A stretch of 64,000 nt of DNA from Microbacterium trichothecenolyticum (GTDB taxonomy: Bacteria > Actinomycetota > Actinomycetes > Actinomycetales > Microbacteriaceae), in contig NZ_JAUTBF010000001.1 of assembly GCF_030818955.1 (NCBI RefSeq), positions 1,116,001 to 1,180,000 of the forward strand, written 5' to 3'. The position numbers and the translations under genes are program-made. Numbering within the stretch: the first letter of the stretch is position 1; each line of letters starts with the position of its first letter. Below are positions 1-64,000 of this stretch, one piece after another. The notes beneath the pieces were generated by a model, which saw nothing but the letters and a program-made list of their open reading frames with translations, was not told where the DNA came from and did not search any database.

Positions 1-641
1 GGGGCGGCGGGCGTGGTCGAGAGAGCGACGCCCGCGGCATCCACGACCGTGAAGCCGGCCGCGGTCTGCAGCACACCGATCGGGGTGCGCTCGACGATGC
101 GCACCACCAGGTCGTGCGGCGGCCGCGCCTCGAGTGTGTAGGTCTCCACGAGCGGGAAACGCACGAGCGCCGCCTTCACCGCGCTGTCGTCGACCAGGGC
201 CAGCGGGGTGCCGATCTGTGCGTCGAGGGCGGTGGTCACCGCCGCGACGTCGAGCTGTGAGGCCCCCACCACATCGATGCGCTCGACGGCGAACAGCGGG
301 CTGTACGCCGCTCCCACCGTCCCGACGACCATGACGACGAAAGCGGCGGCCACACCGATCCACACGCGTCGGCGGCGGCGTTGACGCACCGTGAAGCGGC
401 GCACCTCGGCCGTCAGCGCCCGGCGCCGCGCCCGCGACGCGCGCCAGACGTCGCGCAGGCTCGCCCCCTCGGCATCCCGTTGCGACGCTGACGGCTCCGC
501 CGCGACGGGGCGCACGAGCGGGGTCGTCTCGTCAGCGGGGTCGGGATGCCGCAGCGGCGGCGGCGCGACGGGCTCGTCGACCCGCCGACGGGCGGGCGGC
601 CCCGACGCCGGGGCCGCGGGCAGGGGCGACGGCCGCTTCAC
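1..641 (-). CDS. ftsQ: Cell division protein FtsQ, 3' end missing (window edge)
   Basis: FtsQ is a bitopic division protein that links early and late divisome parts and contacts FtsB/FtsL and FtsW/FtsI. I translated this stretch directly: a GTG at 641-639 opens a frame that stays open to the left edge, giving about 213 residues. The N-terminus is a long Pro/Arg/Ala-rich cytoplasmic tail. It is followed near residue 95-115 by one membrane segment (around WIGVAAAFVVMVVG) and then by a POTRA-like region (SPLFAVERIDVVG, later LVVRIVERTPIGV), the normal FtsQ order. The start lies 2 nt after the murC stop codon, the usual murC-ftsQ arrangement. The C-terminus and ftsZ would lie outside the window. 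The identification is firm; the exact start (GTG) rests on murC spacing. Confidence 0.9.
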   Translation of the reverse strand, partial: MKRPSPLPAAPASGPPARRRVDEPVAPPPLRHPDPADETTPLVRPVAAEPSASQRDAEGASLRDVWRASRARRRALTAEVRRFTVRQRRRRRVWIGVAAAFVVMVVGTVGAAYSPLFAVERIDVVGASQLDVAAVTTALDAQIGTPLALVDDSAVKAALVRFPLVETYTLEARPPHDLVVRIVERTPIGVLQTAAGFTVVDAAGVALSTTPAA

Positions 642-643
642 GC

Positions 644-2050
644 TCAGACCGCCGCGGCCTCGGTACGCGAGAGCGCTTCGAGCACCTGCGGGATGATCTG
701 GTACACGTTTCCGCAGCCCAGCGTGATGACGTAGTCGCCGGGACGGGCGATCTCGGCCGTGTAGTCGGCGGCCGCCTGCCAATCGGGCACGTAGTGCACG
801 TGTGCCGGGTCGGCGAACGCGCCGCTGACGAGCTCGCCGGTGACACCCGGCACGGGGTCTTCGCGCGCGCCGTACACGTCGAGCATGACCGTGTGGTCGG
901 CGTGGGTCTCGAGCACCTCGGCGAACTCGCGGTACATCTCCTGCGTGCGCGAGTACGTGTGCGGCTGCTGGATCGCGATGATGCGCCCCTCGCCCACGAC
1001 CGTCCGCGCGGCCGAGAGGGCGGCGGCGACCTCGGTCGGGTGGTGCGCGTAGTCGTCGTAGACGCTGACGCCCTGCTGTACGCCGTGCAGCTCGAACCGG
1101 CGCACCGTGCCGCCGAAGCCCTCCACCGCGCGGGCGGCGCCCTCGAGCGAATGGCCGAGCACGCGGAGCACGGCAACCGCCCCCGCGGCGTTGACGGCGT
1201 TGTGGGCGCCGGGAACGCGCAACTGCACGTCGACGCTCTCGCCGTCGGCGGTCAGCGTGAAGGCGACCGGCCCGTCGGTGCGGATGCCGCTGAGCCGGAC
1301 GTCGACGTTCTCTGCCGCGCCGAAGGTGACGACGTTCGCGTGCGTGATGCGCTCGCGCACCGCGCGGGCCCCGGCGTCGTCGGCCGAGATGACCACGGCC
1401 TCGCTCGCCGCGTCGGCGAAACGCGCGAAGGCGGCGTCGAACGCATCGCGCGAGCCGTAGTGGTCGAGATGGTCGGGGTCGACGTTGGTGATGAGCGCGA
1501 CCGAGGTGTCGTACAGCTCGAACGTGCCGTCGGACTCGTCGGCTTCGATGACGAAGAGCTCGTCGGAACCGGTGCCGCTGGAGGCGCCCAGGTCGGCGAT
1601 CACGCCGCCGTTGACGAACGTCGGGTTCTCGTTCAGCGCGCGCAGCGCCGTGACGATCATGCCGGTCGAGGTGGTCTTACCGTGCGCTCCGGCGACCGAG
1701 ACCAGGCGGCGTCCGCCGATGAGCCAGTGCAGCGCCTGCGAGCGGTGGATGACGTGCAGGCCGCGCTGCTTCGCCGTGACGAACTCGGGGTTCTCGGGCC
1801 AGATCGCGCCGGTGTGCACGACGGTGTCGGCATCTCCGAGGTGGGCCGCGTCGTGCCCCACGTACACGGTGGCGCCCCGGGCGGCGAGGTCGCGCAGCGC
1901 TGCACTGTCGGCGCGGTCGGAGCCGGAGACCCGGATGCCGCGGTCGAGGAACATGCGCGCGAGGCCGGACATGCCCGAACCGCCCACACCGATGAAGTGC
2001 GCGGAGGTGATGGTCGCGGGGATGGGGAGGCTCAGGTCGGGTCTGATCAT
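644..2050 (-). CDS. murC: UDP-N-acetylmuramate--L-alanine ligase MurC
   Basis: MurC adds L-alanine to UDP-MurNAc, the first amino acid of the peptidoglycan stem peptide, in the cytoplasm. The 468-residue protein has the Mur-ligase N-terminal nucleotide fold ([11 protein letters not shown], about residues 19-29), the ATP-binding [10 protein letters not shown] loop at 121-130, a central catalytic domain and a C-terminal domain with [11 protein letters not shown]. The frame is open further upstream, but the ATG at 2050 gives the usual Mur length and the N-terminus seen in the family. It belongs to the dcw cluster but is separated from murG by an 11.4 kb catabolic operon. A TAAACT box at 2061-2066 could give it its own promoter. 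Confidence 0.97.
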
Positions 2051-2060
2051 GGCGTCTGCG

Positions 2061-2066
2061 AGTTTA
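2061..2066 (-). promoter_or_regulatory. Candidate -10 box for murC
   Basis: On the minus strand TAAACT lies 10 nt before the murC ATG and fits the actinobacterial TANNNT consensus. No good -35 element is visible. It matters because murC is cut off from the rest of the dcw transcript by an unrelated operon ending at 2273. Confidence 0.4.
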
Positions 2067-2161
2067 CGTCGCCCATGCTGCGCATCGGCCTCGGCGCGCC
2101 CTGCGGGCCGGTGCGATCGCGCCGACGCGCGGAGCCGGCGTATCGCGCCGATGCGCCGTTC

Positions 2162-2239
2162 ACCAGAACAGGGGATGCCGTGAGGACAGGCCGTCGCACC
2201 CGGCATCGGCCCTGTTCTCGTGGCATCCCCTGTTCTCGG
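2162..2239. repeat. Long imperfect hairpin element, copy A
   Basis: Two arms, about 2162-2193 and 2206-2239, are near-perfect inverted repeats built around AACAGGGGATGCC and GGCATCCCCTGTT. Each arm also carries an inner GAGGACAGG/CCTGTTCTC block. A related hairpin with the same AGGGGAT...GAACAGG layout sits at 35039-35115. The element lies between the catabolic operon and murC, with no coding frame. It could stop transcription or be a small non-autonomous repeat. Confidence 0.7.
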
Positions 2240-2272
2240 CGAGCACGCAGGGCGTTCTCCGCCGCGGCGTCG

Positions 2273-3736
2273 TCAGTGCGTCGTCAAGACACCGTCGACC
2301 ACGCGCGGCACGCCCCACGGGTTGGACTCGCGCAGCGGCTCGGGAAGCAGCGCGTCGGGCACGTTCTGATACGCCACGGGTCGGGTGAAGCGCGTGATCG
2401 CCGCGGCCCCCACCGAGGTCGTCGCCGGCGCGGTCGTCGCCGGGTACGGACCGCCGTGATGCTGCGCGTGCGTCACCGAGACGCCGGTGGGCCACTGGTT
2501 CCACAGCACGCGCCCCGCCCGGCCCGAGAGCACCGGCAGCAGATCGGCCGCGAGGGCGTCATCCGGATCGGCGAAAAGGCTCGCGGTGAGCTGGCCCTCC
2601 AATCGCGCCGCCAGAGCCGGCAGGACGCTCTCGTCGTCGTACTCGACGACGAGAGCGGCGGGGCCGAACACCTCGCCCGTGAGGGTCTCGAGGTCGGCGA
2701 CGACCTGGTCCACCCCGACGCGCAGGAGGACGGGCGTCGGGCTCGCGGATGCCGCGTCGACGACTCCGTTCGCGACGACGACGTCGGGGTGGTCGGCGAG
2801 CGCGCCCAGGCGGCGGGCGAATCCCGCGCGCATCGCGTCGTTGAGCATCGGCACGCCGTCGGGCAGCACCGCGTCGGTCAGGATCGCGGGCAGCTCGGAG
2901 TCCGCCGGCACGAAGAGCAGTCCCGGCTTGGTGCAGAGCTGCCCCGCACTGCCGGTGACGGAGGCCACGAACCCGTCGGCGATCTCGCCCGCCCGGGCCC
3001 GCGCCGCGCCGGGTGCGACGAAGGCCGGGTTGACGCTGCCGAGCTCACCGAAGAACGGGATGGGCTCGGGTCGGGCTGCGGCGATGTCGAACAGTGCGCG
3101 GCCGCCTGAGATCGACCCCGTGAAGGCTCCCGCGGCGATCTGCGGCGCCCGCAGCACCCGCGCCCCCGCCTCGGTGCCGAAGACGGTCTGCACGAGCGCA
3201 TCGGGGGCCCCGGCGGCCGAGGCGACCTCATCGATCACACGCGCCGTCTCCGCGCTCAGACGCGGGTGGCCCGGGTGCACCTTCAGCACCACGGCGCTGC
3301 CGGCGGCCAGGGCGCTGGCCGTATCGCCCCCGGCCACCGAGAACGCGAACGGGAAGTTGCCGGCCGCGAACACCACGACCGGTCCGACCGCGATCCGCAC
3401 CCGCCGCAGGTCAGGGCGCGGCGCGCCCATCGGCCAGTCGGGGTCGGCGTGGTCGATGCACGCGTCGAGCCACTGTCCGCGAACGATCTCGTCGGCGAGG
3501 AAACGCAGCTGGAACGTCGTGCGGACCAGCTCCGCGGTCAGACGTGTCTCGGTCAGATGCGTCTCTTCGGCGGCGACGTCGATGAGGCCGGGGCCGGCAC
3601 CGTCCAGGGCGCCGGCGAGCGCGCGCATCACCCGTGCCCGCTCGGTCGGGGCCGTCCGCGCCCAGGCGGACGAGGCCTCGGCGGCGCGGGCGACGATGCG
3701 GTCGACCTCTTCGGCGGTGGTGTCGGGGATGGTCAT
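2273..3736 (-). CDS. 2,5-dioxovalerate (2-oxoglutarate semialdehyde) dehydrogenase
   Basis: An NAD(P)-dependent aldehyde dehydrogenase of 487 residues, probably oxidising 2-oxoglutarate semialdehyde to 2-oxoglutarate, the last step of hydroxyproline breakdown. It shows the cofactor region with FAAGNFPFAFSVAGGD (about 122-137), the FTGSISGGRAL loop, the catalytic glutamate in PFFGELGSVNP, and the active-site cysteine in GQLCTKPG. The SVAGGDT/GELGSVNP pattern is typical of the semialdehyde dehydrogenase branch. It is the last gene of the operon, starting 11 nt after the FAD oxidoreductase. The substrate is inferred from the neighbours; related enzymes also act in pentose or glucarate routes. 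Confidence 0.9.
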   Translation of the reverse strand: MTIPDTTAEEVDRIVARAAEASSAWARTAPTERARVMRALAGALDGAGPGLIDVAAEETHLTETRLTAELVRTTFQLRFLADEIVRGQWLDACIDHADPDWPMGAPRPDLRRVRIAVGPVVVFAAGNFPFAFSVAGGDTASALAAGSAVVLKVHPGHPRLSAETARVIDEVASAAGAPDALVQTVFGTEAGARVLRAPQIAAGAFTGSISGGRALFDIAAARPEPIPFFGELGSVNPAFVAPGAARARAGEIADGFVASVTGSAGQLCTKPGLLFVPADSELPAILTDAVLPDGVPMLNDAMRAGFARRLGALADHPDVVVANGVVDAASASPTPVLLRVGVDQVVADLETLTGEVFGPAALVVEYDDESVLPALAARLEGQLTASLFADPDDALAADLLPVLSGRAGRVLWNQWPTGVSVTHAQHHGGPYPATTAPATTSVGAAAITRFTRPVAYQNVPDALLPEPLRESNPWGVPRVVDGVLTTH

Positions 3737-3747
3737 CGGTTCTCCTG

Positions 3748-5262
3748 TCAGGGGCGGTCGGGCGCCGCGGTGGCCGGCGCGAGCGCGTGCGCGTGCGGGC
3801 TCTCGGGCTCAGGGGGCGTCGACGCCCCTGCGAGCGCCGCGATCTCGCCGAGCGGGAGCGGGATACCGATCGACCGCTTGTGCAGCGGCTCGATCTGGGC
3901 GGTGCTCCATCGGCATCCGGTCCGTTCTCCGACCAGGCTCGCGAGGGCGAACCCGCAGACCCGGCCCTGACACCACCCCATCCCGGGACGCGCCGTGACG
4001 CGGACGTCGCGCGGGTCTTCGGCGCGCTGGTCGTCGACGGCCTCGGCGATGGCCGCCGCGTCGACTTCTTCGCATCGGCAGACGAGCGTGTCGGGCTCCA
4101 GCCACCTCGACCACTCGGTCGGCACGACGCTCGCGGCATGCATCGCGCGGGCGAAGGCGCGCGCCCGCGCGACGCGTCGACGCAGCCCTCGCCGACGCGC
4201 GGGGGCGTCGGTGCCGAGGGCGTCGGCCACCGTCGTGCGGGCCGCGAGCTCGCCCTCGGTCCACGATTGCACGGCGCCGCCGATCCCGGTCGCCTCCCCC
4301 GCGACGTAGACACCCGACAGCGAGGCGCGGTGATCGGCGTCGATGTCGACCACGAGCGAGCCGTCGACGTCGAGACGGGTGCGAAGCCCCAACTGCACCG
4401 CCAGCTCGAGCTGCGGCGTAAACCCCCACCCGAACGCCACGAGATCGGCATCCACACGGGTGGGCTCGCCCGTGGCGCGGCCGCGCGTGTCGACGCGAGA
4501 GAGCGAGACCCCCTCTGCCCGATCCTCGCCGTGCACGCGGGTGACGATCGTGCGGGAGCGGAAGGGGATGCGGTGACGCAGGAACGTGCGCGCGTACTCG
4601 GCCCCCTCGAGGAGCTTCCCGGGCTCGAGGGCCGCGTGCAGCGGGCGGCGGGCCCACCGCAGGAGCGAGTTCGCCTCGCACACGGCGACCACCTCGACAC
4701 CGGCCTCGGCCAGTCCCGCCGCGACCGACAGCAGGAACGGCCCGGTCCCGGCCACCACCGCGCGGCGCCCGGGTGCGATCTGATGCGCTTTGACCAGGGC
4801 CTGCACGCCGCCGGCGGCCATGACGCCCGGCAGCGTCCAGCCCGGGACGGGCAGCTGCCGATCGTAGGCACCGGTGGCCAGGATGACTCGCTCGGCCGAC
4901 ACCGCGCGTTCGGCGGGCGGTACGGGATCGGCGCCGGCGACGGCGGCGGTGTGCAGCACGAAGCCGGTGCCGCCCGCGAGGATCTGCCACACCTGACGGC
5001 CGTACAGACGGCGGACGGCTCCGCGAGCGACCGCGGCGTCCAGCCGTGTGCGCAGGTCGACGAAGCGTCGCCAGTGGTGGTGACCGACGGACTCGTCGCG
5101 CGCGAAGTGCGGCAGATGGGGTTCGGACGGGTGCCTCCAGAACTGTCCACCGCTCTGCAGGCCCGCATCGATCACCGTCACCGTCATGCCCTGTTCGGCG
5201 GCGGTGACGGCGGCGGCGAGGCCCGCGGGGCCTGCACCGATGACGGCCAGTGTGCGCGTCAT
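3748..5262 (-). CDS. FAD/NAD-dependent oxidoreductase, alpha subunit of a three-part D-hydroxyproline dehydrogenase
   Basis: A 504-residue pyridine nucleotide-disulfide-type oxidoreductase. It opens with a dinucleotide fold (VIGAGPAGLAAAV, about 7-19), contains a second one (AVVAGTGPFLLSVA), and ends in a BFD-like [2Fe-2S] cysteine set: CRCEE near residue 415 and WCQGRVCG about 35 residues later. This is the large subunit of the HcnB/opine oxidase/LhpF type. It partners with the 2Fe-2S protein just upstream (4-nt ATGA overlap) and the DAO-type subunit before it. Together these are expected to oxidise cis-4-hydroxy-D-proline to pyrroline-4-hydroxy-2-carboxylate. The frame extends upstream in phase, but the ATG at 5262 is set by the overlap and the N-terminal motif. 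Confidence 0.9.
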   Translation of the reverse strand: MTRTLAVIGAGPAGLAAAVTAAEQGMTVTVIDAGLQSGGQFWRHPSEPHLPHFARDESVGHHHWRRFVDLRTRLDAAVARGAVRRLYGRQVWQILAGGTGFVLHTAAVAGADPVPPAERAVSAERVILATGAYDRQLPVPGWTLPGVMAAGGVQALVKAHQIAPGRRAVVAGTGPFLLSVAAGLAEAGVEVVAVCEANSLLRWARRPLHAALEPGKLLEGAEYARTFLRHRIPFRSRTIVTRVHGEDRAEGVSLSRVDTRGRATGEPTRVDADLVAFGWGFTPQLELAVQLGLRTRLDVDGSLVVDIDADHRASLSGVYVAGEATGIGGAVQSWTEGELAARTTVADALGTDAPARRRGLRRRVARARAFARAMHAASVVPTEWSRWLEPDTLVCRCEEVDAAAIAEAVDDQRAEDPRDVRVTARPGMGWCQGRVCGFALASLVGERTGCRWSTAQIEPLHKRSIGIPLPLGEIAALAGASTPPEPESPHAHALAPATAAPDRP

Positions 5263-5645
5263 GAGACCTCTCTCGACGTGGGGGACGAAACGGCGTCGTC
5301 TCCATGCGGCGCCTCGCCCGCGGGGACGCACGGGCGCTCGGCGGCGTCGGCGGCGACGAGGGGAGCATCCGGATCCGCGCTCAGGACGCGGGCTCCGGCG
5401 ACGGCGGGAACCAGGCACGCGCGCTGACTGCGCCGATCGTCGACGGTGAGCAGACAGTCGAAGCACACGCCGATGCCGCAGAACAGTCCCCGGGGGCGCT
5501 GCTGCACGCGGGTGGTGCGCCACGACGTGATGCCGTGCGCCATGAGCGCGGCGCCGACGCTCTGCCCGGCGACGAACGGCACGCTCTCGCCGTCGAACGA
5601 GAAGTGGGCGGATTCGGCGGCGCGCTCGCGATCCACGGCGCTCAT
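5259..5645 (-). CDS. (2Fe-2S)-binding small subunit of D-hydroxyproline dehydrogenase
   Basis: A 128-residue plant-type ferredoxin-like subunit (HcnA/LhpE type). The cluster ligands are visible in FCGIGVCFDC (about residues 55-64) with a fourth Cys in SQRACLVP around residue 77. It passes electrons between the two flavin subunits encoded on either side. Its ATG overlaps the stop of the DAO-type gene (ATGA) and its own TGA overlaps the next ATG, so the three subunits are translationally coupled. The last 30 residues are low-complexity and poorly conserved in the family. Confidence 0.88.
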   Translation of the reverse strand: MSAVDRERAAESAHFSFDGESVPFVAGQSVGAALMAHGITSWRTTRVQQRPRGLFCGIGVCFDCLLTVDDRRSQRACLVPAVAGARVLSADPDAPLVAADAAERPCVPAGEAPHGDDAVSSPTSREVS

Positions 5646-6799
5646 GCGGCGGCCACCAGGTCGAGGCGCGCGGGGCGGAACGGGGCGAGGTCGAGATCGG
5701 GCGTCTGCCCCCGGAGCGCCTGGACGAGGAGCTTGGCCGTCCCGACCGACAGTCCGACCCCGGCTCCTTCGTGCCCGGTGGCGTGCCAGAGGCCGGGGAG
5801 ACGGTCGTCTTCGCCGATGGCGGGGAGGTGATCGGGGCAGTACGGGCGGAACCCCGTGTACGTCCGCAGCACGTTCGCCCCGGCCAATGCCGGGAACAGC
5901 GCAATCGCAGCGCTGGCCAGTCGCGTCACCGGCTCCAACGCCCAGCTCTCGTCGAACCCGACGCGCTCGCGGCTCGCGCCGATGAGCACCGTCCCGCTCG
6001 GGGTGCCCTCGACCACCGGCGACACCTGAAGCCCGGCGTCGCCGCTGGCGACGTCACCGACGTACTCGGCTGCGTAGACCTTGTGATGCACGGTCACCGG
6101 CAAAGGCTCGGTCACGAGCACGAATCCCCGTCGTGGGAGGACCGGCAGATGCACGCCCGCCGACGCGGCGACCTCGCCGCTCCACGGGCCGGCGCAGTTG
6201 ATCACGGCCCCGGCCGGGACGACCTCACCGCGCGTGCGGACGCCGATCGCGCGACCGCCGCGCACGAGGATCTCGTCGACGGGGTGGTGCGGTCGCACCT
6301 CGGCGCCGTCGGCACGGGCGAGCGCGAGCAGGTGGTGGGCGGCCAGCACCGGCTGCACCTGCGCGTCCTGCGGATAGAACGCTCCGGCCACGAGCGCCGG
6401 GGAGAGAGCGGGTTCGTAGGTGCGGAGCGCTGCCGAATCGGCGACGTCGTCGACCTCGATGCCGAGGCCCCGCTGGTGCTCGGCGAGAGCGCGCAGCGTG
6501 GCGGCACTGGCGTCGGACGTCGCCACCACGAGCCCGCCTTTGGCCTGGAACTCCCACTTCTCGGCGTGCTCGGCGAGGTCTTCACGCCACACGCTCTGCG
6601 AGTACCGGGCGAGCTCGAGCTCGGGACCGACCTCTTTGTCGGAGAGCAGGAGGTTTCCCTCGCATCGGCTGCTTGTGCCCGAGGCGATCGGCCCGCGGTC
6701 CAGAACCACGACACGCAGTCCCGCGCGCGCGGCGAAGCACGCCACGGCCGCGCCGACGATCCCCGCGCCGATCACGACGACGTCGGGGCTCCGGCTCAT
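5642..6799 (-). CDS. FAD-dependent DAO-family oxidoreductase, catalytic subunit of D-hydroxyproline dehydrogenase
   Basis: A 385-residue glycine/D-amino-acid-oxidase-fold flavoprotein. The N-terminal VVVIGAGIVGAAVA (about 7-20) binds FAD, and the C-terminal GFRPYCPDHLPAIGE and GHEGAGVGLS motifs are typical of the beta subunit of opine or D-hydroxyproline dehydrogenases. It should hold the substrate site that dehydrogenates cis-4-hydroxy-D-proline. It overlaps the regulator gene upstream by 4 nt and the 2Fe-2S gene downstream by 4 nt. A sarcosine- or D-proline-oxidising role cannot be excluded from sequence alone. Confidence 0.9.
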   Translation of the reverse strand: MSRSPDVVVIGAGIVGAAVACFAARAGLRVVVLDRGPIASGTSSRCEGNLLLSDKEVGPELELARYSQSVWREDLAEHAEKWEFQAKGGLVVATSDASAATLRALAEHQRGLGIEVDDVADSAALRTYEPALSPALVAGAFYPQDAQVQPVLAAHHLLALARADGAEVRPHHPVDEILVRGGRAIGVRTRGEVVPAGAVINCAGPWSGEVAASAGVHLPVLPRRGFVLVTEPLPVTVHHKVYAAEYVGDVASGDAGLQVSPVVEGTPSGTVLIGASRERVGFDESWALEPVTRLASAAIALFPALAGANVLRTYTGFRPYCPDHLPAIGEDDRLPGLWHATGHEGAGVGLSVGTAKLLVQALRGQTPDLDLAPFRPARLDLVAAA

Positions 6800-7578
6800 C
6801 GCGCACCTCGGCGTTGCGCGCCGGCGCCCGCGTCGGCGCCCGCGTCGTCGGCTGCGGCGGCGTCGGTCGCCGTCGGCTCGGCAGCGGCCGGCTCGGCCGC
6901 CGCGTCACGACCGGACCAGTCGGTGGTGACGTGGGCGATGTGCCCGCGCACCAGTTCGCGGGCGCCCGCGGCGTCACGGGCGGCGATGGCGGCGAGGATC
7001 TCATGATGCTCGCGCGCGGAGTCGGCCAGATGCCCCTGGGCGGCGAGGCGCGACAGACCGAAAAGCCGTGTCTGCGAGCGCAGTTGCGCGACGAGGTCGA
7101 CGAGGCGGTCATTGCCGGTATAGCGCAGGATCGTCAGGTGCAGGTCGCTGTCTTTGGACAGGTACTCGACGAGCTCGCCCCGCTCGGCGTGGACGACGAT
7201 CTCGTCGGCGAGGATGCGCAACGAGGCCAGCTCCCCGTCGGGGATGCGGGGGGTGGCTGCTTCAACAGCGGGCGGCTCCAACAGCAATCGGATGCCGGCG
7301 ACCTCTTCGAGATCGCGATCGGAGACCTCGGTGACGAGGAAGCCCCGGTTGTTCAGCGGCGTGACGAGCCCCTCGCGGACGAGGTCGAGCATCGCCTCGC
7401 GCACGGGGGTCGCCGACACGCCGAACTGCTCGCCCAGGCTCGGCGCCGAATACACCTCGCCGGGGCGCATCTCGCCGCTGACGATCGCCGAGCGCAGCGC
7501 CTGCTTGACCGTCTCACGGATGTTCGGCTGCCGTTGCAGGCGCACGACGTTGCGCAACTCGCCCGGGCCCTCGGTCAC
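6796..7578 (-). CDS. GntR-family (FCD) transcriptional regulator
   Basis: A 260-residue regulator with an N-terminal winged helix (NIRETVKQALRSAIVSG, then SLGEQFGVSATPVREAM around residues 45-60) and a C-terminal FCD ligand domain with metal-type residues (DLHLTILRYTGN, EHHEILAAI). The last 40 residues are Ala/Asp-rich and disordered. The start is taken as GTG at 7578, which overlaps the upstream stop as GTGA; a longer open frame upstream has no such support. It sits inside the hydroxyproline operon and probably regulates it. Candidate operators lie at 10565-10580 and 13739-13754. Confidence 0.9.
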   Translation of the reverse strand: MTEGPGELRNVVRLQRQPNIRETVKQALRSAIVSGEMRPGEVYSAPSLGEQFGVSATPVREAMLDLVREGLVTPLNNRGFLVTEVSDRDLEEVAGIRLLLEPPAVEAATPRIPDGELASLRILADEIVVHAERGELVEYLSKDSDLHLTILRYTGNDRLVDLVAQLRSQTRLFGLSRLAAQGHLADSAREHHEILAAIAARDAAGARELVRGHIAHVTTDWSGRDAAAEPAAAEPTATDAAAADDAGADAGAGAQRRGAR

Positions 7579-8609
7579 GATCCACTCTCCCCTGCCACCG
7601 TCACGTGCGGCGTCCTGCGCCGCTCGGCCACGATCCGTTCCGCCATCACGAGGTCCTCCCATGCCATTCCCACGCCGGTGTAGAGGGCCGGACGCCCTCC
7701 GAGCCTCTCGGGTCTCGACCTCACCAGCTCCGCCAGAGTCGTCAGCGACTGTACGCCCGACTCCCACTCGTCGACCGGACGCGCCTGCATGAGGTTGCCG
7801 TTCTCGCGCAGCGCCGACGCGCGCCCTTCGACGATCACGTCGGCGGCCCGGACGAGCGTCGCGTCGATCTCACGGTGGTCGAGCCCATGCGCCCCGACCG
7901 CGGCGACGATGGCGTCTGCGCCGATGTCGTCCAGCCCGAGCACCGGCGTCGACGACGACGTCGCCGTGATCACCACGTCGCTGGCGCGGAGGTCGGCGTC
8001 GGTGGCGACGCGCGCCGGCACCGTGTCGGAAAGCCGTGCCGCCAGCGCGGCCGCCGCGTCGCTGCGCCGCCCGAGCACAGCGACCTGCTGCACCGGGACG
8101 ACCGCGGCGAGCGTTCGCACGTGCGCCTCGGCCTGCGGTCCCGTCCCGATCACGGTGAGCAACGCGATCGAGGGCGAGGCCTGCTCGCCGCCGAGAAGGC
8201 CACGGATGGCCACCGCGGTCACGGCGGGCGTGCGCACGAGCGTGAGGGCGGCGCCCTCGAGCACCGCGACCGGGCGAAGATCGCTCCCGTCGAACAGCAG
8301 GTACCAGCCCTGGATCTTGGGCGCCCCGGCAGCGGGATTGTGCGGAGCCACGGTGAGGGTCTTCAGTCCCGCGTGCGTGCGCGAGTGGGCGGGCAGGAGC
8401 AGGAACTCCCCCACTGGCAGCGGCGACGAGAGGCGTGGCTGATCCGCCTCGGGGTCGAGCCCGTCGCGCAGGGCCGCGGTGATCGCCGCGACCGCGACCC
8501 GGGGATGCGCGATCTCGCGAATGGCCGCGGCGTCGATGAAGGCGATGTCGCCGGGCAGCCCCGGTGACTCCCCGGTCTCGGCGGACGACGTGCCGACGAC
8601 GGCGTTCAC
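7575..8609 (-). CDS. Ornithine cyclodeaminase / mu-crystallin family protein, probable pyrroline-2-carboxylate reductase
   Basis: A 344-residue NAD(P)H-dependent protein of the OCD/mu-crystallin family. Seen are the substrate-side KTLTVAPHNP region, the Rossmann motif TVIGTGPQAEAHVR (about 152-165) and SDVVITATSSSTPV. Members inside hydroxyproline or proline-racemase operons usually reduce pyrroline-2-carboxylate to L-proline, a step of trans-3-hydroxyproline use; others are ornithine cyclodeaminases. The GTG start at 8609 overlaps the epimerase stop (GTGA), and the stop overlaps the regulator start. The function is assigned from context, so the substrate is tentative. Confidence 0.85.
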   Translation of the reverse strand: MNAVVGTSSAETGESPGLPGDIAFIDAAAIREIAHPRVAVAAITAALRDGLDPEADQPRLSSPLPVGEFLLLPAHSRTHAGLKTLTVAPHNPAAGAPKIQGWYLLFDGSDLRPVAVLEGAALTLVRTPAVTAVAIRGLLGGEQASPSIALLTVIGTGPQAEAHVRTLAAVVPVQQVAVLGRRSDAAAALAARLSDTVPARVATDADLRASDVVITATSSSTPVLGLDDIGADAIVAAVGAHGLDHREIDATLVRAADVIVEGRASALRENGNLMQARPVDEWESGVQSLTTLAELVRSRPERLGGRPALYTGVGMAWEDLVMAERIVAERRRTPHVTVAGESGS

Positions 8610-9608
8610 AGCAGGAATCCGCGCGGGAAGGGATCCGACGGATCACGCATGTACTGCGCGGTGCCGGTGACCCAGGCGCGACCGGTGATGGTCGGGACCA
8701 CTGCGGGGATGCCCGCGACCTCGGTCTGTTCGACGAGCCGCCCGACGAACGTCGTTCCGATGAAGGACTCGTTGACGAAGTCGGTGTGCAGGGGCAGCTC
8801 GCCGCGCGCGTGCAGCTGTGCCATGCGGGCGCTGGTGCCCGTTCCGCACGGCGATCGATCGAACCAGCCGGGGAAGATCGCCATGGCGTGCCGCGAGTGC
8901 CGGGCGGTCGAGCCGGGCGCCGCGAGGTAGACGTGGTGCACGCCGCGGATGCCGGCGTCGAGCGGATGGACCGGCTCCGCGTCGCGCCTCCACGGCCGCC
9001 ATGATGGCCAGGCCCGCGCGCAACAGCTCATCTTTGCGGGCGCGCTCGAACGGGATACCGAGACTCTCCGTCGACACGAGGGCGTAGAAGTTGCCGCCGA
9101 ACGCGAGGTCGTACGCGACCTCACCGTAGCCGGGCACCTCGACGGAGGCGTCGAGAATGTGCACGAACGACGGGACGTTGCGGATCGTCACCGCGTCGGC
9201 GTGCCCGTCGCGCACCTGGACGTCGGCGACGACGAGTCCCGCGGGGGTGTCGAGACGGATGGTGGTCACGGGCTCGGTGACGGTGACCATGCCGGTCTCC
9301 ACTAGCACCGTCGCGACGCCGATCGTGCCGTGGCCGCACATCGGAAGGCATCCCGAGACCTCGATGTAGAGCACGCCCCAGTCGGCGTCGGGCCGGGTCG
9401 GCGGCTGCAGGATGGCACCGCTCATGGCGGAGTGCCCGCGCGGCTCGGTCATCAGGAAGGTCCGCACGTGGTCGCGGTGCTGAAGGAACCACTGCCGACG
9501 CTGCTCCATCGTCTCGCCAGGGAGGACGCCGACCCCGCCCACGATGACGCGGGTCGGCATCCCTTCGGTGTGCGAGTCGACCGCGTGGTACACCTCAGCG
9601 GAGCGCAC
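8606..9608 (-). pseudogene. 4-hydroxyproline 2-epimerase (proline racemase family), frameshifted
   Basis: Two reading frames together encode one proline-racemase-family protein of about 333 residues. The first part, from GTG 9608, carries the first catalytic cysteine in MCGHGTIG and stays in frame to LAIMAAVE. The second part continues in another frame from about DAEPVHPLDAGIRGVHHVY to the end and holds the second catalytic cysteine in SPCGTGTSA. Having two cysteines points to epimerase/racemase activity rather than the Thr-containing 3-hydroxyproline dehydratase. The switch lies near 8983-8996 and fits one extra base (or two missing). It could be a real mutation or a sequencing error. The stop overlaps the next gene's GTG, so the reading frames otherwise fit the operon. 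Confidence 0.85.
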
Positions 9609-9620
9609 GGGAACCCCCGA

Positions 9621-10529
9621 TCACTTGTAGCCCTTGGCGAGCACGGCCTCGGTGTCGGCGATGATCCGGGTGCGCACGGGCTCGGGCAGCGGCAGGCGGG
9701 GCGGGCGCGTGGTGATGCCCGCGGGGGCGACCCCGGCCACCTGCTGCGACAGCTTGATCGCCTGCACGAACCACGCCTTGGAGTCCCAGCGCAGCAGCGG
9801 GTGCAGATCGCGGTAGATCTCCAGCGCGCGCTGCCACTTCTGCGGGTCGCCCGAGGTCGACAGCTCGTACAGCTCGACGGTGGCCGACGGGATGGCGTTG
9901 GGGTACCCGGCCACCCACCCGAGGGCGCCGTTGATGCCGAGTTCGAGCACGACGTCGTCGGAGCCGATCGAGATGTCGAGGTCGGGCACGAGTTCGCGGA
10001 TCTCGAACGCGTGGCGCACGTCACCCGAGAACTCCTTCACCGACACGATGAGCCCGTCGGAGAACAGCCGCGCGAGCAGGTCGGGCCGCAGGTCGACCTT
10101 GGTGTCGATCGGGTTGTTGTAGGCGAGGATCGGCAGGCCCACCTCGGCCACGCGACGATAGTGGTCGACGACCTCGTCGTCGGAGGCGTTGTAGGCGTTC
10201 GGCGGAAGCAGCATGACAGCGGGGGCGCCGTTCTCGGCGGCGTGCTCGGTGAGGCGCACGCTCTCGAGGGCGCCGTACGCACCGACCCCGGGAATGACGG
10301 CGACGCCCTCGGGGGCCGCCTCGACCGCGGTGAGGAACACCTGCTTGCGTTCCTGTTCGGTCAGGGTCTGGTACTCGCCGAGCGACCCGTTGGGGATGAT
10401 GCCGGTCACGCCGTTCGCCGTGGTGAAGCGGACGTGCTCGGCGTACGCGTCGTACGCGACCGAGAAGTCGTCGTGGAAGGGAAGGGTGGTGGCGAGGTTG
10501 ACACCGTGCCAGGGCTTGCGTTCGGTCAT
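9621..10529 (-). CDS. Dihydrodipicolinate synthase family protein, probable pyrroline-4-hydroxy-2-carboxylate deaminase
   Basis: A 302-residue TIM-barrel lyase of the DapA/NAL superfamily. The N-terminal GVNLATTLPFHDD, the GIIPNGSLGEYQTL motif (about 43-56) and the Schiff-base lysine in SVKEFSGD (about 165) are present. In hydroxyproline operons this enzyme (LhpC/HypD type) deaminates and dehydrates pyrroline-4-hydroxy-2-carboxylate to 2-oxoglutarate semialdehyde. The start chosen is the ATG at 10529; the frame is open upstream into the intergenic region. It starts the enzyme part of the operon, 94 nt after the transporter lipoprotein gene, and the epimerase follows after 12 nt. Confidence 0.9.
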   Translation of the reverse strand: MTERKPWHGVNLATTLPFHDDFSVAYDAYAEHVRFTTANGVTGIIPNGSLGEYQTLTEQERKQVFLTAVEAAPEGVAVIPGVGAYGALESVRLTEHAAENGAPAVMLLPPNAYNASDDEVVDHYRRVAEVGLPILAYNNPIDTKVDLRPDLLARLFSDGLIVSVKEFSGDVRHAFEIRELVPDLDISIGSDDVVLELGINGALGWVAGYPNAIPSATVELYELSTSGDPQKWQRALEIYRDLHPLLRWDSKAWFVQAIKLSQQVAGVAPAGITTRPPRLPLPEPVRTRIIADTEAVLAKGYK

Positions 10530-10564
10530 GGGAGAGTCTCTCGTGTTAGCGGGGTGCGCACGTG

Positions 10565-10580
10565 TTATTGCAATTGTACA
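10565..10580. promoter_or_regulatory. Candidate GntR operator upstream of the deaminase gene
   Basis: An unusually AT-rich stretch of overlapping palindromes (ATTGCAAT, CAATTG, TGTACA) lies in the 94-nt gap before the deaminase gene. It shares the core ATTGCA and the following TGT.CA with the inverted repeat at 13739-13754. That similarity, and the GntR gene in the operon, suggest a common operator. This is inference only. Confidence 0.35.
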
Positions 10581-10623
10581 GGGTGGGGGTGTGCGACGGC
10601 TCGACGCCGCACACCCCAGAACG

Positions 10624-11514
10624 TCAGCTGGCGGGAACGATGTACTGCGTCGCCTGCACCTTGCCGAGATCGGGATCCAGGCCCGCCTTCGACAGCAGGC
10701 CAGCGATGGCTCCATCGGCGCGCATGGCCTCGATGTCGTCCGAGATCGCCGTCTTGAGCGAGGTGTTCCCCTTCGTCAGGGGGAACGCCGCCTCGGGGGC
10801 GGGCTCGAGCGCCTTGACGCGCGAATCGGGGGTCTTGTTCGCCAGGGCGATCTTCACCGAGTCGTCGCCCGGGAACTCCGCGACCGCGGTGCCGTAGGCG
10901 TCGATGAGAGTGGTGAGCCGGCCGGCGTCGAAGTCGGCCTTGAGCTCCACCGAGCTGGGGTAGGTCTGCAGCCGGTCGCCGAGGATCGCGCGCAGATCGT
11001 CGACCCACAGGTAGCCCTCGATAGTGCCGACCTGACCGGTGGACTTCTCGATGTCGGCGACCGACGTCTGTCCGTCCTTGGAGACGATCCCCATGCCGTC
11101 GAGGTACGTGGATGCCGAGAAGTCGACGGCCTTCAGACGCTTCTCGGTCGCATCGATCGTGCCGATGGCGATGTCGAGCGTGCCGTTCGAGATCGACTGC
11201 ACCGCGTCGGCATAGGTGGCCTGCTGCCAGACCGGCTCGAGGCACTCCTTCTCGAGGATGTCCTTGACGATGTCGACGTCGATGCCGGCGGGCTCGCCGC
11301 TGTTGTAGCTGGAGAAGGGGACGATGTCGATGACGCCCACGGTCAGCTTGCCCGACGAGACGGTGGTGATGCCCTCGTGGGCCGGGGTGCAGCCGTCCGC
11401 GACGGTGCTCTGCGGGGAGCTGCAGCCGCTCAGGGCCAGCGCGGTGACGGCGGCAGCCGAGGCCAGCAGGCCGACGTGGCGGAGGGGACGGGACAGGGTG
11501 GGGCGACGGTGCAT
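10624..11514 (-). CDS. Amino-acid ABC transporter substrate-binding lipoprotein
   Basis: A 296-residue extracellular solute-binding protein of family 3 (polar amino acids). A signal peptide ends in the lipobox LALSGC with the lipidated Cys at residue 31. The mature part has the two-lobe pattern: LTVGVIDIVPFSSYN, GIDVDIVKDIL, and the recognition block ISNGTLDIAIGTIDATEKR. It probably brings proline, hydroxyproline or a related amino acid to the permeases encoded upstream. A 67-nt gap separates it from the second permease. It is unusual in lying between permease and enzyme genes rather than first in the operon. Confidence 0.92.
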   Translation of the reverse strand: MHRRPTLSRPLRHVGLLASAAAVTALALSGCSSPQSTVADGCTPAHEGITTVSSGKLTVGVIDIVPFSSYNSGEPAGIDVDIVKDILEKECLEPVWQQATYADAVQSISNGTLDIAIGTIDATEKRLKAVDFSASTYLDGMGIVSKDGQTSVADIEKSTGQVGTIEGYLWVDDLRAILGDRLQTYPSSVELKADFDAGRLTTLIDAYGTAVAEFPGDDSVKIALANKTPDSRVKALEPAPEAAFPLTKGNTSLKTAISDDIEAMRADGAIAGLLSKAGLDPDLGKVQATQYIVPAS

Positions 11515-11581
11515 GGGATGTGCTTTCTCTCAGGGGTGAGCGGACGGGTGGAGCACGGGGGACGGAGGAGACGAGTCAGAC

Positions 11582-12241
11582 TCATGCACGGTGGGCACCG
11601 AGCCTCTTCTCGAAGAAGACGGTGATCCAGGTGGCGGGAACCGAGACGACGGCGTAGACGAGGCCGGCGAGGACGAACACCTGCAGGTACTGGAAGTTCT
11701 GCGAGCCCAGCTGGTAGGCCTGCTTCATCAGCTCGGGCACGGCGATGCCGTACGCCAGCGACGTGCCCTGGAACATCTGGATGGCGAGCCCCATGAGGCC
11801 CGGGATCGCGGAGCGCAGCCCTTGCGGGGCGACGACCCGGGCGAGGGTCCAGCCGCGCGTGAGCCCCAGCGCGTCGGCGGCTTCGAGCTGCCCGCGCGGA
11901 ACGGACTGGACGCCTGCGCGGATGATCTCGGACGAGTACGCGGCGGCGTTCCACGACAGACCGATGCACGCGGCGGTGAAGCTGTCGAAGGTGATCCCGA
12001 CCTTGGGCAGGCCGAAGTACACCAGGTAGAGGATCACCAGTGCGGGCGCTCCGCGCCCGATCTCCACGATCACGAGACACGCCACGCGGACGACGGTGGC
12101 CCGCACCGAGACGCCGAATGCGAGCACGATGCCCAGGGCGTAGCCCACGACGATGGAGATGAGGGCGAGCACGAGGCTGATGCGCAGTCCGTCGAGCATC
12201 GACGGCAGGTAAGAGGCCCAGTCGGCGAGGAGCTGCATCAT
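11582..12241 (-). CDS. Amino-acid ABC transporter permease (HisMQ type), second copy
   Basis: A 219-residue inner-membrane permease with about five hydrophobic segments and the HisMQ coupling loop ALGLTRGWTLARVVAPQGL around residues 135-155, preceded by the EIIRAGVQSVPRGQLEAA signature. It forms a heterodimer with the neighbouring permease. Two ATG codons are adjacent; the first (12241) overlaps the upstream stop as ATGA and was chosen. The open frame further upstream is a shadow of the other permease. The substrate is inferred from the hydroxyproline enzymes in the same operon. Confidence 0.92.
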   Translation of the reverse strand: MMQLLADWASYLPSMLDGLRISLVLALISIVVGYALGIVLAFGVSVRATVVRVACLVIVEIGRGAPALVILYLVYFGLPKVGITFDSFTAACIGLSWNAAAYSSEIIRAGVQSVPRGQLEAADALGLTRGWTLARVVAPQGLRSAIPGLMGLAIQMFQGTSLAYGIAVPELMKQAYQLGSQNFQYLQVFVLAGLVYAVVSVPATWITVFFEKRLGAHRA

Positions 12242-12888
12242 GCCACCGCCCGTCGAAGACGCGCATCCAGCCGACGCGACGCGTAGGCCACCGGCAGGCT
12301 GAGCACGATGTAGAGCCCGCCCGCGATGACGTAGGGAAGCAGCCCCGCCAGGGTGGGGTTCTGTCGCGCGAAGGACTGCGCCTGGAACACCATCTCGGCG
12401 ACGACGATGGTCGAGGCGATCGAGGTGTCTTTCAGCAGCCCGACGAAGTAGGTGGCGATCGAGGGCGACACGATCGTGAACGCCTGCGGGAGCACGACGT
12501 GGAACAGGCGCGTGCGCGGGGTGAGGCCGAGCGCCTCGGCCGCCTCGGTCTGCCCGCGCGGCACGGTCTGGATGCCGCCGCGGTAGATCTCGGCGAGATA
12601 GGCGATCGAGACGAGGCCCAGGCCCACGATGGCCGACTGCAGGGCGTCGAGCTTGAATCCGCCGATGACGATGCCGAACTTCAACACGAAGAGCCAGACG
12701 ATGATGGGGATGCCACGGACCAGGTCGACGCACACACGGCAGAGCAGTCGCAGCGCGAGGTGGCGGGACTGCAGGCCGAGCGACACGGGCAGGGCGCCGA
12801 CCACGCCGATGAGCATGGCGCACACGGCGAGCAGCAGGGTGAGCGGCAGTCCTTTGAGGACCGCGACGGCGGCGGCGAGAACGTCCAT
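12238..12888 (-). CDS. Amino-acid ABC transporter permease (HisMQ type), first copy
   Basis: A 216-residue integral membrane permease with a short periplasmic start, about five membrane helices and the coupling loop EALGLTPRTRLFHVVLPQA. The EIYRGGIQTVPRGQTEAA signature is close to that of its neighbour, so the two probably arose by duplication and work as a heterodimer. The ATG overlaps the stop of the ATPase gene (ATGA) and its own TGA overlaps the next start, so the three transporter genes are translationally coupled. Confidence 0.92.
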   Translation of the reverse strand: MDVLAAAVAVLKGLPLTLLLAVCAMLIGVVGALPVSLGLQSRHLALRLLCRVCVDLVRGIPIIVWLFVLKFGIVIGGFKLDALQSAIVGLGLVSIAYLAEIYRGGIQTVPRGQTEAAEALGLTPRTRLFHVVLPQAFTIVSPSIATYFVGLLKDTSIASTIVVAEMVFQAQSFARQNPTLAGLLPYVIAGGLYIVLSLPVAYASRRLDARLRRAVA

Positions 12889-13670
12889 CAGCGCTCCAGT
12901 ACCGCGCGCAGGAACCGGCGGGTGCGCTCGACCTGGGGGTCGGACATGATCGCGCGAGGGTCGCCCTGTTCGATGATGTGCGAGTCGGCCATCACCACGA
13001 GGGTGTCCGAGACGTCGCGGGCGAAGTGCATCTCGTGGGTGACGACGAGCATCGTCATCCCCTCGTCGGCGAGCTCGCGCATCACCGCCAGCACCTCCAG
13101 GCCGACCTCGGGGTCGAGGGCACTGGTGGGCTCGTCGAAGAGCATGATGCTCGGCTCGAGGGCCAGAGCGCGCGCGATGGCGATGCGCTGCTGCTGACCG
13201 CCCGAGCAGCGCCCGGGGTGCTCGTTCGCCTTGTCGGACAGCCCCACCCGCGACAGCAGCGCGTGGGCCCGGTCGTGCGCCTCTTCTTTGCTGCGCCCGA
13301 GCACCTTGCGCTGCGGGAAGACGATGTTCTCGAGCACGCTCAGGTGCGGGAACAGGTTGAACGACTGGAACACCATTCCCACCGATCGACGGAGGGCGGC
13401 GAGATCGCGAGCGGTGACCGCGCGTCCGGGCTCGATGACGTGCCGATCGACGCGGATGACGCCGGAGTCGGGCCGTTCGAGCAGGTTGATGCAGCGCAGG
13501 AACGTGCTCTTTCCCGCCCCGGACGGTCCGATGAGCGCGGTCACCGTGCCCGGCTCGACGTGCAGCGAGACGTCGTCGAGCACGACGGTGTCGCCGTACC
13601 TCTTCGACAGATGCTCCAGGTCGATGCCGACGCGCTCCGCGCCGTGCGCGGATACCTCGATGAGCGCCAT
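12888..13670 (-). CDS. Amino-acid ABC transporter ATP-binding protein
   Basis: A 260-residue ABC ATPase of the polar amino-acid (HisP/GlnQ) type. Walker A is GPSGAGKST (about 48-56), the signature is CSGGQQQR, and Walker B is IMLFDEPTSALD, followed by a His switch in VVTHEMHFA. The ATG at 13670 is preferred because AGGAAGG sits 7 nt before it; a GTG at 13703 in the same frame lacks a comparable site. This is the first gene of the eleven-gene hydroxyproline operon. A promoter/operator candidate lies at 13729-13755. Confidence 0.95.
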   Translation of the reverse strand: MALIEVSAHGAERVGIDLEHLSKRYGDTVVLDDVSLHVEPGTVTALIGPSGAGKSTFLRCINLLERPDSGVIRVDRHVIEPGRAVTARDLAALRRSVGMVFQSFNLFPHLSVLENIVFPQRKVLGRSKEEAHDRAHALLSRVGLSDKANEHPGRCSGGQQQRIAIARALALEPSIMLFDEPTSALDPEVGLEVLAVMRELADEGMTMLVVTHEMHFARDVSDTLVVMADSHIIEQGDPRAIMSDPQVERTRRFLRAVLER

Positions 13671-13728
13671 GGCCGCCTTCCTCTCGATGTGTGTCATCCC
13701 CACCCCGGAAGCCGCTTGCGGTATCGGG

Positions 13729-13755
13729 ATATTACATGTGACATTGCACTGTCAG
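13729..13755 (-). promoter_or_regulatory. Promoter and operator candidate for the hydroxyproline operon
   Basis: Read on the minus strand, CTGACA (13755-13750) and TAATAT (13734-13729) could act as -35 and -10 with a 15-nt spacer. Between them lies a perfect inverted repeat, TGACA-N6-TGTCA (13739-13754), placed where a repressor would block RNA polymerase. The region is much richer in A+T than its surroundings. The GntR protein encoded in the operon is the obvious candidate ligand. Confidence 0.5.
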
Positions 13756-13997
13756 GTATAACGCACCACATGCCACCTACCGAATCGCTTTACATGAATT
13801 TCACATGTCGCAGCGCATCGTCATCATCACGAAACACAGCAGCTGCGGCGCCGGCGACCCGGCGAGGGGGACGCGGCCGGCGCGAGCACACGCGTGCACC
13901 CGTTCGCGACGACGGTCAGCGCCGACCTCGACGCGCGCTCTCAGCCGCCCTCCCCCGCGCAGCCGCCCTCCCCCGGGCAGCAGCTCAGCACCGCCTC
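13756..13997. other. Non-coding gap between murG and the hydroxyproline operon
   Basis: The murG-to-ATPase gap is 327 nt (13671-13997). Apart from the promoter region it holds an AT-rich patch (13785-13810) and a GC-rich part next to murG. An 18-nt period repeat of CAGCCGCCCTCCCCCG occurs at 13942-13957 and 13960-13975. No credible gene is seen. The reading frames across it are Arg/Pro-rich shadows. Confidence 0.6.
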
Positions 13998-15071
13998 TCA
14001 GCGGGCGAGAGCCTCGTCGACCAGGGCGATCACGTTCTCGGTGCCGGTACGGATGCCGGTGCGCGCGGCTGCGGAGCGCATGGCGCCCCGGCGTTCGTCG
14101 TCGCGCAGCAGCGGTACGATCTCGGACCGCACGCGCTCGGGCGTGAGATCGGCGTCGGCGATGAGCAGGGCCGCACCGGCGCGCACCGCCGCGGCGGCGT
14201 TCAGGCTCTGCTCGCCGTTGCCGACCGCGTAGGGCACGTACACCGCCGGGATACCGAGGGCGCCGATCTCGCTCACGGTCGCAGCGCCCGAACGCGAGAC
14301 GATGAAGTCGGCCAGGGCGAACGCCAGGTCCATACGGTCGACGTAGCGCACGACGGCGTATCCGTCGACACCGGGGTCGGGCAGGTCGGAGTTCTGTCCC
14401 GTGACGTGCAGCAGCTGCCACCCGGCGTCGAGCACGTCGCGCCACGCCCCGCCGAAGGCCGTGTTCAGCCGCAGCGCCCCGAGCGAGCCGCCGAAGACGA
14501 GAAGCGTGGGGCGTGCGGCATCCAGACCGAAGCGGGCGGCGGCTTCGATACGTAGGGCCGCGGCGTCGAGGTCGACGATCTCGCGGCGCAGTGGCATCCC
14601 CACCACGCGCGCTCGGCGCAGGGGCGTGCCCTCGAACGCCACGCCGACCCCGGCCGCACCGCGAGCACCGAGCACGTTGGCCAGGCCCGGCTTGGCGTTG
14701 GCCTCGTGCACGACGAACGGCACGCGCTCGCGTCGCGCGGCGACGTAGGCGGGGGCCGCGGCGTACCCGCCGAAACCGACGACGACGTCGACCCCGCGCT
14801 CGCGGATCATGCGGCGTACCGCGGCGACCGCACGCAGGAACTGCGCGGGGAAGGCCGCCGCCGCCCTGTTCGGGCGTCGGGGGAAGGGCACCTTGGCGAC
14901 GATGAGCAGTTCGTACCCGCGCAGCGGGACCAGCCGCGACTCGAGGCCCTCGCGCGTGCCGAGGACGAGCACCTCGGCCGAGGCGTCGCGCGCGCGCAGA
15001 CCGTCGGCGACGGCGAGGAGGGGGTTCACGTGCCCGGCGGTGCCGCCGCCGGCGAGGAGGTAAGTCGTCAC
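13998..15071 (-). CDS. murG: UDP-GlcNAc--MurNAc-pentapeptide-PP-undecaprenol GlcNAc transferase MurG
   Basis: MurG converts lipid I to lipid II on the inner face of the membrane. The 357-residue GT-B protein starts with the acceptor loop YLLAGGGTAGHVNPLLA (about 4-20), continues with VGFGGYAAAPA, and has the C-terminal donor-site region SRSGAATVSEIGALGIPAVYVP. Length and motif order are standard. The ATG at 15071 lies 91 nt after ftsW. In most bacteria murC follows directly, but here an unrelated operon intervenes. Confidence 0.97.
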   Translation of the reverse strand: MTTYLLAGGGTAGHVNPLLAVADGLRARDASAEVLVLGTREGLESRLVPLRGYELLIVAKVPFPRRPNRAAAAFPAQFLRAVAAVRRMIRERGVDVVVGFGGYAAAPAYVAARRERVPFVVHEANAKPGLANVLGARGAAGVGVAFEGTPLRRARVVGMPLRREIVDLDAAALRIEAAARFGLDAARPTLLVFGGSLGALRLNTAFGGAWRDVLDAGWQLLHVTGQNSDLPDPGVDGYAVVRYVDRMDLAFALADFIVSRSGAATVSEIGALGIPAVYVPYAVGNGEQSLNAAAAVRAGAALLIADADLTPERVRSEIVPLLRDDERRGAMRSAAARTGIRTGTENVIALVDEALAR

Positions 15072-15104
15072 CGTAAAACCCTAGCCAGATCAGCGCGGGC
15101 CCCG

Positions 15105-15164
15105 GCGACCGGCGGGTCAGCGACGTGCGAGTCGGCGACGGGCGGGTCGGCGACCGGCGGCCTC
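15105..15164. repeat. 15-bp tandem repeat, four copies, at the 3' end of ftsW
   Basis: Four 15-nt units starting GCGAC (15105-15119, 15120-15134, 15135-15149, 15150-15164) differ by a few bases; the consensus is GCGACCGGCGGGTCG. The array fills most of the ftsW-murG gap and just touches the ftsW stop codon. Being a multiple of three it could arise or vary without a frame cost if translated, but it lies after the stop in the ftsW frame. Confidence 0.7.
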
Positions 15165-16416
15165 AGCGCGAGCGGGTCGAGGGCGTCGAGGCGCGGCCGC
15201 GCGCGGGACGCGACGGTGCCGTGGCCATCGCCCGGCGATCCGGCAGCGTGCGCGCGCACGACAGCAGCACACCGCACGCGATGAGCACCGACAGCAGCGA
15301 GGTGCCGCCTTGCGACATGAAGGGCAGGGGAACGCCGAGAACCGGGAACACCCGCAACACCACGGCCACGTTGATCATGGCCTGACCCACGATCCAGATG
15401 GTGATCGCGCCGCACACGATGCGCACGAACGGGTCGTCGGTGCGGCGGATGATGTGAAAGGCCCCCACGGCGAACAGCGCGAACAGCGCGAGCACCACGA
15501 CGCAGCCGATGAGTCCGAGCTCTTCGCCGACGATGGCGAAGATGTAGTCGTTGGCAGCGGCGGGGAGCCAGTCGTACTTCTCGGCGGAGTTGCCGAGGCC
15601 CACGCCGAACACTCCCCCGGCGGCGAGTCCCCAGATGCCGTGCAGCGGCTGGTAGCAGTCGCCGAGGTAGTTGGCGAGGCAGTCCTGGTCGAGGAAGCTC
15701 ATGATGCGGCGCATGCGGTCGGCGCTCGTGAGGGCGAACAGGGCGATGGCGCCGAGGGCAGCGATCGCCGGCAGCACGAAGATGCGCAGGCGCAGGCCCG
15801 AGAAGAACAGCGCACCCAGCAGCACCAGCACGAGGATCATCGTCGTGCCGAGGTCTTTTCCCCCCATGACGGTCGCGATCACGAGCGCGGTGACCGGCAC
15901 GATCGGGATGAACACGTGCCGCCAGTCGCCCAGCAGGGTCTGTTTGCGGTACAGCACGTAACCGAGCCACAGCGCGAGAGCGAGCTTGAGGAACTCCGCC
16001 GGCTGTGCCTGGATGCCGGCGATGAGGATCCAGTTGCGGTTGCCGTTGGCCGAGATGCCGAGCGGGGTGAACACCAGCAGCTGGAAGGCGGTGGCGAGGA
16101 TCAGCGCCGGCCACGCCATGCGCTTCCAGAACTTCAGGGGCGCACGGCTGAGCACGAACATCAGCGGGATGCCGATGACGGCGAACACCGCCTGCTTGAG
16201 GACGTGCTCGAAGGGGCTCTGGCCGTCGTCGAGCGCCGAGGTGGCCGAGAGCACCATGATCAGCCCGAAGCCGGTCAGCAGCAGGGCCGCCGAGGTGATG
16301 AGGAGGAACTCGCTGGGCACGGGACGAAAGGCCCGGCCGAGCGACACCCGGGCGGCCAGGCCCGCGCGGGCGGGCTCGTCGGCGTCCTGACGGGGAGGCG
16401 GTGCCGTCGTGGTCAC
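15163..16416 (-). CDS. ftsW: Lipid II polymerase FtsW
   Basis: A SEDS-family glycosyltransferase that polymerises septal peptidoglycan together with the class B PBP FtsI. The 417-residue protein has an N-terminal cytoplasmic tail, about ten membrane segments, and the SEDS signatures (IQAQPAEFLKLALALWLGY; KDLGTTMILVLVLLG; IVGEELGLIGC; VLPFMSQ-like PLPFMSQGGTSLL). The GTG at 16416 follows the murD stop by 10 nt and is preceded by GAGGGG. The C-terminus is a Ser/Arg/Thr-rich tail. Confidence 0.95.
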   Translation of the reverse strand: MTTTAPPPRQDADEPARAGLAARVSLGRAFRPVPSEFLLITSAALLLTGFGLIMVLSATSALDDGQSPFEHVLKQAVFAVIGIPLMFVLSRAPLKFWKRMAWPALILATAFQLLVFTPLGISANGNRNWILIAGIQAQPAEFLKLALALWLGYVLYRKQTLLGDWRHVFIPIVPVTALVIATVMGGKDLGTTMILVLVLLGALFFSGLRLRIFVLPAIAALGAIALFALTSADRMRRIMSFLDQDCLANYLGDCYQPLHGIWGLAAGGVFGVGLGNSAEKYDWLPAAANDYIFAIVGEELGLIGCVVVLALFALFAVGAFHIIRRTDDPFVRIVCGAITIWIVGQAMINVAVVLRVFPVLGVPLPFMSQGGTSLLSVLIACGVLLSCARTLPDRRAMATAPSRPARGRASTPSTRSR

Positions 16417-16426
16417 TCGTGTCCCC

Positions 16427-17944
16427 TCAGTCGTTCGAACGAGATGCTCCGTCGTGCCGCGAGATCCACGCCCGCACCGCCGCGGCGAACCGTTCGCCGC
16501 GGTCGGAGTAGGACGCGAACTGATCGAAGGATGCCGCCGCGGGGGCCAGGAGAACCGTGTCCCCGTCCCGCGCCGCACCCGCCGCCAGCTCGACGACCTG
16601 CGCCATGACGTCTTCAGTCTCGGCGTGGTCGACCTCGAACAGCGGCACCGCCGGGGCGTGTCGCGCGAACGCCGCGACGATGTCGTCGCGCTCGGTGCCG
16701 ATGACGATGGCCGCGCGCACGGCGCCGCCGCGCGCACGGACCAGGTCGCTGAGGTCGACGCCCTTCAGCAGACCGCCCACGATCCAGACGGCGCCCGGGT
16801 AGGCCGCGAGCGACGACGCGGCGGCGTGCGGGTTGGTGGCCTTGGAGTCGTCGACCCACGTGATGCCCGCGTGCGCACCGACGACCTGGATGCGGTGCGG
16901 GTCGAGGCGGAAGCGCTCGAGCGCATCGTGGATCTGCGCGGGCGTCGCCCCCAGCGACCGCGCGAGAGCGGACGCGGCGAGGATGTTCGCCACCACGTGG
17001 GGGGCGGCCAGGCCGCGGGCGGCCAGGTCGGCGACGGTGGTGAGCTCGAGAGCCGAGGTCGCGCGCTCTTCGAGGAAGGCACGGTCGACCAGGATGCCGT
17101 CGACGACGCCCAGGTCGCTGGGACCGGGCACGCCGAGGTCGAAGCCGATGGCGCGGGCGCCCTCGATCACCTCGGCGTCCTCGACCATCGTGCGCGTGGC
17201 GACGTCGGCCTTGTTGTAGACGCAGGCCACCCGGGTGCGCGCGTAGACGCCCGCCTTCGCGTCGCGGTAGGCGTCGACGCTGCCGTGCCACTCGAGGTGG
17301 TCATCGGCGAGGTTCAGGCACACCGCCGCGTGGGGCGACAGGGCGTCGTCGCCGGTCTGCTGGTTGAGGTACCACAGCTGATGGCTGGAGAGCTCCACCA
17401 CGAGCGCGTCGAAGCCGTTCGGGTCACGCACGGCGTCGAGCACCGGGGTGCCGATGTTGCCCACGGGAGCTGCCCGCAGCCCCGCGGACACGAGCATCTC
17501 GGCGGTGAGGCGGGTGGTGGTCGTCTTGCCGTTGGTACCGGTGATGAGCACCCAGTCCGCGGGGCGGCCGTCGGCGCGCACGACTTTGTCGCGCACGCGC
17601 CACGCGAGCTCGACGTCGCCCCACAGCGCGATGCCCTGCTCCCGCGTCCACGCGATCACCGGGTGGTGGGGCGGGAAGCCCGGGGAGGCGACGACCACCT
17701 CCGGCGCGAAGTCGACGAGCTCGGCCGGCGGGGTGTCGAGCGGCCCCTCGTGCAGACCGACGCCCAGCACGGGAAGCAGCCGTGCGTACTCGGCATCCGC
17801 TCTCTCGGTGACCACGAGCACCTCGGCGCCGAGCTCGGCGAGGGTGTCGGCGGCGGAGAAGCCGGTGACCGACAGACCGAGGACCGCGACGCGCAGGCCC
17901 TTCCAGTCCGCGTACCAGCTGGTGAGGGATGCCGGGGAGGTCAT
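16427..17944 (-). CDS. murD: UDP-N-acetylmuramoylalanine--D-glutamate ligase MurD
   Basis: MurD adds D-glutamate to UDP-MurNAc-L-Ala. The 505-residue protein has the N-terminal Rossmann-like domain (LRVAVLGLSVTGFSAADTL), the ATP loop ITGTNGKTTTTR (about 134-145), the LNLADDHLEWHGS metal/ligand region and the C-terminal WVDDSKATNPHAA motif. Its ATG at 17944 overlaps the mraY stop (ATGA); longer in-frame extensions are shadows of mraY. In this family D-Glu is modified and used for the group B cross-link of Microbacteriaceae, which is family knowledge and not visible here. Confidence 0.97.
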   Translation of the reverse strand: MTSPASLTSWYADWKGLRVAVLGLSVTGFSAADTLAELGAEVLVVTERADAEYARLLPVLGVGLHEGPLDTPPAELVDFAPEVVVASPGFPPHHPVIAWTREQGIALWGDVELAWRVRDKVVRADGRPADWVLITGTNGKTTTTRLTAEMLVSAGLRAAPVGNIGTPVLDAVRDPNGFDALVVELSSHQLWYLNQQTGDDALSPHAAVCLNLADDHLEWHGSVDAYRDAKAGVYARTRVACVYNKADVATRTMVEDAEVIEGARAIGFDLGVPGPSDLGVVDGILVDRAFLEERATSALELTTVADLAARGLAAPHVVANILAASALARSLGATPAQIHDALERFRLDPHRIQVVGAHAGITWVDDSKATNPHAAASSLAAYPGAVWIVGGLLKGVDLSDLVRARGGAVRAAIVIGTERDDIVAAFARHAPAVPLFEVDHAETEDVMAQVVELAAGAARDGDTVLLAPAAASFDQFASYSDRGERFAAAVRAWISRHDGASRSND

Positions 17945-19047
17945 ACGCGTGCCAGCCATTCGACGTAGAAGAAACCGATGCCGGAGACCGCCAGGAGCCC
18001 GGCGATGATCCACATGCGCACCACGATCGTCACCTCGGGCCACCCGCGCATCTCGAGGTGGTGGTGCAGCGGGCTCATGAGGAACAGCCGTTTGCCGCGC
18101 GTGATCTTGAAGTACGCCCGCTGCAGGATGACGGAGCCGGAGGCGATGACGTAGACGCCCGCGATGAGGATGAGAAGCAGTTCGGTTCGGGTGAAGATCG
18201 CCATCGCGGCGATGACGCCGCCGATCGCCATCGAGCCGCAGTCGCCCATGAACACCTTCGCCTTGGGCGCATTCCACCAGAGGAATCCGACCAGGGCGCC
18301 CACGAACGACGCCGAGACGATCGCGAGGTCGAACGGGTCGCGCACGGCGTAGCAGCCGGCCTGCACCGACGGGTCGAGCACGTCGGCGCACATCTGCTTG
18401 TTCTGCCAGAACGCCATGAGGCTGTAGGCGCCCACGACGAAGATGCCGGAGCCTGCGGCGAGGCCGTCGAGCCCGTCGGCGACGTTGACGGAGTTCGACG
18501 CGGCGGTGCCGATGAGCGAGATCCACGCGAGGTACAGCAGCCACCCGAGGACGGGGCCGAGGGCGAACAGCGACAGCACCTGGATGTCGCGGAACACCGA
18601 GATGTACTCCGATGCCGGGGCCTGGCCGAACGCGTTGCGGGCGTTCAGCGCGACGATCGCGAAGGGCACGACGACGATGACCTGCCCGGCGATCTTGCGC
18701 CAGCCCGACAGTCCCAGACTGTTCTGCAGGCGCACCTTCATGTAGTCGTCGATGAAGCCGACGACGCCGAAGCCGAGCATGAGCCACAGCACCAGCAGAC
18801 CCGAGATCGTCGGAGGGTTGTTCCCGGCGTACGAGCCGATGAGATAGCCGATGATCGTGCCGAGGATGAAGATCGTCCCGCCCATGGTGGGCGTGCCGCG
18901 CTTCGCGCCGTGCGAGGGGTTGTGCACGTTCTCGGGGGTGCGGATGACCTGCCCCCAGCCCCACTTGCGGAACCACCGGAGGAACACCGGGGTGAGAAAC
19001 AGGGTGAAGGCCAGCGAGATCGCCGCCGACGTCAGAAGTGATCTCAC
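17941..19047 (-). CDS. mraY: Phospho-MurNAc-pentapeptide transferase MraY
   Basis: MraY transfers phospho-MurNAc-pentapeptide to undecaprenyl phosphate to make lipid I. The 368-residue protein has about ten membrane segments. Family motifs are TPTMGGTIFI, the catalytic GFIDDYMKV (about 93-101), NSVNVADGLDGLA and MGDCGSMAIGG with the MSPLHHHLE loop near the C-terminus. The GTG start at 19047 overlaps the murF stop (GTGA). Confidence 0.97.
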   Translation of the reverse strand: MRSLLTSAAISLAFTLFLTPVFLRWFRKWGWGQVIRTPENVHNPSHGAKRGTPTMGGTIFILGTIIGYLIGSYAGNNPPTISGLLVLWLMLGFGVVGFIDDYMKVRLQNSLGLSGWRKIAGQVIVVVPFAIVALNARNAFGQAPASEYISVFRDIQVLSLFALGPVLGWLLYLAWISLIGTAASNSVNVADGLDGLAAGSGIFVVGAYSLMAFWQNKQMCADVLDPSVQAGCYAVRDPFDLAIVSASFVGALVGFLWWNAPKAKVFMGDCGSMAIGGVIAAMAIFTRTELLLILIAGVYVIASGSVILQRAYFKITRGKRLFLMSPLHHHLEMRGWPEVTIVVRMWIIAGLLAVSGIGFFYVEWLARV

Positions 19048-20456
19048 GCGAACAAGTCTCCCAGACGGTCGCCGAGGTGCCGGAGCCCCGCCGAGTTGGA
19101 CGACTTCACCAGCACGCGGTCACCGTCGCGCAGCTCGGTCGAGAGGTAGTCGTACGCGGCGTCGGCGTCGGGGAAGAACACCGCTTCGCCGTCCCACGAG
19201 CCCTGGGCGATGGCCTCGAGATACATGCGCCGCGCGTCGGCGCCGATCACGACGATGCGCTGGATGCGCAGGCGCACCGCAAGCAGGCCGACGCGGTCGT
19301 GCTCTTCGTCGGCGTACTCCCCCAGCTCGTTCATCGCGCCCAGCACCGCTACCGTCCGCTCGTCGGGCCCGGTGATCTGCGCGAGGGTGCGAAGGGCTGC
19401 CGCCATCGAGTCGGGGCTGGCGTTGTAGGCGTCGTTGATGATGCGCACGCGCTCGGAGCCGAGGGGCTGCATGCGCCAGCGTTCGGCGATCTCGACGGTC
19501 TCCAGACGCGCGATCGCATCGGCGGCGGGCACGCCGAGGGCGACCGCGGCGGTCAGCGCGGCGAGGGCGTTCATCACGTGATGCTCGCCGAGCACCCGCA
19601 GCGTGAGCGTGTGGGGCTCTCCGTCGACGAGCAGATCGGCGCGTGTCCCGGATGCCGAGACCTCGACGTCGACGGCACGCACCTGCGCGCGCTCACCGCG
19701 GCCGAACCAGCGCACCTGCTGGCCGCGCTCGCGGGCGATGGGCTCCATCGCGGCGACCCGGGGATCGTCGGCGTTGAGCACGGCGAGACCGCCCTCGCGG
19801 GTGGCGCGCACCAGTTCGCTCTTGGCGTGGAAGGTCGACTCGATACCGCCGAAGCCGCCGGCGTGGGCCATGCCGACCATGAGCACGACGCCGATGTCGG
19901 GGGTGACGAGCCCGGCGAGACGCGCGATCGCGCCCGGCGCGCTCGCGCCGAACTCGCTCACGAGGAACCGTGTGTCATCGGTGACCCGCAGCATCGTCAG
20001 CGGAGCGCCGACCTCGTTGTTGAACGACGCGCGCGGCGAGACCGTCTCCCCCTCGTCCGAGAGGATGCGCGCGAGGAGGTTCTTGGTCGTCGTCTTGCCG
20101 TTGGAGCCGGTGATGCCCACGATCCGCAGGTCTCCCCGGGCACGGACGCGGGCGACGACGTCGCGGGCGAGGGCGCTGAGCGCCGCGACGACGTCGGGCA
20201 CGACGATCTGACTCACGTCGTCGTCGAGTTCGCGCTCGACGATGGCCAGGGCCGCGCCCCGCTCGACGGCGGTGCCGACGAACAGGTGGCCATCGGTGGT
20301 CTCGCCGGGTTTGGCGACGAACACGCCGCCGGGCTCGATGAGGCGCGAGTCGGTGTCGACGAGGCCCGAGACCGTGGTGTCGGGGGTGTCGTCGCGGCGC
20401 ACGACGAGGCGGCCGCCGAGGACGTCGGCGATATGGGAGAGGCTCGTGGAGATCAT
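19044..20456 (-). CDS. murF: UDP-N-acetylmuramoyl-tripeptide--D-alanyl-D-alanine ligase MurF
   Basis: MurF adds D-Ala-D-Ala to the UDP-MurNAc-tripeptide. The 470-residue protein shows the N-terminal domain (DTDSRLIEPGGVFVA), ATP loop GITGSNGKTTTKN (about 114-126), FNNEVGAPLTML, and the C-terminal NDAYNASPDSMAAAL motif. The ATG at 20456 matches the family N-terminus; an in-frame start at 20486 would add ten residues. It follows ftsI after 64 nt. murE, which normally lies between them, is absent. Confidence 0.96.
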   Translation of the reverse strand: MISTSLSHIADVLGGRLVVRRDDTPDTTVSGLVDTDSRLIEPGGVFVAKPGETTDGHLFVGTAVERGAALAIVERELDDDVSQIVVPDVVAALSALARDVVARVRARGDLRIVGITGSNGKTTTKNLLARILSDEGETVSPRASFNNEVGAPLTMLRVTDDTRFLVSEFGASAPGAIARLAGLVTPDIGVVLMVGMAHAGGFGGIESTFHAKSELVRATREGGLAVLNADDPRVAAMEPIARERGQQVRWFGRGERAQVRAVDVEVSASGTRADLLVDGEPHTLTLRVLGEHHVMNALAALTAAVALGVPAADAIARLETVEIAERWRMQPLGSERVRIINDAYNASPDSMAAALRTLAQITGPDERTVAVLGAMNELGEYADEEHDRVGLLAVRLRIQRIVVIGADARRMYLEAIAQGSWDGEAVFFPDADAAYDYLSTELRDGDRVLVKSSNSAGLRHLGDRLGDLFA

Positions 20457-20520
20457 TGCTGTGCGAACGCCCTTTCCGTGTCGCATTCGTTACCGAGACG
20501 TCACCGGCGTTCGGGGTGTC

Positions 20521-22320
20521 TCAGCCGAACTTGGGCAGTTCGGGGGTCGTGGTTCCGGAGGGGATCACCCGATAGGTCTTGAGAACCTGCGTGAGGGCCT
20601 TCTGGAACGCGGGCGCGGTGGCCGCCGACGATTTTACCGTCCGCGGTTCGTCGAGATTGACCGCGACCACGTACTGGGGGTCGTCGGCCGGGGCGAAACC
20701 GATCATCGTGGTGAAGTAGGCGTCGGGCTTGTAGGCGCCCGTGTTCTCGTCGACCTTCTCACCGGTTCCGGTCTTGATGGCGATGCGGTAGCCGGGGATG
20801 GCGATCTTCGACGCCAGCTCACCCTGGGTGGCGACGTTCTCGAGCATCAGCGAGACCTCGTGCGCGGTATCGCTCGAGATCACCTGCGTGCCCTGGGTCG
20901 ACGGCACGTCGGTGACGGTGCCGTCCGCGGCCGTGCATCCCTCCACCAGCGACAGCGGCATCTTCACCCCGCCGTTGGCGATGGTCTGGTATGCCCCCAC
21001 CAGCTGCGGCACGGTGACCGACAGACCCTGCCCGAAAGCGGTGTTGTAGAACGTCTGGGTGTCCCAGTCGCTGACCGGGTGCAGGATGCCGGCCGACTCG
21101 CCGGGGAAGTCGATGGCGCTGATCGAGCCCATGCCGAATTTCTGCAGGTAGTCGAAGCGGGTCTCTTTCGGGATCATCTCGGCGAACTTCGAGATACCGA
21201 CGTTGGAGGAGTCGATGAGCACGCCGGTGGGCGTGTAGACGTTGGGCCCGTGCGAGAACGCGTCGCGCACGCGCGCGTCGCCGAGCGTCTCGCTCCCCGA
21301 GGCCGTGACGGTGCTCTGGGGCGTGTACGAGCCGCTGTCCAAGCCGATCGCGGTCGTCAGCGCCTTGAATGTCGACCCGGGCTCGAACGGGCTCGTGAAC
21401 GCGCGGCTTCCCCGGTCTACCGGCGCAGTCGCGGTCGGGTCGTTCGGGTCGACGGCGGGGTACTCCGCCAGGGCGCGGATCTTGCCCGTCTTGGCCTCGA
21501 CGACGGTGATCGTGCCGCGCAGCGAGCCGGTGTTCTGCACCTGCTCGGCGATCAGCTGGGCCAGGTACCACTGGAGGTCGCGGTCGATCGTGAGTTTCAG
21601 CGTGCCACCGTCGACCGCGGGCTCGGCGACGGTCTCGGTGCCCGGCAGCACGACGCCGTCGCGGCTCTGCTGGAACACGACCTTGCCGTTGGTCGAGGCG
21701 AGGCAGTCGTTGTCGGCCGCCTCGAGACCCGCGAGCGGCTGGCCGTCGCTGCCGACGAATCCGATGAGATTGCCGCCGACGGCGCCGTCGGGGTACACCC
21801 GCCCGGCCTGCGGCGGGAAGCTCAGGAACGGCAGGCCGAGGGCCACGAGCGCGCGGTACTGCTCGGTGGAGACGTTCTTCGCGATCATCGCATAGCGCGA
21901 GTCGGGGTTCTCGGCGACGGCGTCGGTGACGCTCGCCTGCACCTCGGCGGCGTCTTGACCGGTGATCGCGGCGATCTGGGCGGCGATCTCGGGCCAGGGC
22001 GTGGTCGTTTCGTTGTCGTCGTCGTCGCGGGTGGTCACGCCCTTGGCCGCGAGCATGGGGTCGACCTGCACGTCGTAGCGGTTGACGCTGGATGCCAGGA
22101 TGACGCCGTTCTCGTCGACGATGGAGCCGCGCGAGGCATACTCCACGCGCGAGCTCTGCAGGCCCATCGCGAGCGAGTCGTCGACGTGCTCCTTGGCGTT
22201 GACGACCTGGATGTCGACCAGGCGCACCACGAAGGCGAGCAGGATGGTGAGGACGATCGCGAGAGCGACGACGGTGCGACGCCGGGGGGAGCGGTGTGTG
22301 GTCGTCGTCATGGGTCTCAT
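20521..22320 (-). CDS. ftsI: Septal transpeptidase FtsI (class B penicillin-binding protein)
   Basis: A 599-residue class B PBP that cross-links septal peptidoglycan outside the membrane. A short basic N-terminus is followed by one membrane anchor (about 16-37), the PBP dimerisation domain starting with YASRGSIVDENG, and a transpeptidase domain with all three catalytic motifs: STFK (Ser316), SSN (371-373) and KTGTG (516-520). The start at 22320 overlaps the ftsL stop (ATGA). A second ATG three codons later is possible. Upstream open frame is a shadow. Confidence 0.96.
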   Translation of the reverse strand: MRPMTTTTHRSPRRRTVVALAIVLTILLAFVVRLVDIQVVNAKEHVDDSLAMGLQSSRVEYASRGSIVDENGVILASSVNRYDVQVDPMLAAKGVTTRDDDDNETTTPWPEIAAQIAAITGQDAAEVQASVTDAVAENPDSRYAMIAKNVSTEQYRALVALGLPFLSFPPQAGRVYPDGAVGGNLIGFVGSDGQPLAGLEAADNDCLASTNGKVVFQQSRDGVVLPGTETVAEPAVDGGTLKLTIDRDLQWYLAQLIAEQVQNTGSLRGTITVVEAKTGKIRALAEYPAVDPNDPTATAPVDRGSRAFTSPFEPGSTFKALTTAIGLDSGSYTPQSTVTASGSETLGDARVRDAFSHGPNVYTPTGVLIDSSNVGISKFAEMIPKETRFDYLQKFGMGSISAIDFPGESAGILHPVSDWDTQTFYNTAFGQGLSVTVPQLVGAYQTIANGGVKMPLSLVEGCTAADGTVTDVPSTQGTQVISSDTAHEVSLMLENVATQGELASKIAIPGYRIAIKTGTGEKVDENTGAYKPDAYFTTMIGFAPADDPQYVVAVNLDEPRTVKSSAATAPAFQKALTQVLKTYRVIPSGTTTPELPKFG

Positions 22321-22937
22321 CGTGTCGCGGGAGTGGGCAGACCGTCGCTGATCGCCGGGGGTGTCGCCGATCCGGTGGCCGGCGGTGTCGTTCCGTTCGC
22401 ATCGGCGGCGGTGCCGGCCGCGGGGGCGACCGCTCCGGCCCCGGCTGCCCCGGCCTGCGGGTTGGTCACGAGGGGCTTGTTCGCGATGAGCGCGTTGCGC
22501 ACCGAGCCCCGGCCCATGGCATCCACCGACGACACGGCGTCGGCGGGCTTGTCGGAGCCGATGACGGCACCGTCGCTCAGGCGCAGGTAGGTGGGCGACT
22601 CGTCGATCACCATGCCGAGGGCAGCGGCGTTGGCGGCCAGGTACTGCGGCGAACTGAGGCCGGCGTTGGCGTCGGCGAGGATCTGCTTCTGATACGTCAG
22701 GTCGCGCTGCTGCTGGGTGAGCGAGGCGATCTCGAACGAGCTCTGCGTCGTCAGGATGCCGAGCCCCATCTGCACCAGCACGATCGCGAGCGCGCCGGTG
22801 ACGGCGATGACGCCGAACAGACGCCGGGGCGCGCGGCGCCGGGTCGGCGCGGGAACGGCCTGCAGGCGCCGCGGCTGGCGTACGGGGGCCGGGAAGTCGG
22901 GAAGGAAGTCCGCATCGACGGTCCGGGCGGCACTCAT
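22317..22937 (-). CDS. FtsL-like cell division membrane protein
   Basis: A 206-residue bitopic protein in the position of ftsL. A basic Pro-rich cytoplasmic tail (1-40) leads to one membrane segment (about 41-62). A short coiled-coil-like stretch then contains [19 protein letters not shown] and a conserved [11 protein letters not shown] region. The C-terminal 70 residues are Ala/Pro/Thr-rich and variable. Sequence alone would be weak evidence, but the place between rsmH and ftsI, with 4-nt overlaps on both sides, makes the FtsL role likely. Confidence 0.85.
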
Positions 22938-23887
22938 GCGTCCTCCTTGATTCTCTCGGCCGCGCGCAGCCGTACGGGGGTGGCGCGGGGGTTCGCGGCC
23001 CGCTCCTCGTCGCTCGCGAGCTCGGCACCGCGCACCAGCAACCGGAACTTCGGAGCGTGCTCGGCGAGCTCGACCGGGAGTCCGCGCGGGGCGGTGGAGG
23101 TCGAGGCCTCGGCGAACATCCGCTTGACCAGGCGGTCCTCGAGCGACTGGTACGACAGCACGACGATGCGGCCGCCGACGCCCAGGACGCGAAGCGCGGC
23201 CGGGATCGTGCGATCGAGCACCGACAGCTCGGCGTTCACCTCGATGCGCAGGGCCTGGAACACGCGCTTGGCGGGGTGACGCTCGCGCAGCACCGCCGCC
23301 GGCGTCGCGGCTTGCAGCACGTCGACGAGCTGGCCCGAGCGTTCCAGGGGCCGCTGGGCGCGGGCGGCGATGATGGCGCGGGCATAGCGGCCGGCGAGCT
23401 TCTCTTCGCCGTAGCGCTCGAAGATACGCCGCAGGTCGCCCTCGCCGTAGGTGGCGAGCACCTCGGCGGCGGTGACGCCGGTGGTCTGGTCCATGCGCAT
23501 GTCCAGCGGCGCATCCTGCGCGTACGCGAAGCCGCGCGCGGCCTCGTCGAGCTGCAGCGACGACACACCGAGGTCGAACAGGATGCCGTCGACCTTGTCG
23601 CCCCCCGCGGATGCCACCGCCTCGGCGATGCCGTCGTAGACGGTGTGGACGAGGGTCACGCGCTCACCGAAGCGGGCCAGCCGCTCCCCCGCGATGCGCA
23701 GCGCGTCGGTGTCGCGGTCGAGGCCGATCAGCCGGGCCTGCGGGAAGCGCTCGAGGAACGCCTCGGAGTGCCCGCCCATACCGAGCGTGCCGTCGACGAA
23801 GACGGCGCCCGGCTTCTGCAGCGCGGGACCGAGCAGCTCGGCGCAGCGCTCGAGCAGGACGGGGGTGTGGATGTCGCGGATGTCCAT
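22934..23887 (-). CDS. rsmH: 16S rRNA (cytosine1402-N4)-methyltransferase RsmH
   Basis: RsmH methylates N4 of C1402 in the decoding centre of 16S rRNA. The protein of about 317 residues has HTPVLLERC at the start, the SAM-binding [14 protein letters not shown] loop, [18 protein letters not shown] and the terminal FRLLVRGAE...[15 protein letters not shown] take the ATG at 23887; an in-frame ATG at 23923 with a plausible AGG eight bases before it would add 12 residues. Its stop overlaps the ftsL-like start. Confidence 0.95.
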
Positions 23888-23985
23888 GATGTCGGGGGCT
23901 GATCCTTCGACCCTGATCCCCATCCGCTCGACCTGGCGCCGGGGAAGTGCGTCAGGGCGTGCGGCTGGGAATCACAGCCGGAGGG

Positions 23986-24417
23986 TCAGAACAGTCCCGG
24001 GATCACCTCCTGCTCCATCTCGGCGTACGTCTCTTCATTGCTCTCGGCGTAGGCGTTCCACGCCTCGGCATCCCAGATCTCTGCGTGTGCTCCGACGCCG
24101 GTGACGACGAGCTCGCGCCCGAGACCGGCGTAGGCGCGCAGCGCCGGGGGGACGGTGATGCGGTTCTGGCTGTCGGGCTTCTCGGCGCTGGCCCCCGAGA
24201 GGAACATGCGCAGGAAGTCGCGGGCTTGCTTGTTGCTGAGCGGCGCCTCGCGGATCCGCTCGTGCACGCGCTCGAACTCCTCGGTGCTGAACACGTAGAG
24301 GCAGCGGTCCTGCCCCCGGGTGATCACCACTCCGGCGCCGAGATCGTCACGGAACTTCGCCGGCAGGATGACCCGACCCTTGTCGTCGAGCTTGGGGGTA
24401 TGCGTGCCGAGCAGCAT
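23986..24417 (-). CDS. mraZ: Transcriptional regulator MraZ
   Basis: MraZ is a DNA-binding ring protein with two swapped AbrB-like domains that controls the dcw operon it heads. The 143-residue protein has the double signature: [15 protein letters not shown] near residue 10 and [13 protein letters not shown] near residue 80. The start is the ATG at 24417 ([11 protein letters not shown]); a longer in-frame version would have an atypical N-terminus. Three MraZ boxes lie just upstream (24457-24482), so autoregulation is likely. Confidence 0.96.
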
Positions 24418-24456
24418 TCGGGCACCCACCCCCCTTCGTCCGGCCTGCGAAGTTTC

Positions 24457-24482
24457 CCCCACTTTACTCCACTGTCCTCCAC
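24457..24482 (-). promoter_or_regulatory. MraZ operator: three direct repeats
   Basis: Read on the minus strand, GTGGAG, GTGGAG and GTGGGG occur at exactly 10-nt steps (24482-24477, 24472-24467, 24462-24457), about 40 nt before the mraZ ATG. Known MraZ sites are closely spaced TGGG-type direct repeats with a 10-bp period before mraZ. The match in sequence, period and place is strong, although not tested. Confidence 0.8.
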
Positions 24483-24753
24483 ATAGCCATCAGAACATCG
24501 AGTCTTCCCACCAGACGGGCCGACGTGTAGCGTGTCGGGGCGCTCGAGTCACGCGCCTCGGAGCCGCGTGATTCCGCGGCGGCAACCGCTCAGAGGGCGC
24601 GTCGGATCGGCGCGGTGGAGGAAAAGGGAGCACTCACGCGCTCCCCCGTTTCTCCCCCGAGGACCCGGGTGCCACACGGATCCCGAGACCGAGCGGGCGA
24701 GGCACACCCGAGAAGGACGGGGACGCTGGATGGATGCCGCACCCCGCGCGCAC
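24483..24753. other. Non-coding region upstream of mraZ
   Basis: Between the MraZ boxes and the DUF3040 terminator no gene is convincing. Short frames exist on both strands but are Arg/Pro-rich shadows with no ribosome-binding site. The mraZ promoter should lie at its left end; I see no clear -35/-10 pair. Confidence 0.5.
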
Positions 24754-24784
24754 AAAAAAGCACCGGCTCCGAAGAGCCGGTGCT
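24754..24784 (-). terminator. Rho-independent terminator of the DUF3040 gene
   Basis: A perfect 11-bp stem (24759-24769 with 24774-24784) closes a 4-nt TTCG loop on the minus strand and is followed by six T. It lies 20 nt after the DUF3040 stop codon. Confidence 0.93.
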
Positions 24785-24803
24785 GAAATGGTGAAGAGGG
24801 GTG

Positions 24804-25184
24804 TCAGTGCCCGTCGCGGCGGCGATCCCATCTGTCGTTCATGCGATCCATGAACGACGGGTGCGACGCACGCGGGGCACGGGAGCCGGCGGACGACGGC
24901 GTCGACGCAACCGCACCGCGAAGCGGCGTGACGGCGAACACGACGCCCGCCACCATGAGCAGGAATCCGACGACGCCGATGGCGATGCCGAGGAAACCGG
25001 TGTTGAAGCCGATCGAGACACCCACGACGAGGGCTCCGAGACCGGCGAGCACGAGGATCGAACCGAGGACGATGTTGCGGTAGCTCAGGGCGCGGCTGGG
25101 GGCCGTGACGACGTCGGTGTCGTTGCTCATGAGATGGCGCTCCATCTCATCCAGCAGACGCTGCTCCTGTTCGGAGAGTGGCAT
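24804..25184 (-). CDS. DUF3040 membrane protein
   Basis: A 126-residue protein with the DUF3040 N-terminal signature MPLSEQEQRLLDEMERHL, followed by two hydrophobic segments (about 38-57 and 63-83) and a basic C-terminal tail. The family is common in Actinobacteria and often lies near mraZ; its function is unknown. It is monocistronic with a strong terminator right behind it. Confidence 0.9.
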   Translation of the reverse strand: MPLSEQEQRLLDEMERHLMSNDTDVVTAPSRALSYRNIVLGSILVLAGLGALVVGVSIGFNTGFLGIAIGVVGFLLMVAGVVFAVTPLRGAVASTPSSAGSRAPRASHPSFMDRMNDRWDRRRDGH

Positions 25185-25236
25185 GCATCCCCCTCTGTTG
25201 TTCGTTGCGGACGATTCTACGCGCGGCGTGGATCAC

Positions 25237-25242
25237 TAGGCT
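25237..25242 (+). promoter_or_regulatory. -10 box, leaderless start of the polyprenyl synthase gene
   Basis: TAGGCT ends six bases before the GTG start codon, so the transcript should begin at or next to the start codon. No Shine-Dalgarno sequence is present. Confidence 0.7.
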
Positions 25243-25248
25243 AGGCCC

Positions 25249-26340
25249 GTGCCGACCTCCCCGGAACCGATCGAAGCCGTTTCTCAGCGACTCGACAAGT
25301 TCCTCTCCGATCAGCTATCGTACGCCGTCACCCTGGGATCCGAGGCCGAGACGCTCACTCTCGCCGGCGCCGCGGCCCTGCGCGGCGGCAAACGCCTGCG
25401 GGCCCGATTCTGCCTGTCGGGCTGGCGCGCCGTCGACGCCCTGTCGCACCCCGATACGGTCGACCTCGATGAGGCCGCCCTGGCCGTGGCCACCTCGCTC
25501 GAGATCTTCCACGCGGCGGCCCTCGTGCACGACGACCTCGTCGACAACTCCGACACCCGCCGGGGTCAGCCGGCAGCCCACCGGGCCCTGCAGCGGACGC
25601 ACGAAGACGCCGGGTGGGCGGGTGACTCCGACGCCTTCGGCCGGTCGGGTGCCATTCTGCTCGGCGACCTGCTCGTGGCATGGAGCGATGACCTGCTCGA
25701 GGAGGGCCTGTCGGGCGCCGACACCGCCGCGGCGACCCGCCGCGCGTACGCGCGCATGCGCCGCGACGTGACGATCGGGCAGTTCCTCGACGTGGCCGAG
25801 GAGTCCGCCTACGTCGTCCACCCCGACGACACGCACGCCGCGCGGGCGCTGCGCGTCGCCTCGTACAAGTCGGCGCGCTACAGCATCCAGCAACCGCTGC
25901 AGATCGGCGCGGCGCTGGCCGGCGCCGACGACGCACAGCTCGAGGCCCTCGGGCGATTCGGGCACGACGTCGGAATGGCCTTCCAACTGCGCGACGACGT
26001 GCTGGGCGTCTTCGGCGACACCGCCCTGACCGGCAAGCCCGTGGGCGACGACCTGCGCGAGGGCAAGCGCACCGTGCTCGTCGCGTATGCCCGCGAGGCG
26101 CTCGCCGTCGACGATCGCGACCGCTTCGACGCCGCCCTGGGCGACCCGGAGCTCGACGCCGATCGCATCGCCCAGCTGCAGCGCACGATCGTCGACACCG
26201 ACGCGCTCGCGCGCACCGAGGAGCTCATCGCGGACTACGCGCGCCGCGCCGACGACGCGCTGGCGGGGGCGCGCCTGTACGAGCCCGCGCTCGACGATCT
26301 GCGCGCCCTCGCGCGCGCCGCGACCGAGCGATCGGCCTGA
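25249..26340 (+). CDS. Polyprenyl (geranylgeranyl-type) diphosphate synthase
   Basis: A 363-residue trans-prenyltransferase that lengthens allylic diphosphates with isopentenyl diphosphate, for carotenoid, quinone or lipid-carrier synthesis. The first Asp-rich motif DDLVDNSD is at about 95-102 and the second, QLRDDVLGVFGD, lies near residue 245; GGKRLRAR is at 47-54. The residues before the first motif are those of short- to medium-chain synthases, and product length cannot be read reliably. Its place beside the Rv2175c homologue matches idsA2 in mycobacteria. Start GTG 25249 is leaderless. Confidence 0.93.
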   Translation: MPTSPEPIEAVSQRLDKFLSDQLSYAVTLGSEAETLTLAGAAALRGGKRLRARFCLSGWRAVDALSHPDTVDLDEAALAVATSLEIFHAAALVHDDLVDNSDTRRGQPAAHRALQRTHEDAGWAGDSDAFGRSGAILLGDLLVAWSDDLLEEGLSGADTAAATRRAYARMRRDVTIGQFLDVAEESAYVVHPDDTHAARALRVASYKSARYSIQQPLQIGAALAGADDAQLEALGRFGHDVGMAFQLRDDVLGVFGDTALTGKPVGDDLREGKRTVLVAYAREALAVDDRDRFDAALGDPELDADRIAQLQRTIVDTDALARTEELIADYARRADDALAGARLYEPALDDLRALARAATERSA

Positions 26341-26347
26341 GGCGGAG

Positions 26348-26692
26348 TCAGGCCAGGCTCACCGCGACGCGGCGCACTTCGCTCTTACGACCGGCCAGCA
26401 GCGCCTCGATCGGTGCCACGCCGATGCTCTCTTCCGGGGTGAGCAGCCAGTCGATGGTCTCGTCGTCGTCGAAGCCCGCGTCGTGCAGCACGATGATCGT
26501 TCCGCGCAGCGACGGCAGTGGTCGCCCGTCGACGATGAAGACCGCGGGAACGCGCAGCGCACCCTGCCGACGCGACCCGACGAGGTAGTTCTCGTCGAGC
26601 AGGCGACGCACACGCCCGAGGGGCTCGTCGAGGAGCTCGACGAGATCGGGAAGAGTCAGCCAGGCGGTGTCGTAACGGGAGATCTCGGTCAC
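26348..26692 (-). CDS. Rv2175c-family winged-helix DNA-binding protein
   Basis: A 114-residue protein matching the Rv2175c family: an N-terminal winged helix (WLTLPDLVELLDEPLGRVRRLLDE, about 11-34) and a C-terminal domain with GTIIVLHDAGFDDDETIDWLL. In mycobacteria Rv2175c is phosphorylated by the neighbouring kinase PknL, which abolishes DNA binding. Here the PASTA kinase gene lies 1.2 kb away on the other strand, so the same pair is likely. The GTG start has a GATAGT box six bases upstream (26699-26704). Confidence 0.88.
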   Translation of the reverse strand: MTEISRYDTAWLTLPDLVELLDEPLGRVRRLLDENYLVGSRRQGALRVPAVFIVDGRPLPSLRGTIIVLHDAGFDDDETIDWLLTPEESIGVAPIEALLAGRKSEVRRVAVSLA

Positions 26693-26698
26693 GATGCC

Positions 26699-26704
26699 AC
26701 TATC
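26699..26704 (-). promoter_or_regulatory. -10 box, leaderless start of the Rv2175c-like gene
   Basis: GATAGT on the minus strand lies exactly six bases before the GTG at 26692, the spacing seen for other leaderless genes in the window. Confidence 0.5.
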
Positions 26705-26753
26705 TCATCCTCGACCGATCACGCGATGCCGAGGCGACCCGATCTCATTCGTC

Positions 26754-26793
26754 ACATCCGTCCCACAGAACCCACGCGTTGACATCCGTCCCA
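26754..26793 (+). promoter_or_regulatory. Direct repeat with -35-like hexamer before the LysM gene
   Basis: The 12-mer ACATCCGTCCCA occurs at 26754-26765 and again at 26782-26793, 28 nt apart. The second copy is preceded by a perfect TTGACA (26779-26784). It lies 50-90 nt before the secreted LysM protein gene and may be a promoter with a regulator site. No good -10 is visible. Confidence 0.4.
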
Positions 26794-26840
26794 GGCCGTG
26801 CGAGCGTGGCGGGCAGTCGGAAGAACGGACATCCCCCACC

Positions 26841-27854
26841 ATGCGACGACTCCCCTCCCTCCCCCTGCCCACCCGCGAGAGCGCTCGCAGACGCACGGCC
26901 GCGATCTGGCCCGCGGCCGTGGCCGGCACGATCGCGCTGACCCTCGCGGGCGAGAACGCCGCCCAGGCCGCGCCGCCCGCTCCCCCGCTCGCGAGCCTGC
27001 CTCCGGCACCCCGCCCCCTTCCGGCGGCGATGACCGCGAACGCGACGGCGATGACGGCGGCATCCGTCAGCTACACGGTGCAAACGGGCGACACCGTGTG
27101 GGGCATCGCCCGCGCTCATGGGCTCGACACGGCCGCCGTGCTCGCCGCCAACGGTCTCGACGGCGCCAGCATCATCCGCCCGGGGCAGGTGCTCGCCCTG
27201 GTCGCCGCGTCCGTTCCCTCGGCGCCGGATGACGCGCCGACCGCGGCCGCCGGCACGCACGAGGTGCGCCCGGGCGACACCGTCTCGGCCATCGCCGGCG
27301 CGAACGGGGTGAGCGTCGACACCGTACTCAACGCCAACGGCCTCACGCGCGACTCGATCATCTACCCGGGCGAGGTGCTGCGGATTCCCGGTGGCGACCA
27401 GTCTCCCGCGCCGGCTCCCGCGGCCCTGCCCGCGTCCACCGCGCCCGGACTCGACGCCGAGCAGTCCGACAATGCGCGGCTCATCATCCGCATCGGACGC
27501 GAGCTCGGGGTGCCCGACCGCGGCATCGTCATCGCGCTCGGCACCGCCATGCAGGAATCATGGCTGCGCAACCTGGACTGGGGCGACCGTGACTCGCTCG
27601 GCCTCTTCCAGCAACGCCCGAGCACCGGATGGGGCAGCGCCGAGCAGATCCTCGACCGCGAGCGTTCCACCCGTGTGTTCTACGGCGGCGCCGGCGACCC
27701 CAACGGCGCGGCGACGCGTGGCCTCCTCGACATCGCCGGGTGGGAGACGCTCGCCTACGCCGACGCGGCGCAGGCGGTGCAGATCTCGGCGTACCCGGAC
27801 CGGTACGCCCCGTGGGAGCAGCCCGCGTCGACGTGGTTGGCCGTTCTGGGGTGA
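26841..27854 (+). CDS. Secreted LysM protein with a lysozyme-like C-terminal domain
   Basis: A 337-residue exported protein. A signal peptide (about 1-42, ending AAQA) is followed by two LysM modules that bind peptidoglycan (SYTVQTGDTVWGIARAHGL and THEVRPGDTVSAIAGANG). A C-terminal domain from about residue 205 has ALGTAMQESWLRN and DSLGLFQQRPS, resembling soluble-transglycosylase or lysozyme folds, with Glu in MQES as the possible catalytic residue. Its gene ends 54 nt before the PASTA kinase, so wall remodelling and wall sensing are encoded side by side. The start ATG 26841 gives the signal peptide; the longer frame would destroy it. Confidence 0.88.
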   Translation: MRRLPSLPLPTRESARRRTAAIWPAAVAGTIALTLAGENAAQAAPPAPPLASLPPAPRPLPAAMTANATAMTAASVSYTVQTGDTVWGIARAHGLDTAAVLAANGLDGASIIRPGQVLALVAASVPSAPDDAPTAAAGTHEVRPGDTVSAIAGANGVSVDTVLNANGLTRDSIIYPGEVLRIPGGDQSPAPAPAALPASTAPGLDAEQSDNARLIIRIGRELGVPDRGIVIALGTAMQESWLRNLDWGDRDSLGLFQQRPSTGWGSAEQILDRERSTRVFYGGAGDPNGAATRGLLDIAGWETLAYADAAQAVQISAYPDRYAPWEQPASTWLAVLG

Positions 27855-27896
27855 GACCGCGGTGAGCCGTTCCCCGGCCTCACAGGGGGCGCTCCG

Positions 27897-27902
27897 TAGA
27901 CT
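27897..27902 (+). promoter_or_regulatory. -10 box, leaderless start of the PASTA kinase gene
   Basis: TAGACT lies exactly six bases before the GTG start codon at 27909. There is no ribosome-binding site. Confidence 0.7.
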
Positions 27903-27908
27903 CGACCC

Positions 27909-29858
27909 GTGAGCACGAGTCAGCAGGCCGACCCGCTGATCGGCCGTCTCGTCGACGGCCGGTACCGGGTACGCGCGCGCATCGCGCGCGGCGGCATGGC
28001 GACCGTGTACGTCGCGACCGACCTGCGCCTCGAGCGCCGCGTGGCGCTGAAGGTGATGCACGGGCACCTCAGCGACGACACCGTGTTCCAGAGCCGCTTC
28101 ATCCAGGAGGCACGCTCGGCCGCACGCCTGAGCGACCCGCACGTGGTGAACGTCTTCGACCAGGGCCAGGACGGCGAGATGGCGTACCTCGTCATGGAGT
28201 ACCTGCCCGGCATCACGCTGCGAGAGCTCCTGCGCGAGCACAAGCGGCTCACGGTCGATCAGACCCTCACGATCATGGATGCCATCCTCTCGGGGCTGGC
28301 CGCCGCGCACCGCGCGGGCATCGTGCACCGCGACGTCAAGCCCGAGAACGTGCTGCTCGCCGAAGACGGGCGCATCAAGATCGGCGACTTCGGTCTCGCT
28401 CGCGCGACGACGGCCAACACGGCCAGCGGCGCGCAGCTGATGGGCACCATCGCCTACCTCGCGCCCGAGCTCGTCACACGCGGGACCGCGGACGCGCGCA
28501 GCGACATCTACTCCCTCGGCATCATGCTCTACGAGATGCTCACGGGCGAGCAGCCCTACAAGGGCGAACAGCCCATGCAGATCGCCTACCAGCACGCCAC
28601 CGATTCGGTGCCGCGGCCGAGCGCGAAGAACCCCGCCGTGCCCGAGCAACTCGACGAACTCGTGCTGTGGTCCACCGAGCGCGAGCCCGGCGACCGCCCC
28701 CTCGACGCCGGCGCGATGCTCGAACGCCTCCGCGCCGTCGAGCGAGAGCTCGGTCTGGCACCGCAGGTCGCACGGGCGGTCGCGGTCGGCACGGCGGGCC
28801 CCGCGTCCGCCGCCGAATCCCGCGAGCTCACCAAGGTACTCCCCCAGACCGCCTCGGTGCCCTCGACTCCGGCCGACGAGCCCGACAACGCGGCGCGACT
28901 TCGTACACGCACGCGTCGGCGCGCCGCCCGAGGCATCTGGACGCTGGTACTCGTGCTGCTGCTCGCGGCGGGCGCCGCCGGAACGGGCTGGTACTTCGGT
29001 TCCGGCCCGGGATCGCTCGTGGCCGTCCCCGACGTGTCACAGCGCACCTTCGCCGAGGCCGAGGCCCTGTTGACCCAGGAGCAGCTGCGCGCCCAGGCGC
29101 AAGAGGTGAACGACCGCGACATCCCCGCCGGCACGACGGTGGGGTCCGATCCCGCGCCGGGCGAACGCCTCGACAAAGAGACGGTCGTGACCGTCTTCGT
29201 CTCGGTCGGTCCGGCGACCCACCAGATTCCCGCGCTCGCGGGCAAGAGCTCCGACGAGGTCACCGGCATCCTCCAAGCGGCCTTCGTCGGCGTCGGAGAC
29301 GCCACCCGCGAGTTCTCCGACGCAGGCGACGGCGCGGTGCTCTCGGCATCCGTCATCCCCCGCTCGGGCGGGGACGCGATCGACTGCACCCAGGGCTGCA
29401 CCGTCTACGAGGGCGATGCCGCCTCGCTCGTGGTGTCGCTCGGACCGATCCCCGACGTCACCGGTAGGTCGCAGACACAGGCCGAGCGCGCCCTGAACGG
29501 CGTGGGCCTGGAAACCTCCATCAGCGAGGAGTACAGCAACTCGGTGGCATCCGGCAACGTGATCGCCATCGGCGGTCGGGACGGCGGCGGCAACTGGCGC
29601 CCCGGCGACACCGTGCCGCTGCGCGTGTCGATCGGACCGAAGCCCGTGGAGATCCCCGGCAACGTCGTCGGCATGACCATCCGCGAAGCCGTGAACACCC
29701 TCGAGAACCTCGGGTTCGAGGTGAACGCCGGCATCGACGACGGCACGCTGCCACTCGGCTTCAAGTACTGGGACATCTACAAGGTGCGCGCCACCAACCC
29801 CAAGGCGGGCACGACGGCACCGCAGGGCAGCACGATCACGCTCACGCCGACGCTCTGA
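27909..29858 (+). CDS. pknL: Serine/threonine protein kinase with four PASTA domains (PknL/PknB type)
   Basis: A 649-residue membrane kinase. The cytoplasmic kinase domain (about 19-280) has Lys48, the catalytic HRDVKPEN (140-147), DFG (160-162) and the APE-like LAPELV. A basic linker leads to one membrane helix (342-363). The outer part holds four PASTA units (about 370-649) that bind muropeptides or lipid II. By gene order (prenyl synthase, Rv2175c, kinase, aroG, plsC, fadD15) it corresponds to mycobacterial PknL, although the mycobacterial protein lacks PASTA units while the corynebacterial one has them. Likely targets nearby are the Rv2175c-like and FHA proteins. The symbol rests on synteny. 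Confidence 0.92.
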   Translation: MSTSQQADPLIGRLVDGRYRVRARIARGGMATVYVATDLRLERRVALKVMHGHLSDDTVFQSRFIQEARSAARLSDPHVVNVFDQGQDGEMAYLVMEYLPGITLRELLREHKRLTVDQTLTIMDAILSGLAAAHRAGIVHRDVKPENVLLAEDGRIKIGDFGLARATTANTASGAQLMGTIAYLAPELVTRGTADARSDIYSLGIMLYEMLTGEQPYKGEQPMQIAYQHATDSVPRPSAKNPAVPEQLDELVLWSTEREPGDRPLDAGAMLERLRAVERELGLAPQVARAVAVGTAGPASAAESRELTKVLPQTASVPSTPADEPDNAARLRTRTRRRAARGIWTLVLVLLLAAGAAGTGWYFGSGPGSLVAVPDVSQRTFAEAEALLTQEQLRAQAQEVNDRDIPAGTTVGSDPAPGERLDKETVVTVFVSVGPATHQIPALAGKSSDEVTGILQAAFVGVGDATREFSDAGDGAVLSASVIPRSGGDAIDCTQGCTVYEGDAASLVVSLGPIPDVTGRSQTQAERALNGVGLETSISEEYSNSVASGNVIAIGGRDGGGNWRPGDTVPLRVSIGPKPVEIPGNVVGMTIREAVNTLENLGFEVNAGIDDGTLPLGFKYWDIYKVRATNPKAGTTAPQGSTITLTPTL

Positions 29859-29878
29859 AGCCCCCCGTCGCCGAACGC

Positions 29879-29914
29879 AAGTCGCCCCTGACCTATGCGG
29901 GCCAGGGGCGACTT
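29879..29914. terminator. Hairpin between convergent kinase and aroG genes
   Basis: A perfect 12-bp stem (29879-29890 with 29903-29914, AAGTCGCCCCTG arm) and a 12-nt loop lie between the two convergent stop codons. T-tracts are short, so it may act as a two-way terminator of moderate strength. Confidence 0.7.
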
Positions 29915-29933
29915 CCGTGGGGATGAGCGTGGG

Positions 29934-31271
29934 TCAGCGCTTCTCAAGCTCCTCGGCCACGAGGAAGGCCAGCTCGAGGCTCTGGCGGTGGTTCAGGCGC
30001 GGGTCGCAGAGGCTCTCGTAACGGGTCGCGAGGGTGGCCTCGTCGATCTGCTCGGAGCCGCCCAGGCACTCGGTCACGTCGTCGCCGGTGAGCTCGACAT
30101 GGATGCCGCCCGGGTGCGTGCCGACGGAGCGGTGCGCCTCGAAGAACCCGCGCACCTCGTCGACGACGTCGTCGAAGCGACGCGTCTTGTAGCCGGTAGG
30201 CGTGGTGATGCCGTTGCCGTGCATCGGGTCGGTGACCCACAGCGGTGTCGCACCGGAGTCGCGGACGGCCTCGAGCAGCGGCGGCAGCGCGTCGCGGATC
30301 TTGCCCGCACCCATGCGCGTGATGAAGGTCAGGCGTCCGGGCTCGCGCTCGGGGTCGAGCTTGTCGATGAGTGCCAGGGCCGTCTCGGGCGAGGTCGTGG
30401 GACCGAGCTTGACGCCGATGGGGTTGCGGATGCGCGAGAAGTAGTCGACGTGCGCGCCGTCGAGCTCGCGCGTGCGCTCACCGATCCACTGGAAGTGCGA
30501 CGAGGTGTTGTAGGGCAGGCCGGTGCGCGAGTCGATGCGGGTCATCGGGCGCTCGTAGTCCATGAGCAGACCCTCGTGCCCGGTGTAGAACTCCACGCGC
30601 GTCAGCTCGTCGAAGTCGGCGCCCGCCGCCTCCATGAACTTGATGGCACGGTCGATCTCGGTGGCCATCGACTCGTACGCCTGGTTCGCCGGCGTGCTCG
30701 CGAACCCCTTGTTCCAGCTGTGCACCTCGCGGAGGTCGGCGAAGCCACCTTGCGTGAAGGCGCGGATGAGATTCAGCGTCGACACGGCCGTGTGGTAGCC
30801 CTTGAGCAGGCGCGCGGGATCGGCCTTGCGGGACTCTTCCGTGAAGTCGTAGCCGTTGACGATGTCGCCCCGGTAGGCCGGCAGCGTGACGTCGCCACGC
30901 GTCTCGGTGTCGCTCGAACGCGGCTTGGCGAACTGGCCCGCCATGCGGCCCATCTTCACCACGGGCATCGACGCGCCATACGTGAGCACGACGGCCATCT
31001 GAAGCACCGTCTTGATGCGATTGCGGATCTGCTCGGCGGTCGCACCGGCGAACGTCTCGGCGCAGTCACCGCCTTGCAGGAGGAACGCTTGACCGGCGGC
31101 GGCTCGAGCGAGACGATCGCGCAGGATGTCGACTTCGCCGGCGAACACCAGCGGCGGAAGAGACGCCAACTCTGCGGATGCCGCGGCCACCGCGCCCTCG
31201 TCATACCACTGCGGCTGCTGCTTGATGGGCAGGGTTCGCCAGTGGTCGAGGTCGTGGAGCTGCTGATTCAC
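29934..31271 (-). CDS. aroG: 3-deoxy-7-phosphoheptulonate synthase, class II
   Basis: DAHP synthase joins phosphoenolpyruvate and erythrose 4-phosphate, the first shikimate-pathway step. The 445-residue protein is of the class II (plant/actinobacterial) type: FLLQGGDCAETF, MPVVKMGRMAGQFAKPRSS, GDIVNGYDF, ITRMGAGKIRD and VTDPMHGNG. The GTG start has a TAGACT box six bases upstream that overlaps the plsC stop codon, so the gene has its own leaderless promoter although it follows plsC by 9 nt. Confidence 0.96.
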   Translation of the reverse strand: MNQQLHDLDHWRTLPIKQQPQWYDEGAVAAASAELASLPPLVFAGEVDILRDRLARAAAGQAFLLQGGDCAETFAGATAEQIRNRIKTVLQMAVVLTYGASMPVVKMGRMAGQFAKPRSSDTETRGDVTLPAYRGDIVNGYDFTEESRKADPARLLKGYHTAVSTLNLIRAFTQGGFADLREVHSWNKGFASTPANQAYESMATEIDRAIKFMEAAGADFDELTRVEFYTGHEGLLMDYERPMTRIDSRTGLPYNTSSHFQWIGERTRELDGAHVDYFSRIRNPIGVKLGPTTSPETALALIDKLDPEREPGRLTFITRMGAGKIRDALPPLLEAVRDSGATPLWVTDPMHGNGITTPTGYKTRRFDDVVDEVRGFFEAHRSVGTHPGGIHVELTGDDVTECLGGSEQIDEATLATRYESLCDPRLNHRQSLELAFLVAEELEKR

Positions 31272-31277
31272 CCCGCA

Positions 31278-31283
31278 AGTCTA
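31278..31283 (-). promoter_or_regulatory. -10 box of aroG overlapping the plsC stop codon
   Basis: On the minus strand TAGACT starts with the TAG stop codon of plsC and ends six bases before the aroG GTG. Promoter and stop codon share the same three bases. Confidence 0.7.
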
Positions 31284-31994
31284 GTGGCGCGAGGTCGGCG
31301 CCTTGGCCGCGCGGGCGGTGGCCAGGCGGTCCTTCACCGTCGAGGCGTAGACGTCTTCGTAGCGCTGCTCGCCCAGGCGCTGCAACGCCACCATGATCTC
31401 GTCGGTGACGCTGCGCAGCACGTAGCGATCGCCCTCCATGCCCTCGAAGCGCGAGAAATCGAGGGGCTCGCCGATCACGATGCCGACGCGGCCCACACGC
31501 GGCAGACGCCGGCCGATGGGCATGACAGCCCCGGTGTCGACCATGACGACCGGAACGACCGGGACTCGGGCTTCGAGCGCCATGCGGGCGATACCCGTGC
31601 GTCCGCGGTACAGGGTGCCGTCGGGGCTGCGTGTGCCCTCGGGATAGATGCCCAGCAGCTCGCCGCGACCGAGCACGCCCAAGCCGGTGTTGAGCGAGGC
31701 CTCCGACGCCTTGCCGCCGGAGCGGTCGATGGGCAGCTGCCCGGTCGCGGTGAAGAACAGGCGTGTGGCCCAGCCCTTCAGGCCCTTGCCGGTGAAGTAG
31801 TCGCTTTTGGCGAGGAACGCCATCCGACGATCGATCATCAGCGGCAGGAAGATCGAGTCCGAGAACGACAGGTGATTGCTGGCGAGGATCGCCGCGCCCT
31901 CGGTGGGGATGTTGCGCCGGCCCACCATCCACGGGCGGAACACGGCCTTGATGACCGGTCCGATGACCACGTATTTCATGAGCCAGTAGAACAT
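31281..31994 (-). CDS. 1-acyl-sn-glycerol-3-phosphate acyltransferase (PlsC family)
   Basis: A 237-residue membrane-associated acyltransferase that makes phosphatidic acid from lysophosphatidic acid. The catalytic NHLSFSDS (HX4D, about 40-47) and the phosphate-binding YPEGTRSPDG (about 117-126) are intact; a hydrophobic N-terminus could anchor it. The start lies 2 nt after the glucokinase stop, so both are co-transcribed. It matches Rv2182c in the conserved actinobacterial order. Other lysophospholipid acceptors are possible. Confidence 0.92.
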   Translation of the reverse strand: MFYWLMKYVVIGPVIKAVFRPWMVGRRNIPTEGAAILASNHLSFSDSIFLPLMIDRRMAFLAKSDYFTGKGLKGWATRLFFTATGQLPIDRSGGKASEASLNTGLGVLGRGELLGIYPEGTRSPDGTLYRGRTGIARMALEARVPVVPVVMVDTGAVMPIGRRLPRVGRVGIVIGEPLDFSRFEGMEGDRYVLRSVTDEIMVALQRLGEQRYEDVYASTVKDRLATARAAKAPTSRH

Positions 31995-31996
31995 CG

Positions 31997-32932
31997 TCAG
32001 CGCTCCTTCCCGGCGAGGTCGGCGACCCCGATGAGACCGGCGTCGTTGCCCAGGCGCGCGATCGCGAACTCCGCGACCGGACGTTCACCGTATCCCGGCA
32101 GCGACGTCTCGTACGCGAGCTTGACCGGCTCCAGCAGATCGGTCCCGAGCTGGGCGACCCCGCCGCCGATCACGAAGACCTCCGGGTCGAGCACGGCCTG
32201 GAAGCCGCCGCACGCTTCGCCCAAAGCCGTCGCCACGCGGCGCAGGGCCTCGACGGCGCCCGGGTCGCCCGCCAGCACCAGACGGGAGACCGCCGGGCCC
32301 GGGATGGCCCCCTTCTCGGCGCGGATCGCCGCGAGAGCCGCCCCGATCCCGCCCTCGTCGGCGATGGCGTTCGCCTCGCGCTGCAGGGCGCGTCCGGAGG
32401 CGTACTGCTCGAGGCATCCGTTCTGCCCGCAGCCGCACGCGTACCCGCCGCGCACGAAGCGCATGTGGCCGAGCTCGGCACCGATGCCGTGACCGCCGCG
32501 GAAGAGCTCGCCGTCGGTGACGACGGCGCCGCCGACGCCGGTGCCCATCGTGAGCATGACCATGTCACGCGCACCCCGACCCGCGCCGAAACGGTACTCG
32601 CCCCAGCCCGCGGCATTGGCGTCGTTCTCGATCGTGACGGGAGCGTCGAGGCGCTGCTCGAGCCGGGCGCGCAGTGGCTCGTCGCGCCAGTCGATGTTGG
32701 GGGCGTAGATGACGGTGCTGCGGTCGCGGCTGATGAAGCCGGCGGCGGCGACGCCGATGGCGTGGACGTCGTGCGCGCGGCGCAGGTGGTCGGCCATGTC
32801 GACCACGGCATCCACGAGGGCCGACGGATCGATGGGCGTGTCGACGCGGAGCTTCTCGACGATGCTGCCGTCTTCGTCGACGACGCCTCCGGCGATCTTC
32901 GTGCCCCCGATATCGATGCCGACGTTGCGCAC
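31997..32932 (-). CDS. ROK-family glucokinase
   Basis: A 311-residue sugar kinase. The ATP/phosphate motif VGIDIGGTKIAG is at about 4-15, with DNDANAAGWGE-like ENDANAAGWGEY in the middle, and the ROK zinc site GYACGCGQNGCLEQYASG at about 167-184. It probably phosphorylates glucose using ATP or polyphosphate. The GTG at 32932 is favoured by GGAAGGGAG just upstream; the frame is open further but without support. It is the first gene of the glk-plsC pair. Confidence 0.93.
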   Translation of the reverse strand: MRNVGIDIGGTKIAGGVVDEDGSIVEKLRVDTPIDPSALVDAVVDMADHLRRAHDVHAIGVAAAGFISRDRSTVIYAPNIDWRDEPLRARLEQRLDAPVTIENDANAAGWGEYRFGAGRGARDMVMLTMGTGVGGAVVTDGELFRGGHGIGAELGHMRFVRGGYACGCGQNGCLEQYASGRALQREANAIADEGGIGAALAAIRAEKGAIPGPAVSRLVLAGDPGAVEALRRVATALGEACGGFQAVLDPEVFVIGGGVAQLGTDLLEPVKLAYETSLPGYGERPVAEFAIARLGNDAGLIGVADLAGKER

Positions 32933-33039
32933 CGCGCTCCCTTCCGGGCCCGCCGCACGACCGGCCCGGAGAAGTCTAGCCATCCCAGACACCCGGCGTT
33001 CGAACGCGCGTCACCCGGTGTCGTCGCCGAAGATTCGCA

Positions 33040-33045
33040 TAGACT
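33040..33045 (+). promoter_or_regulatory. -10 box of the acyl-CoA ligase gene
   Basis: TAGACT lies 44 nt before the GTG start at 33090. Unlike the leaderless genes, this one has a leader with a strong GAAGGAG ribosome-binding site. Confidence 0.55.
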
Positions 33046-33089
33046 CGACGCATCGATCGACACATTTTTCCGGTACCGAAGGAGTTGCC

Positions 33090-34916
33090 GTGATCCAGTT
33101 CGACCTCCCCCCGCTGGTCCCCGCCGATCCCGACGCCAACACGTCGGATCTGCTCGCCGACCGCGTACGGGCGACCCCCGACCGTCCCCTGTTCGCCGTG
33201 CCCGACGCCGACGGTTGGCGCGACATCACCGCGGTCGAGTTCGAGCGGCAGGTCATCCTGCTCGCGAAGGGCTTCATCGCCGCGGGCGTGCAGCCCGGTG
33301 AGAAGGTGGCCTTCATCGCGCGCACGACCTACGACTGGACGCTCGTCGACTTCGCGCTGTTCTACGCCGGTGCCGTGATGGTGCCCGTGTACGAGACGAG
33401 CGCGCCGTCGCAGATCTCGTGGATCCTGTCGGACTCCGGAGCGATCGCCGTGGTGCTGGAGTCGCCCGAGCACGCCGAACGCCTCGACGAGGTGCGCGGT
33501 GACCTGCCGCTCGTGCGCGCGGTGTGGGCGATGCACGCGGGAGGCCTCGACACCCTGGTCGCGGGCGGCAGCCACATCACCGATGAAGAGGTCGAGCGCC
33601 GCCGCCACCTGGCCAAGGCCTCCGACGTGGCCACCCTCATCTACACGTCGGGATCGACCGGTCGCCCCAAGGGCTGCGTCCTGGTTCACAGCAACTTCGT
33701 CGAACTCGCCCGCAACTCGGCCACGGCCCTGCACGAGGTCGTCGCGACACCCGGTGCCTCGACGCTGCTGTTCATCACGACGGCGCACGTCTTCGCGCGC
33801 TTCATCTCGCTGCTCAACGTGCACGCCGGGGTGAAGACCGGTCACCAGCCCGACACCAAGCAGCTCCTTCCCGCGCTGGGCACCTTCCGGCCTACGTTCC
33901 TGCTGGCCGTGCCCCGCGTGTTCGAGAAGGTCTACAACTCGGCGGAGCAGAAGGCCGAGGCCGGCGGCAAGGGCAAGATCTTCCGGGCGGCGGCGGCGGT
34001 GGCCGTGGAGCACTCGCAGCGCCTGCAGGACGGAAAGTCCATCCCCCTGCTGCTCAAGGTCAAGTTCGCCCTGTTCGACAAGCTCGTCTACGCGAAGCTC
34101 CGCGAGGCCATGGGCGGGCGCGTCGTGTACGCGGTGTCGGGGTCGGCGCCGCTCGGCCCGCGGCTGGGCCACTTCTTCCGCAGCCTCGGCGTGGTCATCC
34201 TTGAGGGCTACGGCCTGACCGAGACGACGGCACCGGCCACGGTGAACCTGGCCTCGAAGGCCAAGATCGGCACCGTCGGACCGGTGCTGCCGGGCGTCGG
34301 CGTGCGTCTGGCCGACGACGGCGAGATCCAGGTGCGCGGCATCAACGTCTTCCGTGAGTACTGGCAGAACCCCGAGGCCACGGCCGAAGCGTTCGACGGC
34401 GAGTGGTTCAAGACCGGCGACATCGGCGCCTTCGACAGCGACGGATTCCTCACGATCACGGGCCGCAAGAAGGAGATCATCGTCACCGCGGGCGGCAAGA
34501 ACGTCGCCCCGGCGGCCCTGGAGGATCCCATCCGCGCGAACCCGATCGTGGGTCAGGTCGTCGTCGTGGGCGACCACAAACCGTTCATCTCGGCGCTGAT
34601 CACCCTCGACACCGAGATGCTGCCGACGTGGCTCGCCAACAACGGCCTGCCCGCCGACATGTCGCTGGCGGACGCAGCGACCAACGACAAGGTCCGTGCC
34701 GAGGTGCAGGGCGCCATCGACCGCGCGAACACGCGCGTGTCGCGCGCCGAGTCGATCCGCAAGTTCGCGATCCTCCCCACGGAATGGACCGAGGCCAGCG
34801 GACACCTCACGCCGAAGATGAGCATCAAGCGCAACATCATCGTCGCCGACTTCGCCGACGACATCGAGGACATCTACGCCGTCCCGGTCAACACGACGAA
34901 CGTCTCTCTGCCCTGA
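33090..34916 (+). CDS. Long-chain fatty-acid--CoA ligase (FadD15 type)
   Basis: A 608-residue AMP-forming acyl-CoA synthetase. The phosphate loop IYTSGSTGRPKGC is at about 187-199, EGYGLTETTAP near 372, the TGDIGAFDSDGFLTITGRKKE hinge region near 445 and the terminal lysine region SGHLTPKMSIKRN near 575. It activates fatty acids for breakdown or lipid synthesis at the membrane. The GTG start is set by GAAGGAG five bases upstream; the long in-frame extension overlaps the glucokinase gene on the other strand and is not real. Order with plsC and aroG matches mycobacteria. Confidence 0.94.
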   Translation: MIQFDLPPLVPADPDANTSDLLADRVRATPDRPLFAVPDADGWRDITAVEFERQVILLAKGFIAAGVQPGEKVAFIARTTYDWTLVDFALFYAGAVMVPVYETSAPSQISWILSDSGAIAVVLESPEHAERLDEVRGDLPLVRAVWAMHAGGLDTLVAGGSHITDEEVERRRHLAKASDVATLIYTSGSTGRPKGCVLVHSNFVELARNSATALHEVVATPGASTLLFITTAHVFARFISLLNVHAGVKTGHQPDTKQLLPALGTFRPTFLLAVPRVFEKVYNSAEQKAEAGGKGKIFRAAAAVAVEHSQRLQDGKSIPLLLKVKFALFDKLVYAKLREAMGGRVVYAVSGSAPLGPRLGHFFRSLGVVILEGYGLTETTAPATVNLASKAKIGTVGPVLPGVGVRLADDGEIQVRGINVFREYWQNPEATAEAFDGEWFKTGDIGAFDSDGFLTITGRKKEIIVTAGGKNVAPAALEDPIRANPIVGQVVVVGDHKPFISALITLDTEMLPTWLANNGLPADMSLADAATNDKVRAEVQGAIDRANTRVSRAESIRKFAILPTEWTEASGHLTPKMSIKRNIIVADFADDIEDIYAVPVNTTNVSLP

Positions 34917-34931
34917 CTCGGGGAATGGCGA

Positions 34932-34961
34932 ACGGCCCGGCCCCTCGTGGGGCCGGGCCGT
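34932..34961 (+). terminator. Terminator of the acyl-CoA ligase gene
   Basis: A perfect 13-bp GC stem (ACGGCCCGGCCCC with its complement) around a TCGT loop, 16 nt after the stop codon, followed by TCTTCG. T-poor, as is usual in this genome type. Confidence 0.85.
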
Positions 34962-35038
34962 CTTCGCCTGCAGCGAGAGGCCGCCGCACGCCGTCTCATG
35001 GCGTGGGCCGCGGGATGTCGGCGCGAGCGGTCGTCACG

Positions 35039-35115
35039 AGCACAGGGGATTCGGTGAGAACAGGTCGATATCGCGCCCGCCGACCTGTCTCGGCCTCATC
35101 CCCTGTTTTCACGCG
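35039..35115. repeat. Long imperfect hairpin element, copy B
   Basis: Arms at about 35041-35067 and 35080-35114 are inverted repeats with CACAGGGGAT...GAGAACAGGTCG and CGACCTGTC...ATCCCCTGTTTTC. The layout and much of the sequence match the element at 2162-2239. It lies between the convergent ligase and deformylase genes and has no coding potential. Confidence 0.65.
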
Positions 35116-35175
35116 GCGGACGGAGGCCCGCCGCGCCGCACGAGCGACAAGCGGCCGGTGGCATCCGTTCAGGGG

Positions 35176-35667
35176 TCAGAACCAGTCGCTCTCGCGCACC
35201 TGTCGCATCGCCTCGCGGCGCGTATCGGGGGGCAGACGCGAGAGGTACAGCATCCCCTCGAGGTGATCGGTCTCGTGCTGCAGGGCCTGCGCCAGCAGGC
35301 CCTCGCCCTCGAGCACGACCTGGTTTCCGTCGAGATCGATGCCCTCGACCCGCGCCCAGGGGTAACGGACGGCCTCGTGCCACAGCCCGGGGACCGAGAG
35401 GCATCCCTCGCCCACGAGCTGCGGCTCACCGCGCGTCTCGACCAGGACGGGGTTGAGCACGTACCCGATGTCGCCGTCGATGTTGTAGCTGAAGGCGCGC
35501 AGTCCCACGCCGATCTGCGGCGCGGCCACTCCCGCGCGACCGGGCAGCTCGACCGTGTCGAGCAGGTCCTGCACGAGCGAGCGGACGCCGTCGTCGATCA
35601 CGCCGATGGGCGCGCTCACGGCCCGCAACACGGGGTCGCCGAACAGACGGATCGGACGAACGGTCAT
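35176..35667 (-). CDS. def: Peptide deformylase
   Basis: Removes the N-formyl group from nascent proteins. The 163-residue metalloenzyme has the three family motifs: GVAAPQIGV (about 45-53, GxGxAAPQ), EGCLSVPG (about 87-94, metal Cys) and QHETDHLEG (about 128-136, HExxDH-type metal site with both His). The ATG at 35667 overlaps the stop of the large ATPase gene (ATGA), so the two are coupled. The longer in-frame reading is a shadow of the ATPase gene. Confidence 0.96.
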
Positions 35668-37970
35668 GCCGCGGCCACCGGCGTGCGCAGGCCTTCGACG
35701 ACGGCGGCCGCCAGCTCGCGCGCGGCCTGGCGGGTGCCCGGCTGCAACTCGCGGAACGTGATGGCGCTGCCGGCGGCGATGCGAGCGTCGTACGGCACGC
35801 GGATGACGGCGCGCACCCGCGAGCGGAAGTGCGCCTCGAGCTCGCTCTCTTTCACCAGCGGTGCTCCCGGGCGCGAGTTGTTCAGCACGACCACGGCGTC
35901 GCGCACCTGCGCAGCGTAGCCGTTGGTCTCGAGCCACGTGAGCGTCTCGGACGCCAGGCGCGCCTCGTCGACCGAGAGCCCCGCGACGATCACGAGGGTG
36001 TCGGCGAGCTCGAGGGTCGCACCCATGACCGAATGGACGATCCCGGTGCCGGTGTCGGTCAGCACGATCGAGTAGTAGTGCGCGGCGACGTCGGCGACCT
36101 GACGGTAGTCGTCGTCGCTGAATGCCTCCGACACCCGCGGATCGGCATCGGATGCCAGGACGTCGAGGCGGGTGGCATCCCGGGCGACGATCGAGGAGAC
36201 GTCGTTGTACCCCGCCATGGCGTCGTGGGCGCGCACGAGGTCGCGTACCGTGCGCCCGTTGGCGCTGCCCACCCGGTCGGCGAGGGTACCGCGGTCGGGG
36301 TTGGCGTCCACGGCGATGATGCGATCGTCGCGCGCATCGGCGAGGGCCATGCCGAGCAGCGAAGTGACGGTGGTCTTGCCGACGCCACCCTTGCGCGAGA
36401 GCACCGGCACGAAGCGCGCGCCGCCGGCGAGCGGGGCCGCGATGCGACGGTCGAGGTCTTTGCGCTGGCGGGCGCGGCGGCCGTCGCCGAGGTTGATGCG
36501 TCGGCCCGACGCAGAGTACACCAACTGCTGCCACAGGCCCTCGGGCTCGGGCTTGGCGATCTGGCGCGGGTCGAGCAGCCGGTCGGCGGTGAGCAGGTCG
36601 GCGCTCTCGCGGCTGTCGTCGATCTGGCCGAGACGCTTGCTGGTGAGCGAGACCTCGGGCGGCGGCGTCTTGACGCGCTCGAGGGCGTGGGCTCGTCCGA
36701 CGCGGGCGGCCTCGTCCGCCTGCTGCGCGCTGCGGCGCGTGAGCGGAACCGTGCCGATGACGCCGGTGGCCGCGCGTTCGGCCCGCGTGGCGGGAACCGC
36801 GCCGGTGAGGGGGACGGCGGGGGCGGATGCCGTGTCCGCGGCGTATCCGGGGACGGTGGAGGGCACGGCGCCGTCGGGGCCCGCGGCGGCGGGCACGGGC
36901 TTCTCGATGTCGACGTGCCCGGCGGCCGCGGGTTGAGCCGAGTCGTGCGTGGGGTCGTCCGCAGAATCGTGAACGGGCTCGTCCGTGGACGCGACCCGCG
37001 TCTCGGCGGGAACCCACGGGGTGCGGGTGAGCGGCTCTGTGCCGTCGTCGTCGGAGCTCGCGTTCGCGACGGCGGGTTCGTCGGCGGCGAGGGGGGACGC
37101 GGACGGCGCGGCGGCGGCGATATCGCCCTCCTCCGAAGCGTTCGCGTCGAGCGCGCGTGCGGTCTCATCCGCATGAGCGACGGCGCCGTGGGAGTCGTCT
37201 GCCCCGGGCTCGTTCGCGACGGCGTCGGCGTCGGCGTCCGACGCTGCCGCGTCGACGCCGTCGACGGTGCTCGCGGGCGCGTGGATGTCGGGATCGGCCG
37301 GGTCGGCGGCATCCGTCTCCGACAACGCGGCGGCATCGACGACCTCGATATCGTGGGCACCGGAGTGCGCGGCCTCGACATCGTGAACAGCGAGGTCGGG
37401 CTCCACGGTGTCGTGGATCTCCCCGTCGATGCTCTCGACATCGTGGCTCTCGGCGCCGTGGATCTCCGCGCCGTGACTCTCCGCCCCGTGGGAGGGCGCC
37501 TCGCCGTGCCCCTCGTCGGCGCCGGCGTCGGGGGTCGACTCGTCGCGCCCGGCGCCGTACCCCGCGTCGTGCATCGTCTCAGCGTCGTGGACGATCTCGG
37601 CGTCGTGGACGTCGCCGTCGGCGTCGGACTCGACGGAGTCCTCGGCAGACCCCTCGGGGTGGGGCTCGAGGATGATGTCACCGGTCGGCAGCTGCTCGAC
37701 GTGCGGCTCGTGCACGAGCTCGCCGCCGGTGTGCTCAGCCCGTTCCGGCGCCGCGAGCGGCAGCAGGTCGGTGTCGTCGAGAGGAACCTCGTCTTCGACG
37801 ACGTCGTCGTCGAGATCGTCCTCGTCGGACACCGGCGGGAGGCCGACGCTGACCTGGGCGATGTGTCCGCTGAGGATCGTGATGCTGGCGGTGTCGAGGT
37901 TCCCGCTCTCGTCGAGGATGCCGTGCTCGGCGTTCTCGTCGGGGTTCGCGTCGATGCGGTCGGGGGTCAC
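35664..37970 (-). CDS. Large EspI-like ParA/MinD-type ATPase with an acidic, His-rich N-terminus
   Basis: A 768-residue protein. The first 400 or so residues are very acidic and seem disordered. They include a His/Asp/Glu-rich repeat tract (about 120-210) with units such as [14 protein letters not shown] and IHDTVE. The C-terminal 250 residues are a deviant Walker A P-loop ATPase (KGGVGKTT at 527-534; [20 protein letters not shown]), as in EspI/Rv3876 and other ESX-linked ParA proteins. No ESX genes are seen nearby. GTG 37970 is chosen because GGAG lies six bases upstream; a TTG at 37982 is in frame. Its role is unknown. Confidence 0.85.
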
Positions 37971-37990
37971 TGCAGTCTCCAAACGGGAAG

Positions 37991-38008
37991 AGGGCGCGAA
38001 AGCGCCCC
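37991..38008 (-). terminator. Short hairpin after pyruvate carboxylase
   Basis: A GGGCGC/GCGCCC stem with a 4-nt loop, followed on the minus strand by TCTTCCCGTTT, lies in the 46-nt gap between the pyruvate carboxylase stop and the next start. It may end most pyruvate carboxylase transcripts. Confidence 0.55.
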
Positions 38009-38016
38009 GTCCGAGG

Positions 38017-41000
38017 TTACTGCGCGTGGCGGATTACCAGCAAAAGGTCTCCCGCTTCAACCTGCTGTGTGATACCGATTGCGACACGTTCGACCACGCC
38101 GCCGACCGGAACGGTGATGGCCGCCTCCATCTTCATCGCCTCGATCGACGCCACCGCCTGCCCCGCGGCGACGCGGTCACCGGGAGCGACCTTGAGCGTG
38201 ACGACCCCCGAGAACGGCGCGGCGACCTGTCCGGGTTTCGACGTGTCGGCCTTTTCGGCCTGACGGACCTCGACGTCGATCGAGCGGTCGCGCACGAAGA
38301 CGGGACGAAGCTGGCCGTTGAGCGTGGTCATGACCGTGCGCATGCCTTTGTCGTCGGCGTCGCCCACGGCTTCGAGCCCGACGAACAGCTGCACGCCACG
38401 CTCGATCTCGACGGTGTGCTCTCCTCCGGGACGCAGGCCGTACAGGTAGTCGGCCGTGTCGAGCACGCTGAGATCGCCGTACGTGGCCCGCATCTGCTCG
38501 AAAGTGCGCGTCGGGCCCGGGAAGAGCAGCCGGTTCAGACGGGCGCGTCGTTCGGCGGACTCCCCCGCGAGTGCCGCCGCGTCGTCGTCGGTGAGCGGGG
38601 TGACACCGGTCTTGGCATCGCGCCCCGCGAGCACCTTCGAGCGGAACGGCTCGGGCCAGCCGCCGGGCAGGTCGCCGAGCTCCCCCGCCATGAACGACAC
38701 GACGGAGTCGGGGACGTCGTACTTCTCGGGGTTCTGCGCGAAGTCGGCCGGGTCGGCCTTGACCGCCGCGAGATGCAGAGCGAGATCACCCACCACCTTC
38801 GACGACGGGGTGACCTTCGGCACGCGGCCCAGGATGCCGTTGGCTGCGGTGTACATGTCTTCGATGAGCTCGAAATCGTTGGCGAGACCGAGCGCGATGG
38901 CCTGCTGGCGGAGGTTCGACAGCTGTCCGCCCGGGATCTCGTGGCGGTACACACGACCGGTGGGCCCCGACAGCCCCGACTCGAACGGACGGTACAGATG
39001 GCGCACGGCCTCCCAGTACGGCTCGAGGTCGCTGACCGCGGCGAGGTCGAGACCCGTGTCGCGCTCGGTGTGCGCGAGCGCGGCGACCAGAGCCGACAAC
39101 GACGGCTGGCTCGTCGTGCCGGCCATGGGAGCCGCCGCGGCATCCACGGCATCCGCCCCCGCCGCCGACGCGGCCAGCAGGGTCGCAAGCTGCCCGCCGG
39201 CGGTGTCGTGCGTGTGCACGTGCACCGGCAGGTCGAAGCGCTCGCGCAGCGCCGAGACGAGCTTCGTCGCCGCGGCCGGTCGCAGCAGACCCGCCATGTC
39301 CTTCACGGCGAGGATGTGCGCCCCCGCCTCGACGATCTGCTCGGCCAGGCGCAGGTAGTAGTCGAGGGTGTAGAGGTTCTCGCCCGGGTCGAGCAGGTCG
39401 CCGGTGTAGCAGACCGCCACCTCGGCGACGGCCGTGCCGGTGTCGAGCACGGCGTCGATCGCGGGGCGCATCTGCGAGACGTCGTTGAGGGCATCGAAGA
39501 TGCGGAAGATGTCGACCCCGGATGCCGCGGCCTCGGCGACGAAGGCATCGGTGACCTCGGTGGGGTACGGGGTGTACCCCACGGTGTTGCGGCCGCGCAG
39601 CAGCATCTGGATGGCGACGTTCGGCAGCGCCTCGCGGAGGGCGTCGAGGCGCTCCCACGGGTCTTCGCCGAGGAACCGCAGCGCGACGTCGTAGGTGGCC
39701 CCGCCCCACGCCTCGACCGAGAGCAGATTCGGGGTCATGCGGGCGACGTAGGGGGCGACCCGCGCGAGATCGCGGGTGCGCACGCGAGTGGCCAACAGCG
39801 ACTGGTGGGCGTCGCGGAACGTCGTCTCGGTGATGGCGAGAGCGGTCTGCTCGCGCAGCGCTCGCGCGAAACCGACGGGACCGAGTTCCCGCAGACGTTG
39901 CCGGGAGCCCGCCGGCGCGGGGGCCATCAGGTCGAGAACCGGGAGCTTTGCCCCCGGGTCGATCGTGAGGGGGTTCTCGCCGTGGGGGCGGTTGACCGTC
40001 GTGTCTACCAACCACGACAGGATCTTGGTCCCGCGGTCCTTGGACTCGCGCCCGCGCAGCAGTTGCGGACGCTCGTCGATGAACGACGTACTGAGATCAC
40101 CGGCGACGAAGGCCGGATCATCGAGCACCGCCTGCAGGAACGGGATGTTCGTCGAGACGCCGCGGATGCGGAACTCGGCGAGGGCGCGACGGGCGCGGGC
40201 TACGGCGGCGGCGAAGTCGCGACCGCGGCACGACAGCTTCGCCAGCATCGAGTCGAAGTGCGGGCTGACCTGCGAGCCCGCCGCGGTGGTGCCGCCGTCG
40301 AGGCGGATACCGGCGCCCCCCGGTGAGCGGTAGGTCGTGATCTTGCCGGTGTCGGGGCGGAAGCCCTGCGTGGGGTCCTCGGTGGTGATGCGGCACTGCA
40401 GCGCGGCCCCGCGAAGGTGGATCTGCTCCTGCAGCAGATCGAGGTCGGCGAGGGTGCTGCCCGCGGCGATACGCATCTGCGACTGCACGAGGTCGACGTC
40501 GGTGACCTCTTCGGTCACGGTGTGCTCGACCTGGATGCGGGGGTTCATCTCGATGAAGACGACCTCGCCCGCGCGCGGTCCCGCCGTCTCGAGCAGGAAC
40601 TCCACCGTTCCGGCGTTCTGGTACCCGATCGAGCGGGCGAAGGCGACGGCGTAGCGGTGCAGGTCGCGGCGGACGCTCTCGTCGAGGTTCGGTGCGGGAG
40701 CGATCTCGATGACCTTCTGGTGGCGGCGCTGCACCGAGCAGTCGCGCTCGAAGAGGTGCACGGTCTCACCCGTGGCATCCGCGAGGATCTGCACCTCGAC
40801 GTGGCGAGGGCGCTGCACGGCCTGCTCGAGGAACATGCGGGGATCGCCGAAAGCGCTCTGCGCTTCGCGCATGGCCTCGGCCAGGGCCGGCGCGAGCTCG
40901 CCGAGACTCTCGACCCGGCGCATGCCGCGCCCGCCGCCGCCGGCGACGGCCTTGGCGAAGAGCGGGAAGCCGATGGCCTCGGCCTGGGCGAGCAGCGCGT

Positions 41001-41424
41001 CGATGTCGTCGGATGCGGGCGTCGACCGCAGCACCGGCACACCCGCCGCGATCGCGTGCTCCTTGGCGGTGACCTTGTTGCCGGCCATCGCGAGAACATC
41101 GGCGGGAGGGCCGATGAAGGTGATGCCGTGGGCGGCGGCCTTCTCGGCGAGCTCCGGATTCTCGGAGAGGAACCCGTACCCCGGGTAGATGGCATCCGCC
41201 CCACACGCGCGGGCGACGCGGATGATCTCGTCGACGTCGAGGTACGCGCGCACGGGGTGCCCGCGTTCGCCGATCTGGTAGGCCTCGTCGGCCTTCAGCC
41301 GGTGCAGCGACGCGCGATCTTCGTAGGGGTAGACCGCGACCGTGCGCGCGCCGACCTCGTACGCGGCCCGGAACGCACGGATGGCGATCTCTCCGCGATT
41401 GGCGACCAGGATCTTCGAGAACAT
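38017..41424 (-). CDS. pyc: Pyruvate carboxylase
   Basis: Makes oxaloacetate from pyruvate, bicarbonate and ATP, the main anaplerotic step. The 1135-residue single-chain enzyme has an N-terminal biotin carboxylase domain (KILVANRGEIAIRAFRA; GGGGRGMRRV; FIEMNPRIQVEHTVTEEV), a central carboxyltransferase domain (VEAWGGATYDVALRFL; KDMAGLLRP; VHTHDTAGG) and a C-terminal biotin domain with AMKM (Lys at about 1098). The ATG at 41424 has GAGG five to six bases upstream and is preferred to the in-frame GTG at 41430. It is divergent from the small ParA gene. Confidence 0.97.
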   Translation of the reverse strand: MFSKILVANRGEIAIRAFRAAYEVGARTVAVYPYEDRASLHRLKADEAYQIGERGHPVRAYLDVDEIIRVARACGADAIYPGYGFLSENPELAEKAAAHGITFIGPPADVLAMAGNKVTAKEHAIAAGVPVLRSTPASDDIDALLAQAEAIGFPLFAKAVAGGGGRGMRRVESLGELAPALAEAMREAQSAFGDPRMFLEQAVQRPRHVEVQILADATGETVHLFERDCSVQRRHQKVIEIAPAPNLDESVRRDLHRYAVAFARSIGYQNAGTVEFLLETAGPRAGEVVFIEMNPRIQVEHTVTEEVTDVDLVQSQMRIAAGSTLADLDLLQEQIHLRGAALQCRITTEDPTQGFRPDTGKITTYRSPGGAGIRLDGGTTAAGSQVSPHFDSMLAKLSCRGRDFAAAVARARRALAEFRIRGVSTNIPFLQAVLDDPAFVAGDLSTSFIDERPQLLRGRESKDRGTKILSWLVDTTVNRPHGENPLTIDPGAKLPVLDLMAPAPAGSRQRLRELGPVGFARALREQTALAITETTFRDAHQSLLATRVRTRDLARVAPYVARMTPNLLSVEAWGGATYDVALRFLGEDPWERLDALREALPNVAIQMLLRGRNTVGYTPYPTEVTDAFVAEAAASGVDIFRIFDALNDVSQMRPAIDAVLDTGTAVAEVAVCYTGDLLDPGENLYTLDYYLRLAEQIVEAGAHILAVKDMAGLLRPAAATKLVSALRERFDLPVHVHTHDTAGGQLATLLAASAAGADAVDAAAAPMAGTTSQPSLSALVAALAHTERDTGLDLAAVSDLEPYWEAVRHLYRPFESGLSGPTGRVYRHEIPGGQLSNLRQQAIALGLANDFELIEDMYTAANGILGRVPKVTPSSKVVGDLALHLAAVKADPADFAQNPEKYDVPDSVVSFMAGELGDLPGGWPEPFRSKVLAGRDAKTGVTPLTDDDAAALAGESAERRARLNRLLFPGPTRTFEQMRATYGDLSVLDTADYLYGLRPGGEHTVEIERGVQLFVGLEAVGDADDKGMRTVMTTLNGQLRPVFVRDRSIDVEVRQAEKADTSKPGQVAAPFSGVVTLKVAPGDRVAAGQAVASIEAMKMEAAITVPVGGVVERVAIGITQQVEAGDLLLVIRHAQ

Positions 41425-41492
41425 GCGCACCTCACGTCAAGCTGGCGGGGCTGAATGTGCTCACAGCCTAGGGGACGGTAACGTGGACTCTC

Positions 41493-42305
41493 GTGCACGT
41501 ACTCTCCGTCAGCTCATTGAAAGGCGGGGTCGGCAAGACGACCGTGACGCTCGGGCTGGCCTCCGCCGCCTTCGCGCGTGGCGTTCGCACGCTCGTCGTC
41601 GATCTCGACCCCCAGTCCGACGTCTCGACCGGCATGGACATCTCCGTCGCCGGCCGCCTCAACATCGCCGACGTCTTGGCGAACCCGAAAGAGAAGGTCG
41701 TCCGACAGGCGATCACCTCGAGCGGGTGGGCCAAGGTGCATCCGGGCACTATCGACGTGCTCATCGGCAGCCCGTCGGCCATCAACTTCGACGGACCGCA
41801 CCCGAGCGTGCGCGACGTGTGGAAGCTCGAAGAAGCGCTGGCCACCATCGAGAGCGAGTACGACCTCGTGCTCATCGACTGCGCCCCCTCGCTCAACGCC
41901 CTCACGCGCACCGCGTGGGCGGCGAGCGACCGCGTCGTGGTCGTGACCGAACCGGGCCTGTTCTCGGTCGCCGCCGCCGACCGCGCCCTGCGCGCGATCG
42001 AAGAGATCCGCCGCGGTCTCTCGCCGCGCCTGCAGCCCCTGGGCGTCGTGGTCAACCGCGTGCGCCCGCAGTCGATCGAGCACCAGTTCCGCATCAAAGA
42101 GCTCCGCGACATGTTCGGCCCCCTGGTGCTCAACCCCCAGCTGCCCGAGCGCACCTCGCTGCAGCAGGCACAGGGCGCGGCCAAGCCGCTGCACGTGTGG
42201 CCGGGCGACTCGGCGCAGGAGCTCGCCGCCGACTTCGACGCGCTGCTCGACCGGATCGTCCGCACGGGTCGTATCCCGGTCGAGAACGAGGCCCCGCAGG
42301 CTTAA
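41493..42305 (+). CDS. ParA-family ATPase
   Basis: A 270-residue P-loop ATPase with deviant Walker [13 protein letters not shown] (about 8-19), LVVDLDPQSDVSTGMD, and LIDCAPSLNALTRTA (Walker B region). Full-length ParA partners with a ParB, but no parB lies nearby, so it may belong to an orphan ParA group that positions other cargo or acts with the MerR/FHA genes downstream. The start is GTG 41493; TAACGT lies eight bases upstream. The gene ends with a hairpin at 42324-42350. Confidence 0.9.
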   Translation: MHVLSVSSLKGGVGKTTVTLGLASAAFARGVRTLVVDLDPQSDVSTGMDISVAGRLNIADVLANPKEKVVRQAITSSGWAKVHPGTIDVLIGSPSAINFDGPHPSVRDVWKLEEALATIESEYDLVLIDCAPSLNALTRTAWAASDRVVVVTEPGLFSVAAADRALRAIEEIRRGLSPRLQPLGVVVNRVRPQSIEHQFRIKELRDMFGPLVLNPQLPERTSLQQAQGAAKPLHVWPGDSAQELAADFDALLDRIVRTGRIPVENEAPQA

Positions 42306-42323
42306 GCCCCCGCCCCCTGTGAG

Positions 42324-42350
42324 ACGCCGTCCCGTTCGCGGGGCGGCCGT
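42324..42350 (+). terminator. Terminator-like hairpin after the ParA gene
   Basis: GCCGTCCCG and CGGGGCGGC pair around a TTCG loop (one G-T pair) and are followed by CGTTTCC. It lies 20 nt after the stop codon. Confidence 0.65.
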
Positions 42351-42374
42351 TTCCGCGCGGGCGCCCGCCCCTCG

Positions 42375-42439
42375 CATAAACGCGATCCGCGCACAGAAAC
42401 GCGCTGTCCCCGCGTTTATGCGCGCCGATCGCGTTTATG
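42375..42439. repeat. Nested palindrome of CATAAACGCG-type motifs
   Basis: Perfect 13-nt outer arms, CATAAACGCGATC at 42375-42387 and GATCGCGTTTATG at 42427-42439, enclose inner arms AAACGCG (42397-42403) and CGCGTTTATG (42411-42420). The A/T triplets stand out from the GC-rich context. It lies in a 270-nt gap between ParA and MerR that holds no gene. It may be an extragenic palindrome or a protein-binding site. Confidence 0.75.
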
Positions 42440-42575
42440 GGGCATGCCGTCAGCGTGCGCTCGCACGACACGAAGACACCGCGGCGTTCACGGCGGCGGC
42501 TTATACGCACCGAAGAAGCGAACTCGGCGGGATCCGGATGCCGTGGCATCCGGGGTTCGATGCGGGCGCGAGGCC

Positions 42576-43121
42576 TCAGGCGGTACGGGCGGCGCGGCGC
42601 GCGGCGAGCTCGTCGACCGCGTCGGGCGCGGCGGTCTCAAAGTCGACGAGCGTCGACTCGACCTCGCGCAGAACCTTGCCGACCGCGATACCGAACACGC
42701 CCTGACCGCGGCTGACGAGGTCGATGACCTCGTCGTTCGAGGTGCACAGATACACCGAGGCGCCGTCGCTCATGAGCGTGGTTCCGGCGAGATCGCGGAT
42801 GCCGGCCGCGCGCAGCTGGTCGACGGCGGTGCGGATCTGCTGGAGTGAGATGCCGGTGTCGAGCAACCGCTTCACGAGCTTCAGCACGAGGATGTCGCGG
42901 AAGCCGTACAGGCGCTGCGATCCCGAACCGCTCGCGCCGCGCACGGTGGGCACGACGAGCTCGGTGCGAGCCCAGTAGTCGAGCTGACGGTAGGTGATGC
43001 CGGCGGCGCGGGCTGCAACGGCTCCGCGATACCCGGTGTCGTCGTCCATCTCGGGGAGACCGTCGGTGAAGAGGAGGTCGTTGGCGAACCGGGGTTCACC
43101 GAGTGCGTCGCCAGCGTTCAT
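42576..43121 (-). CDS. MerR-family regulator (conserved downstream of ftsR/garA)
   Basis: A 181-residue protein with a MerR-type winged helix in the middle (AAGITYRQLDYWARTELVVPTVR, then RLYGFRDILVLKLVKRLLDTGISL) and a C-terminal part with VYLCTSNDEVIDLVSRGQGVFGIAVGK. The usual metal or drug ligand domain is missing. The ATG 43121 is fixed by GAGGAGGAA eight bases upstream. It is the third gene of a FHA-MerR-MerR set that also occurs as garA-Rv1828-Rv1830 in mycobacteria, so it corresponds to Rv1830. Its targets are unknown. Confidence 0.9.
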   Translation of the reverse strand: MNAGDALGEPRFANDLLFTDGLPEMDDDTGYRGAVAARAAGITYRQLDYWARTELVVPTVRGASGSGSQRLYGFRDILVLKLVKRLLDTGISLQQIRTAVDQLRAAGIRDLAGTTLMSDGASVYLCTSNDEVIDLVSRGQGVFGIAVGKVLREVESTLVDFETAAPDAVDELAARRAARTA

Positions 43122-43217
43122 GCTCGCGTTCCTCCTCATCGGCTCGTTCCCTCCACGCTAGATCAGCGAGAGGCCCCCGGCAATGACATCCGCGTCGGGG
43201 GCTGCGGCGTGTCGCGC

Positions 43218-43904
43218 TCAGGACAGGATTCGCTCGAGCGCCTCGCGCACGAACATGCCGCGCACCTCGTCGAGGCGCGCCGCGAGCTCCGGCCCGAGCT
43301 CGCTGGCGCGGGCGCGCGACGCCGCATCTGGACGGCGCAGCAACGCCGACATCGCCGACTCGACGAGAGCGACTTCGCGCTCCGCGCTCTGACGCAGCGC
43401 GCGCACATGGCGGGGTTCGATGCCGTGTCGGTCCAGGGCGACCAGGGCACGCAAGAGCGTGACGGTCTGCTCGGGGTAGGTCTCGGCCGCGACGATGACG
43501 CCCGTGCTGATGGCGTCGTTCAAGAGCTGCGGGGGCGCACCGGCCGCGCCGAGCAACTCGTCGCGACGGTAGCGGCGCGGCGCGGCGGTCATCGACGGGA
43601 TCGAAGTCGGAGGCGCGGGGTTACGTCCCGCGTCGAGATCGGCCAAGTAGTCGCGGATCACGACCAGCGGAAGATAGTGGTCGCGCTGGAGCGTGAGGGC
43701 CAGACGCAGGCGCTCGAGGTCGGCCGGGGAAAACTTGCGGTAGCCCGACTCGGTGCGTGTGGGCGACACGATGCCCTGCACCTCGAGGAAACGAAGCTTG
43801 CTCGACGTCAGTGCGGGAAAGTCGGGCGTCAGGCGCGCCAGCACCTGTCCGATACTGAGCAGCCCCGTAGCCGTCTGACGACCACGGGACGGGGCTGCCG
43901 CCAT
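43218..43904 (-). CDS. ftsR: MerR-family regulator, FtsR-like
   Basis: A 228-residue MerR-type protein with an N-terminal winged helix (LLSIGQVLARLTPDFPALTSSKLRFLE... split as seen at about 15-41; GIVSPTRTESGYRKF). It resembles Rv1828 and corynebacterial FtsR, which binds DNA upstream of ftsZ and affects growth and division. The ATG overlaps the FHA gene stop (ATGA), so it is coupled to the GarA-like protein. The ftsR symbol rests on family and neighbours. Confidence 0.82.
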   Translation of the reverse strand: MAAAPSRGRQTATGLLSIGQVLARLTPDFPALTSSKLRFLEVQGIVSPTRTESGYRKFSPADLERLRLALTLQRDHYLPLVVIRDYLADLDAGRNPAPPTSIPSMTAAPRRYRRDELLGAAGAPPQLLNDAISTGVIVAAETYPEQTVTLLRALVALDRHGIEPRHVRALRQSAEREVALVESAMSALLRRPDAASRARASELGPELAARLDEVRGMFVREALERILS

Positions 43905-44398
43905 CAGTGCTCTGCCGCGGGCAGGTCGACCGGCGAGCCGAAGAAGTTCAGACGGAACTTGCCGATGCGCACTTCGGCGCCGTTGACCAGAGCGGCGCGG
44001 TCGACGCGCTCGCCGTTGACGTAACTACCGTTGAGCGAGCGCTGGTCGACGATCTCGAAAGAGGTTCCCGAGCGGGTGATCTCGGCGTGACGACGCGACA
44101 CCGTGACGTCGTCGAAGAACAGGTCGGCTTCGGGGTGGCGTCCGACCGTCGTGACGTCGGTGTCGAGCAGGTAGCGGGCACCCGTCGTGGGGCCTGAGCG
44201 CACGACCAGCAGGGCCGCACCCGAAGGGAGGGCGTCGATCGCCTCGAGCTCGGCCTCGGTGAGATCGGCGCCGAAGGGCACGAACGACAGATCGGAGTCG
44301 TGACCGAAGGTCTCGGTCGTGTCGTGCGAGCGCTCGGACGCGGCGGCGTCGGCCGCGCGCCGGATGTCGTCGCGCTCGAATCGGCGGGTCTCGTCCAC
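43904..44398 (-). CDS. garA: FHA-domain regulator, GarA/OdhI-like
   Basis: A 164-residue protein with an N-terminal phosphorylation region (HDTTETFGHDSDLSFVPFG, about 25-43) and a C-terminal FHA domain: VGRHPEADLFFDDVTVSRRHAEI and DQRSLNGSYVNG. In relatives, PknB/PknG phosphorylate the TT-containing motif and the unphosphorylated protein inhibits 2-oxoglutarate dehydrogenase and glutamate dehydrogenase. The GTG start at 44398 follows a GAGGAGGAG site. The PASTA kinase in this window and the divergent lpdA gene, which encodes an enzyme subunit shared with 2-oxoglutarate dehydrogenase, fit this role. Confidence 0.88.
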   Translation of the reverse strand: MDETRRFERDDIRRAADAAASERSHDTTETFGHDSDLSFVPFGADLTEAELEAIDALPSGAALLVVRSGPTTGARYLLDTDVTTVGRHPEADLFFDDVTVSRRHAEITRSGTSFEIVDQRSLNGSYVNGERVDRAALVNGAEVRIGKFRLNFFGSPVDLPAAEH

Positions 44399-44735
44399 GG
44401 CTGCTCCTCCTCGTTCACCATAACCGACCGATCCCCACCGACGGGGGACGGGCCTCGCGCGGGCCATGATGCTGCGTGTTGTGTCTTGGATCGTCGACGC
44501 CGGCGGTCGCGGGTTCGGGTCACGAAGCGCCCGGCGGGGACACTCGAACCTACCGACCCGGGCACGGCCCTGTCGAGTCCGCCCAGGGCGTCCGATGTGT
44601 TTCCAGCCGGAATGCACGAGGGAGCGGTCGGACGGCATCGCTCGTCTCACCTGTCACGTGACCAGGTTCACCCGCGATCGAGGCACCGCCGGCTCGCACG
44701 TGCCCCGTGTCGGTGCCCCTCGTTAGGGTCGAAGG
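44399..44735. other. Divergent control region between garA-like and CopC-domain genes
   Basis: A 337-nt region with no credible gene. It must hold the promoters of both divergent genes; on the minus strand TATGGT near 44420 could be the -10 of the FHA operon. A near-palindrome ACCTGTCACGTGACCAGGT (44649-44667) with a perfect GTCACGTGAC core is the best operator candidate. Confidence 0.5.
44724..44729 (+). promoter_or_regulatory. -10 box, leaderless start of the CopC-domain gene
   Basis: TAGGGT lies exactly six bases before the GTG at 44736. Confidence 0.65.
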
Positions 44736-45386
44736 GTGACTTCCCGTATGGCGCCGCGCCGGCGCGCCCTCCCCGCCCTCCTGGCCGCCGCGCTGCTGAC
44801 CGTCGCCACCCTGCTGGTGCCGGCGCTCCCCGCCGCCGCCCACGACGAACTCGTCTCGACCGATCCCTCGGCCGACGCCGTGCTCGACGCGCTCCCCGAC
44901 CGGATCACGTTCACCTTCAGCGCCGACATACTCCCCGATCAGGGCGCCACGGTGATCGAGGTCACCGATTCCGCCGGGGCGTCTCTGGCCTCGGGGGCGC
45001 CGACAGTCGACGGCTCCACCGTCACGCAGACGCTGACCGGCTCGGCATCCGGGCCCGTCTCGGTGCTGTGGCGCGTCGTGTCGAGCGACGGGCACCCGAT
45101 CGACGGCTCCTTCTCGTTCGCGGTGCCCGCGGCCTCGCCGACGCCCGCGCCCACCCCGACCCCGACCTCCGCGCCGACCCCGAGCGCGTCGGCCACGGTT
45201 ACTCCCTCGGCCATCGCCGACCCCGTCGCGACACCGTCCGACACCGAGCAGGCGGCCTCTCCCCTGCCGTGGATCCTCCTCGCGGTGGCGCTGCTGGCCG
45301 TGGTGGGTGCGCTCGTCTATCTCGTCACCGCCCGCGGGCGCGGACGCTCCACCGGAGACCGGTCGGCCGGCACACCCGGACGATAG
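44736..45386 (+). CDS. Secreted, membrane-anchored CopC-domain protein
   Basis: A 216-residue exported protein. The signal peptide ends PAAAHDELV, leaving the mature N-terminal His typical of CopC copper-binding proteins. The domain shows HDELVSTDPSADAVLD, PDRITFTFSADI and SSDGHPIDGSFSF (His again a likely ligand). A Pro/Thr/Ser-rich linker and one C-terminal membrane helix (about 178-198) with a basic tail follow. It probably binds copper at the outer face of the membrane; no CopD is fused or adjacent. Its TAG stop overlaps the lpdA -10 box. Confidence 0.9.
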   Translation: MTSRMAPRRRALPALLAAALLTVATLLVPALPAAAHDELVSTDPSADAVLDALPDRITFTFSADILPDQGATVIEVTDSAGASLASGAPTVDGSTVTQTLTGSASGPVSVLWRVVSSDGHPIDGSFSFAVPAASPTPAPTPTPTSAPTPSASATVTPSAIADPVATPSDTEQAASPLPWILLAVALLAVVGALVYLVTARGRGRSTGDRSAGTPGR

Positions 45387-45389
45387 GAT
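45384..45389 (+). promoter_or_regulatory. -10 box of lpdA overlapping the CopC-domain gene's stop codon
   Basis: TAGGAT begins with the TAG stop codon of the upstream gene and ends six bases before the lpdA ATG. This repeats the plsC/aroG arrangement. Confidence 0.7.
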
Positions 45390-45395
45390 TTACTC

Positions 45396-46793
45396 ATGCC
45401 TCATTACGATCTGGTCATTCTTGGTGCGGGTCCCGGCGGATACGTCGCCGCAGTTCGCGGCGCGCAGCTGGGACTGTCGGTCGCGATCGTCGAAGAGAAG
45501 TATTGGGGCGGTGTCTGCCTGAACGTGGGCTGCATCCCCTCCAAGGCCCTTCTGCGCAACGCCGACCTCGCGCACACCTTCCACGCCAAGGCCGACCTGT
45601 TCGGCATCTCGGGCGACGTGCACTTCGACTTCGGCAAGGCCTTCGACCGTTCGCGGTCGGTGGCCGCCGGTCACGTCAAGGGCATCCACTACCTGATGAA
45701 GAAGAACAAGGTCACCGAGTACGAGGGCCGCGGCTCGTTCGCCGACGACCACACGCTGAACGTCACGCTGACCGACGGCTCGAAGGAACAGGTCACCTTC
45801 GACAACGTCATCATCGCCACCGGCTCCACCGTGCGCCTGCTGCCGGGCGTCACCCTGTCGGACAACGTCGTGACCTACGAGGAGCAGATCCTCACGCGGG
45901 AGCTGCCCGAGTCGATCGTCATCGTCGGCGCCGGTGCCATCGGCATGGAGTTCGCCTACGTCATGACGAACTACGGCGTGAAGGTCACGATCATCGAGTT
46001 CCTCGACCGTGCCCTGCCGAACGAAGACGCCGAGGTCTCGAAGGAGATCCAGAAGCAGTACAAGGGCTACGGCGTCGACATCCTCACCTCGACGAAGGTC
46101 GACTCGGTCACCGACCACGGCGACAAGGTCACCGTCGCGTACACCGCCAAGGACGGCTCAACGGGCTCGATCGACGCCGACCGCGTGCTGATGTCGATCG
46201 GCTTCGCGCCGAAGGTCGACGGCTTCGGTCTTGAGAACACCGGCGTGAAACTCACCGAGCGCGGCGCGATCGACATCGACGACCACATGCGCACCAATGT
46301 GCCCCACATCTACGCCATCGGCGACGTCACTGCCAAGCTGCAGCTCGCCCACGTGGCGGAGGCGCAGGGCGTGGTGGCCGCCGAGACGATCGGCAAGGCC
46401 GAGACGCAGACGCTGGGCGATTACCGCAACATGCCCCGCGCCACCTTCTGCAACCCGCAGGTCGCCTCGTTCGGCCTCACCGAGCAGCAGGCGCGCGACG
46501 CCGGTCACGACATCAAGGTCGCGAAGTTCCCCTTCTCGGCCAACGGCAAGGCCAACGGCCTGGGCGAGCCCGTCGGCTTCGTCAAGCTCGTCGCCGACGC
46601 CGAGACCCTCGAGCTCATCGGCGGCCACCTCATCGGCCCCGACGTCTCGGAGCTTCTGCCCGAGCTCACGCTCGCTCAGAAGTGGGACCTCACCGCCCTC
46701 GAAGCGGCCCGCAACGTGCACACCCACCCGACGCTGTCGGAGGGCCTGCAGGAAGCGTTCCACGGCCTCACGGGACACATGATCAACCTCTGA
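45396..46793 (+). CDS. lpdA: Dihydrolipoyl dehydrogenase
   Basis: The E3 subunit of pyruvate, 2-oxoglutarate and branched-chain keto-acid dehydrogenases, and of the glycine cleavage system. The 465-residue flavoprotein has the FAD motif [14 protein letters not shown] (7-20), the redox disulfide [10 protein letters not shown] (Cys41, Cys46), the NAD motif [30 protein letters not shown], and the C-terminal HTHPTLSE with the active-site His. Transcription is probably leaderless. A strong terminator follows at 46804-46846. Confidence 0.97.
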
Positions 46794-46803
46794 TCCACCC
46801 CAG

Positions 46804-46846
46804 CACGAGAAGGCCCGCCCGGATGTCCGGGCGGGCCTTTCTCGTG
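46804..46846 (+). terminator. Terminator of lpdA
   Basis: A near-perfect stem of about 20 bp, CACGAGAAGGCCCGCCCGGA paired with its complement over 46826-46846, follows the stop codon by 10 nt and contains a TTT run on the 3' arm. Confidence 0.9.
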
Positions 46847-46932
46847 AACAGCGCGGTGCTCTCGTAGACCCCACACCGTCTCGTAGACACCGCGCTGTCT
46901 CGTGAACACCGCGCTGCGGTCGCACACCGCAG
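46840..46932. repeat. Tandem repeat of about 19-20 bp after lpdA
   Basis: Units beginning TCTCGTGAAC or TCTCGTAGAC recur at about 46840, 46860, 46879 and 46898, each followed by a GC-rich half such as ACCGCGCTG; a partial fifth unit (CGCACACCGC) follows. The first unit shares its CTCGTG with the 3' arm of the lpdA terminator. The rest of the gap (to 47002) holds no gene. Confidence 0.7.
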
Positions 46933-47002
46933 ATTCTTCGCGCACCGTGGGTACGACGACGGTGCGTTCGCGGCGACCCCGGTGACGTGAGGGCCCCGGG
47001 CG

Positions 47003-47647
47003 TCAGTGACCGAGCGCGCGCGCCAGCTTGGAACCGGATGCCGCGGGCCGTCCGCCGGCCGCGAACACCGCGGCGTCGACGGCGGCGAAGAACGCGATGC
47101 GGCCCGCATCGTCGGCGGGTCCCGCGGGCCCGAGCTCGACCTCCCACTCGCGCCAGGCGGACTCCACACCCCGCCGTTCGTCGCGGGCGCGGACGTGGTC
47201 GTCGACGAATTCGGCGACCTGCAGGCCATCGGCATTCAGGAGCGCGTAGGCGGTGCGGTTGTTTCGCACCCGGGCGAGGGCGGTGAAGGGGGGTGCGGCG
47301 TGGGGGGCCACGGCATCCTGAACCGCCGGAGGCACCGTCGGCTCGGCCTCGGGGTCGATGTCGGCCTCGAGGGGCCAGTGCGTCTCGGTGCGCCCCCCGC
47401 CCTGCGCCGGACCCTTCACGTGCCAGCCGGCATCGGGGCCGCCCAGTCGCCGCCGTACCGCGACGCCCGCCCGCGCGAGGTCGGCGGATGCAGTGTCGAG
47501 GTAACGCGCGTCGAGGTCGCGCGGCTCGGGCTCACCGGTGTGAACCACGCCGGGCACCGCCGACCAGTCCGGCAGAGGCGTGGTCTCGTCGACGTCGTAC
47601 TTCGACTCGATCTCGACGCTGGACGCGCCGTGCGGGCCTGCGCTCAA
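47003..47647 (-). CDS. CYTH-domain protein
   Basis: A 214-residue CYTH (triphosphate tunnel) protein. The signature EIESKYDV (ExExK) is at the start, followed by ARYLDTASADLARAGVAVRRR, WHVKGP, TETHWPLE, RNNRTAY and WREWEVELGP, which together line the tunnel in the family. It probably hydrolyses or binds triphosphates such as inorganic triphosphate or a nucleotide. The CHAD domain often fused to it is absent. The start is a TTG at 47647 that overlaps the stop of the 75-aa gene (TTGA); no better start is near. Confidence 0.85.
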   Translation of the reverse strand: MSAGPHGASSVEIESKYDVDETTPLPDWSAVPGVVHTGEPEPRDLDARYLDTASADLARAGVAVRRRLGGPDAGWHVKGPAQGGGRTETHWPLEADIDPEAEPTVPPAVQDAVAPHAAPPFTALARVRNNRTAYALLNADGLQVAEFVDDHVRARDERRGVESAWREWEVELGPAGPADDAGRIAFFAAVDAAVFAAGGRPAASGSKLARALGH

Positions 47648-47871
47648 TCGTCGCGCCCGTCGACGTCGGGGTTGATGTCTTCGGTTTCTTCGACGAAGGC
47701 GAACACGGCCTGCGTGGGACCGTCGGAATCGCCGGTGTTCACGAGACCGCCCTCGCGGCGGTAGACGAGCTGGCCCTCGCTGTAGGGCATGATCAGCGTG
47801 TCGTCGGACTCGTTCTCGAGCGGGAGCGCCTGCCCGTCGAGCGGGCCTCCGGTCAGTCGTGCAATAGCCAT
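47644..47871 (-). CDS. Small conserved actinobacterial protein of unknown function
   Basis: A 75-residue protein beginning MAIARLTGGPLDGQALPLEN and ending with an acidic tail (VEETEDINPDVDGRDD). I do not recognise a named domain. The ARLTGGPLDGQ opening recurs in short actinobacterial proteins. The ATG 47871 is chosen because TACGCT lies exactly six bases upstream, which gives a leaderless start; the frame is open 13 codons further. It is coupled to the CYTH gene by a TTGA overlap. Confidence 0.75.
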   Translation of the reverse strand: MAIARLTGGPLDGQALPLENESDDTLIMPYSEGQLVYRREGGLVNTGDSDGPTQAVFAFVEETEDINPDVDGRDD

Positions 47872-47877
47872 GCCGCC

Positions 47878-47883
47878 AGCGTA
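47878..47883 (-). promoter_or_regulatory. -10 box, leaderless start of the 75-aa gene
   Basis: TACGCT on the minus strand ends six bases before the ATG at 47871. Confidence 0.6.
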
Positions 47884-47926
47884 GACGTCCCCTCCGACAC
47901 CGCCGGGCACCTTGACAGCCCTGGCC

Positions 47927-47932
47927 TAGAAT
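47927..47932 (+). promoter_or_regulatory. -10 box of the glutamine amidotransferase gene
   Basis: TAGAAT ends seven bases before the GTG at 47940. A TTGACA lies only nine bases upstream of it, too close to be its -35. Confidence 0.55.
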
Positions 47933-47939
47933 CGCTCGG

Positions 47940-48695
47940 GTGACGTGGACGGATCTGCCCGGTGATCGCCCGTTCGTCCTCCTCGCCACGCGCGCACAGG
48001 ACGGGCCGGCCGACGAGGAGTACGCCCTCTTCCTGCGGTTCACGGGACTCCCGCCCGAGCGTCTGCGGCGGGTGCGTCTCGAGCGCGAGGCGATGCCCGC
48101 GCTCGATCTCGACGAGGTGTCCGGCATCCTCGTGGGCGGGAGCCCGTTCAACGCGTCCGACTCCCGGGAGAAGAAGTCGGCCGTCCAGCTGCGGGTCGAG
48201 GCCGAGATGGCGGCGTTGCTCGACGAAGTGGTGGCGCGAGATGCGCCCTTCCTCGGAGCCTGTTACGGCGTCGGAACGCTCGGGACCCATCTGGGCGCCA
48301 CGATCGACGGCACGCACGCCGAGCCCATCAGCGTCGTCGAGGTGACCCTGACACCCGAGGGGCGCGTCGATCCTCTCGCCACGGGTCTTCCCCCGTCGTT
48401 CGCCGCGTTCGTCGGGCACAAAGAGGCGATCAGCTCGCTGCCGTCGGCGGCGACGCTGCTGGCGTCGTCGCCCACCTGTCCGGTGCAGATGTTCCGCGTG
48501 GGGCGCAACGTCTACGCGACGCAGTTCCACCCCGAGCTCGACGTCGACGGGATCGTCACGCGCATCCACGCCTACGCCGCGTTCGGCTACTTCGCTCCCG
48601 ACGAGCTCGACCTCACCCTGACGGCGGTGCGGCGCACTCCCGTGGACGCCCCCTCCCGCATCCTCCGTACGTTCGTCGAGCGCTACGCGCGCTGA
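47940..48695 (+). CDS. Class I glutamine amidotransferase
   Basis: A 251-residue GATase1-domain protein. The nucleophile Cys lies in FLGACYGVGTLG (about 104-115), the catalytic His in ATQFHPELD (about 194-202), and GILVGGSPFNASD forms the oxyanion region. It is a stand-alone GMP-synthase-like amidotransferase; related proteins are poorly characterised and could act on glutamine or on a gamma-glutamyl compound. No synthetase partner lies nearby. The GTG start is supported by the box at 47927-47932. Confidence 0.88.
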   Translation: MTWTDLPGDRPFVLLATRAQDGPADEEYALFLRFTGLPPERLRRVRLEREAMPALDLDEVSGILVGGSPFNASDSREKKSAVQLRVEAEMAALLDEVVARDAPFLGACYGVGTLGTHLGATIDGTHAEPISVVEVTLTPEGRVDPLATGLPPSFAAFVGHKEAISSLPSAATLLASSPTCPVQMFRVGRNVYATQFHPELDVDGIVTRIHAYAAFGYFAPDELDLTLTAVRRTPVDAPSRILRTFVERYAR

Positions 48696-48725
48696 CGCCG
48701 GGTACGGATCGGCGCGGCGCGGATT

Positions 48726-48796
48726 GACGGGGCGCGGGGTCGACGGGGCGCGGGGTCGACGCGGCGCGGGGTCGACGCGGCGCGGGGTCGACGCGG
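48726..48796. repeat. 16-bp tandem repeat, 4.4 copies
   Basis: Units GACGGGGCGCGGGGTC (twice) and GACGCGGCGCGGGGTC (twice) follow one another from 48726 to 48789 with a partial fifth copy. The whole gap 48696-48988 is extremely GC-rich and holds no credible gene; frames on both strands are Arg/Pro/Gly-rich shadows. Confidence 0.8.
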
Positions 48797-48988
48797 ACGG
48801 GCGAGCGGGCCGGAGTCGCGCGCACGGCCGCGCGAGGCGAGATCGACGCGCACGGTCGAGCGGCGCGGCGCGATACGCGGCCCCCGGTGCGACGCGACCC
48901 CCGGCGCGACACGCGCCCCACCGGGAAACCCGACTCAACACGACTCCCGACCGGACGGGACCCCCGACCCGGACCGGCCGCACCGACC

Positions 48989-49720
48989 TCAGGCGTGGGC
49001 GAGCGGCGCCACACGTACGAGGGCGATGTCGGCGACGACGGCGGGGTGCGCCCGACGCAGGTAGGGATCGAGGCCGAGGTCGACGAGATGCACGCGACCG
49101 GCGAGCTCCGGACCACGCCCGCGCACGAGCCCGGCCTTGAGGGCACCGAACGTCACCGTGACGTCGGCGGGGAGCACCCCGGCATCCGCTGTCCCGTCGT
49201 CGGGGTCGAGGCCGCTGGGGACGTCGACGGCCACGATCCGCGGGCGCACGTCGAGTGCGAGCACGGCCTCCACGAGGGCGCGGGCACTCCCCCGCAGGCG
49301 GCGATCGCTCAGGCGGCCGATGCCGAGGATGCCCTCGAGCACGAGGGCGTAGTCGGCGAGGCGATCGGATGCCTCTGACACCGACCGCACGCGCGCACCC
49401 GCCGCCACGGCGGCGTCAAGGGCGCCCCGGTGCACGCGGTCGCGCACGAGGACGACATCGACACGGGTACCGGAGCGAGCCAGGTCGGCCGCCGCGAACA
49501 GGGCGTCGCCTCCGTTGTCGCCGGCTCCCGCGAGCACGAGCACCGGCCCCGGGGCCGCGCGCAGCTCGGTCGCGGCGACCTCGGCGAGGGCGCGTGCGGC
49601 CACCCGCATGAGCGGACGCCCCTGCGCGAGCAACGGCGCCTCGGCGGCGCGCACGGCATCGGCGGTGTAGGCCGGGACGCGGCGGACGCCGGCCCCGTCC
49701 ACGGGCCCCCGTTCAGGCAT
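48989..49720 (-). CDS. nnrE: NAD(P)HX epimerase (YjeF N-terminal domain protein)
   Basis: Interconverts R and S forms of damaged hydrated NAD(P)H so that the dehydratase can repair it. The 243-residue protein has VPAYTADAVRAAE, the nucleotide-binding VLVLAGAGDNGGDALFAA (about 57-74) and VAVDVPSGLDPDDG (about 159-172). The NnrD dehydratase domain often fused to it is missing here and would be elsewhere. The ATG at 49720 lies inside the end of the upstream YihY-type gene (8-nt overlap), so the two are co-transcribed. Confidence 0.88.
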   Translation of the reverse strand: MPERGPVDGAGVRRVPAYTADAVRAAEAPLLAQGRPLMRVAARALAEVAATELRAAPGPVLVLAGAGDNGGDALFAAADLARSGTRVDVVLVRDRVHRGALDAAVAAGARVRSVSEASDRLADYALVLEGILGIGRLSDRRLRGSARALVEAVLALDVRPRIVAVDVPSGLDPDDGTADAGVLPADVTVTFGALKAGLVRGRGPELAGRVHLVDLGLDPYLRRAHPAVVADIALVRVAPLAHA

Positions 49721-50786
49721 CGGTCTTCGCCCCGGCCGCGCGATCGGCCTGCTCTTCGCGCTCCGCGGCGGGAGCATCGTTGTTCGCGAGCGTCTCGCGC
49801 TCCTTCGCCTCGGCCTCGCGAGCGGCGTTCAACTCGCCCGTCGCCGCCTGCACGGCCTTCTCGGCGCGCCTGACGCGGAACTGGATCATGGTGGCCGCAC
49901 CGTACTTGGCCCGCACACGATCGTGATCCTCCTCGTTCGAGACCGTGATGTAGGCGCCGGCGATGAGGATGACCTGGGTCGACAGGTTGAGCCACAGCAG
50001 CAGGGCGATGAGGGAGGCGAACGTCGCCAACAGGGGGTTGCTCCCCGCGCCTCCCACGAACAGGCCCGACAGCTGCTGCAGCACCACCAGGCCCACACCG
50101 CCGAGCAGCGCCCCGCGGATGAGCGTCGCACGGCGGGCGCGGACACCCGAAAGCAGCGCGAAGGCGGCGGCGATCGCCGCCGCATCGATCGCGAGCACGA
50201 CGACGGTCGACACGAGCCACGTGAGAAACGCGGTGATCCACGAGTCGGCGGACACTCCCAGCAGCTCGCGAACGACGGTCAGGCCCGCCGTGGCGAGGAA
50301 CGTGACGGCGGCGGCCGCGACCAGCGCGACACCGATGCCGACCGCGAGCGCGAGGTTCCGCAGCAGCACCCACACGATGAACATGTCGTCGGTCGCGACG
50401 CCTGCGATCTGTCGGAGCGCCGAGCGCAGCGACCCGATCGCGCCGATCGCGGCGCCGATGAGGCCGAGCGATCCGACGATGCCGGCGATCGTCAGGCCCG
50501 CCGGGGCCCGGATGTCGCGCACGTCGATCAGTCCGTCGGGACCGACGAGACCCGGGACCACGCTGTTGACCGAACGCACGAGGGCGTTGAGCCCGTCGGG
50601 GTTGCCCGACAGCCACAGGGCGGCGAACGAGAACCCAATCAGTACCGCGGCGAACAGGCTGAACAGGGTGCGGTACGTGACGCTGTCGGCCAGCATGGGG
50701 CCACGCGCCCCCGAGTAGACGAGGAAGGCGCGCACGAGGCGGAGCGACAGAGCCCACGCGGTGACACGACGGATGAGGGCGGCCAT
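49713..50786 (-). CDS. YihY/BrkB-family membrane protein
   Basis: A 357-residue integral membrane protein of the YihY/virulence factor BrkB family, with about six hydrophobic segments between residues 40 and 275 and the family block SNPLLATFASLIALLLWLNL...ILIAGAYI. The C-terminal 75 residues are a charged Ala/Glu-rich tail likely to form a helix. The function of the family is unsettled. The ATG at 50786 has TACGCT six bases upstream, giving a leaderless start; the long frame before it runs through low-complexity DNA. Confidence 0.88.
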   Translation of the reverse strand: MAALIRRVTAWALSLRLVRAFLVYSGARGPMLADSVTYRTLFSLFAAVLIGFSFAALWLSGNPDGLNALVRSVNSVVPGLVGPDGLIDVRDIRAPAGLTIAGIVGSLGLIGAAIGAIGSLRSALRQIAGVATDDMFIVWVLLRNLALAVGIGVALVAAAAVTFLATAGLTVVRELLGVSADSWITAFLTWLVSTVVVLAIDAAAIAAAFALLSGVRARRATLIRGALLGGVGLVVLQQLSGLFVGGAGSNPLLATFASLIALLLWLNLSTQVILIAGAYITVSNEEDHDRVRAKYGAATMIQFRVRRAEKAVQAATGELNAAREAEAKERETLANNDAPAAEREEQADRAAGAKTDA

Positions 50787-51044
50787 GGGCTCAGCGTATC
50801 GAGGCGGTCGGACAGCTCCCGCGGGCTTGACCGACACGCCCATTCCCGACAGCCCGCCGGCGTCGAGCCGCCCGTGCGGGGGATCCGCGCCCGCCCGCAC
50901 CCGGCACCCACGCTCTCCGCCCGAACCCCGCGCCCCGCCCCCGCGCCCCGCGCCCGCGCCCCGCGCCCACACCCCGCGCCCACACCCGGTGCCCGCATCC
51001 GAACCCCGCGCCCACACCCCGCGCCCGCACTCCGCACCCCGCGC
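50787..51044. other. Low-complexity GC-rich gap with -10 box of the YihY-type gene
   Basis: At its left end TACGCT (50793-50798, minus strand) is the likely -10 of the YihY-type gene, six bases from the ATG. From about 50890 to 51045 the plus strand is a degenerate run of CCCCGCGCCC and CCCACACCCC-like units. No gene is credible. Confidence 0.6.
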
Positions 51045-51506
51045 TCACCATGGCCCCGTGAGCAGACGCCACCACGTGCCCAGCACCAGGAACGGGCCGA
51101 AGGCGATGGTCGCGCCGCGCGCACCGGCCAGCACGGCACCCGCCGCGGCGACTCCCCCGACGACGACGCCCGCAGCGATCCCGGATGCCACGGCCTCGGG
51201 CCCGCACCATCCCAGGAACGCCCCGCACAGCCCGGCGAGTTTCACATCGCCTCCGCCGAACGATGCGGGGCGCGCGAGATGCAGCGCGAGACACGTGACG
51301 AAGGCCCCGATCGCTCCCCCGGCGACACCGAGAAGTCGCCACGGCTCACCTACCCCGATCGCCGCGGCGCACAGGGACAGCACCGCCGCCGCGCCGCCGG
51401 GCATCAGGATGGCATCGGGCAGACGGCGAGTGCGCACGTCGACCACCGCCAGCACGACACCGAGCAGCGCGAACACCGCGAGGGCGGGGACGAGGGCCGA
51501 CGACAT
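51045..51506 (-). CDS. Prepilin peptidase (A24 family, short form)
   Basis: A 153-residue membrane protein made of about five hydrophobic segments. It carries both catalytic aspartates of type IV prepilin peptidases: VVDVRTRRLPDA (Asp at about 23) and FGGGDVKLAG (GxGD-like, Asp at about 87). The N-terminal methylase domain of PilD is absent, as in TadV/CpaA-type enzymes of Flp pili. No pilin gene lies nearby. It starts 7 nt after the DUF1905 gene. Confidence 0.88.
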   Translation of the reverse strand: MSSALVPALAVFALLGVVLAVVDVRTRRLPDAILMPGGAAAVLSLCAAAIGVGEPWRLLGVAGGAIGAFVTCLALHLARPASFGGGDVKLAGLCGAFLGWCGPEAVASGIAAGVVVGGVAAAGAVLAGARGATIAFGPFLVLGTWWRLLTGPW

Positions 51507-51513
51507 GCGGACC

Positions 51514-51810
51514 TCACGCGTCGAGCACGACGAGAGCGACCTCGATCACCGCGTCGGCGTCGATGCCTTCGGCGTCGCGGACCGCGCGCTTGAGCGGGAG
51601 CACGTACGACCCGCCGGCCTGGGGGAAGATCGACGTGCGCCACGTGGAACCGCCGATGCTCGCCTCGACACGCACGCCGCCGAAGCCGCGCCGGTATGTC
51701 TGCGTCTCGCGGATGTCGGCACTGAGCACGGGCGGCAGCGCGACGAAGTACCAATCGCTGTCGGTGCGAGCCTCCCACCGGAAGACCTCGCCCTCGAAAC
51801 GCACGTTCAT
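51514..51810 (-). CDS. DUF1905 protein
   Basis: A 98-residue soluble protein matching DUF1905: FEGEVFRWEARTDSDWYFVALP near the start and VEASIGGSTWRTSIFPQAGGSYVLPLKRAVRDAEG in the middle (seen in pieces). The family forms a small barrel of unknown role. A TAGGGT box (51834-51839) overlaps the upstream stop codon and could be its -10, with a 23-nt leader containing GAGAGGGG. Confidence 0.88.
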   Translation of the reverse strand: MNVRFEGEVFRWEARTDSDWYFVALPPVLSADIRETQTYRRGFGGVRVEASIGGSTWRTSIFPQAGGSYVLPLKRAVRDAEGIDADAVIEVALVVLDA

Positions 51811-51836
51811 GCGGCCCCTCTCTCGTCGCGGTCACC

Positions 51837-52259
51837 CTAGTCGGAGCTACCGACATCGTGCGTCGCCTTCCCCCGGGGGAAGAGCAGCGCCGACACGCGG
51901 GCGTCGAGCACCGCGGCGGCTCCGATCGCGAGGGCGTAGACCACGAGATCACGTACGTCGAAGCCCGAACCGAGCACCAGCGCGACCGGCGGGACATGGG
52001 CTGCGAGATCCCGCGGGAGCGGGGTGAGCTGCAGCAGTTCGATGCCGGCGCACCACGTCGCGGCCACCGCCGCCCGCACCGCACACCGACCGCGCGGCCA
52101 CACCACCACGAGCGCCGCGTAGAGCGCCACGGCATACAGGGCATCGCCCGCCACATCGGTGGCGACCGCATCGGGCAGCACGCGGGCGACGACGAGACCC
52201 GCCGCAACCACGACGACGAGTGCACCCAGCGCGACGACGCGCCGTCGACCGAGCGTCAC
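51837..52259 (-). CDS. DUF2809 membrane protein
   Basis: A 140-residue protein with four hydrophobic segments and the DUF2809/VanZ-like block DVAGDALYAVALYAALV, then WCAGIELLQLTPLPRDL and FDVRDLVVYALAIGAAA. The function is unknown. The GTG at 52259 overlaps the stop of the DNA glycosylase gene (GTGA), so they are expressed together; longer frames upstream are shadows of that gene. Confidence 0.85.
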   Translation of the reverse strand: MTLGRRRVVALGALVVVVAAGLVVARVLPDAVATDVAGDALYAVALYAALVVVWPRGRCAVRAAVAATWCAGIELLQLTPLPRDLAAHVPPVALVLGSGFDVRDLVVYALAIGAAAVLDARVSALLFPRGKATHDVGSSD

Positions 52260-52822
52260 CCGATCACCCCGGCCGCCCGCGCGGGCTCTGCGTAAGCCCG
52301 CGCGAGGCTCGCCACGGTGTCGTGGGCGTTCAGACCGCTGGGGTTCGGCAGCACCCAGGTGGGCACCTCCGCCAGGGACTCCGGCTGGCGTCCGGCGGCG
52401 GCTTTCGGCCGCGCGAACCCCTGCCGGTACGCGGTGAGCCCCACGACCGCCACCGCGCGGGGGCGCAGCTGCGCGACCCTCTCGACGAGCGCGACCGCCC
52501 CGGCGCGCAGCTCGTCGCGCGTCAGCTCGTCGGCGCGCGCGGTGGCCCGCTCGACGAGGTTGCTCACCCCGACACCCGCGTCGAAGATCATGCGCCGGTC
52601 CGATGCGCTCAACGGTTCGGCGTACCGCGGCAGGCGAGGCAGGATGCCTGCCTCGACGAGCGCGGGCCAGAACCGGTTTCCCGGCCGCGCGAACGGGGTG
52701 CCCGTGGCCGCCGTCCACAGGCCCGGGTTGATGCCGACGAACAGCAGGCGCACCCCGGGTTCGACGAGGTCGGGGATCGTGGCATCCCGAAACGACTCCA
52801 GCTCAGCGCGCGTGTATCCCAT
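52256..52822 (-). CDS. mug: G/U mismatch-specific DNA glycosylase (Mug/TDG family)
   Basis: Removes uracil or thymine mispaired with guanine in double-stranded DNA. The 188-residue protein has the active-site block LLFVGINPGLWTAATG (about 26-41, with Asn), GNRFWPALVEAG, and the C-terminal LPNPSGLNAH loop. A CATAGT box six bases before the ATG (52829-52834) gives a leaderless start. It heads a four-gene run with DUF2809, DUF1905 and prepilin peptidase, divergent from the alpha/beta hydrolase. Confidence 0.92.
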   Translation of the reverse strand: MGYTRAELESFRDATIPDLVEPGVRLLFVGINPGLWTAATGTPFARPGNRFWPALVEAGILPRLPRYAEPLSASDRRMIFDAGVGVSNLVERATARADELTRDELRAGAVALVERVAQLRPRAVAVVGLTAYRQGFARPKAAAGRQPESLAEVPTWVLPNPSGLNAHDTVASLARAYAEPARAAGVIG

Positions 52823-52828
52823 GAGACC

Positions 52829-52834
52829 ACTATG
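52829..52834 (-). promoter_or_regulatory. -10 box, leaderless start of mug
   Basis: CATAGT on the minus strand ends six bases before the ATG at 52822. Confidence 0.55.
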
Positions 52835-52866
52835 GGCATTTCGCCGGCTCGAACCCGCGCGTCTGC

Positions 52867-52872
52867 CAGGAT
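52867..52872 (+). promoter_or_regulatory. -10-like box of the alpha/beta hydrolase gene
   Basis: CAGGAT ends seven bases before the ATG at 52880. The GGAGGA directly adjacent to the ATG is too close to serve as a ribosome-binding site, which favours a leaderless start. Confidence 0.45.
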
Positions 52873-52879
52873 CGGAGGA

Positions 52880-53677
52880 ATGGATGCCGTACCCGCGCTC
52901 ACCGAGATGCCCGCGCCGCAGTTCGTCATCGTCGGCGACAACGTCCGCGTTGCGACCTATTCCTGGGGCGACCCCGACGCCGACCCCGTACTGTGCGTGC
53001 ACGGATTCGGCTCGAGCACGCGCGACAACTGGGTGAACACCGGATGGGTGCGGGACCTCCTGCGGGCCGGTTTCCAGGTGGTCGCCGTCGATCAGCGCGG
53101 TCACGGCGCGAGCGACAAGCCCCACGACGCGGCGGCGTACACGATGCCCACGCTCGTGGCGGACCTCGTCGCCGTGCTCGACACCTACCTGCTCGACCAG
53201 GTGCGCTACCTGGGCTACTCCCTCGGCGGCCGGGTGGGATGGCAGCTCGCCGTCGACGCGCCCGAGCACGTCGAGCGCGCGGTGCTCGGCGGCATCCCCG
53301 ACGGCCGCCCCCTGGCGCGCTTGAAGGTCGAACAGGCGCGCGCCTTCCTCGACGACGGCACGCCGGTCGACGACCCCACGACCCAGCGCTACGTCTCGCT
53401 CGCCGAGCGGGTGCCGGGCAACGACCTGCGCGCGCTCGTCGCGATCGCCGAGGGAATGCGCCTCGGCGAGACCGACCCCGACCCCGCCTCGCCGCCCCAG
53501 CAGCCCGTGCTGATCGCGACGGGGACCGACGACCCCATCCACGACCAGTCGGAACACCTCGCGAGTCTGCTGCCGCGGGGCGAGTTCGTCGACATCCCCG
53601 GGCGCCACCACGTGAACGCGCCGGGCGCCCGCGCCTTCCGCGAAGCGGGCCTGGCGTTCCTGGCGCGCGAGATCTGA
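52880..53677 (+). CDS. Alpha/beta hydrolase
   Basis: A 265-residue alpha/beta-hydrolase-fold protein. Visible are the oxyanion region VLCVHGFGSSTRDNW (about 37-51), VAVDQRGHGASDKP, the nucleophile elbow GYSLGG (Ser at about 117), and the terminal His in DIPGRHHVNAP. The acid is probably Asp in ATGTDDPIH. The substrate cannot be told; esters, lactones or epoxides are possible. It stands alone, divergent from mug, and is closed by a hairpin at 53702-53722. Confidence 0.9.
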   Translation: MDAVPALTEMPAPQFVIVGDNVRVATYSWGDPDADPVLCVHGFGSSTRDNWVNTGWVRDLLRAGFQVVAVDQRGHGASDKPHDAAAYTMPTLVADLVAVLDTYLLDQVRYLGYSLGGRVGWQLAVDAPEHVERAVLGGIPDGRPLARLKVEQARAFLDDGTPVDDPTTQRYVSLAERVPGNDLRALVAIAEGMRLGETDPDPASPPQQPVLIATGTDDPIHDQSEHLASLLPRGEFVDIPGRHHVNAPGARAFREAGLAFLAREI

Positions 53678-53701
53678 CCGCGGGGGTGACGCCCCGGCGA
53701 C

Positions 53702-53722
53702 CATCCCCGGCGAGCGGGGATG
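53702..53722. terminator. Hairpin between convergent hydrolase and CBM2 genes
   Basis: CATCCCCG and CGGGGATG form a perfect 8-bp stem around a 5-nt loop midway between the two convergent stop codons. It has no T-tract. Confidence 0.55.
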
Positions 53723-53731
53723 TCGACGGGC

Positions 53732-54496
53732 TCAGGATGCCGTGACGGTGAGTTTCGGTGAGGAGGGCGCCCGCGTGGCCGCCGCCTGCAGACCGACGCG
53801 CACGCTCTGCCCCGGGCTCAGGGCGGCGCGATACCCCGCGCCGGTGCACGTCACCCTCGTTCCAGAGGTCGCGCAGGCCATGCCCCAGGCATTGGTCACG
53901 GCGGTCGTGCCGGGGGCGTCGAACGACACGGTCCAGGCGGTGACCGACCCGGTCGCGGTGAGCGAGAGCTCGACGACGTACCCCTGGCCCCAGGCGCTCT
54001 GGGGGATCCACTCGACGCGCACCGCCTGCGGCGCGGAGCTCTTCGTGGGCGAGGGAGTGGGCCGAGGGCTCGACGACGAGGTCGGCTTCGGCGAAGACGT
54101 GGCCCGGGGGCTCGACGTGGGTTTCGGCGAAGACGTGGGCTTCGGACTCGACGTGGGTTTCGGACTCGACGTGGGTTTCGGACTCGACGTCGGCTTCGGT
54201 GTCGTGACCGGCGTCAGGATCGGTCGGAGGGTCGCCAGCTTCGCTGCCTGACCGAACCAGGCCACCGCCTTGATCGTGTACGGGGTGCCCGTCGCGGTGA
54301 CGATGGTGGAACCGCGTGTCGACAGCCACCCGGGGAGCGAACCGGCTGCGGAGGCGGCGGGCACCGCGGCCGGGGCCGTCACGGCACCGGATGCCAGCAG
54401 CATCGCGGCCAGCGCGATCGCGGTCCCGCGGACCACCGCGCGTCGCGTGGATCGCCACCGTTCGCGCCATCCGGCCATCCGCACCCCCGGGCTCAT
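53732..54496 (-). CDS. Secreted CBM2 protein, probable remnant of a GH5 cellulase
   Basis: A 254-residue exported protein. After a signal peptide (about 1-51) comes a short block, GWLSTRGSTIVTATGTPYTI then KAVAWFG, which resembles the opening strands of GH5 endoglucanases. The catalytic barrel then fails to follow: after a dozen residues a Pro-Lys-Thr-Ser linker (about 98-152) leads to a C-terminal cellulose-binding CBM2 domain (YVVELSLTATGSVTAWTVSF; WGMACATSGTRVTCTGAGY). It may bind cellulose but has no visible catalytic domain. Start ATG 54496; an in-frame ATG at 54478 with a purine-rich site upstream is an alternative. Confidence 0.85.
   Translation of the reverse strand: MSPGVRMAGWRERWRSTRRAVVRGTAIALAAMLLASGAVTAPAAVPAASAAGSLPGWLSTRGSTIVTATGTPYTIKAVAWFGQAAKLATLRPILTPVTTPKPTSSPKPTSSPKPTSSPKPTSSPKPTSSPRATSSPKPTSSSSPRPTPSPTKSSAPQAVRVEWIPQSAWGQGYVVELSLTATGSVTAWTVSFDAPGTTAVTNAWGMACATSGTRVTCTGAGYRAALSPGQSVRVGLQAAATRAPSSPKLTVTAS
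54077..54204 (-). repeat. 18-bp repeats coding for a PKPTSS linker
   Basis: Within the CBM2 protein gene, consecutive 18-nt units (plus-strand form GACGTGGGTTTCGGACTC) encode PKPTSS seven or so times with minor variation (PRATSS, PKPTSS, then SSPRPT). The copies are nearly identical at the DNA level, so the linker probably expands and contracts by slippage or recombination. Confidence 0.85.
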
Positions 54497-54540
54497 CGTA
54501 ACCGTGCACGCCCCGGCCGCATGTCGGCTGAGCGCACCCC

Positions 54541-54657
54541 GATCGCCCGCGAAGAGCGCGCGGGGGCAAACTCGGCGGTTTCCGCTGTGTTACAGCATGA
54601 TTAATGTCGAAAAGATCGTTGATTACGGGATATTCACGCTGATACCGTCGCCCCATC
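54541..54657 (+). promoter_or_regulatory. AT-rich control region of the Lrp-aminotransferase operon
   Basis: This stretch is far richer in A+T than the rest of the window. TTGATT (54612-54617) and GATACC (54634-54639) have a 16-nt spacer and could be -35 and -10. The upstream TTACAGCATGATTAATGTCG segment is a reasonable place for Lrp binding. The divergent CBM2 gene starts at 54496. Confidence 0.45.
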
Positions 54658-55128
54658 ATGACTCCCCCGGCTGAACGCAGTCCCGTCCTCGACCGAGTGT
54701 CGAAGGCGATCGTCGAGCAGCTGCAGGAAGACGGGCGCCGCTCCTACGCCGACATCGGCAAAGCCGTCGGTCTCAGCGAGACCGCGACGCGCCAGCGTGT
54801 GCAGAAACTGCAAGATGCCGGCATCCTGCAGATCGTCGCGGTCACCGATCCGCTGCAACTGGGGTTCGCCCGTCAGGCGATGATCGGCGTGCGCGTCACG
54901 GGTGACACCCGCGTCGCCGCCGCCGCGATGTCCGAACTCCCCGGGGTGATCTACGTCGTCTCGACGGCGGGCTCCTTCGACCTGTTGGTCGAGGTGGTCT
55001 GCGAGAGCGACGACGACCTGATCGACCTGCTCAACGACCGCATCCGGTCGCTGCCCGACGTCGTCTCGACCGAGACGTTCGTCTACCTCAAGCTCCACCG
55101 TCAGCTCTACAACTGGGGAACACGATGA
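54658..55128 (+). CDS. Lrp/AsnC-family transcriptional regulator
   Basis: A 156-residue regulator with an N-terminal helix-turn-helix (AIVEQLQEDGRRSYADIGKAVGLSETATRQRVQKL, split here; recognition helix about 41-53) and a C-terminal RAM ligand domain (ARQAMIGVRVTG; LPGVIYVVSTAGSFDLLVEVVC). Its stop overlaps the aminotransferase start (ATGA), so it most likely senses an amino acid or amine and controls the downstream genes and itself. Confidence 0.93.
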   Translation: MTPPAERSPVLDRVSKAIVEQLQEDGRRSYADIGKAVGLSETATRQRVQKLQDAGILQIVAVTDPLQLGFARQAMIGVRVTGDTRVAAAAMSELPGVIYVVSTAGSFDLLVEVVCESDDDLIDLLNDRIRSLPDVVSTETFVYLKLHRQLYNWGTR

Positions 55129-56519
55129 CCCTTCTCGACAACGACCAGAACGCGAGCCTGCAGGCCAAGGCCCGCGACCACCTGTGGATGCACTTCGCCC
55201 GTCAGTCGGTGATGACCGACGGCCCGGGAGTGCCGATCATCGTCAAAGGTGAAGGGCACCACATCTTCGACTCCACGGGCAAGCGCTACATCGACGGGCT
55301 CTCCGGGTTGTTCGTGGTCAACGCCGGCCACGGCCGCCGTCGTCTCGCGCAGGCGGCGGCGAAGCAGGCCGAGGAGCTCGCGTTCTTCCCGCTGTGGTCG
55401 TACGCCCACCCCGCGGCGATCGAGCTGGCGGACCGACTGGCGGACCTCGCCCCGGGCGACCTCAACCACGTCTTCTTCTCCACCGGCGGCGGCGAGGCCG
55501 TCGAGACGGCGTTCAAGCTCGCCAAGCAGTACTGGAAGACGCAAGGTCAGCCCACCAAGCACAAGGTCATCTCGCGCGCGATCGCCTACCACGGCACCAC
55601 GCAGGGCGCCCTGGCCATCACCGGCCTGCCCGTGATGAAGCACATGTTCGAACCCGTCACCCCGGGCGGATTCCGGGTGCCGAACACCAACTACTACCGC
55701 GCCGAGGAATCGGGCTTCGGGGGCGGCACCCCCGAGGAGTTCGGCCTGTGGGCCGCCGACCGCATCGAGCAGATGATTCAGTTCGAGGGCCCCGAGACGG
55801 TCGCCGCGGTGTTCCTCGAGCCCGTGCAGAACGCCGGCGGCTGCTTCCCCGCCCCGGCCGGCTACTTCCAGCGCGTGCGCGAGATCTGCGACAAGTACGA
55901 CGTGCTGCTCGTCTCCGACGAAGTCATCTGCGCCTTCGGCCGTCTCGGCCACTACTTCGGCGCCTCGGCCTACGACTACCAGCCCGACATGATCACGTTC
56001 GCGAAGGCCGTCACGAGCGGCTACTCCCCTCTCGGCGGCACCATCATCAGCGACCGGATCTACGAGCCCTTCGCCCACGGCGACGCCTCGTTCCCGCACG
56101 GCTACACCTTCGGCGGACACCCGGTGTCGGCCGCGGTGGCGCTGGAGAACCTCGACGTGTTCGAGGAGGAGGGGCTGCTCGAGAACGTCCGGACGAACTC
56201 GCCGCTCTTCCGCTCCACGCTCGAGCAGCTGCTCGACCTGCCGATCGTCGGCGACGTGCGCGGCGACGGCTACTTCTTCGGCATCGAACTCGTCAAGGAC
56301 AAGGCGACGAAGGAGACCTTCGACGATGAGGAGTCCGAGCGGCTGCTGCGCGGCTTCCTCTCCAAGGCGCTGTTCGACGCGGGCCTGTACTGCCGCGCCG
56401 ACGACCGCGGCGACCCCGTCATCCAGCTCGCACCGCCCCTGACCCTCGGCCCCGCCGAGTTCACCGAGATCGAGCAGATCCTCCGCTCGGTTCTCACCGA
56501 AGCCTCCAACCGCCTCTGA
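55125..56519 (+). CDS. Class III PLP-dependent aminotransferase
   Basis: A 464-residue omega-aminotransferase-type enzyme. It shows YIDGLSGLFVVNAGHG (about 49-64), the cofactor-phosphate loop STGGGEAVETAFKLA, AYHGTTQGAL, the Asp that binds pyridoxal N1 in VSDEVICAFGR, and the Schiff-base Lys in TFAKAVTSGYSPLGG. Relatives move amino groups from beta-alanine, putrescine, taurine or arylalkylamines to pyruvate. Fusion-like coupling to an Lrp gene and an APC permease downstream suggests uptake and use of an amine or amino acid. The exact donor is not readable. Confidence 0.93.
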   Translation: MTLLDNDQNASLQAKARDHLWMHFARQSVMTDGPGVPIIVKGEGHHIFDSTGKRYIDGLSGLFVVNAGHGRRRLAQAAAKQAEELAFFPLWSYAHPAAIELADRLADLAPGDLNHVFFSTGGGEAVETAFKLAKQYWKTQGQPTKHKVISRAIAYHGTTQGALAITGLPVMKHMFEPVTPGGFRVPNTNYYRAEESGFGGGTPEEFGLWAADRIEQMIQFEGPETVAAVFLEPVQNAGGCFPAPAGYFQRVREICDKYDVLLVSDEVICAFGRLGHYFGASAYDYQPDMITFAKAVTSGYSPLGGTIISDRIYEPFAHGDASFPHGYTFGGHPVSAAVALENLDVFEEEGLLENVRTNSPLFRSTLEQLLDLPIVGDVRGDGYFFGIELVKDKATKETFDDEESERLLRGFLSKALFDAGLYCRADDRGDPVIQLAPPLTLGPAEFTEIEQILRSVLTEASNRL

Positions 56520-56525
56520 CCGATC

Positions 56526-56556
56526 GGGATGCCGGCGCCACCGATGTCGGCATCCC
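56526..56556 (+). terminator. Hairpin after the aminotransferase gene
   Basis: GGGATGCCG and CGGCATCCC form a perfect 9-bp stem with a 13-nt loop, 7 nt after the stop codon. The following sequence is C-rich. It may reduce read-through into the permease gene. The rest of the 184-nt gap holds no gene. Confidence 0.55.
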
Positions 56557-56703
56557 TCCCGCTCCACCGGCGGCGCCCGCCGCTCTCCCGGCACCACCCC
56601 CGCCGGTACTCCCGCTCCCACCCGCGAGCGGTGCTCTCGATGCTGTACCCGACACCATCTCCGGTCACGACGACGTCGTGACCCGCACCCTCCAGGAGGA
56701 GCC

Positions 56704-58128
56704 GTGAACGATCATCTCGGTGCCGCGACGGCACCCGCGAACCCCGGCGCCAAGCTCGCCCGCACCCTCGGACTCTGGTCGATCGTCGGCCTGGGCCTGG
56801 GCTACATGACCCCGACGGTCGTCTTCGACACGTTCGGACTCGTCGCCGAGGGGACCAACAACGTCGTCCCCGCCGCCTACGCCGTGGCGCTCGTCGTGCT
56901 GGTCTTCACCGCCATCAGCTACGGCAAGATGGTCCGCGTCGTCCCCAGCGCCGGCTCCGCCTACACGTACTCGCGCGAGTCGATCCACCCCGGTGTCGGC
57001 TTCGTCGTGGGCTGGACCGCCCTCATCGACTACATGCTGCTGCCGATGGTCAACGCGCTCATCCTGCGCAGCTACATGGAGGCACTGTTCCCCGAGGTCG
57101 AGGGCTGGATCTGGGTGGTGCTGTTCACCGCCGGCGTCACGGGCGTCATCTACCTGACGATGCGCGGCACCTCGAACGTCAACATGATCCTCCTGGTGTT
57201 CTCGATCCTCGTGATGACGGTCTTCGTCGTCATGGTCGTCGTGCAGCTGGTCGGCGGCGCCGGGGCCGGGACCGCGGTGTCGCTCGCGCCGTTCGTCCAC
57301 GACGACGTGCAGTTCGGCGCCGTCCTCGCCGGCGCCACCATCGTGTGCTTCTCGTTCATCGGCTTCGACGCGGTGTCGATGTACTCGGAGGAGGCGAAGA
57401 GCCCGAAGATCATGCCGCGGGCGATCGTGCTCACCCTCATCGCCGGCGGTGTGATCTTCCTCGTCGCCTCGTACGTCACGCAGCTGCGCTTCCCCGACTC
57501 GGCCGCGTTCCCGCAGGAGGCGATCGAAGACAGCACGCTGCCCGAGATCGGTGTGCAGGTCGGCGGCCCCGTCCTGCAGGCCGTGCTCACCGCCGCGGGG
57601 TTCGCTGCGACCTTGGCGTCGTGGCTCGCTTCGCACGCCTCTGTCTCGCGCATGCTCATGGTGATGGGCCGCAACAACGTGCTGCCCCGGAAGATCTTCG
57701 GCTTCATCAACCCCAAGACGCACACCCCGACGTTCTCGATCGTCATCGTGGGGCTGGTGAGTCTGCTGGCGATCGAGTTCACGCTCGAGCAGATCGCGGC
57801 GTACATCAACTACGGCGCGCTCGTGGCGTTCTCATTCGTGAACATCTCGGTCATCGCGTGGTTCGCGATCCGCAAGGGGCTGCACAAGACCCCGGGCGAC
57901 ATCTTCCGCTACATCGTCATGCCGGGCATCGGTCTGCTCCTCACGGTGCTGCTGTGGGTGAACCTCGACATGCACGCCCTCATCGGCGGTCTCATCTGGA
58001 CCGCGCTGGGCGTGGTGTACCTCGTCATCCTCACCCGCGGCTTCCGTCGCCCGATCGCGTCGTTCGACGAGAACCAGCCCGTGACGGGCGTGAACAAGAC
58101 GGCCCCCGGGCCGCGATCGGAGATCTGA
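56704..58128 (+). CDS. APC-family amino acid/amine permease
   Basis: A 474-residue transporter with twelve predicted hydrophobic segments. The APC signature is visible in helix 1 (IVGLGLGYMTPTVVFDTFG), PSAGSAYTYSRESIHP in helix 3, and GFDAVSMYSEEAKSP between helices 6 and 7. The absence of the C-terminal domains of CAT proteins points to the AAT/PuuP-like branch. The GTG start has AGGAGG four bases before it. Next to the aminotransferase, it probably imports that enzyme's substrate. Confidence 0.93.
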   Translation: MNDHLGAATAPANPGAKLARTLGLWSIVGLGLGYMTPTVVFDTFGLVAEGTNNVVPAAYAVALVVLVFTAISYGKMVRVVPSAGSAYTYSRESIHPGVGFVVGWTALIDYMLLPMVNALILRSYMEALFPEVEGWIWVVLFTAGVTGVIYLTMRGTSNVNMILLVFSILVMTVFVVMVVVQLVGGAGAGTAVSLAPFVHDDVQFGAVLAGATIVCFSFIGFDAVSMYSEEAKSPKIMPRAIVLTLIAGGVIFLVASYVTQLRFPDSAAFPQEAIEDSTLPEIGVQVGGPVLQAVLTAAGFAATLASWLASHASVSRMLMVMGRNNVLPRKIFGFINPKTHTPTFSIVIVGLVSLLAIEFTLEQIAAYINYGALVAFSFVNISVIAWFAIRKGLHKTPGDIFRYIVMPGIGLLLTVLLWVNLDMHALIGGLIWTALGVVYLVILTRGFRRPIASFDENQPVTGVNKTAPGPRSEI

Positions 58129-58149
58129 GCCCCCGGCCCGATCTCAGCG

Positions 58150-58197
58150 CTTCGGCCGCGGCATCCCTCCTTGCCGAAGGGGGTGTCGCGGCCGAGG
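58150..58197 (+). terminator. Terminator of the APC permease gene
   Basis: A long, slightly imperfect stem pairs CTTCGGCCGCGGCATCCC with GGGGGTGTCGCGGCCGAGG around a TCCTTGCCGAA loop, 22 nt after the stop codon. The remaining gap up to 58365 holds no gene. Confidence 0.65.
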
Positions 58198-58365
58198 TGC
58201 GTCTGGGGTCGTCCGTCACGCGCGGAGTCAGAGGGTCACGCGTGCCAGGCTCCGGAGACTACGCGCATCCGAGGCGTGACGCGTGCCACAGCAGGGCGCG
58301 AACGTGCGCCGGTTCCGGAACGCGGCACGGCACGACGCCGCGGGCGCACCGGCACCGTCCGCCGG

Positions 58366-58371
58366 TACCCT
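58366..58371 (+). promoter_or_regulatory. -10 box, leaderless start of the 173-aa gene
   Basis: TACCCT ends exactly six bases before the GTG at 58378. Confidence 0.6.
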
Positions 58372-58377
58372 GCATCG

Positions 58378-58899
58378 GTGGACATGATCGACGGCACCAT
58401 CCGGACCGCGTGGAGCATCGACGTCGGCGGGCTGAGCCGGGGCGAGCTGGTCGAGCGGCTCGACGCGCACGGCATCCACCGCAATCCCTACGCCGAGATC
58501 CTGCTCGCCGGCCCCGTCTTCGACGACGCCTCGCGTGAGACCGTCGCGATCGTCGAGATCTCGGTGGCCGACCTCGGATTCCCCGACGGCGCGACACTGC
58601 CGCACGTGTTCGCCGGAGCCGTCGAGCGAGGCCTCGTGCTTTGCCCTCCCATGACGGCGCCGTACCTGCGCCTCGCCACGCTCGATCAGGCGACCGCGCC
58701 GGACCGCATTCTCAGCACCGGTCGCGCGCCGACGGGCTCGCTGCACGTCGCCGCGCCGGTGCTGCGCGCCGACCACGACTATCCGAAGGGCTTCTACCTG
58801 CGCGTGATCGACGGGGTGCCGTGGCTGCGCGGGTACCGCTGCGACGACGAGCACGTGCTGTCGCCGGGCGATCGGTTCGCGTTCCGCGCGGCCTCCTGA
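58378..58899 (+). CDS. Hypothetical protein, 173 residues
   Basis: I do not recognise this protein. It is soluble, without signal peptide or membrane segment, and has an alternating hydrophobic pattern typical of a compact alpha/beta fold: GELVERLDAHGIHRNPYAEILLAGP, then VEISVADLGFPDGATLPHVFAGAVERG, then GFYLRVIDGVPWLRGYRCDDEHVLSPGDRFAFR (each seen in parts). Codon use matches the neighbours. The GTG start is chosen because a TACCCT box lies six bases upstream. Convergent with the XRE-cupin gene; no operon partner. Confidence 0.75.
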   Translation: MDMIDGTIRTAWSIDVGGLSRGELVERLDAHGIHRNPYAEILLAGPVFDDASRETVAIVEISVADLGFPDGATLPHVFAGAVERGLVLCPPMTAPYLRLATLDQATAPDRILSTGRAPTGSLHVAAPVLRADHDYPKGFYLRVIDGVPWLRGYRCDDEHVLSPGDRFAFRAAS

Positions 58900-58987
58900 G
58901 TTCTCGGCCCCGATCGGCCACAGCCGCGGGGATCGGCCCGCCGACCCGATGTCTCTCAGGAGTTCGGCCCGGCGAGGGACCGGGGTG

Positions 58988-59581
58988 CTACCGCTCGAAC
59001 GGCGTCACAGCCCCCAGCACCACGGTCTCGCCGTCGTGGCCGTTGGCCCACCAGTGCGGGGCCGAGCAGCCGTAGGTGACGGTGTCGCCGGCGTGCAGCT
59101 CGACGCGGCGGTCCGACTGGCAGACGACGAGGACGCCGGACTCGACCGTCACCGTCTCGGTGCCGATGTGGCGGAACGGGCTCGCCTCGTTCGTGAATCC
59201 GGGCGGCAGGGTCGAGCGGATCAGCTGCAGCATCGACTCCCCGCGCGGGGTGAGCAGCTCCCGCTCCGCGCGCTGGTGCGGCGGCGCGTCGGCGGCGACC
59301 GGCATGACGTGCCGCTTCGCGCGCGTGACGACCGCGAGCGGCACGGCGGGCTCGTCGAGCAACTGCGTGACCGGGATGCCGAGGGCCCCGGCGAGGCGCT
59401 GGAGGGACTGCAGCGAGGGGTTGCCGAGCCCGCGCTCGAGCTGGCTGACGAGGCCGAAGCTCACGCCGGCCTTCTCCGACAGCGCCTGCACGCTCAGGCC
59501 CAGGCGTTTGCGGGCCTCGCGCACCGCGGCCCCGAGGGTCTCGACCGTGCGCTGCTCGTCGGCATCCGTAGCTCGTGTCAT
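58988..59581 (-). CDS. XRE-family regulator with C-terminal cupin domain
   Basis: A 197-residue regulator of the HTH-cupin (PuuR-like) type. The helix-turn-helix is at about 17-70 (LGLSVQALSEKAGVSFGLVSQLERG) and a one-barrel cupin follows, with the small-molecule site region FRHIGTETVTVESG and HAGDTVTYGCSAPHWW. Such proteins often control polyamine or amino-acid catabolism genes. It reads in the same direction as the ABC operon upstream, 148 nt after it, and lies 900 nt from the APC permease gene; either could be its target. A TACGCT box lies nine bases before the ATG. Confidence 0.9.
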   Translation of the reverse strand: MTRATDADEQRTVETLGAAVREARKRLGLSVQALSEKAGVSFGLVSQLERGLGNPSLQSLQRLAGALGIPVTQLLDEPAVPLAVVTRAKRHVMPVAADAPPHQRAERELLTPRGESMLQLIRSTLPPGFTNEASPFRHIGTETVTVESGVLVVCQSDRRVELHAGDTVTYGCSAPHWWANGHDGETVVLGAVTPFER

Positions 59582-59590
59582 GACGGTGTC

Positions 59591-59596
59591 AGCGTA
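59591..59596 (-). promoter_or_regulatory. -10 box of the XRE-cupin gene
   Basis: TACGCT on the minus strand ends nine bases before the ATG at 59581, leaving a leader of at most a few bases. Confidence 0.5.
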
Positions 59597-59664
59597 TCGA
59601 GATCCGGCGTGCGCCCGCGGCAGCCCGCCCGGCCGATCCCGCGCCTTACGCGCCCCGCCCCATC

Positions 59665-59725
59665 GCTGACTTGCGTCATATGCACGCCACGGGAGGCGAC
59701 CGACGGACATATGCCCGCAGTCAGC
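59665..59725. repeat. Inverted repeat with CATATG ends upstream of the XRE-cupin gene
   Basis: GCTGACTTGCGTCATATG (59665-59682) and the reverse complement of GCTGACTGCGGGCATATG (59708-59725) match at 14 of 18 positions, 25 nt apart. It lies between the ABC operon stop and the XRE-cupin gene. A small CCCGC-TGACT-GCGGG hairpin is embedded in the right arm and might end the ABC transcript. An operator for the cupin regulator is the other reading. Confidence 0.55.
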
Positions 59726-59729
59726 GGGA

Positions 59730-61355
59730 TCACGCCCGCACCCGCGGGCCGTCAGGCGGCACGGCGGCCAGCAGCGCGCGGGTGTACTCCTCGCGGGGGT
59801 GCGCGAAGAGTTCCGCCGCCGGAGCCGCCTCGACGACCTTCCCGCCGCGCAGCACGACGACGTCGTGGCTCATCTGCTGCACGATCGCGAGATCGTGGGC
59901 GATGAAGAGGTACGTCAGGCCCTGCTCGACCTGCAGCCGACGCAGCAGCGCGAGCACGCGCGCCTGCACCGAGACGTCGAGGGATGCCGTGGCCTCATCC
60001 AGGATGACCAGCTCGGGCTCGAGCGCGAGCGCGCGGGCGATCGACACGCGCTGCCGCTGCCCGCCCGACAGCTCGTGCGGGTAGCGCTCGGCGAAGGCCG
60101 GGTCGAGGTCGACGAGCTCCAGCAGCTCTCGCACCCGCGCGGCCCGCGACGCCGCCGTGGAGCCACCGAGCCGGTGCACGCGCAGCGGCTCGGCGATCGC
60201 GTCGGCCACGGTGCGGCGCGGGTCGATCGAGGCGAACGGGTCCTGGAACACCATGGCGATGCGCCGTCGGTCGCGGCGCTTGGCGCGGAGCGCGTCGCGG
60301 ACGCCGGCGCCCTCGGCATCCGCCAGCGTCGCCGTCCCCGCGTGCGGGGCGACGAGCCCGGTGAGGGCGTTCGCGATCGTCGACTTGCCCGAGCCGGACT
60401 CCCCCACCAGCGCGAGGGTCGTGCCGCGGCGGACCGTGAACGACACGTCGTCGACGGCGTGCACGGTGCGGCGGCCCGCGGGCGTCTGCACCGCGAAGCG
60501 CACGTCCAGGCCCGTGACCTCGAGCAGGGGCGCGGCGGTGGGCTCGGGCGCGGGCCCGGCACCGGCGACCACGCGCGGACGCGCCGCGAGCAGCTCCTTC
60601 GTGTAGGCGTGCTGAGGGTCGGCGTACACGTCGGCGAGGGACCGCTGCTCGACGGCCTCCCCGTGGCGCAGCACGAGCACGTCGTCGGCGACCTGGCCGA
60701 TGACGCCGAGGTCGTGGCTGATCCAGACGACGGCGGTGCCGCGATCGTGCTGCAGCTGCTGCACGAGGTCGATGATCTGCGCCTGGGTCGTGACATCCAG
60801 CGCGGTGGTCGGCTCGTCGGCGACGAGGAGCGCCGGGTCGCACGCGAGGGCGATGGCGATCATCACGCGCTGGCGCTGACCGCCCGAGAACTGGTGCGGG
60901 TAGGCGTCGACGCGCGTCGCCGGATCCGGGATGCCGACGGCCTCCAGCAGCGCGGTCGCCCGGGTGTGCGCGGCCCGGCGCGACAGGCCCCGGTGGGTCT
61001 CGAGCGATTCGGCGATCTGCCGCCCGATCGTGAGGTACGGATTCAGCGAGGTCGAGGGGTCCTGGAACACGAAGCCGATGCCGTCGCCGTGCACCGAACG
61101 CAGCGTGCGGTCGGACGCTCCGACGAGCTCGACGGGAGCGGCGTCCGGGGTCGTCCGCAGCACACTGGACCCGGCGACCCGGCGGCCCGGGGCGTCGATG
61201 AGCCCGGTCGCGGCGAGTACCGTGAGCGATTTGCCCGAGCCGGACTCGCCGACGATGCCGAGGGTCTGCCCCCGGTCGACGGCGAAGTCCAGCCCGTGCA
61301 CGATCGGGGTCTCGCCGATCGCGACGCGGAGCTCGCGCACCTGGAGAACGGTCAT
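59730..61355 (-). CDS. Dipeptide/oligopeptide-type ABC transporter, fused double ATP-binding protein (DppD-DppF)
   Basis: A 541-residue protein with two complete ABC ATPase domains. The first has Walker A GESGSGKS (about 38-45), signature [10 protein letters not shown] and Walker [13 protein letters not shown]. The second, from about residue 275, has [18 protein letters not shown] and [12 protein letters not shown]. In most systems these are separate DppD and DppF proteins; here they are fused. The ATG 61355 has AGGAG nine bases upstream. It powers the two permeases encoded upstream. Its first 49 nt are duplicated 71 nt upstream (see the mini-ORF). Confidence 0.95.
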
Positions 61356-61426
61356 CGCAGGCTCTCCTGAATGGCGTGGGTCTCGCCGATCGCGACGCGG
61401 AGCTCGCGCACCTCGAGAACGTTCAT
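61307..61426 (-). repeat. 49-bp tandem duplication of the 5' end of the ABC ATPase gene
   Basis: 61307-61355 (start of the ATPase gene) and 61378-61426 match at 47 of 49 positions, with a 71-nt offset. The upstream copy includes the start codon, about 16 codons, and keeps its own purine-rich site. Both copies read in the minus direction. Confidence 0.95.
61352..61426 (-). CDS. 24-codon mini-ORF made by the duplicated 5' end of the ATPase gene
   Basis: The duplicated segment opens with ATG (61426), which overlaps the permease stop as ATGA, encodes [16 protein letters not shown] and then eight new residues, and stops at a TGA that overlaps the real ATPase start, again as ATGA. GGGAGGG precedes it. 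It probably has no independent function but may be translated and pass ribosomes on to the ATPase gene. It could also be the relic of a deleted paralogous ATPase gene. Confidence 0.5.
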   Translation of the reverse strand: MNVLEVRELRVAIGETHAIQESLR

Positions 61427-62388
61427 GACTGTCCCTCCCGGCTGATCGTGTCGCGCCGCGTGAGCAGCCCGCGCTCACGCCGCCGCTGCCCCTGCCGGGC
61501 CTCGATGATCGTGCGCTGGCGTGGATCGAGGCCGTCGCGCAGGCCGTCGCCGAAGAGGTTGAAGGCCAGGGCGGTGACGAAGATCGCCGCCCCCGGGAAG
61601 ACGCTCATCCACCAGGCCTGCGCGAGGAAGCCCTGCGCGGTGAACAGCATGCCGCCCCACGACGGCGCGGGTGGCTGGATGCCGAGACCGAGGAACGACA
61701 GCGCCGCCTCGGACAGGATCGCGAAGGCCAGCGACAGCGAGGTCTGCACGACGATCGGGCCGCCGATGTTCGGCAGCACGTGCCGCACGAGAATGGATGC
61801 CGGGGGCGTGCCCATCGTGCGCGAGACCTGCACGAACGGCGAGGTGCGCAGCGACAGCGTGCTGGCGCGCGCCACGCGGGCGAAGATCGGGGTGTAGACG
61901 ACACCGATCGCGATGATCGTCGTGAGCATGCCCGGCTGGAAGATCGCGATGATCGCCAGGGCCAGCAGCAGCACGGGGAAGGCGAACATCACGTCGACCA
62001 CGCGCATGAGCACCGCGTCGACCCAGCCGCCGGCGTAGCCCGCGACGACGCCGACCGCGAGTCCGAGCACGAGGGCGATCGCGACCGCGGTGACCGCGAT
62101 CGTGAGCGAGGTGGATCCGGCCAGCAGCACGCGGGAGAACACGTCGCGGCCCAGCTCGTCGGTGCCGAACCAGTGCGCGGGGCTCGGCGGGGTGAGAGCG
62201 TTCGCGACGTCGATCTGGTTGACGCCATACGGGGCGATCCACGGCGCCGACACCGCCGCGAGGACGACGACGACGAGCACGACGGCCGCGGCCACGGTCA
62301 GCGGGTTCGCCAGCAGCAGGCGCCAGGACTTCACGCGCCCGGGCGCGGGGGCGGGCGCGGGACTGACGGAGGGTTCGGTGATACTCAT
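61423..62388 (-). CDS. ABC transporter permease (DppC type)
   Basis: A 321-residue membrane permease. The N-terminal region contains the OppC/DppC signature AHWFGTDELGRDVFSRVL (about 72-89), followed by about six membrane segments and the EAALSFLGLGIQPP coupling loop (about 222-235). It pairs with the DppB-type permease. The ATG at 62388 overlaps the DppB stop (ATGA); the in-frame extension before it is a shadow. The C-terminal tail is basic. Confidence 0.94.
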   Translation of the reverse strand: MSITEPSVSPAPAPAPGRVKSWRLLLANPLTVAAAVVLVVVVLAAVSAPWIAPYGVNQIDVANALTPPSPAHWFGTDELGRDVFSRVLLAGSTSLTIAVTAVAIALVLGLAVGVVAGYAGGWVDAVLMRVVDVMFAFPVLLLALAIIAIFQPGMLTTIIAIGVVYTPIFARVARASTLSLRTSPFVQVSRTMGTPPASILVRHVLPNIGGPIVVQTSLSLAFAILSEAALSFLGLGIQPPAPSWGGMLFTAQGFLAQAWWMSVFPGAAIFVTALAFNLFGDGLRDGLDPRQRTIIEARQGQRRRERGLLTRRDTISREGQS

Positions 62389-63350
62389 GCGGCACGGATC
62401 CTCGGGTCGACGACGGCGTAGAGCACGTCCACGATCAGGTTGACGACGATGAACATCACGGCCACCAGCAGCACGGCCCCCTGGATGAGCGGGTAGTCGC
62501 GCGCGGCGACCGCGTCGTAGACGAGTCGGCCCAGGCCCGGCCAGGCGAAGACGACCTCGACGACGATCACGCCGCCGAGGATCGTGGCGAGCTGGATGCC
62601 GGCGATGGTCAGCACGGGAACGAGCGCGCCGCGCACGATGTGGCGCGAGACGACGACACGGCGGGGCAGGCCCTTCGACACGGCGGTGCGGATGTATCCG
62701 GCGGAGGCGACGTCGATGACGGCCGCACGGATGTACCGCGTCATGATGGCGCCCGCGACCAGGCCCACGGTGAGCCCGGGGAGCGTCACCTGTCGGAGCC
62801 ACCCGGCGGGGTCGTCGGCGAAGGCGACGTACCCGCTCGCCGGGAGCAGCCCCAGGGTGACCGAGAACAGCGAGATCAGCAGCAGCCCGAGCCAGAAGTC
62901 GGGCACCGAGACGCCGAACTGGCTGGTGAGGCGCACGATCACGTCACTCACGCGTCCCTCGCGCAGTGCGGAGTACACCCCGGCCGGGACGGAGATGAGC
63001 AGGGCGATGATCAGACCGACCAGCGCGAGCGAGATGGTGGCGGGCAGGCGCTGCAGCAGCGTGGTGGTGACGGGCTGCCCGTTGCGGAAGCTCACCCCGA
63101 GGTCGCCGGTCACCGCGTGAGCGATGTAGGAGAAGAACTGCTCGGGCAGGGAGCGGTCGAGACCGGATGCCGCGCGCAGGGCGTCGTAGGCCTCCGGCGT
63201 ATACCGGGTGCCGAGGGCCAGGCGCACCGGGTCGCCCGGCACGAGGTGCACGAGGGCGAACACGACGATCAGCACGCCGAGCAGCACGACGGCCGACGAC
63301 AGCAGCCTCGCGCCGAGGAAGCGCACGAGCTGCGCGGGGGCGATCCTCAT
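62385..63350 (-). CDS. ABC transporter permease (DppB type)
   Basis: A 321-residue membrane permease of the DppB/OppB type. One N-terminal membrane helix (about 15-36) with VFALVHLVPGDPVRLALG is followed by an outer loop with GDLGVSFRNGQPV and about five further helices with the coupling region YIRTAVSKGLPRRVVVSRH. It forms a dimer with the DppC-type protein. A GC-rich hairpin (63409-63441) lies between the binding-protein gene and this one. Confidence 0.94.
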   Translation of the reverse strand: MRIAPAQLVRFLGARLLSSAVVLLGVLIVVFALVHLVPGDPVRLALGTRYTPEAYDALRAASGLDRSLPEQFFSYIAHAVTGDLGVSFRNGQPVTTTLLQRLPATISLALVGLIIALLISVPAGVYSALREGRVSDVIVRLTSQFGVSVPDFWLGLLLISLFSVTLGLLPASGYVAFADDPAGWLRQVTLPGLTVGLVAGAIMTRYIRAAVIDVASAGYIRTAVSKGLPRRVVVSRHIVRGALVPVLTIAGIQLATILGGVIVVEVVFAWPGLGRLVYDAVAARDYPLIQGAVLLVAVMFIVVNLIVDVLYAVVDPRIRAA

Positions 63351-63408
63351 GGAATCAGTCTCCTTGTGAGAACGGACGAGACGAACGGACCCGGTGGATC
63401 GGGCACGA

Positions 63409-63441
63409 CCGCGGGGGCACCGGCATCCGGCACCCCCGCGG
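63409..63441 (-). terminator. Hairpin between binding-protein and permease genes
   Basis: CCGCGGGGG and CCCCCGCGG form a perfect 9-bp stem with an inner GGTGCC/GGCACC-type extension, 6 nt after the binding-protein stop. Such hairpins often protect or partly terminate the binding-protein mRNA so that it is made in excess. Confidence 0.6.
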
Positions 63442-63447
63442 CGGGGA

Positions 63448-64000
63448 TCACTCGCTCAGCGAAGCGTCCTTGAAGCGGATGGCACGATCCGCGCGGGCCT
63501 CGTACCCCTGCACCTTCGGCGACCAGACCTGCAGCACCGACGGGTTGTAGAGGTAGATGTAGCTGGCCTTGTCGGCGATGATCGTCGCGGCCTGCGCGTA
63601 GAGGTCCTTGCGCGCGTCCTTGTCGGTCTCGACCCGGCCCGCATCCAGCAGCTTGTCGACCTCGGCGTCCGAGAACTTCTGCGCGTTGCTGGCGCCACCG
63701 GTGTGGTGCTGCGCGTAGTAGAAGTCGTCGGGGTCGATGTTGCCGAGCCAGCCCATCATGAGCATGTCGAAGTTGCCGGAGTTCTGCTCGTCGAGCCACG
63801 TCGAGAAGTCGGGCTGGCGGATCGACACCTGGATGCCGAGGGGCTCGAGGTTCGCGGCGATGATCTGCGCGGCCGTGACGGTCTCGGGGTAGTCGCTCGT
63901 GGCGAGCAGGTCGAGCGTGCCACCGGTGAAGCCGGCCTCGGCCATCAGCTGCTTGGCCTTGTCGAGGTCGGTGGAGTAGCCGTCGTACGCGGTGTACCAG
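63448..64000 (-). CDS. ABC transporter substrate-binding protein, family 5, C-terminal part only (window edge)
   Basis: About 184 C-terminal residues of a family 5 extracellular solute-binding protein (dipeptide, oligopeptide or nickel type). I can read WYTAYDGYSTDLDKAKQLM at the edge, then PETVTAAQIIAANLEPLGI, the DFYYAQHHTGGASNAQKFSDAEVDKLL region (in parts) and the terminal IYLYNPSVLQVWSPKVQGYE. The signal peptide and binding-pocket half lie beyond the window. It is the first gene of the operon with DppB, DppC and the fused ATPase. Confidence 0.93.
   Translation of the reverse strand, partial: WYTAYDGYSTDLDKAKQLMAEAGFTGGTLDLLATSDYPETVTAAQIIAANLEPLGIQVSIRQPDFSTWLDEQNSGNFDMLMMGWLGNIDPDDFYYAQHHTGGASNAQKFSDAEVDKLLDAGRVETDKDARKDLYAQAATIIADKASYIYLYNPSVLQVWSPKVQGYEARADRAIRFKDASLSE

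Follow-up and report, generated by a model that had tools for sequence, protein, structure and literature searches.

A hydroxyproline operon between murG and murC in a Microbacterium genome, upstream of a conserved murC-proximal element

Gene content of the murG-murC interval

The window analysed is a 64-kb stretch of DNA, bases 1116001-1180000 of a 3.74-Mb, one-contig Microbacterium genome (assembly completeness 99.39, contamination 0.12). In this window, murG (13998-15071) and the murC start (2050) are 11,947 bp apart, and both genes are on the minus strand of the one contig. The interval is occupied by 12 co-directional genes that encode an amino-acid ABC transporter, a route from hydroxyproline to 2-oxoglutarate and a GntR/FCD regulator. 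From the murG side, the order is ATPase, two permeases, binding protein, deaminase, epimerase, reductase, regulator, DAO, Fer2, FAD/BFD and aldehyde dehydrogenase. The genes of the region are as follows.

15163-16737, minus strand: ftsW, recognised as an open reading frame
13998..15071, minus strand: murG, the dcw gene that precedes the insert (TIGR01133, 241 bits, slightly below the cut-off of 250)
12888..13670, minus strand: ABC transporter ATPase of the polar amino acid type (TcyN/GlnQ/EhuA-like, 277-295 bits, below equivalog cut-offs)
12238..12888, minus strand: ABC permease 1 (EhuC-like below cut-off; HEQRo_perm_3TM above cut-off)
11582..12241, minus strand: ABC permease 2 (PF00528; 65-68% in the 10 listed Arthrobacter-type loci)
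10624..11514, minus strand: substrate-binding protein, SBP_bac_3 (PF00497)
9621..10529, minus strand: DHDPS-family protein, probable pyrroline-4-hydroxy-2-carboxylate deaminase (PF00701)
8606..9608, minus strand: proline racemase family protein, probable 4-hydroxyproline 2-epimerase, split by a frameshift (PF05544)
7575..8609, minus strand: ornithine cyclodeaminase/mu-crystallin family protein, pyrroline-2-carboxylate reductase-like (PF02423; PRK07340, 150 bits, below cut-off)
6796..7578, minus strand: GntR/FCD regulator, candidate HypR counterpart (PF00392 and PF07729)
5642..6799, minus strand: FAD-dependent DAO-family subunit, probable D-hydroxyproline dehydrogenase (PF01266, 243 bits)
5259..5645, minus strand: Fer2_4 [2Fe-2S] subunit (PF13510)
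3748..5262, minus strand: FAD/NAD(P) oxidoreductase with a BFD-like [2Fe-2S] domain (PF07992 and PF04324)
2273..3736, minus strand: aldehyde dehydrogenase, probable 2-oxoglutarate semialdehyde dehydrogenase (PF00171)
644..2050, minus strand: murC (TIGR01082, 415 bits, above cut-off)

The murG sequence is 87-93% identical to those of close relatives. The initial annotation placed an eleven-gene hydroxyproline operon between murG and murC; its location and content are borne out, but the genes number 12. The tight internal packing that it described is also present. Nine of the eleven gene junctions overlap or span at most 12 nt and the other two span 67 and 94 nt, values that depend on start codons, some of them chosen by the analyst. 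The DAO, Fer2_4 and Pyr_redox_2 plus BFD genes are consecutive, which by family assignment is the composition of a D-hydroxyproline dehydrogenase, and the DHDPS-family deaminase of a hydroxyproline cluster is likewise present by family (PF00701). The aldehyde dehydrogenase belongs to PF00171, reaches the cut-off of none of the 25 listed NCBIfam models and has 1eyy and 3v4c as its nearest solved sequences. Judged from these sequences, the insert is a hydroxyproline transport and catabolism operon of a known, ordinary actinobacterial kind.

The epimerase is split across two frames, with the N part in the open reading frame at 8643-9608 and the C part in that at 8606-9124. The N part corresponds to positions 2-201 of the Pfam profile and the C part, in the other frame, to positions 202-324, so that the profile is contiguous. 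Both parts are in a single frame in all 76 comparison loci that carry both (from the best 80 of 365 loci, described below). No long homopolymer was found at the break. The remaining eleven operon genes and ftsW are all open; the break is thus local, and general frameshift trouble across the region is ruled out. The frameshift may be a mutation or a sequencing error. The split does not appear in the initial annotation.

The GC content is 0.715 for 2273-13670 and equally 0.715 for murC, and the GC and GC3 of the operon are similar to those of the dcw genes. The proposed comparison of composition between the insert and its flanking dcw genes is therefore uninformative on transfer, and composition was set aside as a sign of it. 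No integrase or transposase is present among the 12 insert genes, judged by family, and the insert does not classify as a mobile island. In a search for flanking direct repeats, no 10-mer is common to 13651-14050 and 2001-2330.

Predicted operator and promoter of the operon

Two elements are predicted between murG and the ATPase gene.

13738..13751, minus strand: predicted HypR-type operator CAGTGCAATGTCAC, one mismatch to CTNTGC(A/C)ATGTCAC
13729-13734, minus strand: TAATAT, -10 candidate of the operon, with the operator at 13738-13751 sitting 3 nt upstream

According to PMC6608401, CTNTGC(A/C)ATGTCAC is the motif of the Streptomyces coelicolor HypR repressor, and TGCAATGTCAC is among the HypR sites confirmed by gel shift (SCO5911/5912). 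With at most one mismatch, this motif occurs once in the 64-kb window (0.04 expected), at 13738-13751, in the predicted promoter, as in a HypR regulon. Allowing a second mismatch adds no further site, with 1.45 expected in total. Since the two-mismatch count is not above expectation, the strength of the match lies in its one-mismatch level and its position near the -10 candidate. The promoter/operator candidate noted earlier at 13729-13755 holds this site.

Of the 73 usable loci (from the 80 fetched, the best 80 of 365), 44 carry the exact 11-nt HypR core TGCAATGTCAC no more than about 200 nt ahead of the deaminase gene; six shifted control windows yield 0 of 73 each. When one mismatch is allowed, the core occurs somewhere in 67 of the best 80 of 365 loci. 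Ten of the 12 Microbacterium loci contain no core with up to one mismatch, and the other two (L010 and L011) contain stray matches only. In the operon described here, the core precedes the transporter genes, not the deaminase gene. We infer that the GntR/FCD protein of the operon is a candidate HypR counterpart, which would repress at the predicted site.

Related operons

Comparison loci were fetched with the DAO subunit, and the best 80 of 365 confirmed loci were used, with flanks of at most 10 kb and with some loci short. All 12 genes are found in identical order in 14 of these best 80 of 365 loci, and all 14 are from the Micrococcaceae (Arthrobacter, Pseudarthrobacter and Sinomonas). The order of five core genes is conserved in 63 of the best 80. 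No murC or murG match is present in any of the 80 within these flanks.

The Arthrobacter, Pseudarthrobacter and Sinomonas operons share the 12 genes and their order with the operon described here, and in the 10 listed loci their ATPases are 80-82% identical to its ATPase. In the same 10 loci, the non-transporter proteins are only about 45-68% identical, except the epimerase parts (73-81%). Unlike the operon here, these operons lie in fetched loci where neither murC nor murG is matched. The other Microbacterium operons (L007-L018) agree in the order of those catabolic genes that they carry; the L010 locus is truncated by its contig, and no reductase match was obtained in L014. Their deaminases are 80-87% identical in 11 loci, but they have no close transporter, with ATPase matches of 30-36%.

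Among 366 genus genomes, 25 (this one included) encode a close DAO subunit, which is 67-72% identical in the other 24. At E<=1e-60, the binding protein is matched in one of the 366 genomes, namely its own, and for this reason the operon looks acquired. In the DHDPS tree, the deaminase groups with 11 Microbacterium sequences with a support of 100. In the ATPase tree, the only other sequences are from the Micrococcaceae, which alone passed the 60% identity cut. As read from these comparisons, the history of the operon is mosaic, with a deaminase that groups with Microbacterium and a transporter that resembles those of the Micrococcaceae. The transporter half appears foreign to the genus as sampled (366 genomes), and the operon was probably acquired.

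The gene set SCO6289-SCO6294 of Streptomyces coelicolor, as given in PMC6608401, shares with this operon the epimerase (SCO6293), a dapA-like protein, the D-hydroxyproline dehydrogenase and the GntR regulator hypR (SCO6294). Relative to that account, the set described here differs in that it is one 12-gene operon, adds the ABC transporter, the OCD-family reductase and the aldehyde dehydrogenase, and has its operator ahead of the transporter genes.

The murG-murC junction in the genus and family

For the murG-murC interval, 149 of the 366 genus genomes were examined, and 145 are usable, this genome and 144 others. The four excluded are G054 (neither gene), G043 (no murG), G029 (a weak fragment, with murC not listed) and G045 (the two genes on different contigs). 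In the 15 closest relatives by murC, the gap between murG and murC is 50-421 bp. None of the 24 other operon-bearing genus genomes shows the operon at murC. In 11 of them both lie on one contig, separated by 0.94 Mb or more; in the remaining 13 they lie on different contigs and might still be adjacent, but three of these (G018, G100 and G101) are among the 144 genomes compared and have murG-murC gaps below 2 kb. The short gaps of the closest relatives and the location of the operon in the other bearers support the earlier view that the operon was inserted between murG and murC. The arrangement is confined to this genome among those examined, and the comparison suggests that it is recent.

In the genus, the gap from the murG stop to the murC start is at least 400 bp in 47 of the 144 other genomes. 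A YtrA-type GntR gene is present in 40 of these 47 (40 of 144 overall). Other contents of the murG-murC gaps are a sequence matching a roughly 300-residue membrane protein (19 of 144) and a small lipoprotein-like open reading frame (6 of 144). The largest other gap, 5.0 kb in G010, adds an AAA/LuxR-type regulator. The YtrA-type gaps are at the same junction as the operon and keep the murC upstream element, but most hold just one or two small, oppositely oriented genes, whereas the insert here is a co-directional 12-gene operon. Outside the genus, the gap is 7-200 bp in all 29 other family genera (the 29 best of 59 genomes).

In the tree of 145 genomes (583 columns), this genome falls in a group of 11 with a support of 96. 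The group contains nine other genomes with gaps below 400 bp, as well as G057, whose 423-bp gap holds the hairpin described below. Its sister is G092, with a support of 93, which is below the mark of 95. The YtrA label requires at least 14 changes on this tree, of which well-supported branches force just four, and its distribution may reflect one gain and many losses.

Among the literature matches listed, no title or abstract opening reports a hydroxyproline operon at murG/murC. The terms murC, ftsQ and dcw do not occur in PMC3890552.

The murC upstream region

The region directly upstream of murC is intact downstream of the insert.

2051..2100, minus strand: conserved murC upstream region, with a GGCGCGCC block and TAAACT (2061-2066), the latter 10 nt before the ATG

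A TANNNT hexamer is found 9-10 nt before the murC start in this genome and in 139 of the 144 other genus genomes, compared to 0-3 of 144 in control windows shifted by 20-120 nt. The hexamers are TAGACT (77), TAGGAT (44), TAAACT (14) and four others that occur once each; the search pattern itself imposes the initial TA and the last T. The genomes without it are G147, G056, G102 and G042 (gap of 5-14 bp) and G063 (87 bp). The hexamer is present in 47 of 47 genomes with a gap of at least 400 bp and in 92 of 97 others, an association that alone is not significant. In the 15 closest relatives, a GCGCGCC-like block and GACGTAAACTCGCA(G/T).CG.C-ATG precede murC, with the TAGGAT variant in three (G008, G052 and G026). 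In the other family genera, a hexamer of the TANNNT type is found 6-14 nt before the murC start in 7 of 29 (the 29 best of 59 genomes).

According to a survey of bacterial genomes (PMC3160421), a TANNNT located some 10-12 bp ahead of the start codon points to leaderless genes, and TAAACT at murC has this spacing, with 10 nt to the ATG. In Mycobacterium tuberculosis, the dcw genes are co-transcribed from a promoter upstream of murE, according to PMC3605390. The candidate murC -10 at 2061-2066 had been proposed from this genome alone, and its position is now found to be strongly conserved. The same conservation removes the support for the proposal that the insertion decouples murC, because the murC-proximal TANNNT, found in genus genomes with or without large gaps, predates the insertion. 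The autonomy of murC, if real, is older than the operon at this site. We infer that murC opens its own transcription unit in this genus, that it did so before the insertion, and that inserts are accommodated at this boundary.

A hairpin lies between the operon and murC.

2165..2236, strand not assigned: dispersed 72-bp hairpin element

The sequence from 2150 to 2272 folds at -71 kcal/mol (z -5.3). The 15-base arm of the hairpin, searched on both strands with at most two mismatches, has 40 matches in the genome and two for the reversed control, consistent with its previous description as a dispersed element. Copies with a perfect arm number three in this genome, five in G057, six in G069 and one in G026, with none in 13 other relatives. 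The genome has no match to a Y1 transposase, and membership of a REP/RAYT system was rejected. The hairpin is also present in the murG-murC gap of G057. A further copy has the short flank that the two have in common, so the shared location is no evidence of common descent at this site. No terminator was found between the operon and murC in 1900-2500.

Discussion

The gene content and order of the insert, its absence at this position from the relatives compared and the positional conservation of the murC -10 hexamer are established observations. The explanation that we consider likely is that a horizontally acquired, HypR-type-regulated hydroxyproline operon landed between murG and a pre-existing, near-leaderless murC promoter. 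The operon would import hydroxyproline via its ABC transporter and convert it through the epimerase, the three-part D-hydroxyproline dehydrogenase, the deaminase and the aldehyde dehydrogenase to 2-oxoglutarate, and its own GntR protein would repress it at 13738-13751. The murC -10 element is a conserved consensus match and a candidate initiation site. Some findings speak against this explanation: a hexamer of this type precedes murC in only 7 of 29 other family genera, it is also present in 92 of 97 genus genomes with smaller gaps, neither a flanking repeat nor a mobile gene marks the insertion, and the history of the operon is mosaic. murC and the genes after it would be transcribed from their own promoter, as across the genus, and the insertion would for that reason be tolerated, with next to no effect on wall synthesis. 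The murG-murC junction would be permissive because it is a transcription-unit boundary.

The mosaic history of the operon bears on whether the arrangement is an old lineage feature that was lost in relatives. The grouping of the deaminase with other Microbacterium deaminases would fit such an origin, but the 15 closest relatives have gaps of only 50-421 bp, none of the 24 other operon-bearing genomes shows the operon at murC (13 on different contigs), and a search of the other 365 genus genomes at E<=1e-60 finds no counterpart of the binding protein; on these comparisons an old origin is disfavoured and extremely improbable. An assembly chimera, in which the operon belongs elsewhere or to another organism, would account for an arrangement seen in one genome with a transporter unlike those of the genus. 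It is very improbable given the single contig, the completeness and contamination values, the likeness of the operon to the dcw genes in GC and GC3, and the intact murC upstream element at the junction.

The remaining alternatives concern what the operon does at this site. Hydroxyproline induction might carry transcription into murC and later genes, raise wall-gene expression and so create a functional link; the operon and murC are co-directional, and 1900-2500 is without a terminator-like site. The very stable hairpin might hinder such read-through, and an arrangement found in one genome offers no conservation that would point to selection, which makes this reading unlikely. No evidence was found for the earlier suggestion that the insertion links wall precursor synthesis to amino-acid supply; within the window, the sole HypR-type site at up to one mismatch is in the operon's own promoter. 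The operon may also be decaying, with a real frameshift, loss of L-hydroxyproline entry to the route and a cluster that is heading for loss. The placement of contiguous profile parts in different frames, the single-frame epimerase in 76 of 76 loci and the break without a long homopolymer are in favour of decay, but the eleven other genes are still open and both epimerase parts score strongly for the family, as expected from a very recent change or a sequencing error. We hold decay to be possible, although somewhat doubtful.

The inserted operon is itself ordinary, and the unusual part is its position in the dcw cluster. The acquisition of the operon next to a pre-existing murC promoter fits a broader reading that we favour with some reserve. 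In this genus, the dcw cluster would be split into two transcription units by the near-leaderless murC promoter, and the boundary between murG and murC would be a recurrent landing site. Genes would have entered there several times, in a cluster supposed only to lose them: a YtrA-type regulator, alone or accompanied by a membrane protein, a regulator of the LuxR type and, in this genome, an entire catabolic operon. Within this genus, genes have been gained at a single defined junction, for which the conserved promoter element directly downstream offers a simple reason, and this provides a natural experiment in how insertions are tolerated by an operon of essential genes.

Inserted operon and adjacent hairpin element

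The epimerase gene is interrupted by a frameshift (window 8606-9608), and the rest of the operon is open. The 72-bp dispersed element that precedes murC (window 2165-2236) is a nested palindrome with arms AGAACAGGGGATGCC. Four evenly spaced copies of this palindrome are present in the related genome G057 (G057:C9:88433-89161). A search for a Y1 transposase in the genome that contains the window returned no match.

Gene content of the murG-murC interval in the genus

A gene and an ORF found in murG-murC gaps are listed here.

L092:726-3362, AAA/LuxR-type regulator gene (genome G010)
L119:491-883, lipoprotein-like ORF (130 residues)

The regulator, 878 residues in length, lies inside the 5-kb gap of G010. 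The lipoprotein-like ORF in the gap of locus L119 has no Pfam match and is matched in 6 of the 144 genus intervals.

A YtrA-type GntR gene is present in the interval of 40 of the 144 genus genomes (for example, loci L104, L106, L125 and L126), and a membrane protein of approximately 300 residues, which has no Pfam family, is matched in 19 of the 144. In the examples read, both genes are on the strand opposite to the dcw cluster. Their function is possibly envelope-related.
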